Part shown: piece by piece, positions 1-64,000 of the stretch | Layout of the letters: each line of letters starts with the position of its first letter | How positions within the stretch are numbered: position 1 is the first letter of the stretch | Origin: Alphaproteobacteria bacterium | Lineage (GTDB): Bacteria; Pseudomonadota; Alphaproteobacteria; Rhodobacterales; Rhodobacteraceae | Assembly: GCA_029289325.1 (NCBI GenBank) | Contig: JARFTV010000024.1 | Span: 1 to 64,000, forward strand | Direction: 5' to 3' | Length of the DNA: 64,000 bases | Made by a program: the position numbers and the translations under genes | The notes under the pieces: generated by a model | Database searches by the model: none | Told to the model about the DNA's origin: nothing | What the model saw: the letters and a program-made list of their open reading frames with translations, nothing else

Positions 1-256
1 TGCGCGCAGGAGCCCGAACGGGATTAGGGGATTGTCAGTCGAAGGGATGGCCCAGAAGACAGAGAGGCGCGGGGAGCCCATGCCAGACCCTGTCACACTG
101 CTCATCGGGACAGCCTGACCCCCAGTCCAGCACCTCCTTGGCGGCAACTACGGCGATGACCATCCGTTGCCACCCCTGCCCTTGCCTTCCGGGAGTTGCG
201 GCGCCCTGCATCGACGGGCTATCGATACAGGGATATTCAGGACACGGACCGCATCA
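1..256. other. left edge, no gene assigned
   Basis: No gene is assigned here. A plus-strand frame is open from the window edge to a stop near position 118 and could be the 3' end of a gene cut by the edge, but nothing in it is recognisable. The rest is the upstream region of the H-NS-like gene. Confidence 0.3.
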
Positions 257-574
257 ATGGCTGATTACGATCTCGAGGCACTGTCGCTCGGCGAGCTGAA
301 GAAAATGCAGAAGGACGTCGCCAAGGCGATTTCCACATTCGAGGATCGGCAGAAGGCGGAAGCCCGCGCCAAGGTGGAAGCTCTCGCCCGGGAACTGGGC
401 TACTCCCTCAACGAACTTGTCGGCACCGAGACGAAATCCTCCCGTGCACCGGCAGCGGCGAAGTACCGGCACCCTGAGAACCCGGCGCTCACCTGGTCGG
501 GCCGCGGGCGCAAACCGCAGTGGTTCGTGGAGGCGCTGGCTGCTGGGAAGTCGAAAGACGATCTAGCCGTATGA
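257..574 (+). CDS. H-NS family nucleoid-associated protein
   Basis: A 105-residue protein. Its N-terminal half is charged and helical, as expected for oligomerisation (ELKKMQKDVAKAI, then Lys/Ala/Glu-rich). It ends in the H-NS DNA-binding signature YRHPENPALTWSGRGRKPQWF, shown here only in part as YRHPENP and WSGRGRKP. The family binds curved AT-rich DNA in the cytoplasm and silences acquired genes. I chose the ATG at 257 because the protein then begins MADYDLEALSL, a usual start; an in-frame ATG at 167 would add 30 unlikely residues. It converges with the next gene. A plasmid-borne H-NS may dampen expression of the metal cargo, which is inference. Confidence 0.85.
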   Translation: MADYDLEALSLGELKKMQKDVAKAISTFEDRQKAEARAKVEALARELGYSLNELVGTETKSSRAPAAAKYRHPENPALTWSGRGRKPQWFVEALAAGKSKDDLAV

Positions 575-591
575 AGTTGCCGACGACCCGA

Positions 592-1653
592 TCAGTCGGT
601 TCTTGATGGTACGACCTCGGAGAGGTCAAACTCGAATTCCTCGCCTTTTGGCCCCATCACCCGTGTCGGCAGATTGGGGTCAGGTGCTTGGCCCCGGTGA
701 TGCCCTTTGACCAGAACGACTTTGCCGCTTCGGTAGTGCCGCTCATGCTCGGACACCCAATGACGAACAGGGCCGTTCCGCGCCTCAAGCGTCTGCCTCT
801 CGAATTCGAGGCGAGCGGTTCTTTCCGTCATGTGCGCAGCGGCCTGCGGGCCGATACGGATGGTCAGATGAGATTTCTGGGCGCCAAGGATCCACGACTT
901 GCCAAACTTGCGTGCGGTCTTGGTCTCTTTCGCCGTGAAAGTGTCGCTCTCACTGGGGATGATCCCTCCCAGATCTGGCGAGACCAGCATCGCGAATAGC
1001 GCACAGGGGATGAAAAGTTCACTCCCGGTGTTGATCAAGTGAATTGTCCTCCGGGCCTCGATCGCCTCTTCGGAGTCACCGCAGATGGCCCGGTAGCGCA
1101 TCATGGACGGGTTGAACTCGAACTTGACGTCTTCATAGTCCAGCAATCCTTGACCCGTTCGATTGAGCCGCATGAAGCTCATCGGGTCCATCGCCCTTAC
1201 GCCGTCGGGCCGCGCGAACATGGTAATCCTCAGATGGTCGACCTCTCGATCATCAATCAGGAAACCGTGCACGCCAGACCCGATGGGCCGATCATCGTGG
1301 GCGGTCGAGGGTGCGCCCCGCTCGAAGCGTGCGACAGCGAGTTCTCTATAGTCGAACTCCACCCAGGTGACCTTTGCAGGAAATTGTATCTCGCCCAAGT
1401 AGGACATGGCCTGCGATCCAACGGCCTGCGCCCGCTCTTGCAGGGCGTCATGCAAGGTGTCGGCGTAATTCGCAGCATTATGATCAAGCAGGTAAACTTT
1501 GGCCTGCTGGAGGGCTTCGAGCGCATAGCGCCGAAATCTGGTCAGCTCATCCGATGGGACCAGATGCCAGACCATGTCGTCCTCCAAGGAAGACCGGCCA
1601 CTGAGGGACGAGCCGTAGGTTGCGATCAAATCTTTGTAGAGCAAGTCGGGCAT
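592..1653 (-). CDS. hypothetical protein (353 aa)
   Basis: A 353-residue soluble protein that I do not recognise. The start at 1653 (MPDLLYKDLIATYG) is preferred over an upstream in-frame codon at 1746, which would add a poor 31-residue leader. No signal peptide, transmembrane segment or catalytic motif is obvious. The C-terminal quarter is rich in Arg, Glu and His. It converges with the H-NS gene across a 17-base gap. Composition matches the surrounding coding DNA, so I believe it is a real gene, but I assign no function. Confidence 0.6.
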   Translation of the reverse strand: MPDLLYKDLIATYGSSLSGRSSLEDDMVWHLVPSDELTRFRRYALEALQQAKVYLLDHNAANYADTLHDALQERAQAVGSQAMSYLGEIQFPAKVTWVEFDYRELAVARFERGAPSTAHDDRPIGSGVHGFLIDDREVDHLRITMFARPDGVRAMDPMSFMRLNRTGQGLLDYEDVKFEFNPSMMRYRAICGDSEEAIEARRTIHLINTGSELFIPCALFAMLVSPDLGGIIPSESDTFTAKETKTARKFGKSWILGAQKSHLTIRIGPQAAAHMTERTARLEFERQTLEARNGPVRHWVSEHERHYRSGKVVLVKGHHRGQAPDPNLPTRVMGPKGEEFEFDLSEVVPSRTD

Positions 1654-1877
1654 TCCTTTTTTTGCTGAAGACAATATCGGAGCTCGAACGAAAACGATCA
1701 ATCGCGCTCCTGGCGGGTAGCTCAGAAGCAGGCAGGCCGACCACATCCATGGCCGAAAATCCTAAGCCTAGCGTTGGTGCACCGCGGCCTCTTTCTAAAT
1801 GGCGATGCTGGGATGCCGACCTCGCGTCGGCACCATGGTCCCGTCTGTCGGAGCGACAGATGGCAAAGGGCCCGGGA

Positions 1878-1893
1878 GGCGCGAAATCGCGCC
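1878..1893. repeat. GC-rich perfect inverted repeat
   Basis: GGCGCG and CGCGCC arms of six bases enclose a four-base AAAT loop. It lies just downstream of the small minus-strand gene ending at 1925, so it may form part of its transcription terminator. There is no clear T-run. Confidence 0.4.
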
Positions 1894-1924
1894 ACCCAAG
1901 CCTTTGCGACGTAAGGCTGAGGCC

Positions 1925-2089
1925 TCACTGAAAGGGATCGATCTCTCCCACAATGACCACTTCGTCGCCGTCGATTTCATCGGCGGGGACAGCACCGAAG
2001 GTTCCATCCCCGGCCTGGAAGACGACGATCGAGACCATGAGCGTGGCGGCGAGGGAGGCGGCGAAAGCGTGTGCATCTTTGCGGGACAT
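1925..2089 (-). CDS. small secreted or membrane protein (54 aa)
   Basis: A 54-residue protein starting MSRKDAHAFAASLAATLMVSIV. It has a hydrophobic stretch at about residues 7-24, then an acidic tail containing DEIDGDEVVIVGEIDPF. The layout suits a signal peptide or single membrane anchor with a short acidic periplasmic part. The start at 2089 was chosen because the frame upstream to 2464 reads through non-coding-looking sequence. I do not recognise a family. Confidence 0.5.
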   Translation of the reverse strand: MSRKDAHAFAASLAATLMVSIVVFQAGDGTFGAVPADEIDGDEVVIVGEIDPFQ

Positions 2090-2477
2090 CTGTTTGGCTC
2101 CTGTCTTGGAGGCGGGGGACCATCCCCCGCGCGACAGGACCCCGCAGGCCCGAAGACTGGCTGACATCACCGGGTGCGTTCGGCTCGCCCGAATCCACCC
2201 GGCGGCACGGGCTCGCCCGTAGTCCGACCCCTCGCGGGTTGATCTCGAAGACAGGATTCGGGGCAAGGAAGGGAATGGCGAGCGGGGGATGGTGCCCTGA
2301 CGACTGGAGCCAGTTGTTCCGCCGATGCTTCTAACGCCGCCAGCCTCCCGGGCAGGCTCTTGGTTGAAGGCCTCCGTCTTGGAGGATGGATCCTTTGGTG
2401 CCCCGCGATTTCGCGGGACGAGGGTGTGGCTGGTGAGAGGCCCGCCCTTGGGCAGGCCCCTCACGCAATGTCAGGGC
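2090..2477. other. intergenic region without a gene
   Basis: About 390 bases with no convincing gene. It contains a palindrome CCCGCGATTTCGCGGG at 2402-2417 and a longer stem-loop at 2433-2464. The rest is GC-rich sequence upstream of the 54-residue gene. Confidence 0.5.
2433..2464 (-). terminator. stem-loop downstream of the 157-aa gene
   Basis: Arms of about 15 bases (GTGAGAGGCCCGCCC and GGGCAGGCCCCTCAC) pair with two wobble positions around a two-base loop. It lies 14 bases past the stop of the minus-strand gene ending at 2478. No T-run follows on the minus strand, so either termination by the hairpin or mRNA protection is possible. Confidence 0.45.
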
Positions 2478-2951
2478 TCAGGCGGCCAGGTCCGCGCCCC
2501 CTGCCCTATCGCTGTCCTCTGTGCCGACGATTTCTAACCGCGCATTCCGATAGCCCTCCCGCGCGATCCAAAGCTCCGCCGCGGTTATGGACTCCGCCAG
2601 ATGCAGCAGCTCGGTATTGCCACCGAAGTCGAGGAGCACGCGCACCTGCCCGGCCTTCGGTTCCTCCGCCATCTCGAAGACCAGACCGCTGTCGGCCGAA
2701 TGGCTGCGCATGATGGTGACGAGGATCACCCCGTCCGAAGAGAAGTTCCCTTCATGGAGCGTGAAAGAGGCCGGAGCGGTCCAGGTCGGATAGACCCGGG
2801 GCGGCTCCTTCTTCACGAGACGGCCCACGCCGTTCGAACGCTCCCAGGCCGCGAGCTTCTTGGAGAACCGTGCCGGCGGCTTGGGACTGCCGTCGGTATA
2901 GCGGATCAGCGCCCCCAGAGGGGCTGTGTCGATGATGGTTGTAGCAGACAT
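2478..2951 (-). CDS. hypothetical protein (157 aa)
   Basis: A 157-residue soluble protein starting MSATTIIDTAPLGALIRY. It has a basic, Lys/Pro-rich segment near residues 22-50 and a mixed alpha/beta-looking remainder (VILVTIMRS, GQVRVLLDFGG). It sits just downstream of the large ParB-like gene on the same strand, about 100 bases away, and may share its transcript. I recognise no enzyme motif. Its position beside replication and partition genes suggests a plasmid backbone protein, but this is only context. Confidence 0.6.
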   Translation of the reverse strand: MSATTIIDTAPLGALIRYTDGSPKPPARFSKKLAAWERSNGVGRLVKKEPPRVYPTWTAPASFTLHEGNFSSDGVILVTIMRSHSADSGLVFEMAEEPKAGQVRVLLDFGGNTELLHLAESITAAELWIAREGYRNARLEIVGTEDSDRAGGADLAA

Positions 2952-3050
2952 GATTCCTCATCTCGAATGCGAGTGGTCGCATTCATCCTATTGATATTAC
3001 TGTATTTTGTTCGACTGAGGGCGGGTTTCCCCGCCCCCGGATGGCTCAGA

Positions 3051-5222
3051 TCACTCGGCCGCCATCATCGACGCGGCGTTCTCCGGCAGATCGGCCGTCA
3101 GGAAAGCCGGGAGATCGACGTCCTCTGGCTGGCCCGCGTCCTCCCCCTGCCCTTCTCCGACCGCCTTGCCGTCGCTTGCTGCCAAGTCGGTCCCGCGCAG
3201 GACCTCGGGCAACCAACCGCTGCCTTTGAGGAGCCGTTCGGCCTCGTTGGCCATCTCCCCCTTCTTCAGATGGTCGAGAAGTTGCGCAGTCCCCTCCCCC
3301 TTCGCCTCGCGCACGGCCTCGAGGATCCGGGCCTTGGGCACGCGGTTGAGGTAACCGTCGACCGTCGGCTCCCAGCCTGCCTCGACCATATCGAGATCGA
3401 CCGCACGCGCCACCAGATCGGCATGTGCCATGCGGCGGGTCAGACCACTGGCGGAGATGCCAGCCCCATAGGGGTTCACCTTCTCATGGAGCGCGTTGAT
3501 CCCGAAGCTGAGGCAATGCGCCAGAAGGGCGAGACGGCTGCCTTGATCGAGAACCGTCAGATAGTCCCAGAGCGCCGCATCATCGCCGAGAGGCAGATCA
3601 GCCTCCCAGGCCGCGTGACGTTCGTCGACCAGCTTCGCCACCACGCTGTCCTTTAGATCGGGCGCCTGGGCCGACATGTAGACGTGACGCACCGAGGCTT
3701 CGAGGCAGCTGCCTGAGGCCGAGGAGGTGCAGAAGGTGTCCGTCACCAGCTTCAGGAGCAGGAGCGTCAGAGCAACGTCCGGCGAACGCCCGACGGCCTC
3801 ACGCAGCGCGAGGGTCCGGTGGGCCGTCAGTTCCATGACCAGCCGCTCGGGCAGCGGCTTCAGCGCCCCGTCGTCGTCCTCCTCGGACGCATCCGCGCCG
3901 ATCGGGTGACCGCCCGAGGTGATGACGGTACCCCCGGCGGAGGTCGCCGACGGTTTCCAACTGGAACCTGCGACATCATTCCCCTGCCCAATGGCATCCG
4001 CACCATCGCCAACCTGGACCGCGGACTCCTCACGCGGCTCGTCCTCGGGCCGGACATAGCCGCGATAGATCGCAAGGCTGCCATCCCGATCCAAGGTCAC
4101 GAAGACACCCGCGCGCGCAACCTCGGCCGGATCGTAGATCACCGGCCGCTGCTCGAGCGCTTCCATCGCCGTTTCGAGCTGGCCCAGCCGAGCGTCGATC
4201 TCCTCGGGGTATTCGTCTTGGCCGGAGTATTCCTCTTCCAGCCCGCGATACTCAGCGAGGAGCGAAGCGCGGGCCGCGCTTTCCTCGTCGGTCATCGGCG
4301 CGGGATCACCGGCGAGACGCCGCAGACCGTGGCTGTAGCCATAGGGCAGGTCGGTCGCCACCTCGATCCACTTCCAGCCCTCCGAGACCAGCGCATCGGC
4401 TTCCGCCTGAAGCTTCTCGGAGACAAGGCGATCGAGCAAGGCAGGGTCCTCCAACCAGCCTCCGTCATCGCCTTGGAAGAGATCACGCAGCACGACACCG
4501 CCCGCGGCCTCATAGGCATCGACACCGACGAAGACCGCGCGGCGATCCGAGGCCCGGACCGAGGTCTCCGTGAGCATGCGCCGGATGGCATAGGGCTCCT
4601 TGTTCCAGGTGTTCTTCACCGCATCCCAGACCTGCACCTGACGCGCATGATCCGGGTTCACCGTGAAGGCCATCAGCTGCTCGAGCGTCATGGCATCCTC
4701 GGCATAGACTTCCAAAAGGGCAGGGGCCACGGACGCGAGTTTCAGGCGCTGCTTCACGATCTGGGGCGTGACGAAGAAGGCCGCCGCGATCGCTTCGTCG
4801 CCCTGACCCTTCTCGCGCAAAGCCACGAAGGCGCGGAATTGATCCAGCGGGTGCAGGGCGACGCGCTGCATGTTCTCCGCCAGCGAGTCGTCCTCGGGCA
4901 GGATATCCGACGCGGCATCCCGAACGATGCAGGGGATCGGCGCGGTCTTGGCCAGCCGCTTCTGCTTCACCAGCAGCGACAGCGCCTGGAAGCGGCGGCC
5001 ACCGGCCGGGATCTCGAACATGCCGGTCTCGACCCCATCGGCATCGAGCATGGGCCGGACGTTCAATCCCTGCAAGAGCCCGCGTCGCGCGATGTCCTCG
5101 GCCAGTTCCTCGACTGAGACGCCAGCCTTGATGCGCCGTACGTTGGACTGGCTCAGGACGAGCTTGTCGAAGGGGATGTCCCGCGAGGGGGACAGCGTGA
5201 TTTTCTGGGCTGCTTTCGCCAT
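3051..5222 (-). CDS. large ParB/RepB/Spo0J-like DNA-binding protein
   Basis: A 723-residue protein. Residues about 10-130 match a ParB N-terminal nuclease-like domain (KLVLSQSNVRR; GRRFQALSLL; ENMQRVALHPLDQFRAF), followed by a helix-turn-helix region (AAFFVTPQIVKQRLKLASVAP). The remaining 500 residues are a long extension found in plasmid-borne ParB-like proteins of alphaproteobacteria, with an acidic middle (AEYRGLEEEYSGQDEYPEEID). It is much longer than a typical ParB of about 300 residues. The start at 5222 (MAKAAQKITLS) is preferred over 5279. It is transcribed in the same direction as repABC but lies beyond repC, so it is not the cognate RepB. A role in plasmid regulation or stability is inferred. 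Confidence 0.8.
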   Translation of the reverse strand: MAKAAQKITLSPSRDIPFDKLVLSQSNVRRIKAGVSVEELAEDIARRGLLQGLNVRPMLDADGVETGMFEIPAGGRRFQALSLLVKQKRLAKTAPIPCIVRDAASDILPEDDSLAENMQRVALHPLDQFRAFVALREKGQGDEAIAAAFFVTPQIVKQRLKLASVAPALLEVYAEDAMTLEQLMAFTVNPDHARQVQVWDAVKNTWNKEPYAIRRMLTETSVRASDRRAVFVGVDAYEAAGGVVLRDLFQGDDGGWLEDPALLDRLVSEKLQAEADALVSEGWKWIEVATDLPYGYSHGLRRLAGDPAPMTDEESAARASLLAEYRGLEEEYSGQDEYPEEIDARLGQLETAMEALEQRPVIYDPAEVARAGVFVTLDRDGSLAIYRGYVRPEDEPREESAVQVGDGADAIGQGNDVAGSSWKPSATSAGGTVITSGGHPIGADASEEDDDGALKPLPERLVMELTAHRTLALREAVGRSPDVALTLLLLKLVTDTFCTSSASGSCLEASVRHVYMSAQAPDLKDSVVAKLVDERHAAWEADLPLGDDAALWDYLTVLDQGSRLALLAHCLSFGINALHEKVNPYGAGISASGLTRRMAHADLVARAVDLDMVEAGWEPTVDGYLNRVPKARILEAVREAKGEGTAQLLDHLKKGEMANEAERLLKGSGWLPEVLRGTDLAASDGKAVGEGQGEDAGQPEDVDLPAFLTADLPENAASMMAAE

Positions 5223-5313
5223 CAGATCTTCTCCACGACGGGCGCCGGAAGCCACTCTCCCGATCTCATCTCCCGTCACCCCTCAAACTCCCAACCTTTC
5301 CCTCTCTTCGTCG

Positions 5314-5333
5314 GTCTTGACCGCGGTCAAGAC
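5314..5333. promoter_or_regulatory. parS: parS-like partition site 1
   Basis: A perfect 20-base palindrome, GTCTTGACCGCGGTCAAGAC, lies just beyond the 3' end of repC. The inner 18 bases recur exactly at 6638-6655 and 6679-6696. RepABC plasmids carry such 16-18 base palindromes as centromeres bound by RepB. Confidence 0.85.
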
Positions 5334-5349
5334 GTGTAAGCCGCATGCT

Positions 5350-6462
5350 CTATGCGCGCAGGATCGTTTCAAAGTATGCCTCGGGCTGCCTGATCGCTTC
5401 GCCTTTCCCCAACAGGTAGTCCAAGATCAGCAAAAGCCGTCCAGCCCCAGCTTTCTGAAGACCACGCATCAGTTTTTCTTGGCGTATTCTAAGCAATCGA
5501 CCGATGTCGAAGAGAACGCGGTTGAGGGCTTCGCCTGTTCGTGGCGGATCTGGGAAGAAGTCCGCAACATGTGAAAAGTCCGTCCACGCCATTTTTGCAG
5601 GGTCCCGGTTCATGGTCGCTGCTCCAACGCTTTGGGAAGCGTTGGTCTGCTTCACGTGCGTGTCTTTCTTTTTATGTTCTTTTTTTACAGGCTCTATCTG
5701 CCGGTCATTTTGTCCGTTTCTGGCGGACACCTCGCTCGTGCACTCATGGCCGAGGGTTTGGTCTCGCGATTGCTCTCGGTCCGCACGAGTGTTTGAATCG
5801 TGGCACTCTCCGTAGCTCGGCTTGGCGTTGGCTCCGAGCTCGCGGAGACCCGCGATGATTTGCAGAACTGTGTCGGCGGTCAGTGTTGCTCGACGAAGCA
5901 GGTTTCGGATCGTTTCCAGTGAAGCCAACCGTGCGTCATCGAGCCGTTCGTCTTGAAGGAGGGACGCGCGCAGCGCTAGGGCTTCTGCCTTAAGGGAGCG
6001 CAGGCGTTCACGCTCTTCCGTGACCTTCGATGCTTTGGCTGCAAGAGCGTCGTGGCTCTGCATTAGCGGACCCAAGTCGATCCCAAACGCATCCCTAATT
6101 ATGCCTCCGTAGCGGAGAGGGAAGCGTTTCCCGTTCGCTGAAGTCTTTCGCTGAAGCAGCCCCGCAGCCTCAAGGCGCCCCAGGCAGCGGCGAAGCGTTC
6201 TTTCATCGATGCCGTTTGCGCGTTCTGATAAGGAGGCGTTGGAGGGGAACACAACGGTCAGTTTGCACTGTGTTTCACCAGAGTTTGGGCTCTGATCGCG
6301 CGGAAGAAAGCTGATGAGCGCTGTCAGCACGGTGACGTCGTTGCTCGTCAGGTTCAGGTCTTTCCGAAGAACCCGCACCGGCCCCAGAAGCTCGTAGGGG
6401 TTAGGGCAGGCAATAGCTGCTTGTTCCGCCAAGGCGGTTCGTGTTTGAGTGACATGTCTCAT
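5350..6462 (-). CDS. repC: replication initiator RepC
   Basis: A 370-residue RepC-type initiator. The N-terminal part starts MRHVTQTRTALAEQAA and continues into PYELLGPVRVLRKDLNL, TVLTALISFLPR and DERTLRRCLGRLEAAGLLQRK, the winged-helix region typical of RepC. The middle carries a Ser/Asp/Lys-rich linker, and the C-terminus (RLLLILDYLLGKGEAIRQPEAYFETILRA) is conserved in the family. It is third in repA-repB-repC order and separated from repB by about 200 bases holding a parS site and a predicted antisense RNA. In this family the origin of replication usually lies inside repC. The start at 6462 fits the family N-terminus better than one at 6534. Confidence 0.92.
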   Translation of the reverse strand: MRHVTQTRTALAEQAAIACPNPYELLGPVRVLRKDLNLTSNDVTVLTALISFLPRDQSPNSGETQCKLTVVFPSNASLSERANGIDERTLRRCLGRLEAAGLLQRKTSANGKRFPLRYGGIIRDAFGIDLGPLMQSHDALAAKASKVTEERERLRSLKAEALALRASLLQDERLDDARLASLETIRNLLRRATLTADTVLQIIAGLRELGANAKPSYGECHDSNTRADREQSRDQTLGHECTSEVSARNGQNDRQIEPVKKEHKKKDTHVKQTNASQSVGAATMNRDPAKMAWTDFSHVADFFPDPPRTGEALNRVLFDIGRLLRIRQEKLMRGLQKAGAGRLLLILDYLLGKGEAIRQPEAYFETILRA

Positions 6463-6505
6463 GGTGTTTCGGAAGAAAAAGCTTCCCCGGTCACCGCGAG
6501 CGGTG

Positions 6506-6534
6506 TTGAACTCGATTCGTTTTGGGGGTATCAA
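6506..6534 (+). promoter_or_regulatory. promoter of the repABC antisense RNA
   Basis: On the plus strand, against repC, TTGAAC (6506-6511) and TATCAA (6529-6534) are separated by exactly 17 bases. Transcription would start near 6541 and run into the hairpin at 6558-6584. A counter-transcribed RNA between repB and repC is standard for repABC plasmids. Confidence 0.7.
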
Positions 6535-6540
6535 TCAGGT

Positions 6541-6595
6541 GTCGAGACTGATTGAGGCCCTTCGGAAGCACCGCTTTCGGGGGGTCTTTACTTTT
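6541..6595 (+). ncRNA. counter-transcribed incompatibility RNA (ctRNA)
   Basis: A predicted RNA of about 50-55 nt, antisense to the repC leader, in the position and of the size known for repABC ctRNAs, which repress repC translation and determine incompatibility. The promoter at 6506-6534 and the terminator hairpin at 6558-6584 define it. It was not seen in any data, only deduced from position, promoter and hairpin. Confidence 0.75.
6558..6584 (+). terminator. ctRNA terminator hairpin
   Basis: CCCTTCGGAAGC pairs with GCTTTCGGGGGG across a three-base ACC loop, using a few wobble pairs. The T-rich run TCTTTACTTTTCT follows. It has the shape of the conserved 3' hairpin of repABC antisense RNAs. 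Confidence 0.75.
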
Positions 6596-6637
6596 CTAGC
6601 CGGTCCTCCTTTCGTTTTCTGCTCGTTGCTCTTGATA

Positions 6638-6655
6638 TCTTGACCGCGGTCAAGA
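6638..6655. promoter_or_regulatory. parS: parS-like partition site 2
   Basis: An 18-base perfect palindrome, TCTTGACCGCGGTCAAGA, lies in the repB-repC gap and is identical to the core of the site at 5314-5333. Confidence 0.85.
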
Positions 6656-6665
6656 CACGGGGTCG

Positions 6666-7595
6666 TCACTTTGGGCCGTCTTGACCGCGGTCAAGAAGCT
6701 CGCCGATCAGTTTTCGGATGGCATCTTCGACGCGCGGGGCAAGATCAGCGTCCACATCGATGGTGATGCGGTTGCCCTTGCGGCCGATCTTAACGCGCTC
6801 ACTTGACCCAGCCTTGGGCGGAGTTGTCTTGGTGGTCGTGAGCAGCGTAACTGCTGCGTCAAGCCGCTCTGGGCCAGGCAAGCTGCGGGGGATTTCGCGG
6901 GCGACTTCCTTGGCTCTCGAGACGTCCTTCTCGCACAGCCTGAAAAGCTTCTCCCAGACCCGCCGACCAACGCCATGTGCTGGTCCGATGGCCTTGATCA
7001 GCTCCATCGGAATGCCGGTAGCGATACGGTTCATCCGAGAGACGAGAGACTCATCGATCTGGAGTGCCCGATAGGCGATGGTCTGGGCGTTCTTGCGCGT
7101 TTCGTCTGTTTTCCCAAGTTCTCGAATGATCCCGGCGACGAACAGAGCCCTCTCGATAAACGAGGGGTCCTGGCGGGCATTATTTTCAACGCCTTGGGCG
7201 ATCAGTGCTTCCTCTTCGGTCATCTCCATGACCGTGGCGCGCACTTTCTGACCAAGTTCACGACAGGCGAGAAGCCTGCGGCGTCCATAGACGATCTCAA
7301 GTGCCCCGTCTTGGGTTCGGCGGACAAGAACCGGAACCTTTTGCCCGTGCTCACGGATCGACGCGACGAGCTCCTCGAGGCCATCGCTGGGATCGATGCG
7401 ATCCATGACCGCGGACATTCGCACAGTGCTCGGGTCGATCAGGCGCGTGGCGTGTTTATCTTCTTCCAACACGGATGCTTGCGCACGGGCGACTGTCGGG
7501 CTCGTGCGCTTCAGATCGATATCCGCATCCTCATCCGACGTTGACGCTTTACCCATCGCGTTCTTGAGTGAGTCCCCGAAGACCTTACGCGCCAT
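6666..7595 (-). CDS. repB: partition protein RepB (ParB family)
   Basis: A 309-residue ParB-family partition protein. It begins MARKVFGDSLKNAMG, as RepB proteins do. The N-terminal ParB domain is visible as LIDPSTVRMS, REHGQKVPVLVRR and IVYGRRRLLACRELGQKV, with the ENNARQDPSFIERALF segment after it, then a helix-turn-helix region near QIDESLVSRMNRIA. It binds parS and works with RepA to segregate the plasmid. The ATG at 7595 lies within the last codons of repA (11-base overlap), which indicates translational coupling. One parS site (6679-6696) lies inside its own 3' end. Confidence 0.93.
   Translation of the reverse strand: MARKVFGDSLKNAMGKASTSDEDADIDLKRTSPTVARAQASVLEEDKHATRLIDPSTVRMSAVMDRIDPSDGLEELVASIREHGQKVPVLVRRTQDGALEIVYGRRRLLACRELGQKVRATVMEMTEEEALIAQGVENNARQDPSFIERALFVAGIIRELGKTDETRKNAQTIAYRALQIDESLVSRMNRIATGIPMELIKAIGPAHGVGRRVWEKLFRLCEKDVSRAKEVAREIPRSLPGPERLDAAVTLLTTTKTTPPKAGSSERVKIGRKGNRITIDVDADLAPRVEDAIRKLIGELLDRGQDGPK
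6679..6696. promoter_or_regulatory. parS: parS-like partition site 3, inside repB
   Basis: A third exact copy of the palindrome TCTTGACCGCGGTCAAGA, located within the last ten codons of repB and 23 bases from the second copy. The pair likely loads RepB cooperatively. Confidence 0.85.
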
Positions 7596-8778
7596 GACTA
7601 CGCCCCCATGCCTTGAGGATTTCGCGCTCAACTTCGTCGGTTACGCGTGAAACGGACTCGATCGCACGCTCGTATGTTCTGCGGTTCACGTCGCGAGGTT
7701 CGACCTCAAAGATGCTCTGCTGGGTGTTTGCGGCATCACCTACCGCCGTCGACTTCAAGAACTCGGCAGGGAGGACCGCATCGCCAAGGACCGTCCGAAG
7801 CAGAGAAGAGATCTGGACCTGTGGACCGTCGGTGTTCTCGTACCGGGTGATCAGCACCCGAACGAAGTTCAGGCCGTGCTCGGGAGCATGCGCCTCGACG
7901 ACGCCCATCAGGTTGCTCGCCATGCCGAGAAAGCTTGCCAGAGACATCACATCAAGCATGGACGCGTTGAGCGGGATCAGGACCCCAGTGGAAGCAAAGA
8001 GGGCGGAGATCACCGAGAAGTTCAGCTGCGGCGGGGTGTCGAAGATCACCACATCATATCGGCTCAGGACTGGCTCAAGCGCTTCACGGATCCGACTGTG
8101 GAAGGTGGTGGCGCCGTGTCTGAAGCTCAAAGCGACCTCGAACTCGTACTCCATGATGTCCATGGAGGCCGGGATCAGATCCACTGTCGGGAAGTTCGTT
8201 TTGCGAATGATATCTGAGGCGGGCAGGGGCCCCTCGGATCTGATCAGATCGTAGGAGGTCGGCATGTCCGGATCGAGCTCAGGGGTAACCCCGAACAGGT
8301 TTGTCAGACTTGCCTGGCTATCGAGGTCGATAAGCAGAACCCGATAGCCGCGAAGGCCCAGTAGCTGACCAACATGAGCCACGGTCGACGTTTTTGCGGA
8401 CCCGCCCTTCAGGTTGAAGATTGTCACGACCTGGCAGGGTTCGCCGGCTCTTCTGTGAGGGTGTTCATCGGGCTTGATCCTACCAGTCTCAAGAAGGACG
8501 CGTTGGGCTTCGACCATGTCCTCGGCAGAGAAGCTGCGGCGGTTGCCACCCTCGAGGATGCCTTCCGGAAAGCCTTCGAGATTTGACACATGATGGCGGA
8601 AGGTGTTCTGGTTGATCCGAAGCAGATCGGCGGCTTCCCGCATTGCGAAGCGACGGAGACCCTTCTGGGCATCCGGCGGGAACGTCTCCTGCGCATGTTC
8701 ACGCAACCGGCTACCGAGCCGCTTGGACATGACATCGAATCTTTGAGAGGCCCTTATCCCGCTCATCACTGCCCTCAA
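7585..8778 (-). CDS. repA: partition ATPase RepA (ParA family)
   Basis: A 397-residue ParA-type ATPase. An N-terminal helix-turn-helix region spans about residues 40-95 (FAMREAADLLRINQNTFRHH). The deviant Walker A motif FNLKGGSAKTST lies at residues 121-132, and the later ATPase motifs VLLIDLDSQASLT and VVIFDTPPQ are present. RepA segregates the plasmid with RepB and represses its own operon. It is first in the repABC operon. An in-frame ATG at 8766 is an alternative start. Upstream are several AACAGTT elements that could be its operator. Confidence 0.94.
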   Translation of the reverse strand: MRAVMSGIRASQRFDVMSKRLGSRLREHAQETFPPDAQKGLRRFAMREAADLLRINQNTFRHHVSNLEGFPEGILEGGNRRSFSAEDMVEAQRVLLETGRIKPDEHPHRRAGEPCQVVTIFNLKGGSAKTSTVAHVGQLLGLRGYRVLLIDLDSQASLTNLFGVTPELDPDMPTSYDLIRSEGPLPASDIIRKTNFPTVDLIPASMDIMEYEFEVALSFRHGATTFHSRIREALEPVLSRYDVVIFDTPPQLNFSVISALFASTGVLIPLNASMLDVMSLASFLGMASNLMGVVEAHAPEHGLNFVRVLITRYENTDGPQVQISSLLRTVLGDAVLPAEFLKSTAVGDAANTQQSIFEVEPRDVNRRTYERAIESVSRVTDEVEREILKAWGRSHGA

Positions 8779-8801
8779 GTCTTTATTGTTTTGTAGACCT
8801 T

Positions 8802-8935
8802 AACAGTTTTGGCGATTAAATCCAGCCCGAACTGTTGATCGGCCTGAGGGCGTTGAAGCAGCCTATTTCTGACGAGATAAAGCTGTTAAGTATCAATGCC
8901 TTGGGTGAACCTGTTCGCAGAGCACTTCAACAGTT
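8802..8935. repeat. AACAGTT/AACTGTT elements upstream of repA
   Basis: Within 135 bases upstream of repA the heptamer AACAGTT occurs at 8802-8808 and 8929-8935, its complement AACTGTT at 8830-8836, and a related GCTGTTAA near 8882. The region has no gene. RepA proteins bind repeated sites at their promoter, so these may be operator half-sites. Confidence 0.4.
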
Positions 8936-9023
8936 CGTAGCCCGCGATGTCATGCCCACAACATGTATTGTCGACGCCTACGTAACGCAGATCTTCAGAA
9001 TCGCGCGACCGATTCCCACGACT

Positions 9024-9908
9024 TCACGCAAGCAGCCCCAGCCTCTCAGCCCTCTCCAGCAGCATCTTCACGGATGACGGCTGCCAGCTTGTCCGCCCGC
9101 GGGGCGTGCGCTCGCGCATCGCTTCCAGTCTGGTGCAGATCGCCTGAAGCGTGATCTCGGGGTCCGCGCCCTTGATGGCAGCGACGATGGCGGGCAAGCG
9201 GTCGTCGGTCTCGCGGCGGCCGGCGCGGTCCAGTACTGTGGGCGGTAGGAAGCCGTCCCGCACATAGGCGTTGACTGCGCGCAAAAGGCGGCTTTGCGTC
9301 CATTGGCGCTCGCGGGGCAGGGGGCCGTTGACGATGCGCAGCACGTCTTCCCAGGCCATGTCGGGCCGCAGGCGTCGCACATGGGGCACCCAGTCCTGCG
9401 CCGTCTCGTTCAGGCGTTCCATGTAGCCGTCCTGCCGCGCCAGCCGCACTTTGCGCAACGCCGCCGGATCCCGGGCGCGGAGGCCCGGATTGCCGCCGAC
9501 CCGGCCTTTGGTTTTTGCGCTGGCCAGCCCGGCCTTGGTCCGTTCGCGGATCAGGGCCCTCTCGAACTCGGCCGCGGCGCCCAGGACCTGGAGGGTGAAC
9601 TTGCCCTGCGGCGAGGACGTGTCGATCGGGTCCATGAGCGAGCGGAAGAAGGCGCCCTTCGCCTCTAGCCGTTCGATCACCTCGAGGAGGTGCGACAGCG
9701 ACCGCGCCAGACGGTCGATGCGCACGACAAGCAGCGTGTCGCCCTTGCCAATCCGCTCGAGCACGCGGGCCAGCACGGGCCGCGCGCGGTTCCCGCCCGA
9801 GGCCTGCTCCTCGTGGATCTCGACGCAGCCCGCAGATTTCAGGGCCTGCGATTGGGGCAGGGGTGTCTGATCCTCGGTCGAGACGCGCGCATAGCCGATC
9901 AGGGGCAT
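9024..9908 (-). CDS. serine recombinase / resolvase
   Basis: A 294-residue serine recombinase. The N-terminal catalytic domain is clear: YARVSTEDQ with catalytic Ser10, then RIDRLARSLSHLLEVIERL, GKFTLQVLGAAAEFERALIRERTKAGLA. After about residue 145 comes a longer C-terminal DNA-binding part than in Tn3 resolvases of about 185 residues, ending KMLLERAERLGLLA. It would resolve plasmid multimers or cointegrates or invert DNA. The start at 9908 gives the family N-terminus MPLIGYARVS. It is transcribed away from the DUF1612-like gene across a region with palindromes that could be its res site. Confidence 0.88.
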   Translation of the reverse strand: MPLIGYARVSTEDQTPLPQSQALKSAGCVEIHEEQASGGNRARPVLARVLERIGKGDTLLVVRIDRLARSLSHLLEVIERLEAKGAFFRSLMDPIDTSSPQGKFTLQVLGAAAEFERALIRERTKAGLASAKTKGRVGGNPGLRARDPAALRKVRLARQDGYMERLNETAQDWVPHVRRLRPDMAWEDVLRIVNGPLPRERQWTQSRLLRAVNAYVRDGFLPPTVLDRAGRRETDDRLPAIVAAIKGADPEITLQAICTRLEAMRERTPRGRTSWQPSSVKMLLERAERLGLLA

Positions 9909-9950
9909 CAAAACAGGCCGTTTGCAGTTTCCAATATCACTACTAAACGA

Positions 9951-9964
9951 CCGTTTGTAAACGG
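9951..9964. promoter_or_regulatory. palindrome upstream of the recombinase, possible res or operator
   Basis: CCGTTTGTAAACGG is a perfect 14-base palindrome. A second half-site, CCGTTTG, lies at 9918-9924, and AAACG occurs immediately before the palindrome. The cluster sits 43 bases upstream of the recombinase start and could be a recombination subsite or autoregulatory operator. Confidence 0.45.
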
Positions 9965-10108
9965 ATGCAAGGGCGCTCTCTACGGCCGAGGTCCGCGAAA
10001 TGCCCTTGGTTTCCTCAGGCTGTGCGCGATCAGAGTGGTCTCGCAGGCAGTCGCGCGCGCGTGCTATGTAAGGAGTGCAGACGCAGTTCGAGAAAACCAT
10101 TGAGTAAA

Positions 10109-10132
10109 GTGCAAAATGTACGTATTTTGCAC
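10109..10132. promoter_or_regulatory. inverted repeat abutting the DUF1612-like start
   Basis: Arms GTGCAAAAT and ATTTTGCAC flank the six bases GTACGT, ending two bases before the ATG at 10135. A site in this position would block ribosome loading or transcription, so autoregulation by the helix-turn-helix protein is likely. Confidence 0.55.
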
Positions 10133-10134
10133 AT

Positions 10135-11205
10135 ATGAAGCCGCAAGCATCTTCTCCACATGATAGTTTTGACGAGCCCCTGACCTGGGTAGAAGAGGTC
10201 GAGGAGAGATCCGAAGATGATCTGTGGTTCCTGCCCGGTCCGATCGAAGACGAGCCCGACGATCTGCCGCCTAGCCCAAGGGGCGAACCCCGCGAGACTG
10301 CGATCCTCGACGACTGGCGCAAAGCCGAGGCGGACAATGCTGCGCGGCTCGCCCGTGTCGCAGGTCGGCTCGGTGGGCTGGACGAGCGGTTGCGGAGGGG
10401 GCCTGAGGGCTGGCGCCACAGGCTCGCCCTGATCGAAGCGGCCGACCTAAGCTGGTTCGCGGGCGACCGCATCGGGCCGGATCGACTGGCGCTCTGGATC
10501 GCCCTGCGCCTGTCTGGCGTGCAGGACGACAGTGTCGCCCTGGCGCGGGTCGGATGGGCGGTTCGGCGCCTGATAGGGGGGCCAAGGCCGGAGGAGGACC
10601 TGGCCACTTTTGTGGATCGTCGTGACCCCGAGAACTTGGCGGATGAGGCGGAGCCCTTTGCGGATCGCGCGGGCGGTTGGCTGGACCTGATGGCGCAAGC
10701 TGCCGACCTGCACCCGATCAGCCGTGCCTGCATGGGCTTTCACATTTGGAGTTTGGCGGGTCTCGGGCAGCACGGAGACCGGATGGAAGCGGCTGTCACG
10801 GCCGCGCGGATTGCGACCGGAGAGGGCAGGGGAGCGATATTTGCCCCTCTCGCCATGGGCGGGGCAGGCGGGCTGCGCGCCGGTGGCACTGCTGCTGACC
10901 GACTGGTGCGATGGCTCGACGGGATGGAGACAGCAAGCCGGACCGCGATGCGGCACCTTGACGACATCGAGGCTTGGTCAGCGCGGTCCGAAACCGAGAT
11001 GGTCACGCTCTCGGGCAAAACGCCCCCAGCCTTGCGCGCAGTTCTGACCGAATGGCCCCTTGTCTCCGCCCCAATGGCCGAGGCAATCACCGGCGCCAGT
11101 CGCGCGGCCGTTCAGCGGAACATGGCCTGGATGCAGGCGCGAGGTTTGATCCGAGAAGTGACCGGGCAGGGAAGATTTCGCATGTGGTGTGCACGCGCAG
11201 CCTAG
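10135..11205 (+). CDS. DUF1612-like helix-turn-helix plasmid protein
   Basis: A 356-residue soluble protein. The architecture resembles the DUF1612/helix-turn-helix (RHE_PE00001-like) proteins of alphaproteobacterial plasmids. Its N-terminus is acidic, the middle has the family feel of RVAGRLGGLDERLRRGPEG, LIEAADLSWFAGDRIG and ARVGWAVRRLIGG, and the C-terminal segment MAEAITGASRAAVQRNMAWMQARGLIREVTG looks like a winged helix-turn-helix. The inverted repeat directly before its ATG suggests autoregulation. It converges with cbtA. Family assignment is from memory of the pattern, so moderate. Confidence 0.6.
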   Translation: MKPQASSPHDSFDEPLTWVEEVEERSEDDLWFLPGPIEDEPDDLPPSPRGEPRETAILDDWRKAEADNAARLARVAGRLGGLDERLRRGPEGWRHRLALIEAADLSWFAGDRIGPDRLALWIALRLSGVQDDSVALARVGWAVRRLIGGPRPEEDLATFVDRRDPENLADEAEPFADRAGGWLDLMAQAADLHPISRACMGFHIWSLAGLGQHGDRMEAAVTAARIATGEGRGAIFAPLAMGGAGGLRAGGTAADRLVRWLDGMETASRTAMRHLDDIEAWSARSETEMVTLSGKTPPALRAVLTEWPLVSAPMAEAITGASRAAVQRNMAWMQARGLIREVTGQGRFRMWCARAA

Positions 11206-11216
11206 GTTGCCTTCTC

Positions 11217-11966
11217 TCACCCCGGCTCCGTCAAACCGTCAGCATCGGCCTTCGCGCCTGCTTCTGGCAAAAGCCGCAAGAGTGCGATGGCCAGCACCAG
11301 CCAACCGATCAGGTTCACGCTTAGCACGCGCGCCGCATAGAGCGCCGCAAGGTCGGGCGGCACTGCCGGGGCAGAAACGGGTGGCAAGGGCGCTCCGAAA
11401 AGGTGGGGTGCCAGGATCAGGGCAAGGCCCGCGAGCCGCCCGGGCCAGGACCGCAACCCCGCAGCAAAGAAAATGCCGGCAGCCGTCATCGCGACAGTCG
11501 CAACCCACCAGAGTTGCCGGTCCGCCAGTTCCGCTGCCTCCATTCCGGGCAGTTCGGGCGGAAGGTCGATTGCAGGCGCAAGGGACAGGACGGCAAAGCC
11601 GATAAGGCCGAGGGCTGTGGCCGGGATCCTCCCGCCGCCGGGCAGAGCCCGGAACGCGGTCAGGCCGGCTCCGGCCAGCAGGCCAAAGCCCGCCCAGGTG
11701 AGGATCAGGGTCAGGACCGTCAAGCCATTGCGCACAAGCAAGTTGTCCGTATTTTCCGCGCCCTGCGCATCATGGCCGGGCGTTTCTAGCGGGTTAGGTG
11801 CAGGGTCGGGCTTGTTGCTCTCGATCCCGATCAGAACGAGTTCGCCCGTCTCATACCGTTCAGCCTCGACGATCAGGGGTTGGATGAGAAAGAACTGAAA
11901 AACGGCAGCCACGAGGCCCGCGATGGCACCCGCGATTACCCCGCCGGACAGCAAGGTCTTTGTCAT
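11217..11966 (-). CDS. cbtA: CbtA family cobalt transporter subunit
   Basis: A 249-residue inner-membrane protein with about five to six hydrophobic segments, opening MTKTLLSGGVIAGAIAGLVAAVFQF as CbtA proteins do. The loop after the first segment carries the family-like VEAERYE. CbtA is a predicted cobalt transporter subunit made with CbtB to feed cobalamin synthesis. It lies 18 bases downstream of cbtB in the same direction, and both are behind a cobalamin riboswitch, which supports the assignment. Confidence 0.85.
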   Translation of the reverse strand: MTKTLLSGGVIAGAIAGLVAAVFQFFLIQPLIVEAERYETGELVLIGIESNKPDPAPNPLETPGHDAQGAENTDNLLVRNGLTVLTLILTWAGFGLLAGAGLTAFRALPGGGRIPATALGLIGFAVLSLAPAIDLPPELPGMEAAELADRQLWWVATVAMTAAGIFFAAGLRSWPGRLAGLALILAPHLFGAPLPPVSAPAVPPDLAALYAARVLSVNLIGWLVLAIALLRLLPEAGAKADADGLTEPG

Positions 11967-11984
11967 GTCGATTATCCAGAAACG

Positions 11985-12161
11985 TCAGTGGCAGGGAAAA
12001 CCGGTCGCATGACGTGTGTCATGCGTTGCAGCGTGCAATGCGTCAGGCGAAGCAAAACCAGCGGCAAAGATCAGCACTGCGCCAATAAGCGCGCTGGTCA
12101 GGATTGGTCCGAACTGGCTCTTCGATTGCTCCGCTGTGGCGGACAGGATTCTGGTGGACAT
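11985..12161 (-). CDS. cbtB: CbtB family cobalt transporter subunit
   Basis: A 58-residue single-span membrane protein. The hydrophobic helix is at about residues 20-38 (PILTSALIGAVLIFAAGF). It ends in the His-rich tail HAATHDTRHATGFPCH, the CbtB hallmark and a plausible cobalt-binding site. It is the first gene after the riboswitch. Confidence 0.87.
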   Translation of the reverse strand: MSTRILSATAEQSKSQFGPILTSALIGAVLIFAAGFASPDALHAATHDTRHATGFPCH

Positions 12162-12179
12162 GAAGGTTCTCCGCCCGTC

Positions 12180-12400
12180 ACACCCGACGGGATTAGGGTT
12201 GCGCCATCGCTTGGCCGGTCTCCTGGCTCGCGGATTAACACAGTCCTTCGCCTTCCCGGGCATTGGCCCAGTGGCACGATGAAGGACCGCTACCGCATAC
12301 AGTCGCGGGGGCGGCTGAGGCCTTGGGCGCCGCAATTGGGTCCGCCCTTCCTCATTCCCGATTGAGTTCCAGGACTCTGCGCCCCTTGAACACCAAACAA
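12180..12400 (-). promoter_or_regulatory. cobalamin (B12) riboswitch
   Basis: On the minus strand the leader contains the B12 box AGCCAGGAGACCGGCC at 12228-12213 and, upstream, the conserved GCCACTG at 12275-12269 followed by a GC-rich stem with GGGAAGGCGAAGG. These are the core elements of AdoCbl riboswitches, in the right order and spacing. It ends close to cbtB, so B12 should turn off the cobalt importer. The outer boundaries are approximate. Confidence 0.92.
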
Positions 12401-12437
12401 TGAGAGCTTTGCGCCGAACCCCCGCGAAGTCAACTGA

Positions 12438-12899
12438 CTACCGGGAGTGAAAATGCTGCACCGGTACTGCTTTGCCGCTCTGCTGTGTCGTGCAATCAGA
12501 TCCATGCTCCACCCCGTGCCCGAGGTCAGCCAGGATTGGGCAGTCGGGCCGGTGATCGCCGCAGCATGCGTCGGCTAGGTGGCGCAGTGTGTCGATCATG
12601 GCCTGCATCTCGCGCACCTTCCGTTCGAGGCCGTCGATCTGGTCCGTCGCAAGGCGTTTCACATCCGCGCTTTGACGGGTCCGGTCGCGCCAGAGTGCCA
12701 GAAGCTCTTCGATCTTCTCGACCGAAAAGCCAAGGTCGCGGGACCGACGAATGAACCGCAGCATCTGCACTTCAGTCGGAGAGTAGACGCGGTAGCCTGA
12801 TCCGGTCCGCCCTGCGGTGGGAATAAGGCGAATAGATTCGTAGTAGCGGATCATTTTGGCCGACACGCCCGAGGCCTTTGCCGCTTCACCAATGTTCAT
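12438..12899 (-). CDS. cueR: Cu(I)-responsive MerR-family regulator CueR
   Basis: A 153-residue MerR-family regulator starting MNIGEAAKASGVSAKMIRYYE, the canonical winged-helix opening. The C-terminal metal loop reads ACCGDHRPDCPIL, matching the two-cysteine Cu(I) site of CueR rather than the ZntR pattern. It lies 13 bases after the stop of copA on the same strand (8 bases if it starts at the alternative ATG at 12905), so both are one operon. CueR would activate the copA promoter and the chaperone promoter, whose operators are visible, and possibly the promoter of the cytochrome/PBP2 run. Confidence 0.9.
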   Translation of the reverse strand: MNIGEAAKASGVSAKMIRYYESIRLIPTAGRTGSGYRVYSPTEVQMLRFIRRSRDLGFSVEKIEELLALWRDRTRQSADVKRLATDQIDGLERKVREMQAMIDTLRHLADACCGDHRPDCPILADLGHGVEHGSDCTTQQSGKAVPVQHFHSR

Positions 12900-12912
12900 G
12901 ATCATGCCTCCT

Positions 12913-15390
12913 TCAATGCACAACTGCGGCCTGGAACCGCCGCAGCCGGAGGGCGTTTCCAAGAACAAAGACCGACGACAAGGCCATCGCGGCGGCAGCG
13001 AAGATCGGTGACAGAAGAACGCCGAAGCTCGGCCACAGCACGCCCGCGGCAACAGGGATCAAGGCAGCGTTATAGGCAAAGGCCCAGAAGAGGTTCTGCC
13101 GGATGTTGCGCATCACGGCCTTGGACAGCGCGATGGCGTCCGATACCGCCGTCAGGCGACCGGTCATGAGCACGACGTCCGCCGCCTCGATTGCTACGTC
13201 GGTCCCCGTTCCGACAGCAAGGCCAACGTCAGCCTCGGCCAGGGCCGGGGCATCATTGATGCCGTCGCCGACATAGGCGAGCTGTCCCAACGCCTTCAGT
13301 CGCTTGACTGCGGCGACCTTGCCGTCCGGCAGCACTTCGGCCACGATCTCGTCGATGCCGAGTTGGCGGGCGATGGCGCCTGCGGTGCGGGCGTTGTCGC
13401 CAGTGATCATCGCAACTTTCAGCCCCATAGTGTGCAGGGCGCGGATTGCCGTTGGCGTGGTCTCCTTGATCGGGTCCGCGACAGCAAGGATGGCAGCGAG
13501 TTTGCCGTCGATGGCGGCATAGAGCGGCGACTTGCCTTCGTCTCCCAATCGAGCGGCAGTATTCCCAAAGGGCGATACGTCAATCCCCAGTCGGGCCATG
13601 TAGCGATCAGCGCCGATCTCGATCCGCTGCCCGCCCGCCTGTGCAGTGACGCCGAAGCCGGTAACGGAGTCGAAGGCTGTGACGGCGGGCAGGGACAAAC
13701 CTTCGTCTTCTGCGGCCTTTACGATGGCGCGGGCGATCGGGTGCTCGGACTTCGCTTCGACGGCTGCTAAGAGTGACAGAACGGCGGCGCGATCGAAACC
13801 TGGTGCAAGATCGAGGTCGGTGAGGCTCGGCCTGCCCTCGGTTAGCGTGCCGGTCTTGTCGAGTGCCACGACCTTCACTCCCTGAAGAGACTGGAGCGCC
13901 TCGCCCTTGCGGAACAGCACCCCCATTTCGGCCCCGCGCCCGGTGCCCACCATGATCGAGGTCGGCGTGGCGAGGCCCATGGCGCAGGGGCAAGCGATGA
14001 TCAGCACGGCTACGGCATTGACAAGACCGAAGGTCAACGCGGGGTCGGGGCCGAAGATCAGCCAAACGGCAAAGGTCAGTGCTGCAAGCGCCATCACTAC
14101 CGGGACGAACCACATCGTGACCTTGTCGACGAGTGCCTGGATCGGCAGCTTGCCGCCCTGTGCCGCCTCGACCATGCGAATGATTTGAGCGAGCATCGTC
14201 GCCTCGCCCACCGCGGTGGCGCGGAACGTGAAGGCACCTGTCTGGTTTACAGTCCCGCCGGTTACCCCATTCCCAGCGGTCTTCTCCACCGGCAGCGGCT
14301 CGCCCGAAATCATGCTCTCGTCGATCCAGCTTGCGCCAGTCATTACCTCGCCATCGACTGGCACCCGCTCACCGGGACGGACCTCGACGACATCTCCCGG
14401 GCGCACCTCGGAAACAGGCACCTCGACCACCCCGCCGCTGCGGATCACCCGGGCTGTCTTGGCCTGTAGGCCGACCAGCCGCTTGATCGCCTCGGACGTG
14501 CGTCCTTTGGCGCGCGCTTCGAGGTAGCGACCGAGCAGGATCAGCGTGACGATCACCGCCGCCGCCTCGTAGTAGACATATGTTGTCCCGGCAGGCAGGA
14601 GCCCTGGAGCGAAGGTGGCGACCAGCGAATAGCCGTAGGCGGCCGAGGTGCCGACGGCGACCAGGCTGTTCATGTCGGGGGTGAGGCGGGCAAGCGCAGG
14701 CAGGCCCTTGCGGAAAAAGCGCAAGCCGGGGCCGAAGAGGACTGCCGAGGTCAGGGCGAACTGCAAATACCAACTGTTCTGCATCCCGATCGTGTTCATT
14801 ACGGCCATGTGGACCGACATGAACAGGTGCGACCCCATTTCCAGAACGAAGACCGGTAACGAAAGGGCGGCAGCGATTACAACATCTCGCTTCAGCAACG
14901 CTTCTTCTGCGGCCTTTTTCGCTGTCGCGCCATCATGCGCAGCCATAGCTGGGGCTGCGGGGCGGGCGTCATATCCCGCGTCTGCTACCGCTCGGGTCAG
15001 CGCCGCCACATCGGCCGATCCTCGCACTGTTGCCCGCTCGGTAGCCAGATTGACGGTGGCAGACGCTACCCCCGGCACTGATGCCAACGCCCGTTCGACC
15101 CTCGCCACGCAAGAGGCACAGGTCATGCCTTCGATAGCGAGATCGATGGGCTTTGCTGGCACATCGTAGCCCGCATCTTCGACGGCCCTCACCAACGCAC
15201 CGCGATCGAGCGCCACGCCCGTAACCTCGGCTCGCTCGGTGGCAAGGTTAACTGATGCCGTCGTCACCCCCGGCACAGCTTTCAAAGCCCGTTCGACATG
15301 TGCGACGCAGGACGCGCAAGTCATCCCGTCGACGTCGATCGTCATAAGATCGGTATCAATTCGAGACGATTGCTTTGCGAGCATGTTCAT
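12913..15390 (-). CDS. copA: Cu(+)-exporting P1B-type ATPase CopA
   Basis: An 825-residue copper-exporting ATPase with two N-terminal heavy-metal-associated domains (GMTCASC with CXXC at residues 25-28 and 91-94). It has the CPC membrane metal site in [11 protein letters not shown], the phosphorylation motif DKTGTLTEG, the TGES-like actuator ([11 protein letters not shown]), TGDNARTA and [16 protein letters not shown]. It pumps Cu(I) from cytoplasm to periplasm. The start at 15390 follows the CueR-type promoter at 15428-15455. An upstream in-frame start at 15480 would overlap that promoter and is rejected. It is followed by cueR. Confidence 0.95.
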
Positions 15391-15427
15391 CACGGAATTC
15401 CTTTCAGGGATGCCTCCGCCGTATGAG

Positions 15428-15455
15428 ATACGGCTTCCCATTATGGTAAGGTCAA
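15428..15455 (-). promoter_or_regulatory. CueR operator and promoter of copA
   Basis: On the minus strand, TTGACC is followed by exactly 19 bases (TTACCATAATGGGAAGCCG) and then TATCTC. The long 19-base spacer with a dyad in it is the signature of MerR-family promoters, and the sequence is close to the CueR consensus. It lies 38 bases upstream of the copA start. Confidence 0.9.
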
Positions 15456-15492
15456 GGGGCAACCTGAGATTCGTCATCACGGCTTTGTGGGC

Positions 15493-15523
15493 TTGACCTT
15501 ACAACCGTGGGAAGCCCTATCTG
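15493..15523 (+). promoter_or_regulatory. CueR operator and promoter of the copper chaperone gene
   Basis: On the plus strand TTGACC, 19 bases (TTACAACCGTGGGAAGCCC), then TATCTG. Same layout and near-identical bases to the copA site, facing the other way, so CueR would drive both sides of the gap. Confidence 0.88.
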
Positions 15524-15558
15524 ATGACGCATGAGGCAAAACCCTGAAGGAGGCACTC

Positions 15559-15747
15559 ATGCAGTTCCATATCGAGAACATGACCTGTGGCGGTTGCGCC
15601 AACAGTGTGACGAGGGCGATCCAGTCGGTGGATCCGGCCGCCGACGTCAAGGCGGACCCCAGCACGCAGAAGGTCGAAGTCACGTCCGCAGTTGCGCGTG
15701 ATCGGCTGGTCGCGGCCCTGACCAAGGTTGGCTACGCCCCTGCCTGA
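15559..15747 (+). CDS. copZ: CopZ-like copper chaperone (HMA domain)
   Basis: A 62-residue single heavy-metal-associated domain. NMTCGGC places the two metal-binding cysteines at residues 10 and 13, and the end KVGYAPA is the normal HMA close. It is a cytoplasmic copper carrier that delivers Cu(I) to CopA. A strong Shine-Dalgarno AAGGAGG precedes the ATG. It follows the CueR-type promoter and is first in the copZ-DUF305-copB run. Confidence 0.9.
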   Translation: MQFHIENMTCGGCANSVTRAIQSVDPAADVKADPSTQKVEVTSAVARDRLVAALTKVGYAPA

Positions 15748-15777
15748 AGCATCCAAAACAATACAGGACATCCGAAA

Positions 15778-16194
15778 ATGAAAAAACGCACAGTAGTGCT
15801 CTCCGCAGCAGCCATTGCCGTTGTTGGCGGCCTTGCCATCGCCCAGACCATGGAAGGGATGGACCATTCTAACATGGGCGGAATGGGAGACATGGGCATG
15901 ATGAGCCACACGTCGCTGATCCCGCCGGAACTCGCCGACAATCCGGCCGCACAGGCCTATGCCGCCGCCATGGATAAGATGATGGCCGACATGATGGTCC
16001 CATATACAGGCGATGCGGACGTCGACTTTGTGCGAGGCATGATCCCGCACCACGAAGCCGCAGTCGCCATGGCGCAGATCCAGCTGGAACATGGAACCGA
16101 CCCTGAAATCCGCAAGCTCGCGGAAGAGGTGATCGCGGCTCAGGAAGCCGAGATTGCCGAGATGAAGGCCTGGCTCGCCGCACGCGGCCTGTAA
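15778..16194 (+). CDS. periplasmic DUF305 copper-binding protein
   Basis: A 138-residue exported protein. The signal peptide spans about residues 1-23 ([18 protein letters not shown]). A Met/His-rich segment follows, [18 protein letters not shown], and then the DUF305 core with [18 protein letters not shown] and the closing [20 protein letters not shown]. Proteins of this family bind copper in the periplasm. It lies 30 bases after the chaperone gene. The GMDHS motif recurs in three other proteins of this window. Confidence 0.88.
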
Positions 16195-16294
16195 GGCTCT
16201 TCAGTGGCGTGCGGGGTGGCTTGCTCCCGGCCATCCCGCCGCCCGACTGGCAGGGGCTCTTGATCCACCCTGGCAACGTGAAAGGAGCGCAGCT

Positions 16295-18391
16295 ATGTCG
16301 GATGCACACCGGAACAAGCATCATCAGCATGGACATGGGATCGCAGCGGGCTCTGGGCCCGCCGACGTTCAGTCGGGCGCTTCGGCAGCCACTGATGAGA
16401 GACCTGCAACTGCACATGCAGGACACCATGCCGGGCATGGCGACATGGTCGCCGACTATCAGCGCAGGTTCTGGGTCTCGCTGGTACTCACGATCCCTGT
16501 TCTGATCCTTTCGCCCATGGTGCGCGACTTTGCGGGGCAGGGGATGACGCCGCTGTTTACCGCCGAGGAGTGGGTCGCACTTGCCCTGTCCTCCATCATC
16601 TACTTCTGGGGCGGTTGGCCTTTCCTGACTGGCGCGCTTCCGGAGATCCGGACGGGCCGTCCTGGGATGATGACGCTGGTCGCACTGGCGATCTCGACCG
16701 CGTATTTCTATTCCGCCGCCGTCACGCTGGGCCTGCCTGGTGGTGAGCCGTTCTATTGGGAACTGGCCACGCTGGTGACCATCATGCTGCTGGGTCACTG
16801 GCTGGAAATGCGGTCGGTTCTCGGTGCATCGCGGGCGCTGGAGGAACTGGTGCGCCTCTTGCCCGACACCGCGCTGCGGGTGACGGCCGATGGCGGCACC
16901 GAGGAGGTGGCGGTGGCGGCGCTGATCGCCGGCGACCGGGTGGTGATCCGCCCGGGCGCGAAGGTGCCAGTGGACGGCGTGATCACCGACGGCGTCTCGT
17001 CGTTCAATGAGGCGATGCTGACGGGCGAGTCGAAGCCCGTGACGCGCACGGCCGGCGAGACCGTTATCGGCGGGGCGGTCAACGGCGAGGGCGCGGTCAC
17101 CATCGAGGTCAAGGCAACTGGGGAGGCGACCTACCTTTCGCAGGTCATCGCCATGGTAAAGGCCGCGCAGAACAGCCGGTCGCGCACCCAGGACCTTGCC
17201 ACCCGCGCGGCCACAGTTCTGACCTGGGTCGCCATCACCGTCGGCCTGGGTTCGTTCGTCTGGTGGATCTGGGCGGGCGAAAGCGTCACCTTCGCACTGG
17301 AGCGGATGGTGACGGTGATGGTCATTGCCTGCCCCCACGCGCTTGGCCTTGCCGTGCCGCTGGTGGTGGCAGTCTCGACGTCGCTGGCGGCCAAAAACGG
17401 CCTCCTGATCCGCGACCGCGCAGCCTTTGAGCGGGCGCGCGACCTGAACGCTGTGGTGTTCGACAAGACAGGTACACTGACCGAGGGGCGGTTCGGGGTC
17501 AGCGATATCGTCATGCTCGACGGTGGCGATGCAGCAGTGGCGCTGCGCATGGCAGCTTCGGTCGAAAGCCAGTCGCAGCACCCGATCGCGCAAGGCATCG
17601 TGGCCGATGCCAAGGCCAGGGGGATCGACTTTCCCGCCCCGGAGGGGCTGCACAGCATTACTGGCGCCGGCGTCACCGCTCGGGTGGACGGAGAGGACGT
17701 GGCCATCGTCAGCCCCGGCCACCTGCGTCGGCAGAACACCCCTGTGACAGATCCGCGCCTTGCGGCACTGGAGGAGGCGGGCAAGACAGTTGTTGTCCTT
17801 GTGAGGGGCGGCAAGCCGCAAGCACTCTTCGCGTTGGCCGACATCGTGCGGTCGGAATCTCGCGATGTTGTGGCGCGCCTCAAAGCCAGGGGTGTGCAGT
17901 CGATCATGATGACGGGTGATGCGGAAGGCGTAGCCCGGTCGGTCGCAACCGAGCTGGGGCTGGACGAATACTTCGCTCAGGTCCTGCCCGATCAGAAGGC
18001 GGCCCGGGTCAAGGAATTGCGTGCCCGGGGACTGAAGGTTGCTATGGTCGGTGACGGTGTCAACGACGCCCCGGCGTTGGTCGAGGCCGATCTTGGCATC
18101 GCCATCGGCGCGGGCACGGATGTGGCGGTAGAATCAGCCGATGTCGTACTCGTCCGCTCCGACCCGCGTGATGTCGAGGCCATTCTCGGCCTGTCGCGGG
18201 CCACCTACAACAAGATGGTGCAGAACCTGATCTGGGCCACAGGATACAATGCGTTTGCAATTCCGATGGCCGCGGGGATCACATTCGGCACAGGATTCCT
18301 GATGACGCCGGCCGTCGGGGCCGTGTTCATGTCGGCGTCCACCATAATCGTCGCCATCAACGCCCAGCTTTTGCGGCGCTATCGGGGCTGA
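16295..18391 (+). CDS. copB: CopB-type copper-translocating P-type ATPase
   Basis: A 698-residue P1B ATPase with a His-rich N-terminus (NKHHQHGHG, AGHHAGHGDM) instead of HMA domains, and CPH rather than CPC in the membrane metal site (IACPHALGLAVPL). The usual catalytic parts are present: [27 protein letters not shown] and GDGVNDAPALVEADLG. The CPH plus His-rich pattern marks the CopB group, which exports copper with a different specificity from CopA. It is the third gene of the plus-strand copper run. Confidence 0.93.
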   Translation: MSDAHRNKHHQHGHGIAAGSGPADVQSGASAATDERPATAHAGHHAGHGDMVADYQRRFWVSLVLTIPVLILSPMVRDFAGQGMTPLFTAEEWVALALSSIIYFWGGWPFLTGALPEIRTGRPGMMTLVALAISTAYFYSAAVTLGLPGGEPFYWELATLVTIMLLGHWLEMRSVLGASRALEELVRLLPDTALRVTADGGTEEVAVAALIAGDRVVIRPGAKVPVDGVITDGVSSFNEAMLTGESKPVTRTAGETVIGGAVNGEGAVTIEVKATGEATYLSQVIAMVKAAQNSRSRTQDLATRAATVLTWVAITVGLGSFVWWIWAGESVTFALERMVTVMVIACPHALGLAVPLVVAVSTSLAAKNGLLIRDRAAFERARDLNAVVFDKTGTLTEGRFGVSDIVMLDGGDAAVALRMAASVESQSQHPIAQGIVADAKARGIDFPAPEGLHSITGAGVTARVDGEDVAIVSPGHLRRQNTPVTDPRLAALEEAGKTVVVLVRGGKPQALFALADIVRSESRDVVARLKARGVQSIMMTGDAEGVARSVATELGLDEYFAQVLPDQKAARVKELRARGLKVAMVGDGVNDAPALVEADLGIAIGAGTDVAVESADVVLVRSDPRDVEAILGLSRATYNKMVQNLIWATGYNAFAIPMAAGITFGTGFLMTPAVGAVFMSASTIIVAINAQLLRRYRG

Positions 18392-18399
18392 CGCTCCGG

Positions 18400-18984
18400 T
18401 CACATGCCATGCAGCCCGTGCAGGCTGCCGGTGAGCAGGACCGGCGCCAGCAGGGGCGCCGCAACGGCAAGGACCAGTGCACGGTCGCGCCATCTTTCCA
18501 GACGCCAGCAAAGAAAGCTGGTCAGCCCCACGACCAGCGCAACTTCGAACATCCCGAAGGCCTCGCCGTAGAACTGCGGATTCCAATAGCTGACCGGACT
18601 GCGGAAAACCCAGTCCGAGACAGGCCAGAGCTGGCGGCGGGTATCATCGTGATGTGTCAGAAAGTCCGCAAGGGCATGCAGAAGACCGGCGCCCGCGAAG
18701 GCGCGCAGGATCAGCTGTCTGCGCCAGAGTGCCAACCCGAGCAGACTTCCCCAGACGAAAAAGCTGTGGTCCACGGCGAAGACAGCCTGCCAGCTCTCCG
18801 AAAAGAACAGTGTGCTGAAGACCTCATGTTCCGGAATGCCCGAAACGCGGGTTGAGCAAAGGACCATTGCAAACATCGGAAGGTCCGGAGCGAGCCCACC
18901 TGCGAGCGCGGCCACCAGGGTTGCGACGCAGAGGGGTCGTGCGAAGATTGCAGCCCCGAGCAGCATGTGGGACGGCGTGTTCAT
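18400..18984 (-). CDS. multi-span membrane protein, DUF457/YdjM-like
   Basis: A 194-residue inner-membrane protein starting MNTPSHMLLGAAIFARP. It has about five hydrophobic segments, and conserved-looking polar motifs: Thr-Pro-Ser-His near the start, PDLPMF, AVDHSF, ADFLTHHDDTRR. The arrangement resembles membrane-bound metal-dependent hydrolase-like proteins of the DUF457/YdjM type. The ATG at 18984 lies four bases past the stop of the DsbA-like gene, so it is coupled to it. Substrate unknown. Confidence 0.6.
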   Translation of the reverse strand: MNTPSHMLLGAAIFARPLCVATLVAALAGGLAPDLPMFAMVLCSTRVSGIPEHEVFSTLFFSESWQAVFAVDHSFFVWGSLLGLALWRRQLILRAFAGAGLLHALADFLTHHDDTRRQLWPVSDWVFRSPVSYWNPQFYGEAFGMFEVALVVGLTSFLCWRLERWRDRALVLAVAAPLLAPVLLTGSLHGLHGM

Positions 18985-18988
18985 CGGG

Positions 18989-19756
18989 TCAGCAAACTGG
19001 CGCTGCCTGGGCAGCCTCGTCTTCCACAATCTGGCGAAGGAGCGCGTAAGGGATTGCGCCATTCAGGGCGGTCCGCCCGATTACAAGACCTGGCGTGCCG
19101 ATGAAGCCAAAGATATCGGCGAGCGCTCGTGTTCGGTTCATCTCTTCCTGCACCTCTGCAGATGCCATGTCTTTGGCCAGCCGATCGACATCGAGGCCGA
19201 TATCCGCCGCCACCCTGAGGACTGAGGCTTCTTCGGCGACCAGAGGTGTTCGCATGAACCGACGCCGAAGTTCTGGTTGTTTGCCTTGCTTCGCGGCAGC
19301 GACCGACGCCCGCGCTGCAAGCTCGGAAGCGGGTCCGAAGATCGGAAGTTCATGCTGAACCAGCCAGAAGGAAGCAGGATGATCGGCCATCAGCGTGTCG
19401 AGGTCTCGCTCCAGCGCCCGGCAGTAGGGACAGCGGAACTCGCTGAAATAGGCAATGGGAATGACCCCCTCAGAACCGCTGTTGCCAAAGAGGGCAAGGC
19501 AGGGGTCAGCACGTACCGCTTCGGCACGCGCGCGGCGCTGGTCTGCATCCTGAGGCGGCGCATCGAGTCCGACAAGGGCCAGCGGTGTTCCGGAGGTCTG
19601 GCCAACCCCGTCAAGTCGGCGAAACGGCGGCAGATCCGCAATGTCCACATAGCGCGGCCCGCGGCCCGGGAGCCGGTCCCAGGGAAGGGCACGCAGACCA
19701 TAGATAAAGGCAACGATCCCGCCGAAGACGAGAAGGTCGCGGCGTCTCACGGTCAC
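18989..19756 (-). CDS. DsbA-like thioredoxin-fold protein
   Basis: A 255-residue exported or membrane-anchored protein. A hydrophobic helix near residues 7-22 follows a basic start (VTVRRRDLLVFGG). The thioredoxin fold shows YFSEFRCPYCRALERDL with active-site CPYC and, near the end, the cis-proline loop GTPGLVIGRTALNG. It belongs to the DsbA/DsbG-like family of periplasmic thiol oxidoreductases. The GTG start at 19756 overlaps the stop of the L,D-transpeptidase gene by four bases (GTGA), so the pair is translationally coupled. Confidence 0.82.
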   Translation of the reverse strand: MTVRRRDLLVFGGIVAFIYGLRALPWDRLPGRGPRYVDIADLPPFRRLDGVGQTSGTPLALVGLDAPPQDADQRRARAEAVRADPCLALFGNSGSEGVIPIAYFSEFRCPYCRALERDLDTLMADHPASFWLVQHELPIFGPASELAARASVAAAKQGKQPELRRRFMRTPLVAEEASVLRVAADIGLDVDRLAKDMASAEVQEEMNRTRALADIFGFIGTPGLVIGRTALNGAIPYALLRQIVEDEAAQAAPVC

Positions 19757-20316
19757 ACCACCGTCACGGGTGTGCCGACGGGCACCTGTTCGTAGAGCTG
19801 GATCACGTGCTCGTTCAGCATCCGGATACAACCGTTCGAGACGGACTGACCAATTGACCACGGCTCGGTCGTGCCATGGATACGGTAGTACGTGTCGCGC
19901 CCTTCCCGGTAGAGGTAGAGCGCCCGTGCGCCAAGGGGGTTGTTCGGCCCGCCGGGCACGCCGTCGGCGAACTGGGCATAGCGGTCAGGATTGCGGCGGA
20001 TCATGTCGTTCGTCGGTCGCCAGGACGGCCATTCGGCCTTGCGTTCGATGATCGCGGACCCCCTGAAGGCAAGCCCGGTCTTGCCGACACCGACTCCGTA
20101 ACGGATCGCCCGCTCGGTATCGAAGACGTGGTACAGAAAGAAGCTTCGCGGGAACACGAGGATCTGTCCGGGCGCGTGCTGCTCGCGGACGCGCACCTCG
20201 CGCGGCTGGAACTCGTCGGCCAGCACAAACGGCTCTGCGGTATGGGCCCGAAGGATGTTGGGCGAGGACAGCGCTGCAAGTGCGGCCCCACCAATGAGGA
20301 AGCGTCGGGAAATCAT
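19753..20316 (-). CDS. L,D-transpeptidase (YkuD domain)
   Basis: A 187-residue exported enzyme. The N-terminus MISRRFLIGGAALAAL looks like a Tat or Sec signal. The catalytic signature IHGTTEPWSIGQSVSNGCIRML contains the nucleophile Cys and upstream His of YkuD L,D-transpeptidases, which form 3-3 cross-links or attach lipoproteins to peptidoglycan using a Cys thiolate. It heads the three-gene minus-strand group with the DsbA-like and membrane proteins. It is only distantly related to the other two L,D-transpeptidases here. Confidence 0.9.
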   Translation of the reverse strand: MISRRFLIGGAALAALSSPNILRAHTAEPFVLADEFQPREVRVREQHAPGQILVFPRSFFLYHVFDTERAIRYGVGVGKTGLAFRGSAIIERKAEWPSWRPTNDMIRRNPDRYAQFADGVPGGPNNPLGARALYLYREGRDTYYRIHGTTEPWSIGQSVSNGCIRMLNEHVIQLYEQVPVGTPVTVV

Positions 20317-20353
20317 GCTATCTCCTGAGAGGAACGAGAAGGACCGTATTTGT

Positions 20354-20656
20354 TCAGGAGAGGTGTCGCGGCGGAGGGGTGCGGGGACCCAAACTACGGC
20401 TGGAGCCCATGACCGGCGTAATCTCGAAATGCGACGATCCGGCCACCGCCATCAGAGTGACGAGCACTGGCTCGCTGGGGAAAACAAGCTGACATGTCCC
20501 GTGGCCTGATCCCTCGCCGCAGAGAGCATCCTGTATCAGGGGCTGGGCGTGAAGTGTGTCAGCATGCGCTCCGTTCGGCGATCGTTCTGAATGCGCCAGT
20601 CCGAAAAGGATGGCGAGCAGGAAGAAGCTGCACAGAAGGGCGGTAATCAATCGCAT
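20354..20656 (-). CDS. small secreted hypothetical protein (100 aa)
   Basis: A 100-residue protein beginning MRLITALLCSFFLLAILFGLA, a clear signal peptide or anchor. The mature part has two Cys (ALCGEGSGHGTCQLVFP) and no known motif. It ends 38 bases upstream of the start of the L,D-transpeptidase gene on the same strand and may share its promoter, which would then lie in the gap 20657-20837 with the CueR-like box. I do not recognise it. Confidence 0.55.
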   Translation of the reverse strand: MRLITALLCSFFLLAILFGLAHSERSPNGAHADTLHAQPLIQDALCGEGSGHGTCQLVFPSEPVLVTLMAVAGSSHFEITPVMGSSRSLGPRTPPPRHLS

Positions 20657-20785
20657 GGTTGGAGCATACACCCTCTCACCTAAGTGCCGACTGATCACAT
20701 CTAGGTGAAGCACCAAATTCCTTCCAGGATTGGCGAAAACGCAACGCATTCACCTGTTTGTGACCCGGCCGCGATGCAAAGCCGT

Positions 20786-20807
20786 TTGACCTTCCCACGT
20801 TGGAAGG
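20786..20807 (+). promoter_or_regulatory. CueR-like operator upstream of the cytochrome/PBP2 operon
   Basis: TTGACCTTCC, then CACGTT, then GGAAGG. This gives the CCTTCC-N6-GGAAGG dyad of CueR boxes and a -35-like TTGACC in the same register as at copA and copZ. The expected -10 hexamer 19 bases on (CAAGCC) is poor, so promoter strength is uncertain. It lies 31 bases before the L,D-transpeptidase gene at 20838 and 130 bases from the minus-strand gene at 20656. Confidence 0.75.
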
Positions 20808-20837
20808 AAGCAAGCCTTCTGCAAAAAGGAGCAGAAC

Positions 20838-21398
20838 ATGCGATTCACTCGACGGCTTTTTGTTGCCGGAGCACTTGCCGCGCCTTTCGTGACCGGTCGC
20901 GCCGCCAGCGCGTCGGAAGACACGCCTGGCCCGGTCCGTAACAACATCTCGGCTTTTCGCACCCACGAGTGGCAGGATCACTTCGATGCTCTGGGCGTCG
21001 GGATCATCATCTCTGACACGACGGCCAAGGTCCTCCAGCACTGGACGAGCGACGGTCAAATGTACCTCTACCCGACCTCGGTCCCGCTGTCGGACGAGCT
21101 GACCCGCCGGGGCTATACCGAGGTCGTCGAGAAACGGGTGAACCCGAGTTGGGCCCCGACACCGTCGATGCGGGAAAGGAACCCGGAATGGCCGGCCTTC
21201 GTGCCTGGCGGCGACCCGACCAACCCGCTCGGCACCCGCGCCCTTTACCTGTCGTGGCAATACTACCGCATCCATGGTACACACGACACGCGCAAGATCG
21301 GTCGCCGCTCGTCGAACGGCTGCATCGGGCTCTACAACGAACATATCGAGGAAGTTTTCGACCGGACGCCGGTCGGGACGCAAGTGAAGCTGATCTAG
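20838..21398 (+). CDS. L,D-transpeptidase (YkuD domain), paralogue of the one at 51492
   Basis: A 186-residue exported enzyme, signal MRFTRRLFVAGALAAPF. The catalytic block IHGTHDTRKIGRRSSNGCIGLYNEH is the YkuD signature with nucleophile Cys (only parts quoted: IHGTHDT, SSNGCIGLYNEH). Most of the mature protein matches the enzyme at 51492-52085 (NNISAFR, YPTSVPLSDELTR, NPLGTRALYLSW). It starts 31 bases after the CueR-like box with an AAAAAGGAG ribosome site and is first in the eleven-gene run. Confidence 0.9.
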   Translation: MRFTRRLFVAGALAAPFVTGRAASASEDTPGPVRNNISAFRTHEWQDHFDALGVGIIISDTTAKVLQHWTSDGQMYLYPTSVPLSDELTRRGYTEVVEKRVNPSWAPTPSMRERNPEWPAFVPGGDPTNPLGTRALYLSWQYYRIHGTHDTRKIGRRSSNGCIGLYNEHIEEVFDRTPVGTQVKLI

Positions 21399-21402
21399 CA
21401 AG

Positions 21403-21777
21403 ATGAAACCTTCGTCGACCTCACCGAACCCACTCAAGAACCTGTTTTCGCACAGGTTCTTGCGGTTCGTGTCGATGTGGCTTCTGTCCGTGGTGCTGAC
21501 GCTTGGCTTGGTCCTCGGACAGACCGCAGAGGCGGGCCCGGTCGAGGATCATCATCCCGGCACGTCGGTCGAGATCGCGGGCAACGCCGGGCAAGAGACC
21601 GCGCCGGCACCTGCTTGCCACCCGGGCCTCGCCTGTTCTGTTTTCGTGCTGCCCGATGGGCCGGTCACAGCACTGTCGTTGTCAATCGTGATCACTCTGC
21701 GACCGGACCTGACACAGTCGCAACGCCGCTTTGGCGGCCCGTCCGTCACCCTGCCTCCCCCCCGAACCCGGATCTGA
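21403..21777 (+). CDS. small exported hypothetical protein (124 aa)
   Basis: A 124-residue protein with a basic start and a hydrophobic segment at about residues 20-40 (FVSMWLLSVVLTLGLVLGQ), then a His-containing stretch (EDHHPGTS) and two Cys in ACHPGLACSVFVLP. It follows the L,D-transpeptidase by four bases. Layout resembles the small protein at 30542, which also sits before a copper protein and has a HCL-type cysteine. No family known to me. Confidence 0.55.
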   Translation: MKPSSTSPNPLKNLFSHRFLRFVSMWLLSVVLTLGLVLGQTAEAGPVEDHHPGTSVEIAGNAGQETAPAPACHPGLACSVFVLPDGPVTALSLSIVITLRPDLTQSQRRFGGPSVTLPPPRTRI

Positions 21778-21943
21778 CAGTCAGGCCGGACGTGCGTCTG
21801 ACGGTTCGATAGGCTCTCCGCAGCTCTGTCGACAGTTCAATCTCTGTCAGCCTGACACCAGACAGTTGTGCAAGCCGCACGATCCGCCGGAAGGGCGGGT
21901 CGCGGGATCGGTCAACAACAAGAAACCAAGGGCAGTCAGGCAG

Positions 21944-22588
21944 ATGAAACCACAATGGACAGGCGCTTTGGCGCTTGCCGCTTCCGCAGTTGCGGCAGTG
22001 GCGCTGGCACATAACGGGGCGACGGGTGTCGTCCTGGAACGGATGAACGGTATGACGGCGATGCGGGACACGGTGGCGGAGCTGGCGCCGATGATGCAAG
22101 GCACGATCCCCTACGACACATTTATCGTGTCGGAGGGTGCGAGCGTCATCGCTGGTCACGCGGGCGAGACGATGCTGTCGCTGTTCCCGGAAGGCAGCCT
22201 CGAAGGGGTGACCTATGCCAAGCCGGAAATCTGGTCCGACTGGCAGGACTTCGCAGCGCTTGCCGAGGAATTGAAGACCTACGCCGACGCTCTCGCCGTG
22301 GCGGCTCCGAACGGGCTGGAAAAGGCGCTTCCGCCCGCCGACGATATGGCCGGGATGGATCATTCGGCAATGACGATGACCCCGGCTCCGGAAGTCAAGG
22401 AGGGTTTCACAGTAGCGGAGCTGATGGGCTACGGCGAAAGAACCCAAGAGGTCCAGGTCGCGCGCGGCACATCGGACCCGGCGACGCTGGCGTTCGATCT
22501 GACGACGCTGGCCGCTGACGACCTCTTCACCCGGATCAGCGCCACCTGTTCGTCCTGCCATTCGCAGTACCGTGCGGGCCGGAACTGA
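21944..22588 (+). CDS. cytochrome c'-like (c556 family) protein with Met/His insert
   Basis: A 214-residue exported protein, signal about residues 1-23 (MKPQWTGALALAASAVAAVA). One c-type heme site lies at the very C-terminus, CSSCH at residues 202-206, as in cytochromes c' and c556. The preceding sequence has the four-helix pattern (MRDTVAELAPMMQG; WQDFAALAEELKTYADAL). An insert at about residues 135-150, AGMDHSAMTMTPAP, is Met/His-rich and resembles copper-binding segments. It is followed by a three-base gap to the diheme cytochrome gene. The region 21778-21943 before it has no gene. Confidence 0.85.
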   Translation: MKPQWTGALALAASAVAAVALAHNGATGVVLERMNGMTAMRDTVAELAPMMQGTIPYDTFIVSEGASVIAGHAGETMLSLFPEGSLEGVTYAKPEIWSDWQDFAALAEELKTYADALAVAAPNGLEKALPPADDMAGMDHSAMTMTPAPEVKEGFTVAELMGYGERTQEVQVARGTSDPATLAFDLTTLAADDLFTRISATCSSCHSQYRAGRN

Positions 22589-22590
22589 CC

Positions 22591-23574
22591 ATGCGGGGTT
22601 TGATCCGCGCTTCCGTCATTTTCCCGGCCGTGGCGGCGAGCCTCGGGGCCGGTGTCCTGGCGCTATGGCCCATCGGCGCGCCAGAGCCCGCCGCATTCCC
22701 GCCGGGGGATGCGGAACGCGGCGCCTATTTGGCCCGCGCCAGCGGTTGCGTGTCCTGTCACACCAACGCGACCGCCAAGGGGCTGGCGCTCGCTGGAGGT
22801 GCCCCGCTCGACACACCCTTTGGCACTTTCGTGCCCCCGAACATCACCCCGCACACCACTGCGGGGATCGGTGCATGGACCATTCAGGATTTCGCCAAGG
22901 CTGTTCGCCAGGGAGTCTCTCCGGAGGGTGACCCCTACTATCCGGTCTTCACCTATTCGTTCTACGCAGGCTTCACCGATCAAGAGATCGCCGACCTGTG
23001 GGAAGCATTCCGCACCGTTCCGCCGGTTGCGGATGCTGCCCCGACGCATGATGTCGGGTTTCCGTTCAATTTCCGCTCGGGCCTGAAGCTCTGGCGCGCT
23101 GCCTACCTCGACGCGCCGGAGACGGATGCGCTGATGGGCACATCATCGCCATGGAACCGCGGGCGTTTGCTGGTCGAAGGGGCGGCGCATTGCGCGGCCT
23201 GTCATACCGGCCGAACGCTTGCGGGCGGCTTGGACGACTCCGCCCGGTTCGCCGGAAACGACAGCCTTCCCGGCGGCAGCAAGGCACCGTCGATCCTGAC
23301 AGCCGATCTCCTCGAACGCGGTTGGACGGTCGCAAATATGGCCTATGCCCTGCAGACGGGCCTGCTGCCCAACGGGGATGTTTTTGGCGGCAGCATGGCC
23401 GAGGTCGTGGCCGAGGGCACCTCGTACCTGACCGACGCCGACCGCGAAGCCATCGCGACCTACCTGCTCGATCCCGCCGGCAGCGGGGACATTCCGGAAC
23501 CCGCTCCTCCTGTCACGGAGACCCCGATGGCGGGAATGGACCACTCGCAAATGGAGATGGGCAATGAGAACTAG
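22591..23574 (+). CDS. diheme c-type cytochrome
   Basis: A 327-residue exported cytochrome with two heme sites: CVSCH at residues 53-57 and CAACH at 201-205. An N-terminal hydrophobic segment (VAASLGAGVLALW) targets it to the periplasm or anchors it. The pattern resembles the small cytochrome subunits of membrane dehydrogenases (PNITPHTTAGIGAWT, LLVEGAAHCAACH). The tail again carries MAGMDHSQMEM, a Met/His motif. It overlaps the next gene by eleven bases. Electron-transfer partner not known. Confidence 0.88.
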   Translation: MRGLIRASVIFPAVAASLGAGVLALWPIGAPEPAAFPPGDAERGAYLARASGCVSCHTNATAKGLALAGGAPLDTPFGTFVPPNITPHTTAGIGAWTIQDFAKAVRQGVSPEGDPYYPVFTYSFYAGFTDQEIADLWEAFRTVPPVADAAPTHDVGFPFNFRSGLKLWRAAYLDAPETDALMGTSSPWNRGRLLVEGAAHCAACHTGRTLAGGLDDSARFAGNDSLPGGSKAPSILTADLLERGWTVANMAYALQTGLLPNGDVFGGSMAEVVAEGTSYLTDADREAIATYLLDPAGSGDIPEPAPPVTETPMAGMDHSQMEMGNEN

Positions 23575-23992
23575 AGTGCTCGCAGTGGCGCTTGCTCTGG
23601 GCGTCTTTGCCCTTGTGGCCGCGTTCATCTGGGCGACGGTGCGCACGCTCGATCCGCGAGACACCGTTGCGGATCGGGACGTGCCGACGGCCGAAGTGTC
23701 GGAAGTCCTTCCGGATGGTCGGATCGACGTCCAGGTCTATGCGCTCGGAAACCGGGATGTCCGCCTCGAGATCCAGTTCACACCGGATGCCGATGCCATC
23801 GAATCTGCTGCCATGAGGCCGGACGTGAACTTCGCGATGTTGGAGATGCATATGGACGGCTTTGATCCGCCGCTTCAGTTAGTCGAGGCCGGGGTCTGGC
23901 GAGCAAATCTCAAGTTGCCAATGGCTGGACGTTGGGTGGTCAGTGTTGGCTTTGGCGAGGATCGTGCAGAGGTTGAATTTGATGCAAAGTGA
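23564..23992 (+). CDS. FixH-like membrane-anchored protein
   Basis: A 142-residue protein with one N-terminal membrane segment (residues about 5-24, VLAVALALGVFALVAAFIWA), then a beta-rich domain with RLEIQF, LEMHMDGFDPPLQLVEAG and GRWVVSVGFGEDRAEVEF. The shape is that of FixH/YtkA-like proteins, which assist copper delivery or oxidase assembly. It overlaps both neighbours, consistent with a coupled operon. Assignment is by pattern, so moderate. Confidence 0.6.
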   Translation: MRTRVLAVALALGVFALVAAFIWATVRTLDPRDTVADRDVPTAEVSEVLPDGRIDVQVYALGNRDVRLEIQFTPDADAIESAAMRPDVNFAMLEMHMDGFDPPLQLVEAGVWRANLKLPMAGRWVVSVGFGEDRAEVEFDAK

Positions 23993-24473
23993 CGGACCGA
24001 CACAACAAGCAAGGTACGGTGACACCCTTCACCGGGGCATTCGCGGCATCGCTGTCGGCATCGCGCTGTTCGCCGTTCTCGGGACGGTGACCGCGGTCTG
24101 GGCGAACCCCGTCTTTGTCCGCATGACCCCGGTTGGCCCGTGGGAGTTCGGGGCCACCGTCCTGACGGCACTCTTGGCTGGAGTGACAGTGGCGCTCTGG
24201 GTTCCCCGATGCAGACTGGGGACGTCCGGGGCAGGCGGTCTTGCGAGTTTCCTCGGCATCGCCTGTCCGACCTGCAACAAGGTCCTGATGCTGATCTTCG
24301 GTGGTCCGGCGCTGCTTGCTTGGTTCGACCCGGTAAGGCCCTGGCTCGCCGCGGCCGGGGTCATCATCATGAGCATGGCGGCGCTCAGGACGTGGCGTGC
24401 GTTTCGCGATGACAGGGCAGGTGCCGCCGTCGTCGTCAGCAGCGAAAATCCTCCCATGGGAGGGCTAAAGTGA
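23982..24473 (+). CDS. multi-span membrane protein with CPTCN motif
   Basis: A 163-residue inner-membrane protein with about four hydrophobic helices. The distinctive motif is IACPTCNKVLMLIFGGPALLAWF, with CPTC placed at a membrane boundary, suggesting metal binding or thiol-disulfide exchange. The rest is not recognisable. The ATG at 23982 overlaps the previous gene by eleven bases, and its stop overlaps the GTG of the next gene (GTGA). Unknown family, but clearly part of the operon. Confidence 0.6.
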   Translation: MQSDGPTQQARYGDTLHRGIRGIAVGIALFAVLGTVTAVWANPVFVRMTPVGPWEFGATVLTALLAGVTVALWVPRCRLGTSGAGGLASFLGIACPTCNKVLMLIFGGPALLAWFDPVRPWLAAAGVIIMSMAALRTWRAFRDDRAGAAVVVSSENPPMGGLK

Positions 24474-25207
24474 ATACTTCAACAGGTTCGCTTTCTGGGA
24501 TGCGCCGACTTGTGCGGAAGGTGATGGTCCGACACGCGCTTGTGGCCATGGTCGCGACGGGTCTCTTGATCGGCTTTGCTTCGGTTCATGCGGAATGGAG
24601 CCCGATGCACCGCTGGAACCGCGCGTTCGGTGATGCCTCGCTCGTCTTGATTGCCCTGTCGATGGGTTTAGGGCCGCTGACACGCTTCCTGCGGGTGGCG
24701 GTTCCGCTTCTGCCCTTCCGCCGAGAGATGGGCATTTACGGCTGCCTTCTAGTACTTGTGCATGCATCAATCATCCTCGTCGGCTGGGTCCAATGGGATC
24801 TGATGCGGCTCTTAGGGTTCGAATGGCATCCCGAACTTCTGGCCTATGTCATGTACCAGCATGGCTTCGGTCTCGCCAATGCCATCGGCATCGCTGCGCT
24901 GGTCCTCGCGGCACTGCTGGCGGCAACCTCCAGCGATTTCGCGATGCGCCGTCTTGGCGTCTCGGGATGGAAGTTCCTGCAGATGGGTGTTCTGCCGATG
25001 TGGTGGCTGACCGTGGTCCATGTTGCCTATTTCCTGTTCATGCATTTCCTGAGCTTCCACCGGGCGACACCAGAGCCGAACCCCCTGCAGTACTGGTTCG
25101 TCGGGCTGGTTGTGATCGTCCTTGGGCTCCGCACCGGGGCCTACCTGCGTACGATTCGCGCCAAGGCTGCTCTTGAGCCGCAAAGAGAGCAGGGAAGCCA
25201 TGCGTAG
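24470..25207 (+). CDS. ferric-reductase-like transmembrane protein
   Basis: A 245-residue inner-membrane protein of about six helices. Intramembrane histidines (LVLVHASIILVGW, YMYQHGFG-like spacing, TVVHVAYFLFMHFLSF) fit a two-heme b ferric-reductase or MsrQ-like fold. The GTG start is used and overlaps the previous stop. It may pass electrons from quinol or flavin partners to periplasmic acceptors such as the cytochromes encoded beside it, which is inferred. Confidence 0.75.
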   Translation: MNTSTGSLSGMRRLVRKVMVRHALVAMVATGLLIGFASVHAEWSPMHRWNRAFGDASLVLIALSMGLGPLTRFLRVAVPLLPFRREMGIYGCLLVLVHASIILVGWVQWDLMRLLGFEWHPELLAYVMYQHGFGLANAIGIAALVLAALLAATSSDFAMRRLGVSGWKFLQMGVLPMWWLTVVHVAYFLFMHFLSFHRATPEPNPLQYWFVGLVVIVLGLRTGAYLRTIRAKAALEPQREQGSHA

Positions 25208-27152
25208 ATCGGAACGTGACCTCGTGCAGGCGGCGAAAAAGACAACCCGCCGGGCACTGATCGTTGGTGGTGCGATGACGTCAGTGGTGGGCGTCCTTGG
25301 TGTCCGGATGTGGCAACTGAGCGTCCGTGATGCCGAGCAATACTACCTGCTGGCCGAGGAAAACCGGATCAGCCTGCGGCTGGTGCGACCGGACAGGGGG
25401 CGCATCCTTGATCGGACTGGAAAAATCGTTGCGGACAATGAGCAGGCATATCGCATCACGCTGGTGAAGGAAGAAGCCCGCGATGTCGACGACGTTCTGG
25501 AAAAGCTGCAGGTGCTGCTCGGCCTGGACGCAGAGACTGTCTCCAAGGTCAAGGAGCAGATCGACCGTGTTCGAGCCTTCGTGCCGGTAACGGTGAAAGA
25601 CCGCGTCACGTGGGAAGAATTGTCGATCGTGGCACTGAACTCACCTGTCCTTCCCGGTGTGCAGCCCGAGATGGTCCTGTCGCGCGTCTATCCTTTCGGG
25701 CCGGATTTCGCGCATCAGGTCGGTTATGTCGGGCCAGTCAGCGACAGCGATCTGGAAAACGAAGCGGCTGACAATGAGCCGTTGCTCCGCCTGCCCGATT
25801 TTGAAGTCGGCAAGACAGGAGTTGAACGAAGCCACGAACGCACCTTGCGCGGCTTGCCAGGCACGCGCCGCGTCGAGGTCAACGTGTCCGGCCGCACAAT
25901 GCGCGAACTCGCTCTCGATCCGGCCACCCCGGGCCCGGACATGCAGATCACTCTCGACCACCACTTGCAGAACTTCATGCGCGTCCGGCTGGAAGGCCAA
26001 AGCGCGGCCGCGATCGTGATGGATGTGACGAACGGCGATCTGCTCGGCTGCACGTCCGCCCCCTCGTTTGATCCGAACCTTTTCGTGCGTGGGATTTCCA
26101 GCCGAGACTACAATGCGCTCCGAGACAGCGAGTATCGGCCGCTCGCCGACAAGTCGGTGCAGGGCGCGTATCCACCTGGATCGACGATCAAGATGTCGAA
26201 TGCGCTGGCCGCGCTGGAAACCGGGCTGATGGACCCGGAAGAGACTGTCGCCTGCAATGGCTATGTCGAGATCTCCGGCCGAAGGTTCCACTGCTGGAAG
26301 CGCGGTGGTCATGGCCGAGTGAACATGGTCGGCGCGCTGCGCGAGTCTTGCGACGTCTACTTCTACGAGGTCGCGCAGCGCATCGGCATTGACGGCATCT
26401 TCGCGATGAACGACCGGCTGGGGCTTGGCCAGAAGTACGACCTTCCGCTGTCCGGCATGGCGCACGGCAACAATCCATCGCGTGCTTGGAAGCAGGAACG
26501 GTACGGGCAGGACTGGCTGATCGGGGACACCATCAATGCCTCGATTGGGCAAGGCTTCACGCTCGCCTCGCCGATCCAGCTTGCCACCATGACGGCGCGA
26601 CTGGCTTCGGGGACCGCCGTGTTGCCCCGACTGGTGCGACCGCGTACCGGGCAGGACCAGGATACGGCTGCTCCGGCCCCGCTCGGTCTGTCGGCCGATG
26701 CACTGGCCATTGTGCGACAGGGCATGTTCGAGGTCTCGAACCACGAGCGCGGGACGGCCTATTCCTCGCGGATCGCCGATCCGACATTGGCGATGGCCGG
26801 CAAGACGGGAACGAGCCAGGTCTTCTCGATCACCGCTGCCGAGCGGGCGGCAGGCGTCCGCTCGCAGGACGAGCTGCCGTGGAACCGGCGCGATCACGCG
26901 CTGTTCGTGGCCTTTGCACCCTTTGACGCGCCCCGCTTTGCTGTCACGATCGTGGTGGAACACGGCGGTGGCGGGTCAACGGCAGCGGCGCCAATTGCGC
27001 GCGACATCATGCTGTTTGCACAGCATGGCGGCCTGCCGCCTGAGGACGCCTATCCGGCATCGCAGAGGGCGCGCATACGGGAGGACCTCGCCCTGCTGTC
27101 CGAACGCATCCTGCCGCCGGACGGCATCACCGCCACGGTGAGCCGGACATGA
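25200..27152 (+). CDS. mrdA: penicillin-binding protein 2 (peptidoglycan D,D-transpeptidase)
   Basis: A 650-residue class B PBP. One N-terminal membrane anchor lies at about residues 18-35. The PBP dimerisation region starts near RLVRPDRGRILDRTGKIVA, and the transpeptidase domain carries the SxxK motif in YPPGSTIKM, the SCD triad (LRESCDVYFYEVAQRIG) and KTGTS. The overall pattern matches PBP2/MrdA, the elongation enzyme. The ATG at 25200 overlaps the ferric-reductase-like stop by eight bases. A 3' fragment of a second PBP2 is at 43307. A plasmid copy of a housekeeping PBP is unusual. Confidence 0.9.
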   Translation: MRRSERDLVQAAKKTTRRALIVGGAMTSVVGVLGVRMWQLSVRDAEQYYLLAEENRISLRLVRPDRGRILDRTGKIVADNEQAYRITLVKEEARDVDDVLEKLQVLLGLDAETVSKVKEQIDRVRAFVPVTVKDRVTWEELSIVALNSPVLPGVQPEMVLSRVYPFGPDFAHQVGYVGPVSDSDLENEAADNEPLLRLPDFEVGKTGVERSHERTLRGLPGTRRVEVNVSGRTMRELALDPATPGPDMQITLDHHLQNFMRVRLEGQSAAAIVMDVTNGDLLGCTSAPSFDPNLFVRGISSRDYNALRDSEYRPLADKSVQGAYPPGSTIKMSNALAALETGLMDPEETVACNGYVEISGRRFHCWKRGGHGRVNMVGALRESCDVYFYEVAQRIGIDGIFAMNDRLGLGQKYDLPLSGMAHGNNPSRAWKQERYGQDWLIGDTINASIGQGFTLASPIQLATMTARLASGTAVLPRLVRPRTGQDQDTAAPAPLGLSADALAIVRQGMFEVSNHERGTAYSSRIADPTLAMAGKTGTSQVFSITAAERAAGVRSQDELPWNRRDHALFVAFAPFDAPRFAVTIVVEHGGGGSTAAAPIARDIMLFAQHGGLPPEDAYPASQRARIREDLALLSERILPPDGITATVSRT

Positions 27153-27625
27153 TGCACCGTCTCAGAAGGGTGTCCTGCCGAAGCTTTCTTGGGGTCGCCA
27201 TGACCGCAGTCGCCCTAGTTCTTCCGCCGGTTCCCGCGCGAGCGTTCTTCCATGATGCGCCCGACATCGAAGACGGGCGAGTCATTTACGCGGCCAAGTG
27301 CGCGTCCTGTCACGGTGCCAACCTGGAAGGGCAGCCGGACTGGCAGTCGGCGAGGGAGGACGGCACCTATCCCGCGCCGCCCCACGACGAGACGGGCCAC
27401 ACCTGGCACCATGGGGACGCGATGCTGCGGGACTACATCCGTCGCGGCGGGCAGGCGGTGCTGGACGATATGGGGGTCGACTTCACCTCCGGCATGCCCG
27501 GGTTTGGCGGTGAGCTGACCGAGGACGACATCGAGGCCGTCCTCGCTTATATCCGGTCGACCTGGCCCGACCGCATTCGTGCCGCACAGGCTGAACGCAG
27601 CCAGATGGAAGCAGGTTCGCCTTGA
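27149..27625 (+). CDS. monoheme c-type cytochrome
   Basis: A 158-residue exported cytochrome, signal MMHRLRRVSCRSFLGVAMTA up to ARA. One heme site, CASCH in IYAAKCASCHGANLEG, and a C-terminal Met ligand candidate in TSGMPGFGGELTED. It looks like a class I cytochrome c. ATGA overlap with the PBP2 stop. It would shuttle electrons in the periplasm. Confidence 0.88.
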   Translation: MMHRLRRVSCRSFLGVAMTAVALVLPPVPARAFFHDAPDIEDGRVIYAAKCASCHGANLEGQPDWQSAREDGTYPAPPHDETGHTWHHGDAMLRDYIRRGGQAVLDDMGVDFTSGMPGFGGELTEDDIEAVLAYIRSTWPDRIRAAQAERSQMEAGSP

Positions 27626-27735
27626 AGCCGCAAGTAAGGCCATCGACCTCCCAATTCCCGCTTGCCTCTCCAGGGACTAGAGGGTGCAGACCGCCTGAAA
27701 CTCAAAATCTTCATCCGTCACACAAGGCTCTTCCC

Positions 27736-28461
27736 ATGCGCGTCACGTCAATCCTGTTTGCTATCACGCTCGTTTTCGCTCCCGGCCTCCCCCTGGCGCA
27801 GGAGATTACGGAAGATCGGATCAAGGAACTGGTCGCCGAAACCTTGCGCGAGAACCCGGAGCTTGTGCTCGAGGCTCTCCAGACGCTGGAGGCGCGCCAG
27901 GCAGAGGCCCAAGCTGCCGCCGTTGCCGCGACCCTGGCCGACGAGCGCGCCCTGCTGGAGCGCGCCCCCAACGCTCCGGTCCTCGGCAACCCGGAAGGCG
28001 ACGTGACGGTGGTGGAGTTCTTCGATTACAACTGTCCCTATTGCAAACGCGCGATGCCTGAAATCGACGCCCTGCTGGCCGAGGACGGAAACATCCGTCT
28101 TGTTCTGAGAGAATGGCCAATCCTCAGCGAAGGATCAGCGATCGCGGCGCGGGCCGCTTTGGCTGCACGGAAGCAGAACAAGTATGCTGAACTGCACAAT
28201 GCACTGATGGGTGCGCGGGCGAAGTTGGACGAGCAGTCGGTGCTGCGGATCGCGGGCGAGGTCGGACTCGATGTCGAGCAGCTCAAGGTCGACATGCAAT
28301 CGCCCGAAGTCGAGGAACATATCGCCACGTCGCTACGTCTGGCCGAGGCTCTCGGCTTCAACGGCACACCGTCATTCGTGGTGGGTGATCAACTGATTCC
28401 GGGCTTTGTTGAGAAGGCTCAGCTTGCCGAGGTGGTAGCCGCCGCGCGGGCCGCCGAATGA
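27736..28461 (+). CDS. DsbA-like thiol oxidoreductase (Com1/DsbA family)
   Basis: A 241-residue exported protein, signal MRVTSILFAITLVFAPGL. A coiled N-terminal part (ETLRENPELVLEALQTLE) precedes the thioredoxin fold with VVEFFDYNCPYCKRAMPEI, active site CPYC, and the cis-Pro loop NGTPSFVVGDQLIPG. The N-terminal extension is the layout of Com1-like DsbA proteins and of ScsC. I chose 27736 because the frame upstream to 27622 is not coding-like. ScsC-type proteins act in copper tolerance, which fits here. Confidence 0.85.
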   Translation: MRVTSILFAITLVFAPGLPLAQEITEDRIKELVAETLRENPELVLEALQTLEARQAEAQAAAVAATLADERALLERAPNAPVLGNPEGDVTVVEFFDYNCPYCKRAMPEIDALLAEDGNIRLVLREWPILSEGSAIAARAALAARKQNKYAELHNALMGARAKLDEQSVLRIAGEVGLDVEQLKVDMQSPEVEEHIATSLRLAEALGFNGTPSFVVGDQLIPGFVEKAQLAEVVAAARAAE

Positions 28462-29114
28462 GTATCCGTCTTACGCGTCTTTTCGGTTTCCGACTTCAGC
28501 GGCCTTTCACGATCACCGAGACGGTCTTGGGCCGGATCAGGCATTCCCTCGTGGCAGCCACTTTGTGGATCGCCTTGACAGGGATTGCTTCGGCGCATTC
28601 ATTCACCGTCGGCCTTCTGGTCGTCGGCGAGGACGTTGACGCAAGTCTGGCAGAAGCGGTGCGCGGTTTCCTCCTAGCGGCCGACGAACGGGACGGGCAC
28701 GCCAACGAAACATCGGACGGACATCTCGGTGGGGTTGATGTGCAACTGCTGCCGCTGCCACGAGATGCGGCGGGGCTGGTCGAAGGACTGTTCGGTACGC
28801 CCGACGAGCCGACCGATGTCGTCATTGTCATTGGCGCCGAACCCGCGGCCAGCGACGCCGCGCGCGCGTATGCCTCGGCAAGCACGGTCTTGCGGCAGTT
28901 CGTACTGCCGGATGGGTGGGACAGCGCAGACGGAACCGACGGTTTTGTGTCGCGTTACCGGCTCGCCTATGGCGCAGCGCCCGGCGTAATGGCGGGGACG
29001 GCCTATCATTCTGCTCGCAGGCTCGACGCCGCAGTCAGACCATTGGACGGTGTGGTACCCAAGGAAGCACTGCTAAACGCCTGGAGGTCAACCGAATCCG
29101 GTCTGTCCTGGTGA
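28458..29114 (+). CDS. periplasmic-binding-protein-like hypothetical protein
   Basis: A 218-residue protein with an N-terminal signal or anchor (residues about 28-46, LVAATLWIALTGIASA). After cleavage it begins HSFTVGLLVVGEDVD. The alternating pattern (VVIVIGAEPAASDAARAYA, AYGAAPGVMAGTAYHSARRLDAAV) resembles a substrate-binding fold of ABC branched-chain type, cut short. It overlaps the DsbA-like gene by ATGA and is the last gene of the run. No ABC permease is nearby. Confidence 0.6.
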   Translation: MSIRLTRLFGFRLQRPFTITETVLGRIRHSLVAATLWIALTGIASAHSFTVGLLVVGEDVDASLAEAVRGFLLAADERDGHANETSDGHLGGVDVQLLPLPRDAAGLVEGLFGTPDEPTDVVIVIGAEPAASDAARAYASASTVLRQFVLPDGWDSADGTDGFVSRYRLAYGAAPGVMAGTAYHSARRLDAAVRPLDGVVPKEALLNAWRSTESGLSW

Positions 29115-29119
29115 CCCGG

Positions 29120-29148
29120 GAACCAATGGCGCAAGGCGTCATTGGTTC
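29120..29148. terminator. bidirectional hairpin between convergent genes
   Basis: GAACCAATG and CATTGGTTC pair perfectly and extend three pairs inward (one wobble) around a five-base loop. It lies between the ends of the plus-strand run and the minus-strand DUF411 gene and would stop transcription from either side. T-runs are weak. Confidence 0.6.
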
Positions 29149-29176
29149 TGGGCAGTCCTTGCACGACTGAACGGGA

Positions 29177-29644
29177 TCAGGCTGCAGGGTAGCTCGTGAA
29201 GACGCTACTGCTGCCGTCCAACCCGACAAGGATGACGTCATAGGCTTCGCGCTCGGTCTCGGGTCCCATGCCGGGTGACCCGTAGGGCATGCCAGGCACG
29301 GAGAGACCGACGGCGACGGGTCGTTCAGCCAAAAGACGGCGGATGTCGGCGGCGGGAACGTGCCCCTCGACAGTATAGTCGCCGATGGTGGCGGTGTGGC
29401 AGGACGCGAGGTCTTCCGGAATGCCACGCTCGCGCTTGAACGCCGCAAGCTCTTCGATGCTGCGTTCCTCGAAGGATACCCGAAAGCCGCTGTCGCGCAG
29501 ATGTCCGATCCACCCGTTGCAGCAGGGGCAGCCGGGGTCCTTGACGACGTGGATGGCTTCGTCGCCCTCGGCAAGTGCTGGGGTAGCCGCAATGGCGGCC
29601 AGCCAAGGAACGGCGGCGAGAACCTTGCGCCGGGACAGTGTCAT
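29177..29644 (-). CDS. DUF411 copper-binding protein (first copy)
   Basis: A 155-residue exported protein, signal MTLSRRKVLAAVPWLAAI to ALA. The DUF411 signature is plain: HVVKDPGCPCCNGWIGHLRD with CPCC, then ASCHTATIGDYTVEGHVPAADIRRLL and GLSVPGMPYGSPGM. Proteins of this group bind copper in the periplasm (CopG-like). The start at 29644 fits the signal better than 29680. A paralogue is at 46013. Confidence 0.88.
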   Translation of the reverse strand: MTLSRRKVLAAVPWLAAIAATPALAEGDEAIHVVKDPGCPCCNGWIGHLRDSGFRVSFEERSIEELAAFKRERGIPEDLASCHTATIGDYTVEGHVPAADIRRLLAERPVAVGLSVPGMPYGSPGMGPETEREAYDVILVGLDGSSSVFTSYPAA

Positions 29645-29742
29645 GATGTCGGCCTTTCGTTGGAACTTTACGGGAAACATAGCTGCAAGTGCGGGGATCG
29701 GCGAGCAAAGTCTGATGAACCCGGCGACTGATCACCGAAATG

Positions 29743-30354
29743 CTACTCCAGCCGCGGGTCCCCGGCTTGAACCAGCAGAACCCCGTGGTTCTCGTCGGCG
29801 TCGTCGTCGGTGATCGTCCGTGCGGAGACGCCCGGCAACTCGGCAAACCCCTCCATCATCCGTTTCGGAAACCAGGTCATCGGCAGGCTTTCAAATCCGG
29901 GCACCCCTTCCAGCACCCGCGACAGCGCGATGGTGCAGTTTGCTTTCGGCACCGCGCCATAGGCCATTGCCCGCTGCATGATCAGTGCCGCAACCTCGGG
30001 CGATACCTCGATAGTCTGTTCAACCACGTCGTAGGTCTCGCGGGCATGGTAGTCGATGTAGAAATCCACCATCTTCGGGGTGACCCCGAAGTGCACGTCG
30101 TTGCGCTCGGGCAGCCGGGGATGCCGCCAGGTGCCAGCCGGATCGAACAGCACGCGCTGCGATCCGTTGATGAGCAGGCCCGCATGCGCTCCCGCTCCGC
30201 TGCGTGTCGAGAGGACCGTGAAGAGCGTGACCGAGGTCGGGCCGGGATGCTCGTAGCGGGCGGCGGCCACGGCCTCCTCGGGTGCCCAGATCGGTTCGGC
30301 ACCGCAGGATGCCAGGCCAAGGATTGCCGCCATGGCGAACAGAAGTTTCCACAT
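29743..30354 (-). CDS. putative lipoprotein (203 aa)
   Basis: A 203-residue protein whose N-terminus MWKLLFAMAAILGLASCGAEP has a lipobox (LASC) with Cys17, so it is probably lipid-modified. The mature part has GAGAHAGLLINGSQRVLFDPAGTW and IDYHARETYDVVEQTIEV, reminiscent of a papain/NlpC-like or DUF4105-type fold with His and Cys (KANCTIALSRVL). The Cys and His could be catalytic, but this is speculative. It is transcribed toward the DUF411 gene. Confidence 0.6.
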   Translation of the reverse strand: MWKLLFAMAAILGLASCGAEPIWAPEEAVAAARYEHPGPTSVTLFTVLSTRSGAGAHAGLLINGSQRVLFDPAGTWRHPRLPERNDVHFGVTPKMVDFYIDYHARETYDVVEQTIEVSPEVAALIMQRAMAYGAVPKANCTIALSRVLEGVPGFESLPMTWFPKRMMEGFAELPGVSARTITDDDADENHGVLLVQAGDPRLE

Positions 30355-30541
30355 CGATTCACTGTCCCGCGTTTTGCGCAGGTTCTGCGCAATCGCGACG
30401 GATTCCAGTAAACTCTGCGATAGTGGGGCAGGGAATTCGGAAACTCGGCATTGATGCCGCAGCTTTAGAGATCAGAGTGCCCCTCAGGGACACCAAACTG
30501 TCAGGTGACGGAAGCAGGCTATCCTGATAATTGTCCCAAGC

Positions 30542-30895
30542 ATGGCGTTCCTCACATTTCGCATGCATGTCCTGATCCTCGCCGCCTACGTCTTTGCGGC
30601 GATCATTCCCGTATTGGCTCTCGGCGAACGGCAGCAAGCTCAGGCTGACCATGCACAGATGATGGCGATGGCCGGCCATCTGGCGCACATGCCCGCGACT
30701 GACGGCCCGATGGACCTGACACAGCAGCTGATCTGCCAACAGCACTGCCTTTTCGCAGCGGCGACCTTTCCTGCGCCGGACCGGGTTGCGGAAACTGTCG
30801 CGCGGTCCTCCGATGTGGAGGCTAGTGTCGACATCCTTGCCGCCTCGCTGGCCATTCCGCCCCCAGGTCCGCCTCCGAAGATCGCCGTGATCTGA
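30542..30895 (+). CDS. small exported hypothetical protein (117 aa)
   Basis: A 117-residue protein with a hydrophobic stretch at about residues 8-26 (MHVLILAAYVFAAIIPVLAL) and a His/Met-containing mature part (HAQMMAMAGHLAHMPATDGPMD), then CQQHCLFAAATFPAP. The Met/His spacing suggests a metal site. It precedes the multicopper oxidase by 66 bases and probably shares its transcript. No family known to me. Confidence 0.55.
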   Translation: MAFLTFRMHVLILAAYVFAAIIPVLALGERQQAQADHAQMMAMAGHLAHMPATDGPMDLTQQLICQQHCLFAAATFPAPDRVAETVARSSDVEASVDILAASLAIPPPGPPPKIAVI

Positions 30896-30961
30896 GCCTG
30901 CGGCTGCGGCATTCGCCGGGGACCGCTTGTCCAATTCACGACGCGATACAGGAGAATTCGC

Positions 30962-32437
30962 ATGTCGCCCTTTTCTCGCCGCGGCTTTCTGGCCGCTTCT
31001 GCGGCCACGGCCGCTTCACTGATGCTTCCCGCACGGGTCCGGGCCCAGTCCGGCCGAATGTCGCTGACCGCCGCCACCCGCACCATTGACGTGCGGGGCA
31101 AAGCCGCAACCGTCTGGGGGCTTCTGGACGGCGCTGGCCGGTCCGGCCTTGTCCTCGATCCGGACCAGGCGTTCGCGGTCGATTTGACAAACGCGCTGGC
31201 CGAGCCAACGATTATTCACTGGCATGGTCAGATCCCCGACAACGCGCAGGATGGAGTGCCCGACCTGCCGATGCCGATGCTGCAACCCGGTGAATCCCGC
31301 GCCTACGATTTCGCGGCACGGCCCGGAACACACTGGATGCACGCCCATATCCCCGAGCATGAAATGATGCTGCTGGCCGCGCCTCTGGTGGTGCGGCGAG
31401 CCGAGGATGTGGCGGCAGACCGGAAGGAAGTGACGCTGTTCCTGCACGACTTTTCCTTCAAGCCACCTGCCGAGGTGCTGGCCGAGATCACCGGCGGCGC
31501 TTCGATGGCCGGGATGGATCATGGCCAGATGGGGCAGGGCGGCATGGACCATTCCGGAATGGACATGGGTGGCATGGGTCAGGGGGACATGATGGCGATG
31601 CCGGGGATGGATGGCATGGCGATGGACCTGAACGACTACAACTTCGACGCCTATCTCGCCAATGATCGCACGCTGGACGACCCCGAAGTGGTTCCGATCG
31701 ACAAGGGCGGCCGCGTTCTCGTCCGCGTCATCAACGCTGCGGCCGCCACCGTGTTTTGGATCGACACTGGCGCGCTGCCGGGACGGCTGGTCGCGGTGGA
31801 CGGCGAGCCGGTGCGGCCTTTGCCCGGCAGCCGCTTTGGCGTCGCAATGGGCCAGCGGCTGGATATCGAACTGGATGTGCCGGGCGAGGGCGGGGCCTTC
31901 CCGATCCTTGCCCTGCGCGAAGGTGCCAAGGAAAGGACGGGTGTCATCCTTGCCACGCCGGGCGCGGCGGTGACCAGGATCGCCGAGATGTCGGAGGCCG
32001 ACCATCCGGCCTTCAGCGGTGATCTGGCGCAGGAGGGTGCTCTGCGCGCCGTCACCCCGCTGCCCGAACGCGCGCCAGCCTCGCAGCCGATGCTGATGCT
32101 GGGCGGCACCATGATGCCCTATGTCTGGACGATCAACGGCCAGACTTGGGGGTCCCATGTGCCGGTGACTGCGAAATCCGGCGACCGAGTCGAGATCATG
32201 TTCCACAACATGTCGATGATGGCGCATCCGATGCACCTGCACGGCCACGCCTTCCAGGTAGTGGGTGTCGGCATGGACCGGATCGCAGGCGCGGTCCGCG
32301 ACACCGTGCATGTGCCGCCGATGGGCATGGTGACGGTCGCGGTGGACGCGGGCGAGGCGGCGCGGTGGATGCTGCATTGCCACCACATGCCGCACCTTTC
32401 GACCGGCATGATGACCGAGTTCGCGGTGTCGGCCTGA
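30962..32437 (+). CDS. multicopper oxidase, copper-resistance type
   Basis: A 491-residue exported oxidase. It begins with a Tat signal (SPFSRRGFLAASAATAAS). Copper-ligand motifs are in order: HWHGQ, HWMHAH, HPMHLHGH and HCHHMPH with the T1 region LSTGMMTEF. A Met/His-rich insert lies at about residues 182-220 (MAGMDHGQMGQ, MDHSGMDMGG, MAMPGMDGM). The family (CopA of Pseudomonas, CueO, CumA) oxidises Cu(I) to Cu(II) in the periplasm. A hairpin follows its stop. Confidence 0.93.
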   Translation: MSPFSRRGFLAASAATAASLMLPARVRAQSGRMSLTAATRTIDVRGKAATVWGLLDGAGRSGLVLDPDQAFAVDLTNALAEPTIIHWHGQIPDNAQDGVPDLPMPMLQPGESRAYDFAARPGTHWMHAHIPEHEMMLLAAPLVVRRAEDVAADRKEVTLFLHDFSFKPPAEVLAEITGGASMAGMDHGQMGQGGMDHSGMDMGGMGQGDMMAMPGMDGMAMDLNDYNFDAYLANDRTLDDPEVVPIDKGGRVLVRVINAAAATVFWIDTGALPGRLVAVDGEPVRPLPGSRFGVAMGQRLDIELDVPGEGGAFPILALREGAKERTGVILATPGAAVTRIAEMSEADHPAFSGDLAQEGALRAVTPLPERAPASQPMLMLGGTMMPYVWTINGQTWGSHVPVTAKSGDRVEIMFHNMSMMAHPMHLHGHAFQVVGVGMDRIAGAVRDTVHVPPMGMVTVAVDAGEAARWMLHCHHMPHLSTGMMTEFAVSA

Positions 32438-32444
32438 CGCACGG

Positions 32445-32473
32445 CCGGACCCGCAGCCTGCCTGCGGGTCCGG
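32445..32473 (+). terminator. hairpin after the multicopper oxidase
   Basis: A 12-base stem centred on CGGACCCGCAG and CTGCGGGTCCG with a five-base loop, followed by GGCCCTTTCCC. It lies just past the oxidase stop and before the TlpA-like gene; a short T-run makes partial termination possible. Confidence 0.6.
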
Positions 32474-32498
32474 GCCCTTTCCCGGAGAGAGCGGACCC

Positions 32499-33026
32499 AT
32501 GCCAACACTCATCGGACGCCGTGCCGTCCTTGGTGCCCTCGCCGCGCCCTTCCTTGCAGGGTCCGCCGAGGCGCGCCCGCCCTTCCGGCTGCGCGAAGAC
32601 CCGCAACCGCTGCTGTCCCCGCCGATCCTCGACGAAGCAGGCACAACGCGGAAACTCGACGATTTCGCCGGCCGGGTGATCCTCTTGAACATCTGGGCGA
32701 CCTGGTGCCCGCCCTGCAGGGAAGAAATGCCGGCTCTCGAGCAGCTTCAAGGGCGTTTGGGTGGTGCCAACTTCATGGTCTTGCCACTTTGCATCGACGA
32801 CGCTGGAATCGACCGCTGTCGCCGTTTCTACGACGATATCGGTATCGCTGGCCTCCCACTCTTTTGGGCTGAATCGCTGAGGGTGCAACTTGCTTTTGCC
32901 TTCATGGGCTTACCCACAACGTTGCTGATCGACCGAGACGGAAGGGAGATCGGTCGACTTCAGGGGCCGTTCGACTGGAATGGCGACGCTGCGGTCGGCC
33001 AGATCGTTGACGTCCTTCGCGAGTAG
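32499..33026 (+). CDS. TlpA/ResA-like thioredoxin-fold protein
   Basis: A 175-residue exported protein, signal PTLIGRRAVLGALAAPFLAG. The thioredoxin active site is in LLNIWATWCPPCREEMPALEQL with WCPPC, and the cis-Pro loop is FMGLPTTLLIDRDG. TlpA/ResA proteins are periplasmic thiol reductants that serve cytochrome c maturation or copper-site assembly. It follows the oxidase and precedes the two-component system. Confidence 0.85.
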   Translation: MPTLIGRRAVLGALAAPFLAGSAEARPPFRLREDPQPLLSPPILDEAGTTRKLDDFAGRVILLNIWATWCPPCREEMPALEQLQGRLGGANFMVLPLCIDDAGIDRCRRFYDDIGIAGLPLFWAESLRVQLAFAFMGLPTTLLIDRDGREIGRLQGPFDWNGDAAVGQIVDVLRE

Positions 33027-33112
33027 CCTGCGGCTGCAACAATTCGATACAATCGAGCAACAGTGTCGTAGCGTGCGGCAGTCACTCAGGAAGGGGAGCG
33101 AGACCGAAGGAT

Positions 33113-33847
33113 ATGTTGCAACAGCTGGGGACCACTCAAGCCACGGAAGGCCGAGTTCTTGTCGTAGATGACGATGGTGAAATCCTTTCGCTGGTTGCCA
33201 AGTTCCTGCGCGCCAACGGGTTTGTCGTCGCGACGGCCCGCAACGGTGCCGAGATGAAGGCGCAGATGCAGGCCGCGCAACCCGACCTCGTGGTGCTCGA
33301 CATCATGCTGCCGGGAACCAACGGGCTGGATCTGTGCCGGTCGCTGCGGGCGGAAAGTCAGGTGCCGGTGGTCATGCTGACCGCCAAGGGCGACGAGATC
33401 GACCGCATCGTGGGTCTGGAGGTCGGGGCCGACGACTACCTGCCCAAACCCTTCAACCCGCGCGAGTTGCTGGCACGGATCAAGGCGGTCCTGCGCCGCA
33501 GCCGGTTCGCCGACAGCGCCGGCGCGCCGGGATCAGGTCGGCTGATCGAGTTCGATGGCTGGCATCTGGACACGTTGAAGCGCGAACTGACCGACCCCAC
33601 AGGCGTCGTCGTGGACCTGTCGAGTGGCGAATACGACCTGCTGGTGACGTTTCTTGAAGCCCCCCAGCGGGTCCTCTCTCGCGACTATCTGTTGGACGCG
33701 ACCAAGAACCGAACGCTCGATGTCTACGATCGATCCATCGATGTGCAGGTCAGCCGCCTGCGCCGCAAGATCGAGGCGCAGGGTGAATTGATCAAGACAA
33801 TCCGCGGCGCGGGGTACCTGTTCGCTGCGTCGGTACGTCGCAAGTGA
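33113..33847 (+). CDS. OmpR-family response regulator
   Basis: A 244-residue response regulator. The receiver domain shows VVDDDGEIL, the phosphorylated Asp in LVVLDIMLPG, and the Lys in YLPKPFNP. The C-terminal winged helix carries the OmpR/PhoB end DRSIDVQVSRLRRKIE and IRGAGYLF. It overlaps the sensor kinase by four bases and probably controls the RND genes downstream, as CusR/CopR do. The stimulus is not visible from the sequence. Confidence 0.92.
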   Translation: MLQQLGTTQATEGRVLVVDDDGEILSLVAKFLRANGFVVATARNGAEMKAQMQAAQPDLVVLDIMLPGTNGLDLCRSLRAESQVPVVMLTAKGDEIDRIVGLEVGADDYLPKPFNPRELLARIKAVLRRSRFADSAGAPGSGRLIEFDGWHLDTLKRELTDPTGVVVDLSSGEYDLLVTFLEAPQRVLSRDYLLDATKNRTLDVYDRSIDVQVSRLRRKIEAQGELIKTIRGAGYLFAASVRRK

Positions 33848-35202
33848 GGCGCATAAAGGCGCTGTGGGGCGCTGTCCGGGGACTTCGTTTCGACACGCTG
33901 GTCGCCCGGACTACGATCGTGCTGATCCTCGGGATTGCAACGGTCCAGATCGTGGGGCTGCAGACCTATCGCGCCTCGCTCAGTGCGGATTTGTCGGACG
34001 CGACCGAGCGGCGGCTGGCGGATCGGTTGCTGACCATCAAGCGGACGCTGACCGGACTGCCTGAAGAGCTGCGCGAGGATGCCGCCCACGATCTGTCGAG
34101 CGGGGCGATCGAGGCGCATTGGAGTCCGGACGAGAGGGCGGTCGAGGCCGACGGGACGAACGCGCTGTGGGTGGATTTGCAGGCGCGCCTGATCGAACTC
34201 GCACCCGAACTCGCCGAGGGTGGGCTAATCGTGGGTGCGCAAGGGGGCGAATCGCCGGACCCCCATGTCGCGCTTATCTCGATGCGCTTGGTCGACGGAA
34301 CCTGGCTAAACGTCAGCCTGCTCAGCTGGACACCCCGCATTCCGGGCGCACCGCAAACGGTGATGGTCGCCTGGATGATCGCCGCGGTCGCGTTGGCAAC
34401 GGCGGTTCTGCTGGTGCGCTGGATTTCGCGACCCCTGGGCCGGTTTGCCGAGGCCGCAAACGGGTTCTATACCACTGGTCGTGTGGCGGCGGTGCCCGAG
34501 ACCGGGCCATACGAGGTGGCCGTCTTGGCCCGCGCCTTCAACGACCTGCAGGACCGCCTGGCCCGGTCGATCGAGGACCGCACCCAGGCGTTGGCCGCCG
34601 TGTCGCACGACCTCAAGACCCCGATAACCCGCCTGCGCCTGCGCGCCGAGGAAATCGACAGCGACCCCCTTGCGCGGTCCATCGCCCATGACCTCGACGA
34701 AATGGAGCGCATGATCGACCAGACACTGTCCTACCTGCGTGGCGATCGGTCGGACGAGCCGATGCGCCCGGTCGATCTGGTGGCGATCCTCGAGACCGTG
34801 ACCGATGATCTGAGCGATCAGGGGGGAGTGGTGACGCTGCAGGGGCCGCGCGCGGCGGTCATCTCCGGCCGGCGCCTGGGTTTAAAGCGGGCCTTCGCGA
34901 ACCTCGTGGGCAACGCGGTGAAGTATGGCGGCACGGCGCGGGTGTCCGTTGCAGAGAACGCAGCGCAAGTCACCGTCACCATTGACGATGATGGCGAGGG
35001 CATCGCCCCCGCTGACCGCGAGCGCGTGCGGTTGCCTTTCGTGCGACTGGAATCCTCGCGCAACAGCACGACGGGCGGTTTCGGGCTGGGGCTGACCATT
35101 GCCGGCGCGGTTATCGACGGCCATGGAGGCACGCTGGACCTCGACAGCGCTCCATCAGGCGGGTTGCGCGTCAGCGTGACGCTGCCGAAGCCCGCCGCCT
35201 GA
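33844..35202 (+). CDS. sensor histidine kinase
   Basis: A 452-residue membrane kinase. Two membrane helices (about residues 20-40 and 170-192) bracket a periplasmic sensor domain of about 130 residues. A HAMP-like linker follows, then the H-box AVSHDLKTPITRLRLRAEE, N-box FANLVGNAVKYGG and G-box GFGLGLTIAGAVIDGHGG. GTG is the start, overlapping the response-regulator stop (GTGA). The sensor domain is not clearly CusS-like, so the ligand is open. Confidence 0.92.
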   Translation: MRRIKALWGAVRGLRFDTLVARTTIVLILGIATVQIVGLQTYRASLSADLSDATERRLADRLLTIKRTLTGLPEELREDAAHDLSSGAIEAHWSPDERAVEADGTNALWVDLQARLIELAPELAEGGLIVGAQGGESPDPHVALISMRLVDGTWLNVSLLSWTPRIPGAPQTVMVAWMIAAVALATAVLLVRWISRPLGRFAEAANGFYTTGRVAAVPETGPYEVAVLARAFNDLQDRLARSIEDRTQALAAVSHDLKTPITRLRLRAEEIDSDPLARSIAHDLDEMERMIDQTLSYLRGDRSDEPMRPVDLVAILETVTDDLSDQGGVVTLQGPRAAVISGRRLGLKRAFANLVGNAVKYGGTARVSVAENAAQVTVTIDDDGEGIAPADRERVRLPFVRLESSRNSTTGGFGLGLTIAGAVIDGHGGTLDLDSAPSGGLRVSVTLPKPAA

Positions 35203-35285
35203 AACACTTTGTTACAGAGCGGAAATCTTTGCGAGACGCGGGTTCCGCTAATGGATGCCAAGGCAACAAGAGGTCGAGGTGGGAT

Positions 35286-36965
35286 ATGCGGTTTCTCTTG
35301 GTTTCCATGGTGGCCGTGACTATTGCCTTGGCAGGTGCAGGCCACGCGCACCCGGGGCACGACAAGGGTGCGCCGCCCCCGCCCGTCAGCGCGACCATCG
35401 CCCCACGGGCAGAGGCAACGTCCGCGGTGTTCGAAGCCGTAGTCATCTCGCGCGGGGCCGAAATGCAGGTATTCATCGACAGTTTTGCCTCCAATGAGCC
35501 TGTTGCCGGTGCTGCAGTCGAGATTGACACGCCCAGCGGTATCCTGACGGGCATAGAGACCGAACCCGGGGTCTACGCCTTTGCAGCGCCCTGGATCACC
35601 ACGCCCGGAAGCTATGACCTCGCCATCACCGTCATCGCCGACGCGGGTTTCGATGTTCTTGTCGGATCGCTGACAATTCCCGCGCCGCCAGCCCCATCTG
35701 TCGTAGAGGCCAGCGCGGCAGAGGTGCTGGCTGCCGGTGTTCTCGGCGACCTTCGCGCTCGCCTGACTGCGCGCGATGTGTCGTTGGCAGTGGTGGGGGG
35801 CCTTGGCCTCCTGATCGGCATTGTTGCCATGCTCGTTCTGCGTCGTCCGCACAGACGTGCCGCCGCAAAGGTTGCAGTGATTGCTCTGGCAGTGCTGTCT
35901 GCTGCACCCGCGCCCGGCCAAGCCGAGGTTGCCGCGGCAAGTGCTGCCCTCCCGGCCCCTGCCGCAGTAACACGCGACGTGGCGCAACGCTTTCCGGACA
36001 GCGGCCTCTTCGTGCCAAAAGGCACGCAGCGCGTTCTTGGCATCCGGACACTGCTTACAGTAAGCGAAAAACACGGGCGGCGGGTTGAATTGCCCGGGCG
36101 GGTGATTCCCGACCCCAATGCATCAGGATATGTGCAGGCCTCGCTTGAAGGCCGCCTTGTCGCCCCCGAAGGCGGCTTTCCGCAGTTGGGATCAATGGTT
36201 AAGGCAGGGCAGATTGTTGCCATTGTCGAGCCGACGATTGGTGCCGTGGACATGGCAGACCGTCAGCAACAGATCCGCGAAATCGAGCAGCAGCTCGAAT
36301 TGGTGACTCGACGACTTGATCGGGGTCGACAGCTTTCCGGCGCTGTCGCAAAGACACAAATCGAAGAGCTTGAGATCGAGCAGGAAAGTCTGATGGCCCA
36401 ACGGGACGCGTTGGTGTCATTGACTGACATTTCTGAGAACCTGATTGCGCCCGTCGACGGCGTTATTGCGTCGGGCCAGGCGATCGCGGGCCAGATCGCC
36501 TCGCCTGGTGTCACGGTCTACGAGATCGTCGACCCGGACAGGTTCTGGGTCGAGGCGTTGAGCTATCGCTCGGAAACACTTGGGGCCGAGGCTGTGGCGG
36601 TTTTCGCAGACGGCACAACCGTTGACCTTGCCTATCAGGGAACCGGTCTGGCGGACCAGGGACAGGCTGTTCCTGTGCGCTTTTCGGTCGTGGGGCAGGC
36701 CGAGGGCCTTCGCGCAGGGCAGCTGCTTAGGGTGATCGCCGCAACTCCTGCCGATCAGGAAGGGATCGTTGTCCCGCGCGATGCGGTGCTGCGCGGGGCG
36801 AACGGTCAGCTCGTGGTCTACGTCAAGACCAACGCCGAGCGGTTCGTGCAGCGCGAAGTGCGGGTCGAGCCTCTGGACGGCGACACCGTGCTGGTAGTCG
36901 CGGGGCTGGAGGTAGGCCTCCGCGTCGTGTCCGAAGGGGCCGAGCTTCTCAACCAGATCCGATAG
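35286..36965 (+). CDS. RND periplasmic adaptor with an extra N-terminal domain
   Basis: A 559-residue protein. Residues 1-19 are a signal, followed by HPGHDKG and a beta-rich domain (residues about 25-145, with NEPVAGAAVEIDTP and TTPGSYDLAITV) like FixH/CopC-type domains. A membrane helix follows at about 175-200 (VSLAVVGGLGLLIGIVAML) and a second hydrophobic segment near 210. Only then does the HlyD/CusB-like adaptor start (VELPGRVIPDPNASGYVQASLEGRL, EIEQQLELV coiled hairpin). It pairs with the RND pump ten bases downstream. The fused front end is unusual for this family. Confidence 0.8.
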   Translation: MRFLLVSMVAVTIALAGAGHAHPGHDKGAPPPPVSATIAPRAEATSAVFEAVVISRGAEMQVFIDSFASNEPVAGAAVEIDTPSGILTGIETEPGVYAFAAPWITTPGSYDLAITVIADAGFDVLVGSLTIPAPPAPSVVEASAAEVLAAGVLGDLRARLTARDVSLAVVGGLGLLIGIVAMLVLRRPHRRAAAKVAVIALAVLSAAPAPGQAEVAAASAALPAPAAVTRDVAQRFPDSGLFVPKGTQRVLGIRTLLTVSEKHGRRVELPGRVIPDPNASGYVQASLEGRLVAPEGGFPQLGSMVKAGQIVAIVEPTIGAVDMADRQQQIREIEQQLELVTRRLDRGRQLSGAVAKTQIEELEIEQESLMAQRDALVSLTDISENLIAPVDGVIASGQAIAGQIASPGVTVYEIVDPDRFWVEALSYRSETLGAEAVAVFADGTTVDLAYQGTGLADQGQAVPVRFSVVGQAEGLRAGQLLRVIAATPADQEGIVVPRDAVLRGANGQLVVYVKTNAERFVQREVRVEPLDGDTVLVVAGLEVGLRVVSEGAELLNQIR

Positions 36966-36974
36966 GCGGCGCGC

Positions 36975-39900
36975 ATGTTCAACTTCCTTGTCACGCAGTC
37001 TCTACGTAACCGCATGTTCGTGCTGGCGATTGCCGTCGCCATGGTCCTGTACGGCGCGCTGACGGTCACCCGCTTGCCGGTCGATGTCTTCCCCGACCTC
37101 AACCGCCCCACCGTCACGATCATGACCGAGGCCGAGGGCCTGGCGCCGACCGAGGTGGAGCAGCTCGTCACCTACCCGCTGGAAACTCAGATGAACGGTC
37201 TGCCGGGGGTCACGCGGGTGCGGTCCACGTCCGGTGTGGGCCTGTCGATCGTCTATGTCGAGTTCGACTGGAACACTGACATCTACCGCAACCGCCAGCA
37301 GATCGCCGAGCGGCTGGCGCTGGTGCAGGCACAACTGCCGCAAGGTGTGGTGCCGCAGATGGGCCCGGTCGCTTCGATCATGGGCCAGATCATGCTGATC
37401 GCCGTAACGGCCCCCGACGACGTGACGCCGATGGAACTGCGCGAGGTCGCCGATTTCACCATCCGGCCCCGCCTGCTGACGATCCCCGGTGTGGCCAACG
37501 TGATCCCCATCGGGGGCGAGGTCCGGCAGTACCGCGTGGCGCCGAATCCGGCTGCGATGCGAGCGTTCGGTGTGACCTTTGAGGATGTGGAAACCGCACT
37601 GACCGGCTTCGGGGCCAACACCGGCGGCGGCTTTGCCGACCAGTACGGGCGCGAATTCCTGATCCGCAACATCGGGCGGACGCAAAGCCTCGAAGATCTC
37701 GGAAGCCTCGTCGTGGCCTCGGTCGCAGGCCAGCCGGTCGCCTTGAACCAGGTCGCCGAGGTCAGTTTTGCCCCGCGCAACAAGCGGGGCGATGCAGGCT
37801 TCATGGGCGATGATGCCGTCATCATATCCGTCGAGAAGCAGCCTGACGTCGACTCGATCGACCTGACGAACAAGGTCGAGGCGGCGCTTGCCGAGATTAC
37901 GACCGCGCTTCCCGACGGGATCAAGGCCGACAATATCCTGTTCCGGCAGGCAACATTCATCGAGACGTCGATTAGCAATGTCACCAAGGTGCTGCTGGAG
38001 GCCATCGCCGTCGTCGCGGTCGTGCTGTTCCTGTTCCTCTTGAACGTGCGCACGACGGTTATCTCTTTGACCGCGATCCCCGTATCGATCCTTGTGTCGG
38101 CTATCATCTTTTATTGGATGGGCCTGTCGATCAATACCATGACCCTTGGTGGCCTTGCCATCGCCATCGGCGAACTGGTCGACGATGCCGTGGTCGATGT
38201 CGAGAACATCTTCCGCCGCCTGCGCGAGAACCGCGAGAAGGGGAACCCCCGGTCGGTGTTCGCCGTGGTCGTCTCGGCCAGCCAGGAGGTGCGGTCGGGG
38301 ATCGTCTACGCCACGATGGTCATTGTGCTCGTGTTCGTGCCGCTCTTCGCCCTGTCGGGCATTGAGGGACGGCTGTTCGCGCCGCTGGGGCAGGCCTACA
38401 TCATCTCGATCCTCGCCAGTCTGGTCGTGTCTATCACGCTGACGCCCGTGATGGCCTACTACATGCTGCCGGGGCTGAAGCGGCTGGACGAGCATGAAGG
38501 CCTTATCGTCCGCGTGCTGAAACGCGGCAACCGGCGGCTGCTGGACTGGTCCTTTGCCCATCCACGCCTGCTCATCACCGGGGTACTCGCGGCGGTCATC
38601 ACCGCAGGCACCTTTGCCACCCAACTGCCCCGCGCCTTCCTGCCGCCCTTCAACGAAGGCACGCTGACGATCAGCATGCTCTTCAACCCCGGTATCTCGC
38701 TGGAGGAATCGCAGCGTGTCGGCCTTGTCGCCGAACGCCTGATCCTTGAAGTGCCCGAGGTCGTGCAGGTCGGCCGCCGCACTGGCCGAGCAGAGCTCGA
38801 CGAACATGCCGAAGGCGTCCATTCGTCCGAGGTCGACGTGGAACTGGCTGAGGGCGGCCGCTCCAAGGCCGAGATCGAGGCCGACATCCGGGCGCGCCTG
38901 TCGGTGCTGCCGGTGACCACGAACATGGGTCAGCCGATCTCGCACCGGCTGGACCACATGCTGTCGGGTGTCCGCGCGCAGATCGCGCTGAAGATCTTCG
39001 GCGAGGACCTCGACACAATGCGCGCGCTCGCCGAACAGTTCCGTACCGAGCTCGCGCAAATTCCCGGGGTCGTGGACCTGCAGGTGGAAAAGCAGGTCCG
39101 CATCCCGCAACTGGAAGTCGTGGTCGACTACGACCGGGCGGCGCTTTACGGTCTGCAACCGGCGGCCGTGACCGAACAGCTGGAACAGCTGTCGAACGGC
39201 AGCGTCGTGTCGCGCATCGTCGACGGCAACCGCCGCTTCGACGTGGTCCTGCGCCTGCAGGACGAGGAGCGCACAACACGCGGTCTGGGCGATCTGCTTA
39301 TCGAGACGCCGACCGGCTGGATCCCCGTCAGCCAGATCGCTGACATCGTCGAAACCGACGGTCCGAACCAGATCCTGCGCGAAAACGGCAAGCGGCGGCT
39401 GGTAGTGCTGGCGAACTCAGACGGGCAGACCGACATGGCCCAGATCGTCGAACAGATCCGCGCAGTCATGGCCGCAAAGGACCTGCCGACCGGCTTCTTT
39501 GCCACGCTGGAAGGCACCTTCCAGGCGCAGGAGGAATCGATGCGCACGATCGGCCTTCTGTCGATCCTGTCGTTGGCGATGATCTTCGCCATCCTCTACA
39601 GCCGTTACCGCTCGCCGTTGTTCGTGGGCATCATCATGGCCTCGGTACCGCTGGCGCTGATCGGCAGCGTCGCGGCGCTGTGGTGGGCCGGGCAGCCCCT
39701 GTCGGTCGCATCGATGGTGGGCTTCATCACCTTGACCGGGATCGCCACGCGGAACGGCATTTTGAAGATCAGCCATTACATCAACCTCGCGATCCACGAA
39801 GACATCCCCTTTGGCCGCGAGCTCGTCATGCGCGGCAGTCTGGAACGCCTGACGCCGGTGCTGATGACCGCGCTCTCTGCGGGCGTGGCGCTGGTGCCGC

Positions 39901-40124
39901 TGATGCTGGGGGCGGATGCGCCGGGAAAGGAGATCCTGCACCCGGTCGCCATCACCATCTTCGGCGGCCTGGTCACGGCGACCCTGCTGGATACGGTGCT
40001 GACGCCAACCCTGTTCCTGCGCTATGGCCGCAAACCGCTTGAAGCACTTGTCGCGCAAGCGCGTGCCGCCAAAAGCCAGGACGGTCGTCGGCCCGCCTCC
40101 GCGCAACCCCTCGAAACCTTCTAG
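36975..40124 (+). CDS. heavy-metal efflux RND transporter (CusA/CzcA family)
   Basis: A 1049-residue inner-membrane RND pump of normal length. Family blocks are visible: [58 protein letters not shown], and twelve-helix pattern. The TM4 motif is [15 protein letters not shown], with two Asp and no Cus-type Met signature, so the substrate need not be copper. It exports metal ions across the outer membrane with the adaptor and an outer-membrane factor, which is not encoded nearby. It lies ten bases after the adaptor. Confidence 0.92.
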
Positions 40125-40135
40125 GAGAAGAACCC

Positions 40136-40510
40136 ATGTCTGTTCGAACGTTTCTCGCTGTCGCCCTCACGCTGGCAAGCCTTGCCGCGCCCGTTCTTGC
40201 CAGCCCTCCCGGCATCGGCCCGAATGGCGGGATCAGGGTCGACACGGGCACGGTGCATGTGGAGCTGGTCGCCGACGGCACGCCCACGATCACTGTCTAC
40301 ATTTCGGACAGCAGCTATGCCCCTCTGGATGCGGCCGGGTGGTCGGGCAACGCGATCTTGCTGGTCGACGGCAAGCCCCAGCGTTTTCCCCTTGAGGCGA
40401 CGGAAGCAGGCACCTTGTCCGGGACGGCTACGGTGCCTGTCATGCAAGATGTGAAGGGTGCGCTTCAGCTTACGGCGCCGGACGGAAGCTCGACACAGGC
40501 GAAGTATTGA
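40136..40510 (+). CDS. small periplasmic hypothetical protein
   Basis: A 124-residue exported protein, signal MSVRTFLAVALTLASLAAPVLA. The mature part is a small beta-rich domain (DTGTVHVELVADGTPTITVY, GKPQRFPLEA) with no Cys and one His. It lies eleven bases after the pump gene and should be co-transcribed. Position suggests a periplasmic accessory of the pump; no family is recognised. Confidence 0.65.
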   Translation: MSVRTFLAVALTLASLAAPVLASPPGIGPNGGIRVDTGTVHVELVADGTPTITVYISDSSYAPLDAAGWSGNAILLVDGKPQRFPLEATEAGTLSGTATVPVMQDVKGALQLTAPDGSSTQAKY

Positions 40511-40574
40511 GCAACACGGGCTGTTGGATCGCAACCTTTCGTGAACCGCAGTGGTACCGACGCGTCGCGGGACG

Positions 40575-41003
40575 TCAGCTGACGCGGAGCGTGATCCAAA
40601 CGAGCGCGACATAGCGCACGGCCTTGGCCAAGGTCACGACCAGGGTCACGCGCCACAAAGGTTCGCGCATCAGGCCGGCGACAACAACCAGCGGGTCCCC
40701 GATGACGGGGACCCAAGCCAGAAACAAGGTCCACCAGCCGCGCAGTCCGTACCAGCCCTGCGCGCGTGTAAGTGCCGCAGGAGAGACTGGCGACCAGCGC
40801 AAATGGGCACCGTCACGCATCAGCCACCCGAGGCCCCACATCGCCAACGCGCCGAGGACATTCCCGGCGGTGGCGACCGTGACCAGCAGCCAGACCGGAT
40901 GTCCACCGGCGAGAACAAGGGCAGCCAGTACGACCTCTGACTGCGCCGGAATGAGTGTTGCCGCGACGAAGGCGGCGGTGAACAGGCCGGCAAGGGCAAG
41001 CAT
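40575..41003 (-). CDS. YqaA-family membrane protein
   Basis: A 142-residue inner-membrane protein with about four helices, resembling YqaA/DedA-type (SNARE-associated) proteins: FVAATLIPAQSEVVLAALVL, VTVATAGNVLGALAMWGLG, FLAWVPVIGDPLVVVAGL. The substrate is unknown. The start at 41003 gives a four-base gap to the stop of the truncated MFS gene upstream, so the two were one operon. Confidence 0.75.
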   Translation of the reverse strand: MLALAGLFTAAFVAATLIPAQSEVVLAALVLAGGHPVWLLVTVATAGNVLGALAMWGLGWLMRDGAHLRWSPVSPAALTRAQGWYGLRGWWTLFLAWVPVIGDPLVVVAGLMREPLWRVTLVVTLAKAVRYVALVWITLRVS

Positions 41004-41007
41004 AGGG

Positions 41008-41617
41008 TCAGGCGACCCGACGCGGCCACTGGCGGTGGAATGCATCGATCACGACCGCATGCTGGTGAGCCTCGTCGGCGTGTTCTGCAAGGACCGGGTG
41101 GTCTGCGGGCAGGTCGAGATGATCGTGCGCGACCTTTTCGGGGTCGAAGGCGGGCCAGAGCCGCATGACCGCGACCAGGGCCAGCGCACCGACTGCGGCG
41201 AGAAGAAGAGCAGCGGCAGGCAAATCCATCGAAGCTCCGGCCCAGCCTGCCAGCGGATAGGTCACAAGCCAGGCGGCGTGGCTGAGTGCGAACTGTGCGG
41301 CAAATACCGCCGGCCGATCCTCGGGGCGGGCCGAGCGGTTCAGGATACGCCCGATCGGGGTCTGGGTCAGGGCAAAGCCGAACCCGATGATAGCCCAGAG
41401 CGCCATCAGCGCCGGAAGACCGCCCGCCAACCCGGTGGCGGCAACCCCGGCCAGCATAAGTCCGGCCCCGGCCAGCATCACAGGGCGGTCGGCGAACCGC
41501 TCAAGGATGCGTGGCAGCAGAAATGCCGCCAGCATCGACCCGCCCCCGAAAGCGGCAAAGGTCAGCGCGACCTGCGGTTCGCCGAGCGCCAGGCGGCTGT
41601 CGCGTAGCCCTTTAATG
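41008..41617 (-). pseudogene. MFS transporter, 3' part only, truncated by an IS element
   Basis: Only the C-terminal part of a major-facilitator transporter remains (about 200 codons). The reading frame is open across 41604 with IKGLRDSRLALGEPQVAL and ends exactly at the IS boundary at 41617, so the N-terminal half was removed. Five to six hydrophobic helices remain (GAGLMLAGVAATGLAGGLP, ALWAIIGFGFALTQ). An internal ATG at 41535 could still start a fragment. The other end of the IS does not continue this gene. Confidence 0.8.
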
Positions 41618-43305
41618 GGCTCTGCCTCAATCTGTGTGGCGGAGGGGCAGCATTCTTGCCCTCAACAGTTCTGGCCCGGCTCGGCCGTACATGGCGCGTT
41701 TGAGGGTCTTCAGACGATTAATCTGACCTTCTGCTTGGCCGTTGCTCCAGGGCATCTCGATAGCGTTTTTTACCGCATCGAAATCCCGGTTCAATGTGCG
41801 TGCGAAGCGCACGATGGGCGCCAGGTCGGTTTCGATCGCGTCGTCGATCCATGCAGGGAGCGGGTCTGCCTCGCGGCCACGCAGGATACCGTTGAACCGC
41901 ATGACGAGGCAGCGCATCGTTGCGAAGGCGGGAGAGCCAGCCTTGAGCGCGTCGACCTTCCGCGCCTGATCCGGGGTGAGTTTTCCGCGGGGTTTGATAC
42001 ACAGCGCTGCCGCGATGACCGGGGAGATCGCGTGCCCCGTTTCCGGGTCCCGGACCGGTTCCAGGATCTGGTGCTCCAAGGCAGGGCCCTTCGCTTGCTT
42101 TTCGGCTCAGCGCCACCCCGCCAGCAGCCGCTGCAAATGCGTCGGGCTCCCCTCGTAGCCACGCTCTCGGATCAGACGGAACAGGGCGCTTCCAGTTCGA
42201 ATTCCGCCCTTCCAGCTTTGGCTCAGGAACTCTTCAAAGTACCACGGCGAAGTCGGCTTCAAAGCTGCCCGCCTGCGGTCCGGCGGCGTCTCGAACTGCA
42301 GCCATTTCGCGATGCTGCGACGAGGGAACCCTGTTCGCCGCCCAATCTCGCTGCAGGTAAGCCCCTGATTTCGAAGCGCATGGATGGTGGTGAAAATCTC
42401 TTCCCGAGACGTCCTGTGCGCAAGGCGGGACTTCAGAAGGCTTCCCTCTGCGGTGATATTGTCGGCGTCGGACAGCAGCGCCCTGCCGGTCGCACGGCCG
42501 TGAAGGTTCATCTGCTCCTCGATAGCCTGCCGCAGGTTCTGCACGATATGAAACCGGTCGGCGACCTGTTCCGCTTGCGGCGCGCCTTGCCGGGCAGCCT
42601 GGGCGTAGAGACCGCAGCGATCTCTGCTGATCACTTCCACCTCGGGATGTCGTTTCAGCCAGTCGGTGCAGGTGACCACATCACGATCTTCGAGAACATC
42701 GATGACCGCGCGACGCTCCAGATCGACAATGATCGTGCCGTAGGTCTGCGACTTCCGCCAGCTCCAGTCGTCGATCCCGATGACGGTCGGCGGCTCGGCA
42801 GTGTCTTGAGCACGGTTCTTCAGCTGCCTAAGCACCGTGTCATCACTGACCCCAAGGCCCAAGCGGTGCAAGAGCCGCTCGGCAGGCCGCCCGCCGGTCG
42901 CGTGCCCAAGATGGCTGACAATTTCCCCGACACGCGAAGTGCGCCGCGCAAAAGGACGCGCAATCGAGCCGATCTGGTCCGAGAAAGTCCGGCGCGGGCA
43001 GGCGGGTGCCAAACATCGCCAACGGCAAACCCAGAGGGTTACCGTAACCCCGTCACCATGGGCGGGATAATCCTGCAGCCGCCTACGCCGCCAGCCGTGA
43101 CGACGTCGCGATTGCAATCCACAGTCTGGGCAGATGCCGTTTGGTGTCAGACTGCCGGATACAGTCCACCCGCCGGAATCGCGCCGCTCAACGCTTTGAA
43201 CGGAAACATCGCTCCCGGGCGACCAGTGCTTCCTTGAAATCACCACTATCCCTCCTGAATCTTCCCGTTCTCAGGATAGTGCGCCACACAGATTGAGGCA
43301 GAGCC
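41618..43305 (-). mobile_element. ISL3-type insertion sequence
   Basis: A 1688-base element bounded by a perfect 24-base terminal inverted repeat that begins GGCTCTGCCTCAATCTGTG at the left and is its complement at the right (CAGATTGAGGCAGAGCC). One transposase gene fills it. The two flanks (MFS gene on the left, PBP2 3' end on the right) do not share an eight-base target duplication, so the element was joined by deletion or recombination. Confidence 0.88.
41627..43246 (-). pseudogene. ISL3-type transposase with an internal stop
   Basis: A 540-codon frame that reads as one ISL3 transposase. It starts MVISRKHWSPGSDVS (GTG) with an N-terminal Cys-rich zinc-finger (CPDCGLQSRRRHGWRRRR; RWRCLAPACPRRTF), then the DDE core with VIGIDDWSWRKSQ and VISRDRCGLYAQAA and a C-terminal EMPWSNGQAEGQINRLKTLKRAMYGRA. 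One in-frame TGA at 42107-42109, after HLQRLLAGWR, cuts it. The frame continues on both sides, so a single nonsense change is the simplest reading. Transposition is probably lost. Confidence 0.8.
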
Positions 43306-43306
43306 G

Positions 43307-43456
43307 GACATCATGCTTTTTGCCCAGCATGGCGGCCTGCCGCCCGAGGAGGCCTATCCGACCTCGCAACGCGGGCGCATCCGGGAAGATCTTGCGCAAC
43401 TGTCCGAACGCATCCTGCCGCCGGACAGCGCAACCCCCACGGTGAGCCGGACATGA
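43307..43456 (+). pseudogene. 3' fragment of a second PBP2 gene
   Basis: Fifty codons match the end of the intact PBP2 gene at 27005-27152 (DIMLFAQHGGLPPEEAYP, IREDLAQLSERILPPD, VSRT then stop). The nucleotide differences are mostly silent or conservative, so this is the tail of a divergent paralogue rather than a fresh duplicate. It starts right at the IS end, and the rest of that gene is absent. Confidence 0.82.
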
Positions 43457-43599
43457 CCAATCATGCAAAATGTGAGCCCTGCCCGGAGCGCAGTTTCGTT
43501 CTGTCAGGCGGCATACCTGATCCTCATAAAGGTCGGGAAATTAGCGGTCCCTGAAGGGGCCTTGCCAGCACGAGTTTCATTCTGTGGGTCAGGCGATGG

Positions 43600-44445
43600 T
43601 CAACGTGGAATCTCCCCTGCCATTACCGCTTGGCCGTGCACCGCTAGGACTGCAGCGAACTTGGGGCATCCGAACTGTCGGACGACGCCCAGGACTCGAG
43701 CCTCATACGCGGTCTGACCAATGAGCCTGCACAGGTCTGATGCATGAAACTGTCGGTTGGCGCTCGGCGCAGCACGGATCAGTTCATGAAGCTCCTGGGT
43801 CTTTGGGTCTGATGAGCGAAGCGGTACCTGCTCCGCTGCCGGAGTTGGCCCAACGCCTGATGGGCCAGTCCGCCAGCGCCGCATGAAACCCAGGAGAAAC
43901 CCCGCTGGCACTTCTGCATTCCCGCGCGCCCGGTTGAAAGCAAGGAAGCGCTCCCAGATGACCTGCGTGTCGACGTTCCAGCAGGCGAGCGACGCCTTCG
44001 CGGCTTTGATCAGCTCGGCCCACGGCGTCCGGTAGACATTGGCTCCTGCGCCAATTTCAATCTTCCCTGCAAAGATAGTTTTGTTCTTATATTCTCTAGA
44101 TAGTGATGTGTCACCCGCAGCTGACACGACATCTGGCAGCACATCGGCAGCCTCGTGCGCTCCGAACCGGAATAGCCACGGCGCGAACTTGCCATTTGGC
44201 TTCCACCGTACCAGCGCCAGACCGGACGCGGCGAGCTCAACCAGAAGCGCCGTCAGATGTTGCCGCGAAACCCCCATCTTCTCAGCGAGATGCGTCAGCG
44301 TGAACGCGGCCGTTCCGCGCTCCAGCCCGTTGTAGCCATCCTTCCAGGCGATGCCGTCGAGGATGATCGTCGCGAGCTTGTGCGCCGCCGTGGAGAGCGG
44401 GGTTTCAGTTATGCGGCGCAGGATGGCGCCGGTCGTGAGTTCCAT
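43600..44445 (-). CDS. helix-turn-helix protein, left copy of a duplicated pair
   Basis: A 281-residue soluble protein. Residues about 20-85 look like a winged helix (AAFTLTHLAEKMGVSRQHLTALLVELAASG). The rest is alpha-helical with WAELIKAAKASLACWNVDTQVIWERFL. The first 195 residues are nearly identical to the protein at 59498-60340, while the last 85 have diverged. The start at 44445 (MELTTGAILRR) is preferred over the longer frame from 44535. Function unknown; a plasmid-backbone regulator or replication accessory is a guess. Confidence 0.7.
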   Translation of the reverse strand: MELTTGAILRRITETPLSTAAHKLATIILDGIAWKDGYNGLERGTAAFTLTHLAEKMGVSRQHLTALLVELAASGLALVRWKPNGKFAPWLFRFGAHEAADVLPDVVSAAGDTSLSREYKNKTIFAGKIEIGAGANVYRTPWAELIKAAKASLACWNVDTQVIWERFLAFNRARGNAEVPAGFLLGFMRRWRTGPSGVGPTPAAEQVPLRSSDPKTQELHELIRAAPSANRQFHASDLCRLIGQTAYEARVLGVVRQFGCPKFAAVLAVHGQAVMAGEIPR

Positions 44446-44501
44446 GATGTGCCGTTTCTTCAAGGGGCGACACCAGACCGTGAGGCGTGAAAAATTTCGT
44501 T

Positions 44502-44521
44502 CCGGCAAAGGCATTTGCCGG
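44502..44521. repeat. inverted repeat in the leader of the left helix-turn-helix gene
   Basis: CCGGCAAA, GGCA, TTTGCCGG: eight-base perfect arms, upstream of the gene ending at 43600. It is identical in the right copy (60397-60416), which suggests function as operator or hairpin. Confidence 0.5.
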
Positions 44522-44662
44522 TTGAACGGGTCCAAAGCTCGCGCTAGATTCCCACCACCACGAGGAAATCAGTGCGGCGTCGGGCCTATAGTCTGGCGTC
44601 GTTTCTGTTTCTGGGGGTCTCAGTCTTTCGATCGTATCGTGGCTAGGCCAAAGGTCAGGTCA

Positions 44663-44689
44663 TCAGTAGCGCACCTCCTCGAAGCCGTA
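44663..44689 (-). pseudogene. last codons of the 214-aa secreted gene, cut by IS5
   Basis: Nine codons including the stop (YGFEEVRY then stop) match the end of the gene at 60558-61202. The remainder of this copy is missing because the IS5 element starts at 44690. Confidence 0.75.
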
Positions 44690-45542
44690 GGGTCAGGACC
44701 TATTGATCTCGCCGTTGCAGCATGATTCAGCCTCCGCAAGGAGACTGAACGATGAGCAACCTTTTCTGGCTGACCGATGCGCAGATGGCGCGGCTGCAGC
44801 CCTTCTTTCCCAAGAGCCACGGCAAGCCGCGGGTTGATGACCGGCGCGTGTTGAGCGGCATAATCTTCATCAATCGCAATGGCTTGCGGTGGTGCGATGC
44901 GCCGAAGGAATATGGCCCGCCGAAAACCCTCTACAACCGCTGGAAGCGGTGGAGTGACAAGGGGGTATTCGCCCGGATGATGGATGGTCTGGCCTCCGAG
45001 GCCGCTGTTCCGAAGACAGTGATGATCGATGCGACCTACTTGAAGGCGCACCGCACGGCGACCAGCCTGCGGTCGAAAAAGGGGGGGCAAGCGACCAGAG
45101 GGGCCGTCTGATCGGTCGAACCAAGGGCGGCATGAACACCAAGTTGCATGCTGTTACCGACGCTGAGGGCCGTCCTCTCCGCTTCTTCATGACGGCAGGC
45201 CAGGTCAGCGATTACACCGGTGCGGCGGCCCTTCTGGGCAGCCTACCAAAGGCGGAGTGGTTGCTGGCCGACCGCGGATATGACGCTGATTGGTTCAGGG
45301 AAGCGTTGAAAGACAAGGGGATAAAGCCCTGCATCCCGGGCCGCAAGTCGCGCGGCAAGCCCGTGAAGCACGACAAGCGCCGCTACAAACGCCGCAACCG
45401 GATTGAGATCATGTTCGGGCGACTGAAGGACTGGCGGCGCGTAGCTACCCGATACGACAGGTGCCCAAAGGTCTTCCTCTCCGCCGTCGCTCTCGCCGCA
45501 ACCGTCATGTTCTGGCTATGACACCAGAACGAGTCCTGACCC
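44690..45542 (+). mobile_element. IS5-type insertion sequence (IS427-like)
   Basis: An 853-base element with terminal inverted repeats starting GGGTCAGGAC at the left and ending GTCCTGACCC at the right. TA lies directly outside each end, as the IS427 group duplicates a TA or CTAG target. Two overlapping transposase frames are inside. The right flank does not continue the interrupted gene, so adjacent DNA was later lost or rearranged. Confidence 0.85.
44752..45521 (+). CDS. IS5-type transposase, two frames joined by -1 frameshift
   Basis: Frame A (44752-45111) starts MSNLFWLTDAQMARLQPFF and carries the N-terminal DDE part (TVMIDATYLKAHRTATSL). Frame B (about 45080-45521) carries GMNTKLHAVTDAEGRPLRFF, LADRGYDADWFR and RIEIMFGRLKDWRRVATRYDR with the catalytic Glu. 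A slippery A5-G7 run lies at the end of frame A, and frame B is in the -1 phase, so a programmed -1 shift would fuse them into one transposase. Both frames are intact. Confidence 0.85.
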
Positions 45543-46012
45543 TAGTAAGCTCACTATTGCTCTCTTAGTGCTGGTTGACACCGCTAGTTCGTCTATAATT
45601 TAGGCCGAGTTCAAATAGCTTCGGTCAGATACTATAAATGCGCTTGATCGCGCGATTGACAATTGGTTCATGCTCCCAAAGTTGGGATGGGTCACGAGCG
45701 GCTTGTTCTGGTTGTCTTCAACTCAGGTCGAGCGGTTGCGGCCACTCTCCTCAAAGTCGCCAAACCAGCCGCGAGCTGATTCTTTACGGGTACTAAGCGG
45801 GATAGTCTGCCGACACCTCATTATTCAGGTCGTCAGAACTGTCCCGCCGTATTCGGCTGCTGTACAGCGCCTACGGCAAAAATTGACGTCGATAATCCGA
45901 CGTTGTGCTGAAACCTCGGTTAGTCAAAATAACATGACCGGACACCATTTTCTGCGTGAGCACCAAAAGACGCACAGGCAGTCTGGCTGATCCGATATAA
46001 TTACAGTTCATG
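45543..46012. other. intergenic scar containing an IS relic
   Basis: No intact gene. Codons at about 45703-45811 read LFWLSSTQVERLRP, SKSPNQPRADSLRVLSGIV, a decayed match to the N-terminus of the neighbouring IS5 transposase (LFWLTDAQMARLQP, RVDDRRVLSGI). The rest is lower in GC than the surroundings and has no motif that I recognise. Confidence 0.65.
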
Positions 46013-46483
46013 TCAGGCGGCCGGATAGCTTGAAAAAACTTCCAGGCTTCCATCCCGGCGAACCAGCAGAACGTCATAGGCGTCCCGACCGTCTTCTGAT
46101 CCCATGCCCGGCGAGCCGTAAGGCATGCCGGGCACGGCGAGGCCAACTGCGTCAGGACGCTCGTCAAGAAGCCTGCGGATATCCGCAGCCGGGACATGGC
46201 CTTCTAGCGCATAGCCGTCAACAGTGCCCGTGTGACAGGAAAACGCCTTTGCTGGTATGCCCTGATCCATCTTGAAGCGGATTAACAAGGTTCCCATCGA
46301 CACCTCATCCGTAACCGTGAACCCCTGTTCGCGCAGATAGTCCACCCATGCATCGCAACATTCGCAGCCACGCCCCTTTACGACATGGATCGGCGGTTCT
46401 TCCTGTGCCCTTGCAGCAGGGGCTATGGCCAAGGCGGTCGCTGCCAGAATGACCTCGCGGCGGCCGATGCGATAGTCCGTCAT
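46013..46483 (-). CDS. DUF411 copper-binding protein (second copy)
   Basis: A 156-residue exported protein, signal with ATALAIAPAARA. The metal signature is HVVKGRGCECCDAWVDYLRE (CECC), AFSCHTGTVDGYALEGHVPAADIRRLL and GLAVPGMPYGSPGMG. It is a paralogue of the protein at 29177, roughly half identical. Its ATG overlaps the stop of the M23 gene by four bases and it ends the Lnt-SCO-PCuAC run. Confidence 0.87.
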   Translation of the reverse strand: MTDYRIGRREVILAATALAIAPAARAQEEPPIHVVKGRGCECCDAWVDYLREQGFTVTDEVSMGTLLIRFKMDQGIPAKAFSCHTGTVDGYALEGHVPAADIRRLLDERPDAVGLAVPGMPYGSPGMGSEDGRDAYDVLLVRRDGSLEVFSSYPAA

Positions 46484-47643
46484 CCACGTTCTCCATCGAT
46501 CGCCGTCATGAAGCCGGTTTCGCTGCGCCAGGTGGCGAGGGTATCGAGATCTTCTGCCGAAGCAATCTCTTGTTCCGGCAGGGCATCCTGATCTTTCGGG
46601 TCAACCGGTCGGCCGTCGACACGAACTTCGTAGTGAAGGTTGGGGCCGCTCACGAGCCCGGTCGCGCCGACGGCACCAATCTCGTCTCCAGCCTTGACCC
46701 GTGTGCCCACGCGAACGTCTTCGGCAATTTCAGAGAGATGCGCATATCGCGTCACAACCCCGCCGCCGTGATCGATGTCGATCGTGGTGCCGTAGCCGCG
46801 GATCGTTCCCGCAAAGATCACCCGCCCGGCACCAGTTGCCGAGACGTCGGTCCCCACAGGTGCCGCATAATCGATCCCGGTATGCATGCGCACGCCGCCC
46901 AACACCGGATGGTTTCGGCGGCCGAAAACGGATGACAGTCGTGCGCCAAGTATGGGCGCCGCTGAACGCTGCACGGCTTCACCGTCTTCGAAGACTATGA
47001 CTGGACCCGCGGCTTCGGTCGCAACGAGTTCGAGCACGCGATCCGCAAGTTCAAGTCTGGCGTAACTCAGGCGAGGCTCTCCCGCGATGCTGCCATCGGG
47101 AAGCTGATCTTCCTGCCAGACCAGCGCGAAGGTTTCTCCGCCTTTGAGATCGCGCCTGAAATCGACCTGACCCGCAAGCAGTGCGGTCAAATCAACCGCA
47201 AATCGTTCGGGTGCATTTCGTGCCATCAGGGCGTCATAGAGAGTTCCGTTGAGGGTCAAGGTCTCTCGCCGGTCTGTCTCACGAACCGGCGGGTCAAGAC
47301 GCTGTGCCGCGATCGGCCCGTCGAACGAGAGAGCGATCTCCACACCATCTTCCACGAAGAGCGATAGGCGTGTCAGCGATGCCGGATCCCAGGACGCCGT
47401 AGTCCATTCGATCCGGTGGCCAGGTCGCAGGTCCGTCAGGTCGTAGACACCTGAGAGCGCAAGGGCTGCTTCTGCCCGGACCGTCCCGGGGATTCCTGCG
47501 TGACCAAGGACGCTGTCCAGGGTGTCACCGGGGGCGATTGTGGCTTCGAATGCCACGGGCAAATGCGCCGTCGGAGGATCGGCCACTGCCTGGAGCGGGG
47601 CGAAAGCCGCGATAGCAAGGATCAGAAATGCGGAGCGGATCAT
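46480..47643 (-). CDS. M23-family metallopeptidase, LysM-like front
   Basis: A 387-residue exported protein, signal MIRSAFLILAIAAFAPLQAVA. A region near residues 35-75 (ATIAPGDTLDSVLGHAGIPG) has the look of a peptidoglycan-binding or OapA-like domain. The M23 peptidase is C-terminal: GRRNHPVLGGVRMHTGIDYAAPVGT with HxxxD, and NLHYEVRVDG. M23 enzymes cut peptide cross-links in peptidoglycan, or activate amidases if inactive. The start 47643 gives a clean signal. It is coupled to DUF411. Confidence 0.85.
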   Translation of the reverse strand: MIRSAFLILAIAAFAPLQAVADPPTAHLPVAFEATIAPGDTLDSVLGHAGIPGTVRAEAALALSGVYDLTDLRPGHRIEWTTASWDPASLTRLSLFVEDGVEIALSFDGPIAAQRLDPPVRETDRRETLTLNGTLYDALMARNAPERFAVDLTALLAGQVDFRRDLKGGETFALVWQEDQLPDGSIAGEPRLSYARLELADRVLELVATEAAGPVIVFEDGEAVQRSAAPILGARLSSVFGRRNHPVLGGVRMHTGIDYAAPVGTDVSATGAGRVIFAGTIRGYGTTIDIDHGGGVVTRYAHLSEIAEDVRVGTRVKAGDEIGAVGATGLVSGPNLHYEVRVDGRPVDPKDQDALPEQEIASAEDLDTLATWRSETGFMTAIDGERG

Positions 47644-47659
47644 CTGGCAGAATGACCTT

Positions 47660-48262
47660 TCAACTGAGGGTTCGGCGGAGTTTGGGGACGGCGAAACGCC
47701 GGTCTTCATGGAAGTCTATGATGCTGGCAAAGCGCCCATCGGGGTGGAAAAGAAATACACCGGCGGTGTGGTCCATCGTGTAGTCGCCGCCCTCCTTATC
47801 GACGCGGCGATAGGTTGCGCGAAAATCTGCTGCCGCCTGAGCGACCTCGTCAGCAGGGCCCGTCAGCCCAATGATGCGTGGATCGAAGTTGCTGACGTAA
47901 CCGGCTAGGACATCGGGCGTGTCGCGCTCCGGATCGACCGAAATCAACGCCACGATCAAACGATCCGCGTCGGCACCCAGCTCCTCGAGCCAGAGCGATA
48001 TGTCGCTCAATGTGGTCGGGCAGACGTCCGGGCACCAGGTGAAGCCGAAAAATACCATGACAGGGCGACCGGCCCAGTTAGAAGGTCGGACCAAGCGACC
48101 CTGGTGGTCGGTCAATGTCCAGGTCATCTGACCGATCGGCACGGGCAGGACCTCGCTGCGGGCTGGCCGATTGCGCGTGCGATAGGCCCCGACGCCCAGC
48201 ATGAAGGCGACGGCTCCGACTGCCCCTCCCGCACCCAGGATTATTGCCCTGCGTCGGCGCAA
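47660..48262 (-). CDS. SCO1/SenC-like copper chaperone
   Basis: A 200-residue membrane-anchored protein. The N-terminal anchor is IILGAGGAVGAVAFMLGVGAY. The SCO copper site is in FFGFTWCPDVCPTTLSDIS (CPDVC) with the distal His in YTMDHTAGVFLF. SCO proteins deliver copper to cytochrome oxidase or reduce it. I infer a TTG start at 48262 (RRRRAIILGAGG) because the frame upstream lies in the PCuAC gene; it overlaps PCuAC by 22 bases. A second SCO lies two genes upstream. Confidence 0.82.
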   Translation of the reverse strand: MRRRRAIILGAGGAVGAVAFMLGVGAYRTRNRPARSEVLPVPIGQMTWTLTDHQGRLVRPSNWAGRPVMVFFGFTWCPDVCPTTLSDISLWLEELGADADRLIVALISVDPERDTPDVLAGYVSNFDPRIIGLTGPADEVAQAAADFRATYRRVDKEGGDYTMDHTAGVFLFHPDGRFASIIDFHEDRRFAVPKLRRTLS

Positions 48263-48714
48263 TCCGGACCCTCCGCGCGCAACGAGAGGACGTCGACATT
48301 CACGGTAACCTCGCCAGACTTTTCGAAGGAAAGGGTAACCGGAAAGCTGTCGCCCTCCTTGAGGGCCGTCGTCAGCTCCATCAGCATGCCGTGGTAGCCA
48401 CCCGGCGCGAGCTGGACACTCTGACCGGCAGGGACCGGGACTGACATCGCATGCGGCATCGATGCGATGCCATCCTGTACGACAGTCTCGTGCAACATCG
48501 GCATTCCGGCTGCTGGCGTCGTGATGCCAACGAGCGCATCGTCGGTCGTCCCGGAGTTCTTGATCTCGACATAGAACACTCCGGGCCGTCCCGCGCCGAT
48601 TGTCGCCTTGGACCAAGCGTGTTCAACGGTAAGATCGCCGATTGTCACGGTCTCACAGGCCATTGCTGCAGGTGCGGAGAAGATCAGTGTTGTGGCGAGA
48701 AGGAAGTGTTTCAT
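48241..48714 (-). CDS. PCu(A)C-family periplasmic copper chaperone
   Basis: A 157-residue exported protein, signal MKHFLLATTLIFSAPAAMA. The PCuAC core has MPMLHETVVQDGIASMPHAM and, twenty residues later, GGYHGMLMELTT, which is the H(M)X10MX21HXM metal pattern. PCuAC hands Cu(I) to the oxidase site together with SCO. It lies between the two SCO genes on the same strand. Confidence 0.88.
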   Translation of the reverse strand: MKHFLLATTLIFSAPAAMACETVTIGDLTVEHAWSKATIGAGRPGVFYVEIKNSGTTDDALVGITTPAAGMPMLHETVVQDGIASMPHAMSVPVPAGQSVQLAPGGYHGMLMELTTALKEGDSFPVTLSFEKSGEVTVNVDVLSLRAEGPDCADAGQ

Positions 48715-48717
48715 GGG

Positions 48718-49311
48718 TCAGAGCCTTGTTAGAAGGTCGGAAACGATTTCGGCAGCAGATGTACCGTAGGTGAATTGACGCAGCCACTCCCCGTCTGGGC
48801 CGATGAGATAAAGGCTAGGGCTGTGCGCCATCGTGTATCCGTCCGGCGACGAAGTGTCGGCCTCCTGCTCGTAGAAGATCTTGAAGCTTGCGGCCGCAGA
48901 CTTTGTATCCTCTTCGCTTCCTGCCAAAGCAAGGATCGCTGGATGAAAGGCCTTTGTGTAGTCATCCAGCCCTAAACGCCTGTCCCGTTCTGGATCGATT
49001 GAAATGAAAATCGGCTGCACCGATCCCGCGGCAGATCCAAGATCATCCATGACCTGAGCGACTTCGGAGAGCGTCGTCGGACAGACATCCGGGCAGCTTG
49101 TAAAGCCGAAGAACACCAACAGGAACTTTCCGCGAAATTCGGCAGTCGTGCGCATACGGCCTTCGCTGTCTGCAAGCGCGAAGGTAGGCATAAAGGCTGA
49201 ATCAGCTGTTGCGGTGTCGTCCGTTGCAGGCCACCACCGCACCGCCAAAAACGTGATGACCGCCGCAGTGGCGGCGATCCAAAGGATAATCTGAAGAGAA
49301 CGAAGACGCAT
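48718..49311 (-). CDS. SCO1/SenC-like copper chaperone (second)
   Basis: A 197-residue membrane-anchored protein, anchor LQIILWIAATAAVITFLAV. The copper site is in VFFGFTSCPDVCPTTLSEVA with CPDVC and the distal His is in YTMAHSPSLYLIG. The start at 49311 gives a compact anchor; 49359 is an alternative. It precedes PCuAC by three bases, so SCO-PCuAC-SCO is one transcript. The two SCO proteins are diverged paralogues. Confidence 0.85.
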   Translation of the reverse strand: MRLRSLQIILWIAATAAVITFLAVRWWPATDDTATADSAFMPTFALADSEGRMRTTAEFRGKFLLVFFGFTSCPDVCPTTLSEVAQVMDDLGSAAGSVQPIFISIDPERDRRLGLDDYTKAFHPAILALAGSEEDTKSAAASFKIFYEQEADTSSPDGYTMAHSPSLYLIGPDGEWLRQFTYGTSAAEIVSDLLTRL

Positions 49312-49415
49312 GAACAGTCCGGAAGGCGAGATCAGCCTGTCGTCTAGAACCTCGAGCAACTAGAGGTTCAACCGACGAAAAAGTGAGGATTTCAGGATCG
49401 GCGATGTTTCGCCGA

Positions 49416-49589
49416 TCAGGCTGCCCCAAGATACCTTGCGAGAGCGATTCCAAGGAGAGTGCCGAGCAGCCCGAAGGCGATGGCGAAGCCTGCGCCGTAC
49501 TGCAGGCGGTCGACGGTCTTTCCGCCCCGCCGCCGTGCAACGAGGTAACCCCAAAGGAACCCGATGATTGCGAAGAGCGGCCCGATCAT
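49416..49589 (-). CDS. small membrane protein (57 aa) coupled to lnt
   Basis: A 57-residue protein with two hydrophobic segments (MIGPLFAIIGFLWGYLVA and GAGFAIAFGLLGTLLGIALA) separated by a basic loop RRRGGKTVDRLQY. The ATG overlaps the lnt stop by ATGA, so it is coupled. Function unknown; too short for other clues. Confidence 0.6.
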   Translation of the reverse strand: MIGPLFAIIGFLWGYLVARRRGGKTVDRLQYGAGFAIAFGLLGTLLGIALARYLGAA

Positions 49590-51157
49590 TTCGATGCACC
49601 TTTCAGGTTTGCCTGTTGCTGCCGGGCCCAATAGCCACTGATCGCCCACGAAGTGAGCATGAGAAAGAGAAGCGCCCAGTCTCCGAAGCGGGCGTAGATG
49701 GTTGCGGGCAATGGGCGGGGCAAGCGGATGTCGATCACGCCTGACGTGTCGATTTCGAGCATGGCCAATGTTGCCCCGTAGGAATCAACCACTGCCGAAA
49801 TTCCCGTGTTGGCGGCCCGGACGAGAGGCAGGCCCTCTTCAATGGCCCGCATCCGGGCCGATGCCAAATGCTGCCATGGCCCGATCGAGGCACCGAACCA
49901 AGCGTCGTTTGTCGCGTTGAAGATCCAGTCCGGTCTGATCGCATCATCGACCACGTGTCCGGGAAAAATGATCTCATAGCAGATTGCGATCCCCGCATAG
50001 GGGTGTGGGCCGAACGCCAGTGTCCGGGGCCCTGGCCCCGGCGTGAAGTCTCCGAGCGATTGAACCAGACGCTGAAGGGGCAAAAGGCTCCGCCACGGAA
50101 CGTACTCACCGAACGGGACGAGATGATGTTTGGCATAGCGGGTCAGGATGGTGCCGTCACGAGAGATAGCAAGCACGGCATTCCGGTAGACTGTCCCGGC
50201 CCCGGTTTCCTCCCGTTCCGGGCTGCCTGTCAGCAAGACGCCGGTCTCGGGCAAGAGCCAGCCCAACATTGCCCGGGCACCGGCATCCTCTGCCAGGAAC
50301 CCTGGCCAAGCAGTTTCCGGCCAGAGTAGAATGTCGTAGCCCCCGGGGCGGGCCGAAAGCGCGATGAGCTTCAGAATGTTTGCGTTTCGGGCAGCATCAT
50401 CCCACTTGGCACTCTGCGCGATGTTCGGTTGAACGACACGGATTTGCGCGCCGCGCTCTGATGGCGCATCAGCGAGTAGCAAGCGCAGTGCACCAAATCC
50501 GGTCACCGACAAAGCGATCGCGCCTGCGGCTGCGAGGCGGCCGATGCGTTTCCCGTCGGTGGTCGCGGCAAAAGCCAGTCCGGCCAGCGCGGTGCAGAGC
50601 ACCAAAAGAAATCCCAAGCCGTAGCTTCCAACGACAGAGGAGGCCTGAACGGCGACCGGCCAGTCAGACAGCGTGTAAGCAGCAAGGTTCCAGGGAAACC
50701 CGGTGAGAACATGCCCTCGCAGCCACTCCATTGCGGTCCAGCTTGTCGCCATCGAGAGCGCCAACTGCAGCCCGGCGCGTTCCATCCGCGCCGCCAGAGC
50801 GCAGGCCAGGGCAGGAAAGACCGACAGAAGCGCCGAAAGACCAAGAACCGCCGGCAAGGCCAGCCATCCGAACCGGTCAGCCTCAACCTGAAAACTTTCG
50901 GTGATCCAGAAAAGCCCGACCGCGAATTGACCGAGTCCAAACAAGTATCCCAGCCCGAACGCGCTGAAACCTGATGCGCCACGCACCAATACTGTCAGCA
51001 GAGCAAAGGGGACAAGCGCAAGTGGCAAGATCGAGTATGGCGGAAGAGCCAGGACAAAAAGGGCACCTGCCACGATGGCGGCCCCCAGGCTGGCCCAGCT
51101 TCGGACAGGCTTCCGGGTCGAGAACTGGTGTGCGCTTGGAACGTTCAATCTTGCCAC
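49586..51157 (-). CDS. lnt: apolipoprotein N-acyltransferase Lnt
   Basis: A 523-residue inner-membrane enzyme that adds the third acyl chain to lipoproteins. Seven to eight helices come first, then a nitrilase-fold domain. The catalytic triad is visible as LLWPETAWPGFL (Glu), YAKHHLVPFGEYVPW (Lys) and GIAICYEIIFPGHVV (Cys). I use GTG 51157 (or TTG 51148): the frame open to 51208 begins within what looks like a MerR-type promoter. It leads the lnt-SCO-PCuAC-SCO-M23-DUF411 run. A plasmid Lnt beside metal genes is unusual. Confidence 0.88.
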   Translation of the reverse strand: MARLNVPSAHQFSTRKPVRSWASLGAAIVAGALFVLALPPYSILPLALVPFALLTVLVRGASGFSAFGLGYLFGLGQFAVGLFWITESFQVEADRFGWLALPAVLGLSALLSVFPALACALAARMERAGLQLALSMATSWTAMEWLRGHVLTGFPWNLAAYTLSDWPVAVQASSVVGSYGLGFLLVLCTALAGLAFAATTDGKRIGRLAAAGAIALSVTGFGALRLLLADAPSERGAQIRVVQPNIAQSAKWDDAARNANILKLIALSARPGGYDILLWPETAWPGFLAEDAGARAMLGWLLPETGVLLTGSPEREETGAGTVYRNAVLAISRDGTILTRYAKHHLVPFGEYVPWRSLLPLQRLVQSLGDFTPGPGPRTLAFGPHPYAGIAICYEIIFPGHVVDDAIRPDWIFNATNDAWFGASIGPWQHLASARMRAIEEGLPLVRAANTGISAVVDSYGATLAMLEIDTSGVIDIRLPRPLPATIYARFGDWALLFLMLTSWAISGYWARQQQANLKGASK

Positions 51158-51491
51158 AACCCCTAAAATGGGAGGGATGGCTAACTGCTCTAGTAGCTTG
51201 AGGTGCAACGCATATGTTGGAAGATCACAGCATTGTCAGATTGGTGGCGCAGCGGTCGATTTTCGACGTGGGCTTGAAACTGTGGAAGGATCTTCCGCTT
51301 AGAACAAAACGACCAAGAGTTGGTGGGACATCTTCGTCGCTTGCAAGCCGCCAGATAAACTAGTGTGCGGTTGCGGGGAGAAAGGATGGTCGCGCTCATC
51401 GCCCCGAGTGCCGCGTGCTAACGGCTGTTTGATTTGCCTCGTCCACGAGCGAACGATACTCACACTCGAAAAGCGCTTGGAGGAGTGTTCC
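51158..51491. other. divergent promoter region between lnt and the third L,D-transpeptidase
   Basis: About 330 bases without a gene. It contains the lnt MerR-type promoter. A candidate plus-strand element lies at 51274-51304 (TTGAAA, 19 bases, TTAGAA, with a GGAAG-GAT-CTTCC dyad), about 190 bases before the L,D-transpeptidase start. Confidence 0.45.
51178..51208 (-). promoter_or_regulatory. MerR-type promoter and operator of lnt
   Basis: On the minus strand TTGCAC (51208-51203), exactly 19 bases (CTCAAGCTACTAGAGCAGT), then TAGCCA (51183-51178). The spacer holds the imperfect dyad CTCAAGCTACTAGAG, close to ZntR/CadR/PbrR-type operators. It places the transcript start near 51171, just before the GTG at 51157. 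Confidence 0.72.
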
Positions 51492-52085
51492 ATGACCAGC
51501 GATTTGATGAAGCGGCGGGCTTTGCTGAGGGGCGCAATCGGGGTGGCCAGTTTTGCATCCCTGCCAGCCTGGGCGCAGGAAGGCAGCACGGAGTTTCAAG
51601 CTCCCGTCTCCAGCAGCGTGCGGAACAACGTGTCCAGCTTCCGGATGCCTCAGTGGCAGGATTACTTTGAGAACACCCGCGGTGGCGCGATCCTTGCGGA
51701 CACCAAGTCACGTGCACTGCACTTTTGGTCAGAAGATCAATCGATCTACCTTCTCTATCCATCGTCCGTCCCTCTGTCCGAGGAACTGACCCGGCTCGGG
51801 CGAACCGAGGTTGTCCGCAAGGCCGTGAACCCGCCGTGGCGCCCGACGGCTTCCATGCTCGAGCGAAACCCAGATTGGCCGAAGATGGTGGAGGGCGGTG
51901 CACCTGACAACCCACTGGGTGTTCGGGGATTGTATCTGTCATGGCCAGCCTACTTGATCCACGGTACTCACGACACCCGAAAGATCGGACGCAGATCATC
52001 GAATGGATGCATCGGTCTATACAATGAGCATGTCATAGAACTCTACGACATCGCACAAGTTGGCACTCAGGTGCTGCTGATCTGA
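51492..52085 (+). CDS. L,D-transpeptidase (YkuD domain), paralogue of the one at 20838
   Basis: A 197-residue exported enzyme. The N-terminus MTSDLMKRRALLRGAIGVAS looks like a Tat or Sec signal, ending WAQ. The catalytic block IHGTHDTRKIGRRSS and SNGCIGLYNEHVI carries the nucleophile Cys and matches the enzyme at 20838-21398 very closely, as do YPSSVPLSEELTR and NPLGVRGLYLSW. The ATG at 51492 is chosen because it heads the signal. It converges with mntH. Confidence 0.9.
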   Translation: MTSDLMKRRALLRGAIGVASFASLPAWAQEGSTEFQAPVSSSVRNNVSSFRMPQWQDYFENTRGGAILADTKSRALHFWSEDQSIYLLYPSSVPLSEELTRLGRTEVVRKAVNPPWRPTASMLERNPDWPKMVEGGAPDNPLGVRGLYLSWPAYLIHGTHDTRKIGRRSSNGCIGLYNEHVIELYDIAQVGTQVLLI

Positions 52086-52168
52086 TTTCTTGTACCGCCA
52101 CACTCTTTGACCCAAGCGGGTTTCCGTGACGGGTTTCACCCTTGGAATCCAGAAGGAACAAGCAGGCG

Positions 52169-53494
52169 TTAGCCCAACACAACAGTCGACAGCAGATTCA
52201 CGTTTAGCACGATGATCACCGTCGCGATCAACCAGCACACGGCAGTCAACCACCATGGAGCCACCAGTTCGCCCATCTTGGCGCGGCTGGCGGTGAACAT
52301 GACCAAAGGCACGATGGCAAAAGGCAGCTGGAATGACAGCACGACCTGACTGAGGATCAGAAGCTGCCCCACGCCTTCGGTGCCATAAAGCAGGATCACG
52401 AAGATCGCGGGCACGATCGCAAGGCAGCGGGTGATGAGCCGCCGCGCCCAGGGGGCGATGCGCAAATTGATGAACCCTTCCATCACGATCTGGCCTGCCA
52501 TGGTAGCGGTCACTGTGGAATTGAGGCCCGCACACAACAGCGCCACGCCGAACAGGATCGGCGCCAGCGATGATCCCAGCAAGGGCTCTAGGAGCAAATG
52601 CGCCTTGTCGATCTCGGCCACGTCGTTTTCGCCCGCGGTGTAGAAGGTGGCGGCCGCGAGGATCAGGATAGAGGCATTGATTGTCAGAGCGAACATCAGC
52701 GCGATGGTGCTGTCCCAGGTCGCCAGTCGCAGCGCCTCGCGCTTTGACGGCAGATCCAGTCCAAACGCCCTTGTCTGGACGATGCCCGAATGCAGATACA
52801 GATTGTGTGGCATGACCGTGGCCCCGATGATCCCAAGTGCGAGGTAGAGCATCGTCGAGTTGTTGAAGATCTCGCGGCTAGGGGCAAAGCCCGCAATGAC
52901 TTCCCCCCAAACCGGATCGGCCTGCGCGATGAGCACGACGAAACAGGCGGCGATTAGAGCCATAAGCGAGATGATCAGAGCCTCGATCCAGCGGAAGCCC
53001 TTGTTCTGGAGCCACAGGATCAGGAACACGTCAGCAGCGGTGATGAAGATGCCAATCTCCAGCGGAATGCCGAAGAGCAGATTTAGGCCGATGGCGGTGC
53101 CGATCACCTCAGCCAGGTCGGTGGCGATGATGGCCAGTTCGGCAAAGATCCAGAGGGGAATGGACATCCACTTCGGAAAGGCGTCGCGGCAGGCTTGTGC
53201 CAAATCGCGGCCCGACGCGACCGCCAGGCGCGCGCAGAGAGATTGCAGGAGGATCGCCATGATGTTCGACAGCAGCGCGACGAACAACAGCGTGTAGCCA
53301 AAGGCCGCACCACCCGCGAGCGAGGTCGCCCAGTTGCCGGGGTCCATGTAGCCCACCGCCACCAGATAGCCAGGGCCGATGAAAGCAAGGAAGCGCCTGA
53401 ACCTGCTGGTGCCGCCATTGCCGACCGCGATAGTGCGGAAGACTTCCGAAAGGGAGGGTGTCTCGCTCTCTCGACGCCAAGCGTTCGCGGACAT
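52169..53494 (-). CDS. mntH: Nramp-family manganese transporter MntH
   Basis: A 441-residue inner-membrane protein of about eleven helices. The Nramp signatures are present: [15 protein letters not shown] with the DPGN metal-binding loop, and [18 protein letters not shown] with MPHN. It imports Mn(II) with protons. It is divergent from an MntR-like gene, and a palindrome lies between the two. The role here may be to keep Mn supply when copper or zinc displaces other metals. Confidence 0.93.
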
Positions 53495-53522
53495 GGATTT
53501 TGCTTTCTGCAGTCATATGGTC

Positions 53523-53540
53523 GCGCCAAAGTCTTGGCGC
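53523..53540. repeat. inverted repeat upstream of mntH
   Basis: GCGCCAA, AGTC, TTGGCGC: seven-base perfect arms located 29 bases upstream of the mntH start. It could be a hairpin in the leader or an operator. Confidence 0.4.
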
Positions 53541-53545
53541 ACAAA

Positions 53546-53561
53546 GTTAGACAGGGCTAAC
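53546..53561. promoter_or_regulatory. candidate MntR operator
   Basis: GTTAG, ACAGGG, CTAAC: five-base arms and a six-base spacer, in the gap between divergent mntH and mntR. The location and dyad fit an MntR box. Confidence 0.55.
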
Positions 53562-53612
53562 AATCTGCCCTATGCCTTTACTTGTCAATCCATCCCATGC
53601 GACACTGACGCG

Positions 53613-54065
53613 ATGACAGAGGTTGATCCTGCACCCCACGCCACATCGGATGACCGGCCTGCGGACCTGCGCGCCGGAGCGTTTCAGGGCGTGCGCGAAG
53701 CCCGGCGCAATGAGCTGGCCGAAGATTACGTCGAACTGATTGCGGAGTTGATCCACGACCAAGGTGAGGCGCGGCCCGTGGACATCGCCGCGCGGCTTGG
53801 CGTGAAAGTGCCGACGGTGAGCAAGACGCTCGACCGCCTGGCGCGGGAGGGGCTGATCACACGCGCGAAGTATCGGTCGGTCTTTCTGACAGATGACGGG
53901 CGTTCGCTGGCAAAGGAATGCCGGCGGCGGCACGAGATCGTGCTGCGCTTTCTCATCAGTCTAGGTCTCGACCCCGTAACGGCGGAGCGCGATGCCGAGG
54001 GCATCGAGCATCACGTCAGCGAGCGGACGCTGGCTCTGTTTTCGGCCTTCGCCAGCCGGTCCTGA
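53613..54065 (+). CDS. mntR: DtxR-family manganese regulator MntR
   Basis: A 150-residue metalloregulator. The N-terminal winged helix is visible as DIAARLGVKVPTVSKTLDRLAREGLIT, and the dimer region has CRRRHEIVLRFLISLGL and DAEGIEHHVSERTLAL with His/Glu ligands. The ATG at 53613 is the plausible start; the longer frame from 53379 runs into mntH. It represses mntH when Mn is ample. It converges with dsbA six bases away. Confidence 0.9.
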   Translation: MTEVDPAPHATSDDRPADLRAGAFQGVREARRNELAEDYVELIAELIHDQGEARPVDIAARLGVKVPTVSKTLDRLAREGLITRAKYRSVFLTDDGRSLAKECRRRHEIVLRFLISLGLDPVTAERDAEGIEHHVSERTLALFSAFASRS

Positions 54066-54071
54066 ACGCCG

Positions 54072-54731
54072 TCAGCTATTCTCGACCGCGAACCGCACAT
54101 CGGCGATCAGGCTGTCGGCGCTGAAGTTTTCCAGCCGCTTTCCGTTCAAGAAAAACGTCGGTGTCTGGCGGATGCCCAGGGCTTCGACATCGGCCGCGTC
54201 CTGGTTCAGAATCCCGGTGATCCCCGGGAAGAACTGGTCGGTCTCTGCCTTCTCGAGATCGAGACCTGCCGCACCAGCGATTTCCCAAGCGACATCCATC
54301 TCTGGCGAGCCATGAACGGCCCAACCGGGCTGCTGCTCGAGAAGTGCGTCCAGCACCGGCTCGAACTTGTCCTGCATCCGCGCGGCCTCGAGGATGCGCA
54401 CGGCCTCGTCCGAGCCTTCGTGGAAGACGGTGTAGCGCAGCACAACGCGGACCTGCGTCGGAAACTGCCGTCGGATTTCCTGCACCACAGGGTGGTAAGC
54501 GCGGCAGGCCTCGCAAGAGGGATCGAAGAACTCGACCAATGTGACGGGCGCATTGGCGGGACCGAAGCTGGGGGAATACTCTCGGACCAAAAGCGCCTGA
54601 TCTGCGGTGGGCGTGGCGGCTGCCAGTGCCTCGGCCTCGGCTTCACGGCGACGGTTCAGGATGATGGTGCCAGCTGCAAAGGCGGCAAGCCCGACTGCGG
54701 ATGCTCCGATCAGGAGGTTGCGACGGTTCAT
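54072..54731 (-). CDS. DsbA-like thiol oxidoreductase
   Basis: A 219-residue exported protein, anchor or signal RRNLLIGASAVGLAAFAAGTII. The thioredoxin fold carries VEFFDPSCEACRAYHPVV with active site CEAC, unlike CPYC in the other two. The cis-Pro loop is QTPTFFLNGKRLENF. ATGA overlap with dsbB indicates coupling. CEAC-type DsbA proteins are known from bacteria with separate DsbB partners. Confidence 0.85.
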   Translation of the reverse strand: MNRRNLLIGASAVGLAAFAAGTIILNRRREAEAEALAAATPTADQALLVREYSPSFGPANAPVTLVEFFDPSCEACRAYHPVVQEIRRQFPTQVRVVLRYTVFHEGSDEAVRILEAARMQDKFEPVLDALLEQQPGWAVHGSPEMDVAWEIAGAAGLDLEKAETDQFFPGITGILNQDAADVEALGIRQTPTFFLNGKRLENFSADSLIADVRFAVENS

Positions 54732-55171
54732 GGGCGGTGCCCTTTCGGCAAGAGGAGACAAACAAGGATCGCCGCGAAGGCGACCGCTGAAAGATAGGGG
54801 ATGGGCAGGCCGAGGATCATCTGTGCCTCGCCGGTGCAGGATGGGCCATTCTCAGTGCAAGGCACGATAGGCGCGGGCAAGAGGCCGGCGTATAGACCCG
54901 AATGCCAGGCCGCAAGTGCCAGCCCGGCCAAGGCCAACGGTAAGGCGTATGTGCGCGCTATGCCGTCTGCGCGCCAGAGCGACAGACCAAGGATTGGCGC
55001 GAGCGGGAACATGGCGATGCGCTGATACCAGCAGAGCGTACAGGGCATCTGTCCCAACACTTCGCCGATAAAGAGCGCGCCAAGCGTCGCCGCCAATGCA
55101 ATCAGGAAGGCGGCGATCAGTGAGAGATCGTCGCGCGACAGACTCTGCGGGTCAGCTTTGGTCAAGAACAT
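54728..55171 (-). CDS. dsbB: DsbB-family disulfide oxidoreductase
   Basis: A 147-residue inner-membrane protein of four helices. The active cysteines are in GQMPCTLCWYQRIAMFPL (CTLC) and the periplasmic loop PCTENGPSC. DsbB reoxidises DsbA using quinone. The start 55171 (MFLTKADPQSL) overlaps the lspA stop by 20 bases. It precedes the DsbA-like gene, which is its likely partner. Confidence 0.88.
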   Translation of the reverse strand: MFLTKADPQSLSRDDLSLIAAFLIALAATLGALFIGEVLGQMPCTLCWYQRIAMFPLAPILGLSLWRADGIARTYALPLALAGLALAAWHSGLYAGLLPAPIVPCTENGPSCTGEAQMILGLPIPYLSAVAFAAILVCLLLPKGHRP

Positions 55172-55637
55172 GCTCCTTGCGGCGTCGAAGGGGAAGAGAG
55201 GCGGCAAGGATCAAGACCGCGCCCAGAGTGATCGCAATATCGGCGACGTTGAACGTGGGCCAATGCCAGTCGCGCCAATAGAAATCAAGAAAATCGGTCA
55301 CGGCACCCTGTCGCAGGCGGTCGATGATGTTGCCAAGCGCGCCACCCGCAACCAGGCCATAACCTATTCGTTCCAGCGGGTGCTGCGCCCGAAAAGCCAT
55401 GACGGCGAAGGCAAGCGTCAGCGCGCCCGTCAGCGCCGCCATCAGGAGCGGCTTGCCCGCCATGACGCCACCCATCATACCAAAACTCGCACCCTCGTTG
55501 AAGCCAAGGGTGAGGTTGAAGCCCGGAAAAACCGGGACCGCAGTCCCCTGCGACAGCGCAGACAGGGCCGCTGCCTTGGTCAATTGGTCTGCCACCACTG
55601 TGGCAGCGATCAGGCAGATCAGCACCGCTCGGGTCAT
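55152..55637 (-). CDS. lspA: lipoprotein signal peptidase LspA
   Basis: A 161-residue inner-membrane aspartyl protease of four helices. The catalytic Asp residues are in GNIIDRLRQGAVTDFLDF and FNVADIAITLG. N-terminal VVADQLTKAAAL is typical. LspA cleaves prolipoprotein signals after lipidation. The ATG overlaps the upstream stop (ATGA) and the next gene overlaps it, so it is mid-operon behind zntA. With lnt at 49586 this gives the window two of the three lipoprotein-maturation enzymes. Confidence 0.93.
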   Translation of the reverse strand: MTRAVLICLIAATVVADQLTKAAALSALSQGTAVPVFPGFNLTLGFNEGASFGMMGGVMAGKPLLMAALTGALTLAFAVMAFRAQHPLERIGYGLVAGGALGNIIDRLRQGAVTDFLDFYWRDWHWPTFNVADIAITLGAVLILAASLPLRRRKEHVLDQS

Positions 55638-56257
55638 CGTGCAGCCTTTCGGTTTATGCCGATCCAGCGCGGGACCGATGCGGCGTAACGGTCATAGTCA
55701 GACCCGATTGCGTCATGCAGGGCGGCCTCTTCCGACCGGACTTGCGTGCTGGCCGACCAGAGAAACAGGATTGGCGCGAGGACTGTCGGGACTGCCGGAA
55801 CCGCCATCGCAACACCTGCCAGCAGGGCAAACTGACCGACAAAGGTTGGGTTGCGGCTAAAGCGGTAGAGCCCGTTCGAGACCAGATCGCCGGTCTCGCC
55901 GCCTGCCACGCCGACGCGCCACGACGATCCCATCGACATCTGTGCTGCAAAGGCGACCATCGCGCCAAGTCCGGCGACAAATACTCCGATCAGGCCGAGG
56001 ACCACGGCACCCCCCTCGGTCCAGAGGGGATCGACCTTGTGCAGGGCAGGCATGGCGAGCCAGAGGAGTGGCCCGAAAAAGGCAAGTACGAAGGCGAGAC
56101 GGAAGCCCATCGCAGCCAGACGGTCGCGTCCAGTGGCGCGCGAAAACAGCCAGACAGGCCGACCCGCCGCTTGCGCCGCCAGCGCACTACCCCAGAAGAA
56201 CAGAGCCAGATAGCCGAACAGAAGGGCCAGCGCGGCCCAGCCAAAACCTGAGATCAT
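55634..56257 (-). CDS. isoprenylcysteine methyltransferase-like membrane protein
   Basis: A 207-residue membrane protein with about five helices. The C-terminal half shows the ICMT/PEMT layout: GSSWRVGVAGGETGDLVSNGLYRFSRNPTFVG (parts), LVSNGLYRFSRNP, and EEAALHDAIGSDYDRYAASVPRW. Bacterial members are methyltransferase-like and of unknown substrate, and are often found with metal-efflux genes. Start at 56257 gives a four-base gap to zntA. Confidence 0.75.
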   Translation of the reverse strand: MISGFGWAALALLFGYLALFFWGSALAAQAAGRPVWLFSRATGRDRLAAMGFRLAFVLAFFGPLLWLAMPALHKVDPLWTEGGAVVLGLIGVFVAGLGAMVAFAAQMSMGSSWRVGVAGGETGDLVSNGLYRFSRNPTFVGQFALLAGVAMAVPAVPTVLAPILFLWSASTQVRSEEAALHDAIGSDYDRYAASVPRWIGINRKAAR

Positions 56258-56261
56258 GATG

Positions 56262-58577
56262 TCAGCTCTCACGCTCAGGGTTGAACCGAAGCAGGCGCAG
56301 GGCGTTCAGGGTCACAAGCACTGTCGCCCCGGTATCGGCCAAGATCGCAATCCACAAGCCGGTCAGACCGAAAACCGAGGTCACCAGAAACACGGCTTTC
56401 AGCCCCAATGCGATGGTCACGTTCTGGCGGATGTTGGCCATCGCTACACGCGACAGGCGGATCGTGGCGGGGATGTCTGTCACCCGGTCGCGCAGGATTG
56501 CCGCATCGGCGGTTTCCAGCGCCACATCGGTGCCCGAGCCCATCGCCACGCCGACCGACGCCTGCTTCAGCGCCGGCGCATCGTTGATACCGTCGCCAAT
56601 CATCATGACGCCGCCCTTGGAGCCGATCTCGCGGATATAGGCGAGCTTGTCTTCGGGTAGCATGTCGGCCTCGAACTTCAGGCCGAGGCTTCCGGCAATC
56701 GCGGAGGCTGTGCGGGGGTTATCCCCGGTCAGGATCACCGAGGTCACCCCCATGGCCGTCAGCTGGCGCACAGCATCCTTGGCGTCCGCCCGTGGCTCGT
56801 CTCGCATGGCGATCAACCCAAGTGGGGTCTTCTCGCGGAACACCGCAACAGCGGTCTTGCCATCCTCTTCGAAGATTGTGGCCTGTCGCAAACCAAGGCC
56901 TTCAAGCCCACCATGTTCCATCGCGTAACGCGGAGAGGCGACCCATGCCGGCGCACCACCCACCGTCGCGACCACGCCTTTCCCCGTCAACGCCTTTGCA
57001 TCCTGCGACGACAGCGCGGCCACGCCTGCGTCCTTTGCCTTGTTCAGGATGGCGATGGCCAGCGGGTGGCTCGACCCCGTCTCGACCCCGGCCGCAACGG
57101 CCAGAAGCTCGGCTTCGGTGGTGGCCCCGAACGGCACGACGTCCGTCACCTGTGGACGACCATGTGTCAGCGTCCCGGTCTTGTCGAAGGTCACGACATC
57201 AACCTTCGCCGCCGCCTCGATCACGGCACCGCCTTTCATCAAGAGGCCGCGCCGCGCGCCCGTGGACATAGCCGAGGCAATGGAAGCGGGGACCGAAATG
57301 ACCAGCGCGCAAGGGCAACCGATCAGCAGTAGGGCAAGACCGCGGTAAACCCAGATGTCCCAAGGCTGGTCGAACGCCAGCGGCGGCACCAGCGCCACCA
57401 GCGCCGCCACGGCAACGATGGCGGGCATATACCAGCGGCTGAAGCGGTCGATGAAGCGCTCGGTCGGCGCGCGGGCCTCCTCGGCCTCTTCGACCAGACG
57501 GATGATGCGGGCGATGGTGTTGTCTTCCGCGCCCTTGGTGACTTTTACCCGCAGCGCTGCCTCGGTGTTGATTGCGCCTGCGAAGACCGCATCCCCCGGC
57601 CCGCGCGTCTTGGGCACGCTTTCGCCAGTGACCGGGCTTTCATCGACGCCCGAGGTGCCGTCCACGATCTCGCCATCCGCCGGAATCCGATCGCCGGGGC
57701 GGACCAGCACGGTCTGGCCGACGTTCAGGCTTGCGGCAGGCACCTCGCGCGTGGTGTCGCCGGTGACGAGTTGCGCGGTCTTCGGGACAAGATTTGCCAG
57801 TGCCCGGATCCCGTCGCGCGCTTTGCCTGCCGCGACGCCTTCCAAAACTTCGCCCACGGCGAAGAGGAAAACGACCAGCGCCGCCTCTTCGGCCGCATTG
57901 ATGAACAGCGCGCCGATGGCAGCGATGGTCATCAGGCTTTCGATGGTAAATGGTTGCCCCATCCGCAATGCCGCAAAGGCACGCTGCGCCACCGGGGCCA
58001 CGCCGATCAGACAGGCCGCGACGAAGGCCCATTTGCCGATCTCGGGCGCAAGATATTCGATGATCCAGGCGGCACCCAGCAAAAAGGCAGTGAAGATCAC
58101 CAGCCTACCCTTGGCCGTTTGAAACCACCGCTTGCTCCGGTCAGCAGGGTCGTCATGGATATGGCCGGCGCTACCGTGGCTGGACTCGTCCTGCTTGGTG
58201 CCGGCTGCCTTTAGGCCGTGATCGTGACCGGCATGATTGTGACTGGCATGATCGTGTTTGGCGTGATTGACATCCGCATCCGCGTCAGTCTTTTCGACTG
58301 CAGCTTGTCCGGGCAAAACGAACTCCTTCTTCGCCGATGCCGTGCGTGGCGCAATCTCGTAGCCAAGTGCGCGGACAGTCTTTTCGATCCTGTCTTTCCC
58401 GGTCTGTGTTTCATCGAGCGTCAGTCGCAGGCGCTCCGACATGATCCCGACCTCAACGCCGCTTACTCCCGGCAGACGCGCGACAGCATCTTTGATTTTA
58501 GTTGCGCAGGACCCGCAGTCCATGCCTGTCACTGTCCAGTCGCAGGACGTTTCGCGTGCAGCTTCTGGCATCGTCAT
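56262..58577 (-). CDS. zntA: Zn/Cd/Pb-exporting P1B-type ATPase ZntA
   Basis: A 771-residue ATPase. One N-terminal HMA domain (GMDCGSCATKIKDAV) is followed by a long His/Asp-rich linker (NHAKHDHASHNHAGHDHG). The metal site is IGCPCALVISVPASIAS with CPC, and the catalytic parts are DESPVTGESVPK, DKTGTLTHGRPQ, LTGDNPRTASAIAG and [16 protein letters not shown]. The ZntA pattern differs from CopA by the CPC-ALVI sequence and by the DCGSC site. It exports Zn, Cd or Pb. First gene of the zntA-ICMT-lspA-dsbB-dsbA operon. Confidence 0.93.
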   Translation of the reverse strand: MTMPEAARETSCDWTVTGMDCGSCATKIKDAVARLPGVSGVEVGIMSERLRLTLDETQTGKDRIEKTVRALGYEIAPRTASAKKEFVLPGQAAVEKTDADADVNHAKHDHASHNHAGHDHGLKAAGTKQDESSHGSAGHIHDDPADRSKRWFQTAKGRLVIFTAFLLGAAWIIEYLAPEIGKWAFVAACLIGVAPVAQRAFAALRMGQPFTIESLMTIAAIGALFINAAEEAALVVFLFAVGEVLEGVAAGKARDGIRALANLVPKTAQLVTGDTTREVPAASLNVGQTVLVRPGDRIPADGEIVDGTSGVDESPVTGESVPKTRGPGDAVFAGAINTEAALRVKVTKGAEDNTIARIIRLVEEAEEARAPTERFIDRFSRWYMPAIVAVAALVALVPPLAFDQPWDIWVYRGLALLLIGCPCALVISVPASIASAMSTGARRGLLMKGGAVIEAAAKVDVVTFDKTGTLTHGRPQVTDVVPFGATTEAELLAVAAGVETGSSHPLAIAILNKAKDAGVAALSSQDAKALTGKGVVATVGGAPAWVASPRYAMEHGGLEGLGLRQATIFEEDGKTAVAVFREKTPLGLIAMRDEPRADAKDAVRQLTAMGVTSVILTGDNPRTASAIAGSLGLKFEADMLPEDKLAYIREIGSKGGVMMIGDGINDAPALKQASVGVAMGSGTDVALETADAAILRDRVTDIPATIRLSRVAMANIRQNVTIALGLKAVFLVTSVFGLTGLWIAILADTGATVLVTLNALRLLRFNPERES

Positions 58578-58625
58578 TCCTCCTGCCGCAGGGCGGGCAG
58601 TTGATTTCATCGAATCAGTAACCTA

Positions 58626-58650
58626 ATGTCTCTAGCAACTATAGCTTCAA
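58626..58650 (-). promoter_or_regulatory. ZntR-type promoter of zntA
   Basis: On the minus strand TTGAAG, exactly 19 bases (CTATAGTTGCTAGAGACAT), then TAGGTT. The spacer dyad (CTATAG, CTAGAG) is of the MerR heavy-metal type. It faces zntA, lies ten bases before the divergent regulator gene at 58661, and shares CTAGAG with the lnt promoter. Confidence 0.85.
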
Positions 58651-58660
58651 GAGGAATCTG

Positions 58661-59098
58661 ATGCTGACCATCGGAAAATTGGGCGAAGCCGCCGGGGTGA
58701 AGGTTCCGACGATTCGCTACTACGAGCAGATCGGCCTTTTGCCCGAAGCGGAGCGTAGCTCAGGTAACCAGCGGCTTTACAGCCGCAAAGCGCTGGAACG
58801 ACTGGCCTTCATCCGCCACGCCCGAGACCTGGGCTTCAGCCTCGAGGCAATCCGCGACCTCCTCAGCCTGTCGGACAAGCCCGACCAATCCTGTGCCGCC
58901 GCCGATGCCATCGCCAAGGCGCAACTGGCTGAGGTCGAAAGCCGTCTTGCGAGGCTGACGGCGTTGAAAAGCGAACTGGAACGCATGGTCGTGCAATGCG
59001 CAGGCGGGAAAATCGCCGATTGCAGGGTGATCGAAGTGCTGGGCGACCATTCCCTATGCTCTGCTGATCACCGCCACCCCGAGCCTGAGCCGAATTGA
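58661..59098 (+). CDS. MerR-family heavy-metal regulator (ZntR/CadR-like)
   Basis: A 145-residue MerR regulator. The opening is MLTIGKLGEAAGVKVPTIRYYE, followed by RLYSRKALERLAFIRHARDLGF. Metal ligands are likely Cys in PDQSCAAAD, VVQCAGGKIADCRVIE and the tail LCSADHRHPEPE. This Cys layout fits ZntR/CadR/PbrR rather than CueR. It is divergent from zntA and shares the operator at 58626-58650, so it should activate zntA under Zn, Cd or Pb. It may also act at the lnt promoter. Confidence 0.9.
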   Translation: MLTIGKLGEAAGVKVPTIRYYEQIGLLPEAERSSGNQRLYSRKALERLAFIRHARDLGFSLEAIRDLLSLSDKPDQSCAAADAIAKAQLAEVESRLARLTALKSELERMVVQCAGGKIADCRVIEVLGDHSLCSADHRHPEPEPN

Positions 59099-59497
59099 CG
59101 GCCACCACAAGCGCGCGTGCGGTTGATGCCGGAGCAGCGTCGGCGCGAGATCGCGGTGTGCTTCATCTATTGGACATATACGCGCCAAGTCGCAACAAAA
59201 CTTTGACTGGTTCCCGGTTTGGCAAGTCCTGCCATCTTCTCCAGTCTGTTAACCTTGGTACTTTCGAATCTTGCAAGAAGGTCGGGTGCGGTGAATGATG
59301 AGATCTACATCATTTCCTTTCGGTTCCTGGCGTGCAGAGCAGTAGTGGTCGAATCATGTCTGACTAACGCACCAGTCGTTCTTTTTTCCCTCCTGACCGG
59401 CGCGAGACGTCACGTAACAAGCAATCGCTCAAACCAAAAAGCTGGTCAACGACTGCTTACCGTGGCCACGATGAATTAGAATTCGGAGTTTCTCTTC
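59099..59497. other. intergenic region without a gene
   Basis: About 400 bases, lower in GC than the coding DNA. I see no gene, no clear palindrome and no recognisable fragment. It separates the ZntR-like gene from the right direct repeat. Confidence 0.5.
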
Positions 59498-60340
59498 TCA
59501 TCGCGATATCTCAGTCGCGATGACCGCGTGGCCATGGACCGCAAGGATGGCCGCGAATCTTGCGCATCCGAATTGTTCAGCGACTCTAATAACCCGGGCA
59601 TCGTAGGCCGCTTTGCCAATAAGCCTGCAGAGATCAGATGCGTGAAACTGCCAATTCTTGCTCGGAGCAGCCGAAATCAGCCGCTGCAGTTCCTGTTCCT
59701 TCAGGGTTGCCGCGCGCTTCGGCTCTACGTGCACAGCGCCTTTCACTTTCGTTTCTGGCAAGGCGCGCCACCGCCGCATGAAGCCCAGAAGAAACCCCGC
59801 GGGCACAGCTGCATTCCCGCGCGCTCTGTTGAACGCAAGGAAGCGCTCCCAGATGACCTGCGCATCGACGTTCCAGCAGGCGAGCGACGCTTTCGCAGCC
59901 TTGATCAGATCCGCCCAAGGTGTGCGATAAACGTTGCTCCCTGCATCAATGTCGATCCTGCCTGCAAAGATAGTTTTGTTCTTAGAGTCTCTAGATAGTG
60001 ATGTGTCGCCTGAGGCTGACACGACATCTGGCGGCGCATCGGCAGCCTCGTGCCCCCCAAACCTGAAGAGCCACGGCGCGAACTTACCGTTTGGCTTCCA
60101 CCGGACCAGCGCCAATCCTGAAGCCGCAAGCTCGACCAACAGTGCCGTGAGGTGCTGACGCGACACTCCCATCTTCTCGGCGAGATGCGCCAGCGTGAAC
60201 GCGGCCGTTCCGCGTTCCAGCCCGTTGTAGCCGTCCTTCCAAGCAATCCCGTCGAGGATGATCGTCGCGAGCTTGTGCGCCGCCGTGGAGAGCGGCGTTT
60301 CGGTGATACGGCGCAGGATGGCACCGGTCGTGAGTTCCAT
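59498..60340 (-). CDS. helix-turn-helix protein, right copy of the duplicated pair
   Basis: A 280-residue protein, the partner of 43600-44445. It begins MELTTGAILRRITETPL, has the same winged-helix segment (LAHLAEKMGVSRQHLTALLVEL) and WADLIKAAKASLACWNVDAQVIWE. The final 85 residues differ (GAVHVEPKRAATLKEQELQRL) from the left copy. It lies upstream of the VirB cluster with the secreted-protein genes, so this copy is probably the original. Function unknown. Confidence 0.7.
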   Translation of the reverse strand: MELTTGAILRRITETPLSTAAHKLATIILDGIAWKDGYNGLERGTAAFTLAHLAEKMGVSRQHLTALLVELAASGLALVRWKPNGKFAPWLFRFGGHEAADAPPDVVSASGDTSLSRDSKNKTIFAGRIDIDAGSNVYRTPWADLIKAAKASLACWNVDAQVIWERFLAFNRARGNAAVPAGFLLGFMRRWRALPETKVKGAVHVEPKRAATLKEQELQRLISAAPSKNWQFHASDLCRLIGKAAYDARVIRVAEQFGCARFAAILAVHGHAVIATEISR

Positions 60341-60396
60341 GATGTGTCGTTCCGTCTTGGGGCGACACCAGACCGTGAGGCGTGCAAAATTTCGTT

Positions 60397-60416
60397 CCGG
60401 CAAAGGCATTTGCCGG
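60397..60416. repeat. inverted repeat in the leader of the right helix-turn-helix gene
   Basis: CCGGCAAA, GGCA, TTTGCCGG, identical to the element at 44502-44521. Confidence 0.5.
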
Positions 60417-60557
60417 TTGAACGGGTCCAAAGCTCGCGCTAGATTCCCACTACCACGAGGAAATCAGTGCGGCGTCGGGCTTATGGTCTGGCGTCGTTTC
60501 TGTTTGTGGGGGTCTCAGTCTTTCGATCGTATCGGTTGAGACGGTATGGCTAGCTCA

Positions 60558-61202
60558 TCAGTAGCGCACCTCCTCGAAGCCGTAGGTGCCCTCGTAATCG
60601 GTCCAGTCGACGAAGACCCCGCGGAACCAGTAGTCAGAACAGCTAGTCCCCGGGCGGAACGCTGAAGCGGACGGAACCCGGGCCGGCGTGGACCGCGCCC
60701 AGGCGAAGTCACCCTGTTCTCCGTAGGCCCCCTCGCGGATGGTCGACCAGGTGTTGCAGTCACCGTCCCTGTTTCGGTGCCGCCGGTATTCGATCTGAAA
60801 CACATGGATCGAGCGCACGAAGTCATAAGCCGGATCCGATATGTCGACGTCCGCACGGTCTTGGGCCAAGTGAAGCTCGCGGGAGCTCTCGACCTGTGAC
60901 TGGGGCCGTGGCCCGCCCTCTGGCCATAGCGCAATCTCGAACAGCCGCTCCATAGGGGCTATTTCGCGGTTCAGGGACGCCCGCATCGGACAGTTCCAGA
61001 TCTGCAGCGGCGGCTCCACCGGCCAAGGCGTGATCCGGGCGATGAACACAGCGCGGGCGTTGGCGCATTCCGCCGAAGCTGGCCATCCGCCAGCGAGGCA
61101 GAGAAGGATCGCACAATCGACGGGATAGGCGGCAGCGGGCGCCGAAAGAGAAACTGAGACGGCAGTCGCTGCGACGGCGGCCACAGCTCGTAGGGAGTTC
61201 AT
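60558..61202 (-). CDS. secreted hypothetical protein (214 aa)
   Basis: A 214-residue exported protein, signal MNSLRAVAAVAATAVSVSLSA. The mature part has Cys pairs (VDCAILLCLAGGWPASAEC) and an aromatic-rich end (DYWFRGVFVDWTDYEGTYGFEE). The Cys pattern suggests disulfides. It lies between the helix-turn-helix gene and the VirB cluster and may belong to the conjugation backbone. Its last nine codons recur at 44663-44689. I do not recognise a family. Confidence 0.65.
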   Translation of the reverse strand: MNSLRAVAAVAATAVSVSLSAPAAAYPVDCAILLCLAGGWPASAECANARAVFIARITPWPVEPPLQIWNCPMRASLNREIAPMERLFEIALWPEGGPRPQSQVESSRELHLAQDRADVDISDPAYDFVRSIHVFQIEYRRHRNRDGDCNTWSTIREGAYGEQGDFAWARSTPARVPSASAFRPGTSCSDYWFRGVFVDWTDYEGTYGFEEVRY

Positions 61203-61262
61203 TGCTGGTTTCCTTTTGAAAGATCCGGGAGGGGAGGGGCAAGAAGACCTGATCTGGCGCGA

Positions 61263-61562
61263 TCAACCGTCAGGCTCCGGGCCGAGGGACTGGTAGTCGG
61301 GGATGACGCGGTTGATCTCTTCAGACACCGCGGCTCGGGCGGCATCGAGACAGCGCAGATATGCCTGCGCCTCATCGAAGTTGGCTGTGAACTCCTGCCC
61401 GATCTCCGTCCGATACTCGGCACGCGTGGCTGCATCGGTCACCGGTGCAGGCGGGACCGGCGGCAGGCAGTCCAACACCGTCACCGTTTGCGCTGCCCCG
61501 CAGACAGGCATCGTGAGCAGGGTGGCGGCGAGGTAGGCGCGTCTAGAGAAGAAAAGTGGCAT
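61263..61562 (-). CDS. small secreted hypothetical protein (99 aa)
   Basis: A 99-residue exported protein, signal MPLFFSRRAYLAATLLTMPV to GAAQ. A helical mature part (ATRAEYRTEIGQEFTANFDEAQAYLRCLDAARAAV) contains two Cys (DCLPPVPP and RCLDA). It lies 60 bases upstream of the 214-residue gene on the same strand. Probably a conjugation-region accessory; family unknown. Confidence 0.6.
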   Translation of the reverse strand: MPLFFSRRAYLAATLLTMPVCGAAQTVTVLDCLPPVPPAPVTDAATRAEYRTEIGQEFTANFDEAQAYLRCLDAARAAVSEEINRVIPDYQSLGPEPDG

Positions 61563-61731
61563 GCATGGTCCCGGGGTTTCAAAACATGTGCATGAATTGC
61601 AAAACACCGCTATTGACGCAATAGGATTCTACCGCTAGTGGTGCCGTCACGTTGCGCGACGACATGTTTCTCATCAGCGCGACATGCACTATGTTCTGCC
61701 GTGAGCGTGTTGCTTCGGAAGGTGCCAACCC

Positions 61732-62052
61732 ATGAGGAACTTGACCCCGGTGATCTTGCAGGCCGGACTTAAGGAGGCCCTGACCGAAGGCGGCATCGTC
61801 GAAGCCCTCTGTGTCGAGGACGCAAAGAAGGTTCTCAATGTCTGGCAAGGCACCTGGCGCATCCAGTTGCGCCTTGGCGACCAGACAGCCCTTCTGGTGA
61901 TCTCGCGCGGGCTCGAACCCCGGGAGTTCAAGACCGTGACGGGTCTGATCTCCTTCGCGGTCGAGCTGGGTCTGACCACGGTCCCCGTTCCTTTGAAGAA
62001 GGGCGAGAAGGCGACCTGGACCCATGACGCAGCGGTGGAGCCCATACCCTGA
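61732..62052 (+). CDS. hypothetical protein preceding the VirB operon (106 aa)
   Basis: A 106-residue soluble protein, MRNLTPVILQAGLKEALTEGG to EKATWTHDAAVEPIP. Mixed alpha/beta pattern, no signal, no motif known to me. Its end overlaps the start of the lytic transglycosylase gene by 29 bases, so it is first in the plus-strand conjugation operon. Confidence 0.6.
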   Translation: MRNLTPVILQAGLKEALTEGGIVEALCVEDAKKVLNVWQGTWRIQLRLGDQTALLVISRGLEPREFKTVTGLISFAVELGLTTVPVPLKKGEKATWTHDAAVEPIP

Positions 62053-62734
62053 TCTGACCCTCTGCGGCGGGCTGGCGCTTTGGCTCATTGCCACACAAGG
62101 TGCCCTGGCCGAGGTCATTGACCTTGGGGCAGGGGCAGAGGACCTGCGGGTTCGGGCCAGCGTTCTCGATTTTGGCAAAGAGCTCCCCAAACGCGGCGAC
62201 CTGAACGGCGCCGAGTTCGCAGATGGAGCTGAAGCCGATGCTGATGACGAAGGTCTCGTCGTCCTCGCCTCCTACAGCACATCTCAAAAGCGCAGCGGGC
62301 CGCGCGGCACGGTTGAGATCGAGGATCTCGTATTAGATGTCGGCGACGACTACCTCCGCCATCCTGCGCTGAAGGCGGCGGGGCTCTCTGGGACGCAATG
62401 GCTCGCGCTCTTCCGAGCCAATATCGCCGTGGAATCCGCCTTCAATCCGGATGCGCGTTCATCGGTCGGTGCAATCGGTCTTGGGCAGTTGATGCCAGGA
62501 ACCGCTGATCTGCTCGGCGTCGATCCCTACGATCCGGAAGACAATCTGCACGGCTCGGCCCGCTATCTCCTCGCCCAACTCGAGGACTTTGGCTCTGCCG
62601 ATCTTGCTCTCGCCGCCTACAACGCCGGACCCGAAGCGGTCCGCGATTACGGCGGCATTCCCCCTTATGCCGAAACCGAGGGCCACGTGGCCAAGGTTTT
62701 GCGGCTGACCAACGCAACCCTCAGTTCGGAGTAA
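62024..62734 (+). CDS. virB1: VirB1-like lytic transglycosylase
   Basis: A 236-residue exported enzyme, signal within LALWLIATQGALAEV. The SLT domain is C-terminal: FRANIAVESAFNPDARSSVGAIGLGQLMPGTA (parts ESAFNPDA, GAIGLGQLMP) with the catalytic Glu, and ALAAYNAGPEAV. VirB1-like enzymes open the peptidoglycan for assembly of a type IV secretion system. It lies five bases before the pilin gene. Confidence 0.88.
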   Translation: MTQRWSPYPDLTLCGGLALWLIATQGALAEVIDLGAGAEDLRVRASVLDFGKELPKRGDLNGAEFADGAEADADDEGLVVLASYSTSQKRSGPRGTVEIEDLVLDVGDDYLRHPALKAAGLSGTQWLALFRANIAVESAFNPDARSSVGAIGLGQLMPGTADLLGVDPYDPEDNLHGSARYLLAQLEDFGSADLALAAYNAGPEAVRDYGGIPPYAETEGHVAKVLRLTNATLSSE

Positions 62735-62739
62735 TCCAG

Positions 62740-63054
62740 ATGTTCCGCAATCTTTTCGGCGCGCGTTTGCCGCGCCTGGCTTTGCACACCCTTTTGCTGG
62801 CGCTGCCCTTCGCGGCAATCCTCGCGGAGCCTGCTCTCGCACAGAACCTCGATCCCCTTGAGAACATGCTGCAGACGGTGGTCGACGCGCTGACCGGCCC
62901 GATCGGACGGCTGATCGCCATCCTCGCCGTCGTGGCCGCGGGCTACATGATGTTCACCGGCCGCCTGAACTGGCCGTTGTTCCTCGCGATCTTCTTCGGT
63001 GTCGTGCTGGTCTTCTCGGCTGCGACGATCATCGACGGCTTCGCGGCCCCCTAA
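62740..63054 (+). CDS. virB2: VirB2/TrbC-like pilin
   Basis: A 104-residue precursor with a signal up to ALAQ and then two membrane helices (IGRLIAILAVVAAGYMMFTG and WPLFLAIFFGVVLVFSAATII). Short basic loop between them. This is the standard layout of VirB2/TrbC conjugative pilins. It is followed by VirB3 and VirB4 in conserved order. Confidence 0.88.
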   Translation: MFRNLFGARLPRLALHTLLLALPFAAILAEPALAQNLDPLENMLQTVVDALTGPIGRLIAILAVVAAGYMMFTGRLNWPLFLAIFFGVVLVFSAATIIDGFAAP

Positions 63055-63138
63055 AGACGGGCCACGTCACCGGAGGGCGGGGCTTTCCATCCCCTTGTTC
63101 CGCCTTCCGGTCCAAGCCAACCAACCTTGGACTATTCT

Positions 63139-63414
63139 ATGCATGACGCGCCCCTGTTCCTCGGTCTCACCCGGCCGCCGAAGATCTTCGGCCTGCCCAT
63201 CGGCTATTTCGTGAGCCTTATGCTGGGCTCGGTAATCCCCTTTGTTGGGGCGAACGACTGGCGGTTTCTGCTGATCGGGGTCGTCGGCTATCCCGTCCTG
63301 TGGTTCGTGGCAGACCTCAATCCGAATCTCTTCGAGACGGTCGCGGTGGTCTTTTCCCGGACCCAGCGCACGCGAGGCAAGTCGGCCTTTGGCGGAGATC
63401 GCCATGTCAGCTGA
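63139..63414 (+). CDS. virB3: VirB3-like protein
   Basis: A 91-residue inner-membrane protein with two helices (IGYFVSLMLGSVIPFVG and FLLIGVVGYPVLWFVADL), beginning MHDAPLFLGLTRPPKIFG, a typical VirB3 start. The ATG at 63139 is preferred over 63127. It overlaps the VirB4 start by eleven bases. Confidence 0.87.
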   Translation: MHDAPLFLGLTRPPKIFGLPIGYFVSLMLGSVIPFVGANDWRFLLIGVVGYPVLWFVADLNPNLFETVAVVFSRTQRTRGKSAFGGDRHVS

Positions 63415-64000
63415 CCTCAAATCCCTCTTCCCGGCCACTCCGGCGCTTCGATCTGTCTTGCGGCCCGAGGACCTCGCAGCCGAAACCCTCGCGCGACACT
63501 TGCCGTGGCTCTCCGCACCGGCGGACAATCTGATCCTGACCCGGCAAGGTGACGTGATCGCCTCTGCCGTGGTCGAGGGGCAGGACAGTTTCACGACGGA
63601 AGAGGGGGACCTCTCGCTCGCGACTACCTCGCTCGCGCGTCTGATCGGGCAGCTGGGCGAAGGGTTCGGGTTCCATATTTCGAAGCTGACCCTGCCGGAC
63701 GCACCCCAGCTGAAGCCCTTCGATGGTGAGAGCACTGGGGCCGCCTTTGCAGCCATGGTCGATGCCCGTTGGCAGGGACATCTTCGCGCCCGCACGTTGA
63801 AGCGTCGGGTGCTGATGGTCTCGCTCATTCTGCGCCCAACCGCGCTGAAACGTGCCCCCCTTATAGGTGCCCTCTTCAAGGCAGCCTTCACCGGCGATCT
63901 CGCCCAGAGGATCGAGCGCCTGAATGAAGCGATGGGGCTATTGGCCGGTGCCTGCCAGGGTCTGGGCTTCCGGCGGCTGACCGTTTCCTCCGGAGAATGG
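63404..64000 (+). CDS. virB4: VirB4/TrbE-like ATPase, 5' part, runs off the window
   Basis: The first 199 codons of an open frame from the ATG at 63404, which overlaps virB3. It reads MSADLKSLFPATPALRSVL, then IGQLGEGFGFHISKLTLPDAP and LAQRIERLNEAMGLLAGACQ. The order after VirB1-VirB2-VirB3 and the N-terminal pattern identify VirB4, the ATPase that powers pilus assembly. The Walker motifs lie beyond the window. Confidence 0.82.
   Translation, partial: MSADLKSLFPATPALRSVLRPEDLAAETLARHLPWLSAPADNLILTRQGDVIASAVVEGQDSFTTEEGDLSLATTSLARLIGQLGEGFGFHISKLTLPDAPQLKPFDGESTGAAFAAMVDARWQGHLRARTLKRRVLMVSLILRPTALKRAPLIGALFKAAFTGDLAQRIERLNEAMGLLAGACQGLGFRRLTVSSGEW

Follow-up and report, generated by a model that had tools for sequence, protein, structure and literature searches.

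In the window, i.e., the whole stretch of 64,000 nucleotides analyzed here, the eleven-gene run located on the plus strand at positions 20838-29114 is, on balance, probably an operon for envelope protection that CueR controls in the plasmid-type copper-resistance islands of Rhodobacterales and that would combine spare cross-linking enzymes with a Cu(I)-handling cytochrome chain. Copper resistance of Gram-negative bacteria is usually described in terms of efflux, oxidation, and sequestration; a conserved run behind a CueR-type switch suggests a direct defence of the cell wall and periplasm against copper, beyond efflux alone.

Gene content and organization of the run

All eleven genes were present. 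The run starts with a YkuD-type L,D-transpeptidase (20838..21398; PF03734, 78.6 bits, cut-off 23.4) and HP2 (21403..21777), a small protein without a Pfam match which has a hydrophobic N-terminal part and is of identical length in six islands. These are followed by a c'-type (c556-like) cytochrome with an internal MAGMDHSAM motif (21944..22588; PF01322, 77.8 bits) and a diheme cytochrome c with a C-terminal MAGMDHSQMEM tail (22591..23574; PF00034, 37.3 bits, and PF13442, 32.8 bits, both above cut-off). The FixH/YtkA-like protein (23564..23992) scored slightly below the cut-offs for both PF13115 YtkA (25.0 bits, cut-off 25.9) and PF05751 FixH (19.5 bits, cut-off 23) and hence does not qualify as the FixH of a FixGHIS set. 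The small membrane protein CPTCN (23982..24473), named after its GIACPTCN motif, gave Pfam matches only far below cut-off and a weak AlphaFold model (pLDDT 59.6); its residues G92, I93, A94, C95, P96, C98, and N99 are invariant in an alignment of 47 sequences.

The second half of the run encodes a ferric-reductase-like membrane protein, FRE (24470..25207; PF01794, 32 bits, cut-off 28), in which His47, His98, and His184 are conserved in 55/55 homologues and His197 in 53 of them, and a PBP2 of the MrdA family (25200..27152; TIGR03423, 680 bits, cut-off 455). A monohaem cytochrome c with one CxxCH (27149..27625; PF00034, 50.1 bits), a DsbA-like protein (27736..28461; PF01323, 97.3 bits) with a ScsC N-terminal domain (PF18312, 36.3 bits, cut-off 25.8), and HP11 (28458..29114) complete the run. 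HP11 matched neither Pfam nor NCBIfam and showed a weak resemblance to type-1 periplasmic-binding proteins; its AlphaFold model is of low confidence (pLDDT 57.3), and Foldseek returned no match at E ≤0.001 (best E 0.0096, TM 0.22).

The L,D-transpeptidase and HP2 genes are separated by 4 bp, HP2 and the c'-type cytochrome by 166 bp, and the c'-type and diheme cytochromes by 2 bp. Overlaps of 11 bp join the diheme cytochrome to the FixH-like protein and the latter to CPTCN; CPTCN and FRE overlap by 4 bp, FRE and PBP2 by 8 bp, and PBP2 and cytochrome c by 4 bp. The DsbA gene begins after a gap of 110 bp and overlaps HP11 by 4 bp. Because of the short overlaps at most junctions, the run appears tightly coupled except at the gaps of 166 and 110 bp, which leave room for internal promoters. 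The coupled eleven-gene run claimed in a preliminary description of this DNA was thus borne out. Its contents also stood with respect to the three c-type cytochromes (1, 2, and 1 CxxCH), the ferric-reductase-like, CPTCN, and DsbA-like proteins, PBP2, and the L,D-transpeptidase; the FixH label proved weak.

The run lies among copper-type genes. A CueR copper sensor (12438..12899; TIGR02044, 167.6 bits, cut-off 147.4) and a copper P-type ATPase (12913..15390; TIGR01511, 592.9 bits, cut-off 397) are encoded on the minus strand, as is a divergent DsbA-like/L,D-transpeptidase pair (18989..20316; PF01323 and PF03734) which occupies the same place in six islands. On the 3' side, a multicopper oxidase is encoded on the plus strand (30962..32437; PF07731, PF07732, and PF00394 above cut-off). 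It stayed below the cut-off of the CopA-type oxidase model TIGR01480 (172.9 bits, cut-off 478.95) and shares a MAGMDHSxM-like motif (MAGMDHGQM) with two cytochromes of the run.

Conservation across islands

The arrangement goes beyond chance: the six fully read islands agree in gene order and in the lengths of the junctions. Furthermore, 31 of 39 named loci with a PBP2 of the run's kind (type A; two of the six fully read islands are among them) have the complete set of eleven genes in this order; five others are interrupted by contig ends and three depart from the order. The preliminary description had regarded a gene order found nowhere else as an argument against its reading; the order is conserved. 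Copper-type genes were detected by tblastn within the available flanking DNA of 38/39 type A and 8/8 type B loci, the markers of our own choice being copper ATPases, multicopper oxidase, DUF411, and DUF305. Sequence comparison also indicated purifying selection: dN/dS of the L,D-transpeptidase was 0.04-0.11 in four of five island comparisons (the fifth was not computable), and that of PBP2 was 0.05-0.10 against five like islands.

Related islands hold the cytochrome core without PBP2, and nine loci contain the L,D-transpeptidase, CPTCN, and FRE but neither PBP2 nor the pair of c'-type and diheme cytochromes. The parts of the run are therefore separable modules.

A predicted CueR operator in front of the run

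A CueR-type operator, TTGACCTTCCCACGTTGGAAGG, is located on the plus strand at positions 20786..20807 and ends 30 bp 5' of the L,D-transpeptidase start codon. This operator-like site shows 0 mismatches to TTGACCTTCC-N6-GGAAGG, an arrangement which we take to be the layout of CueR operators. The next-best sites in the window are three with 3 mismatches each, as compared to 0.46 expected at ≤3 mismatches; two of them are intergenic, between the genes of the copper ATPase and of a divergent heavy-metal-domain protein, where a CueR site is to be expected. For the bare palindrome CCTTCC-N6-GGAAGG, the window contains five other sites with 2 mismatches.

The position 5' of the L,D-transpeptidase was compared in 36 named type A loci; in 3 more, this place was absent from the sequence or outside the count. 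The full palindrome was found in 23/36 and the left half with an altered right half in 13/36. No such operator was found 5' of the L,D-transpeptidase in the MCO-type islands L018 and L020, the latter of which has one exact operator site elsewhere. Both features of a CueR regulon, a cueR gene in the island and a CueR-type operator 5' of the run, are thus present. By sequence, the predicted copper link of the run is strong because the operator precedes its first gene, CueR and copper ATPases are encoded in the island, and copper-type genes accompany 38/39 loci.

In 14 chosen genomes with few contigs and a CueR above cut-off, 5/100 L,D-transpeptidases were encoded close to CueR as compared to 1.25 expected, a modest excess which stems from three genomes. 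When Dinoroseobacter shibae pDSHI03 was counted around the circle, three further L,D-transpeptidases were located within 15 kb of CueR.

The PBP2 paralogue

The island PBP2 copies form one clade with a support of 100/100. Together with the chromosomal PBP2 of Rhodobacterales, this clade was separated from 28 other alphaproteobacteria, likewise with 100/100, and the tree places it beside or within the Rhodobacterales chromosomal PBP2. Row L029 of this tree, labelled chromosomal, represents an island copy that does not differ from L120. The PBP2 of the run, a dedicated island paralogue, is 58% identical to the chromosomal PBP2 of its own genome. It belongs to the same equivalog family as the product of chromosomal mrdA-rodA and has the same catalytic motifs (SxxK, SCD, and KTG(T/S), conserved in 52/52 island copies), but it falls into a separate clade and lacks a RodA partner, none being encoded in the window. 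Two genes of the RodA/FtsW family were found in the genome, one (C100) directly after the chromosomal PBP2 and the other at C5.

Residues C352, C365, H371, and C384 are present in 52/52 island copies and align with D, D, H, and C in the MrdA chain of structure 8zpc. They occupy the places of the zinc ligands D350/D365/H371/C384, which according to the accessible portion of Micelli et al. (PMC9974482) matter for PBP2 stability and cell shape in Acinetobacter; by alignment, the site is a putative metal site. The C/C/H/C positions are alike in island and chromosomal PBP2 (33/33), which rules out that the island copy is copper-tolerant because of altered metal-site residues; hence, nothing observed marks it as more copper-tolerant. 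A PBP2 fragment is present elsewhere in the window. PBP2 remnants were found in islands L076, L080, and L102, and PBP2 is absent from L103.

The cytochromes and their MAGMDHSxM motif

Using a motif expression composed after inspection of the window, we found a MAGMDHSxM-type motif in 35/41 c'-type and 39/43 diheme homologues of type A. Type B cytochromes are mostly devoid of it (2/7 and 0/7), and it is absent from MCO-type islands (0/5 diheme, 0/10 cytochromes overall), the c' homologues of which carry other Met-rich stretches.

Comparison with known systems

The MCO-type copper operon of D. shibae pDSHI03, a type known from Roseobacter plasmids, has the order L,D-transpeptidase, cytochrome c, c'-type cytochrome, diheme cytochrome c, multicopper oxidase, cytochrome c, and DsbA, and adjoins a copper ATPase and cueR. 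The skeleton is common to this operon and the run, with homologues of the L,D-transpeptidase (75%), c'-type cytochrome (37%), diheme cytochrome (60%), cytochrome c (60%), and DsbA (64%). In pDSHI03, however, the multicopper oxidase stands at the place of the FixH-like protein, CPTCN, FRE, and PBP2, and the cytochromes, unlike those of the run, are without the MAGMDHSxM motif; an operator of the run's type was not found 5' of its L,D-transpeptidase.

The lit2/lgt2 genes of Listeria and Enterococcus are described in the available parts of PMC8689077 and PMC7387801 as a copper-inducible mobile element (Armbruster 2019). Like the run, this is a mobile copper-resistance element equipped with an envelope enzyme of its own, and it is copper-induced; unlike the run, according to the same excerpts, it concerns lipoprotein modification in Gram-positives and comprises neither peptidoglycan cross-linking nor cytochromes. 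The ScsC N-terminal domain relates the DsbA of the run to the Scs (suppressor of copper sensitivity) proteins, but the DsbD-like partner ScsB of ScsABCD was not matched among the eleven proteins. FRE shares the Ferric_reduct family with MsrPQ, but its scores for MsrQ (23.3 bits, cut-off 130) and MamZ (35.3 bits, cut-off 650) are far below cut-off, and no MsrP was matched in the run. For a plasmid-bearing relative under copper, the accessible text of PMC6308992 lists CueO, two further multicopper oxidases, and CutE (Lnt), and does not mention the eleven-gene run. No copper operon with a PBP2 was described among the listed titles and abstract openings from searches of the open-licence PubMed Central literature, and since our search was limited to that collection, this is weak evidence of novelty.

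Proposed function and alternatives

The sequence supports two tasks, spare cross-linkers and copper-tagged cytochromes, which one copper switch is likely to govern. Nothing in it connects these tasks physically or functionally. The preliminary description had proposed a periplasmic redox chain which protects or remodels peptidoglycan under copper stress. This proposal is partly supported: operator, CueR, and neighbouring genes argue for its copper part; the union of both tasks in one chain is an inference. We assume that upon a rise of Cu(I), CueR would turn on the operon along with the copper ATPase. One arm would then replace cross-linking enzymes disabled by copper with the L,D-transpeptidase and the second PBP2 of the island. 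L,D-transpeptidases, which have a catalytic cysteine, are a known copper target, and the chromosomal PBP2 has three cysteines and one histidine at the place of the known zinc site, which copper could occupy. In the other arm, the c'-type and diheme cytochromes would bind periplasmic Cu(I) by their Met/His-rich motifs and accept its electrons; alternatively, they could form an electron shuttle together with the small cytochrome c and the b-haem-type membrane protein. The ScsC-like DsbA would tend exposed thiols.

In its most specific form, which we put forward tentatively and hold to be somewhat short of an even chance, the mobile CueR-switched operon would make the cell copper-resistant by means of spare parts. 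Its dedicated second PBP2 of the elongation type and its L,D-transpeptidases would maintain the cross-links of the wall when copper puts the housekeeping enzymes out of action. The MDHSxM-tagged c-type cytochromes would bind Cu(I) and accept electrons, whereby the respiratory chain, besides the multicopper oxidase, would oxidize copper in the periplasm. On this view, the thiolate metal site of PBP2 would make this enzyme a new copper target. Alternatively, the peptidoglycan enzymes may act downstream of the damage: copper stops the L,D-transpeptidases, the island PBP2 raises D,D-cross-linking, and PBP2 itself is no copper target. Copper inhibition of L,D-transpeptidases is indeed documented, being cited for E. 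coli and measured for V. cholerae in the accessible part of PMC11390936, and no such report for PBP2 was found in the partly available literature searched; the identical metal-site residues of both PBP2 copies also fit. Taken alone, however, this explanation, which we regard as rather unlikely, leaves open why a dedicated PBP2 is kept over any D,D-transpeptidase and why the island brings L,D-transpeptidases of its own.

We consider it clearly less probable that the cytochrome/FRE arm is reducing, in which case the b-haem-type protein would hand quinol electrons on to cytochromes of the periplasm and to the ScsC-like DsbA and so keep L,D-transpeptidase and other thiols reduced, a task like that of MsrQ or ScsB. 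The Ferric_reduct match of FRE with its weak resemblance to MsrQ and MamZ, its invariant histidines, and the ScsC domain of the DsbA would agree with this direction. Against it stand the MsrQ and MamZ scores far below cut-off, profile scans of the eleven proteins without a match to DsbD/ScsB or MsrP, and the location of the copper-binding-like motifs on the cytochromes. Passive hitch-hiking, in which a mobile copper island gained envelope genes without a copper-specific role, is very improbable: the run does occur on plasmids, with a PBP2 fragment elsewhere in the window and PBP2 decay in a few islands, but order and junctions are conserved, dN/dS is low, PBP2 forms one dedicated clade, and the operator-like site is maintained. 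Returning to the envelope-protection operon, the run points to PBP2 as a testable new copper target in the envelope. Predicted are copper at the thiolate metal site of PBP2 and reduction of the cytochromes by Cu(I), both of which bear on the periplasmic processes hit by copper.

Lipoprotein enzymes in the window

LspA and DsbB genes of the window were rejected as support for the copper reading, as the neighbouring regulator and ATPase may point to another metal: the regulator reached 110.7 bits for CadR-PbrR and 109.1 bits for CueR, both below cut-off, and adjoins a Zn/Cd/Pb-type ATPase. Spare lipoprotein enzymes may belong to the unit of another metal and were therefore left out of the copper evidence. 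An extra full-length Lnt was found in 7/52 family genomes with few contigs (9 copies); all nine adjoin an extra LspA and have, at a distance of at most 8 kb, a MerR gene that scores below the CueR cut-off.

Organization of the eleven-gene run

The preliminary description had placed eleven genes at 20838-29114 on the + strand, and all of them are present there; the contig comprises 64,259 bases (assembly 4.17 Mb, 120 contigs). They encode, in this order and all on the + strand, a YkuD-type L,D-transpeptidase (LDT, ATG at 20838), a small protein without Pfam family (HP2, 21403-21777), a c'-type cytochrome, a diheme cytochrome c, a FixH/YtkA-like protein, a small membrane protein (CPTCN protein, after its motif GIACPTCN), a ferric-reductase-like membrane protein (FRE), PBP2, a monohaem cytochrome c, a DsbA-like protein whose N-terminal domain is of the ScsC type, and finally a protein without family assignment. 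The tight coupling previously claimed applies to most junctions, the exceptions being two gaps (166 bp and 110 bp). Small proteins without Pfam family are also encoded at 20354-20749 (-) and 30542-30895 (+); by eye, these two and HP2 each have two closely spaced cysteines, and the three may form one copper-island protein family.

Operator and copper context

A CueR-type operator-like site, TTGACCTTCCCACGTTGGAAGG, is located at 20786-20807, 30 bp upstream of the LDT start codon; its layout is presumably that of a CueR operator. The three next-best window sites for this pattern have three mismatches each; two lie in the gap between a copper ATPase gene and a divergent heavy-metal-domain gene and one within the second copper ATPase gene. 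The bare palindrome without TTGA gave five further window sites with two mismatches, about chance expectation. The window contains two copper ATPases and a CueR gene (167.6 bits, cut-off 147.4).

The place upstream of the run's own LDT was examined in 36 of 39 loci with a PBP2 of the window's type (type A): 23 had the full palindrome, 13 had TTGACCTTCC with a changed right half, and none had neither. Exact sites over all loci amounted to 35, overlaps and repeats included. No such site was found upstream of LDT in two islands of the multicopper oxidase (MCO) type, namely L018 (Dinoroseobacter shibae plasmid pDSHI03) and L020. At least one copper-type marker, by our own choice copper ATPases, multicopper oxidase, DUF411, and DUF305, was present in the DNA examined of 38/39 type A loci, all but the short contig L068, and of all eight loci with a diverged PBP2 (type B).

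Conservation of the run

The gene order, which the preliminary description had proposed to look for on other plasmids, was found elsewhere, including Rhodobacterales plasmids: the same run is carried by plasmids of Neotabrizicola shimadae, Tabrizicola piscis, and Gemmobacter fulvus and by contigs of two further genomes (G010, G121). The window and these five islands share an identical order of all eleven genes (n = 6) and 7/10 junction lengths; HP2-c' varies by 3 bases, cytochrome c-DsbA by 6, and FRE-PBP2 by 12.

A named genome collection was scanned with a CPTCN-protein alignment, giving 95 relatives; the 80 best-scoring ones were analysed. Among these 80, PBP2 was full length in 39 type A loci (79-100% identical), which are not independent since they include three runs from a single contig, several near-copies and, as L067 and L071, the G010 and G121 contigs again, and in eight type B loci (59-64%). 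Remnants occurred in L076, L080, and L102; L106, with a PBP2 cut by the contig end (72% identical), was counted apart. No PBP2 match was found within the DNA examined of 29 loci, where some contigs end early. All eleven genes were present in order in 31/39 type A loci; the remaining eight comprise five truncated at contig ends (L064, L068, L072, L075, L083), two without the last three genes (L098, L100), and L101, where the last gene is missing and the cytochrome c and DsbA matches lie elsewhere. Type B loci have CPTCN immediately upstream of PBP2, no FRE match (n = 8), c'-type and diheme cytochromes in 7/8 (L125 is cut there), and the FixH-like protein in four. Because nine loci contained LDT, CPTCN, and FRE without PBP2 (six with a FixH-like match; some contigs end soon after FRE), these three genes seem to constitute a separate module. 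Judged from these sequence comparisons, the run is real, conserved, and copper-linked.

One Pseudogemmobacter bohemicus contig carries three copies of the run (L091, L093, L095). Contigs binned as Verrucomicrobiaceae (L075), Porticoccus (L098), and Cyclobacteriaceae (L106) also bear such runs, perhaps as a result of metagenome binning errors rather than transfer.

The island PBP2

Four candidates were scored in each of 295 family genomes. Among the matches listed, five genomes had a second PBP2 with an E-value no higher than 1e-100; four of these were at least 92% identical to the query and the G006 island copy 60%, and other listed PBP2 matches reached 60% or less. The chromosomal PBP2 of the source genome is 58% identical to the island copy and directly followed by a RodA-family gene; by this comparison, made in this genome only, the window contains none.

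A maximum-likelihood tree was calculated from 33 of 52 island copies, after exclusion of 19 near-copies, and the 27 best-scoring family rows, a sample leaning towards similarity; types A and B formed one clade (100/100), and its sole "chromosomal" row, L029, is the island copy of G006. With 28 other alphaproteobacterial PBP2s, island (14) and Rhodobacterales chromosomal (16) copies grouped together (100/100); the island PBP2 would therefore originate inside or beside the Rhodobacterales line. Values of dN/dS were 0.05-0.10 between the window and five like islands and 0.15 against a type B copy, a comparison in which dS is almost saturated. Catalytic motifs were intact in 52/52 island copies. 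On this sequence evidence, the island PBP2 is a dedicated paralogue. A C-terminal fragment downstream of the run at 43298-43453 (+), 81% identical over 52 residues or 86% over 49 in two comparisons, is a remnant of another PBP2 copy.

Proposed function

Acinetobacter PBP2 has a zinc site, D350/D365/H371/C384, with importance for both stability and rod shape (excerpt of PMC9974482). C352/C365/H371/C384 of the window PBP2 align with D, D, H, and C of a solved MrdA chain (8zpc) and are identical in 33/33 PBP2s (7 island, 26 chromosomal). With its three thiolates, this site could plausibly be a copper target; as the metal-site residues are unchanged, any benefit of the island copy would come from dose, compensation, or other differences. 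Copper inhibition was measured for V. cholerae L,D-transpeptidases (excerpt of PMC11390936, which also cites it for E. coli) and described for E. coli lipoprotein acylation (excerpt of PMC6538781) and, by a title in the reference list of PMC7558416, for c-type cytochrome assembly.

The motif MAGMDHSxM, an expression written after inspection of the window, occurs in the c'-type cytochrome and, at its tail, in the diheme cytochrome; of the 70 ORFs predicted in the window, just two others match in this way, a nearby multicopper oxidase (MAGMDHGQM) and a DUF305 protein (MEGMDHSNM). It was present in 35/41 c'-type and 39/43 diheme homologues of type A, in 2/7 and 0/7 of type B, and in 0/5 and 0/5 of four MCO-type islands, where the c'-type homologues contain Met-rich stretches of other kinds. 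We infer that the tagged cytochromes would bind copper.

A possible task of the cytochrome arm is to bind Cu(I) and oxidise it. In the MCO-type operon of pDSHI03, a multicopper oxidase occupies the slot where the run has other genes, and an oxidative task common to both is therefore likely. The main rival is a reductive arm of the MsrQ or ScsB style, but MsrQ and MamZ models scored far below cut-off. Envelope protection, with LDT and PBP2 as spare cross-linkers and the cytochrome arm acting on periplasmic Cu(I), would be a likely mechanism of the run; against it count the missing or broken PBP2 of some islands and a modest clustering of LDTs near CueR (5/100 versus 1.25 expected, 14 genomes). 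No such operon was found described in the literature searched, and we file the run as a new variant among copper-resistance determinants.

Other envelope genes in the window and other islands

ORFs at 43600-44535 (-) and 59498-60430 (-), 82% identical over 311 residues, lie on either side of a module encoding SCO, PCu(A)C, Lnt, LDT, LspA, and a Zn/Cd/Pb-type ATPase, an arrangement resembling a composite mobile unit. The stretch 49586-59098 encodes spare copies of Lnt, LspA, DsbB, and DsbA near this type of ATPase and a MerR regulator whose scores reached no cut-off; an extra Lnt adjoining an extra LspA occurred in 7/52 family genomes at most 8 kb from a MerR gene of such kind. On pDSHI03, genes at 4823-11174 annotated as CcmF/NrfE-type haem lyase, DsbE, cytochrome c-type biogenesis protein, CcmI, and DsbD-domain protein possibly represent spare cytochrome c assembly. 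FRE relatives in other phyla were located near copper-type and envelope genes, the latter being an undecaprenyl-diphosphate phosphatase on a Deinococcus plasmid (L016) and Lgt, a MurE-type ligase, and LTA synthase on a Cytobacillus plasmid (L017).
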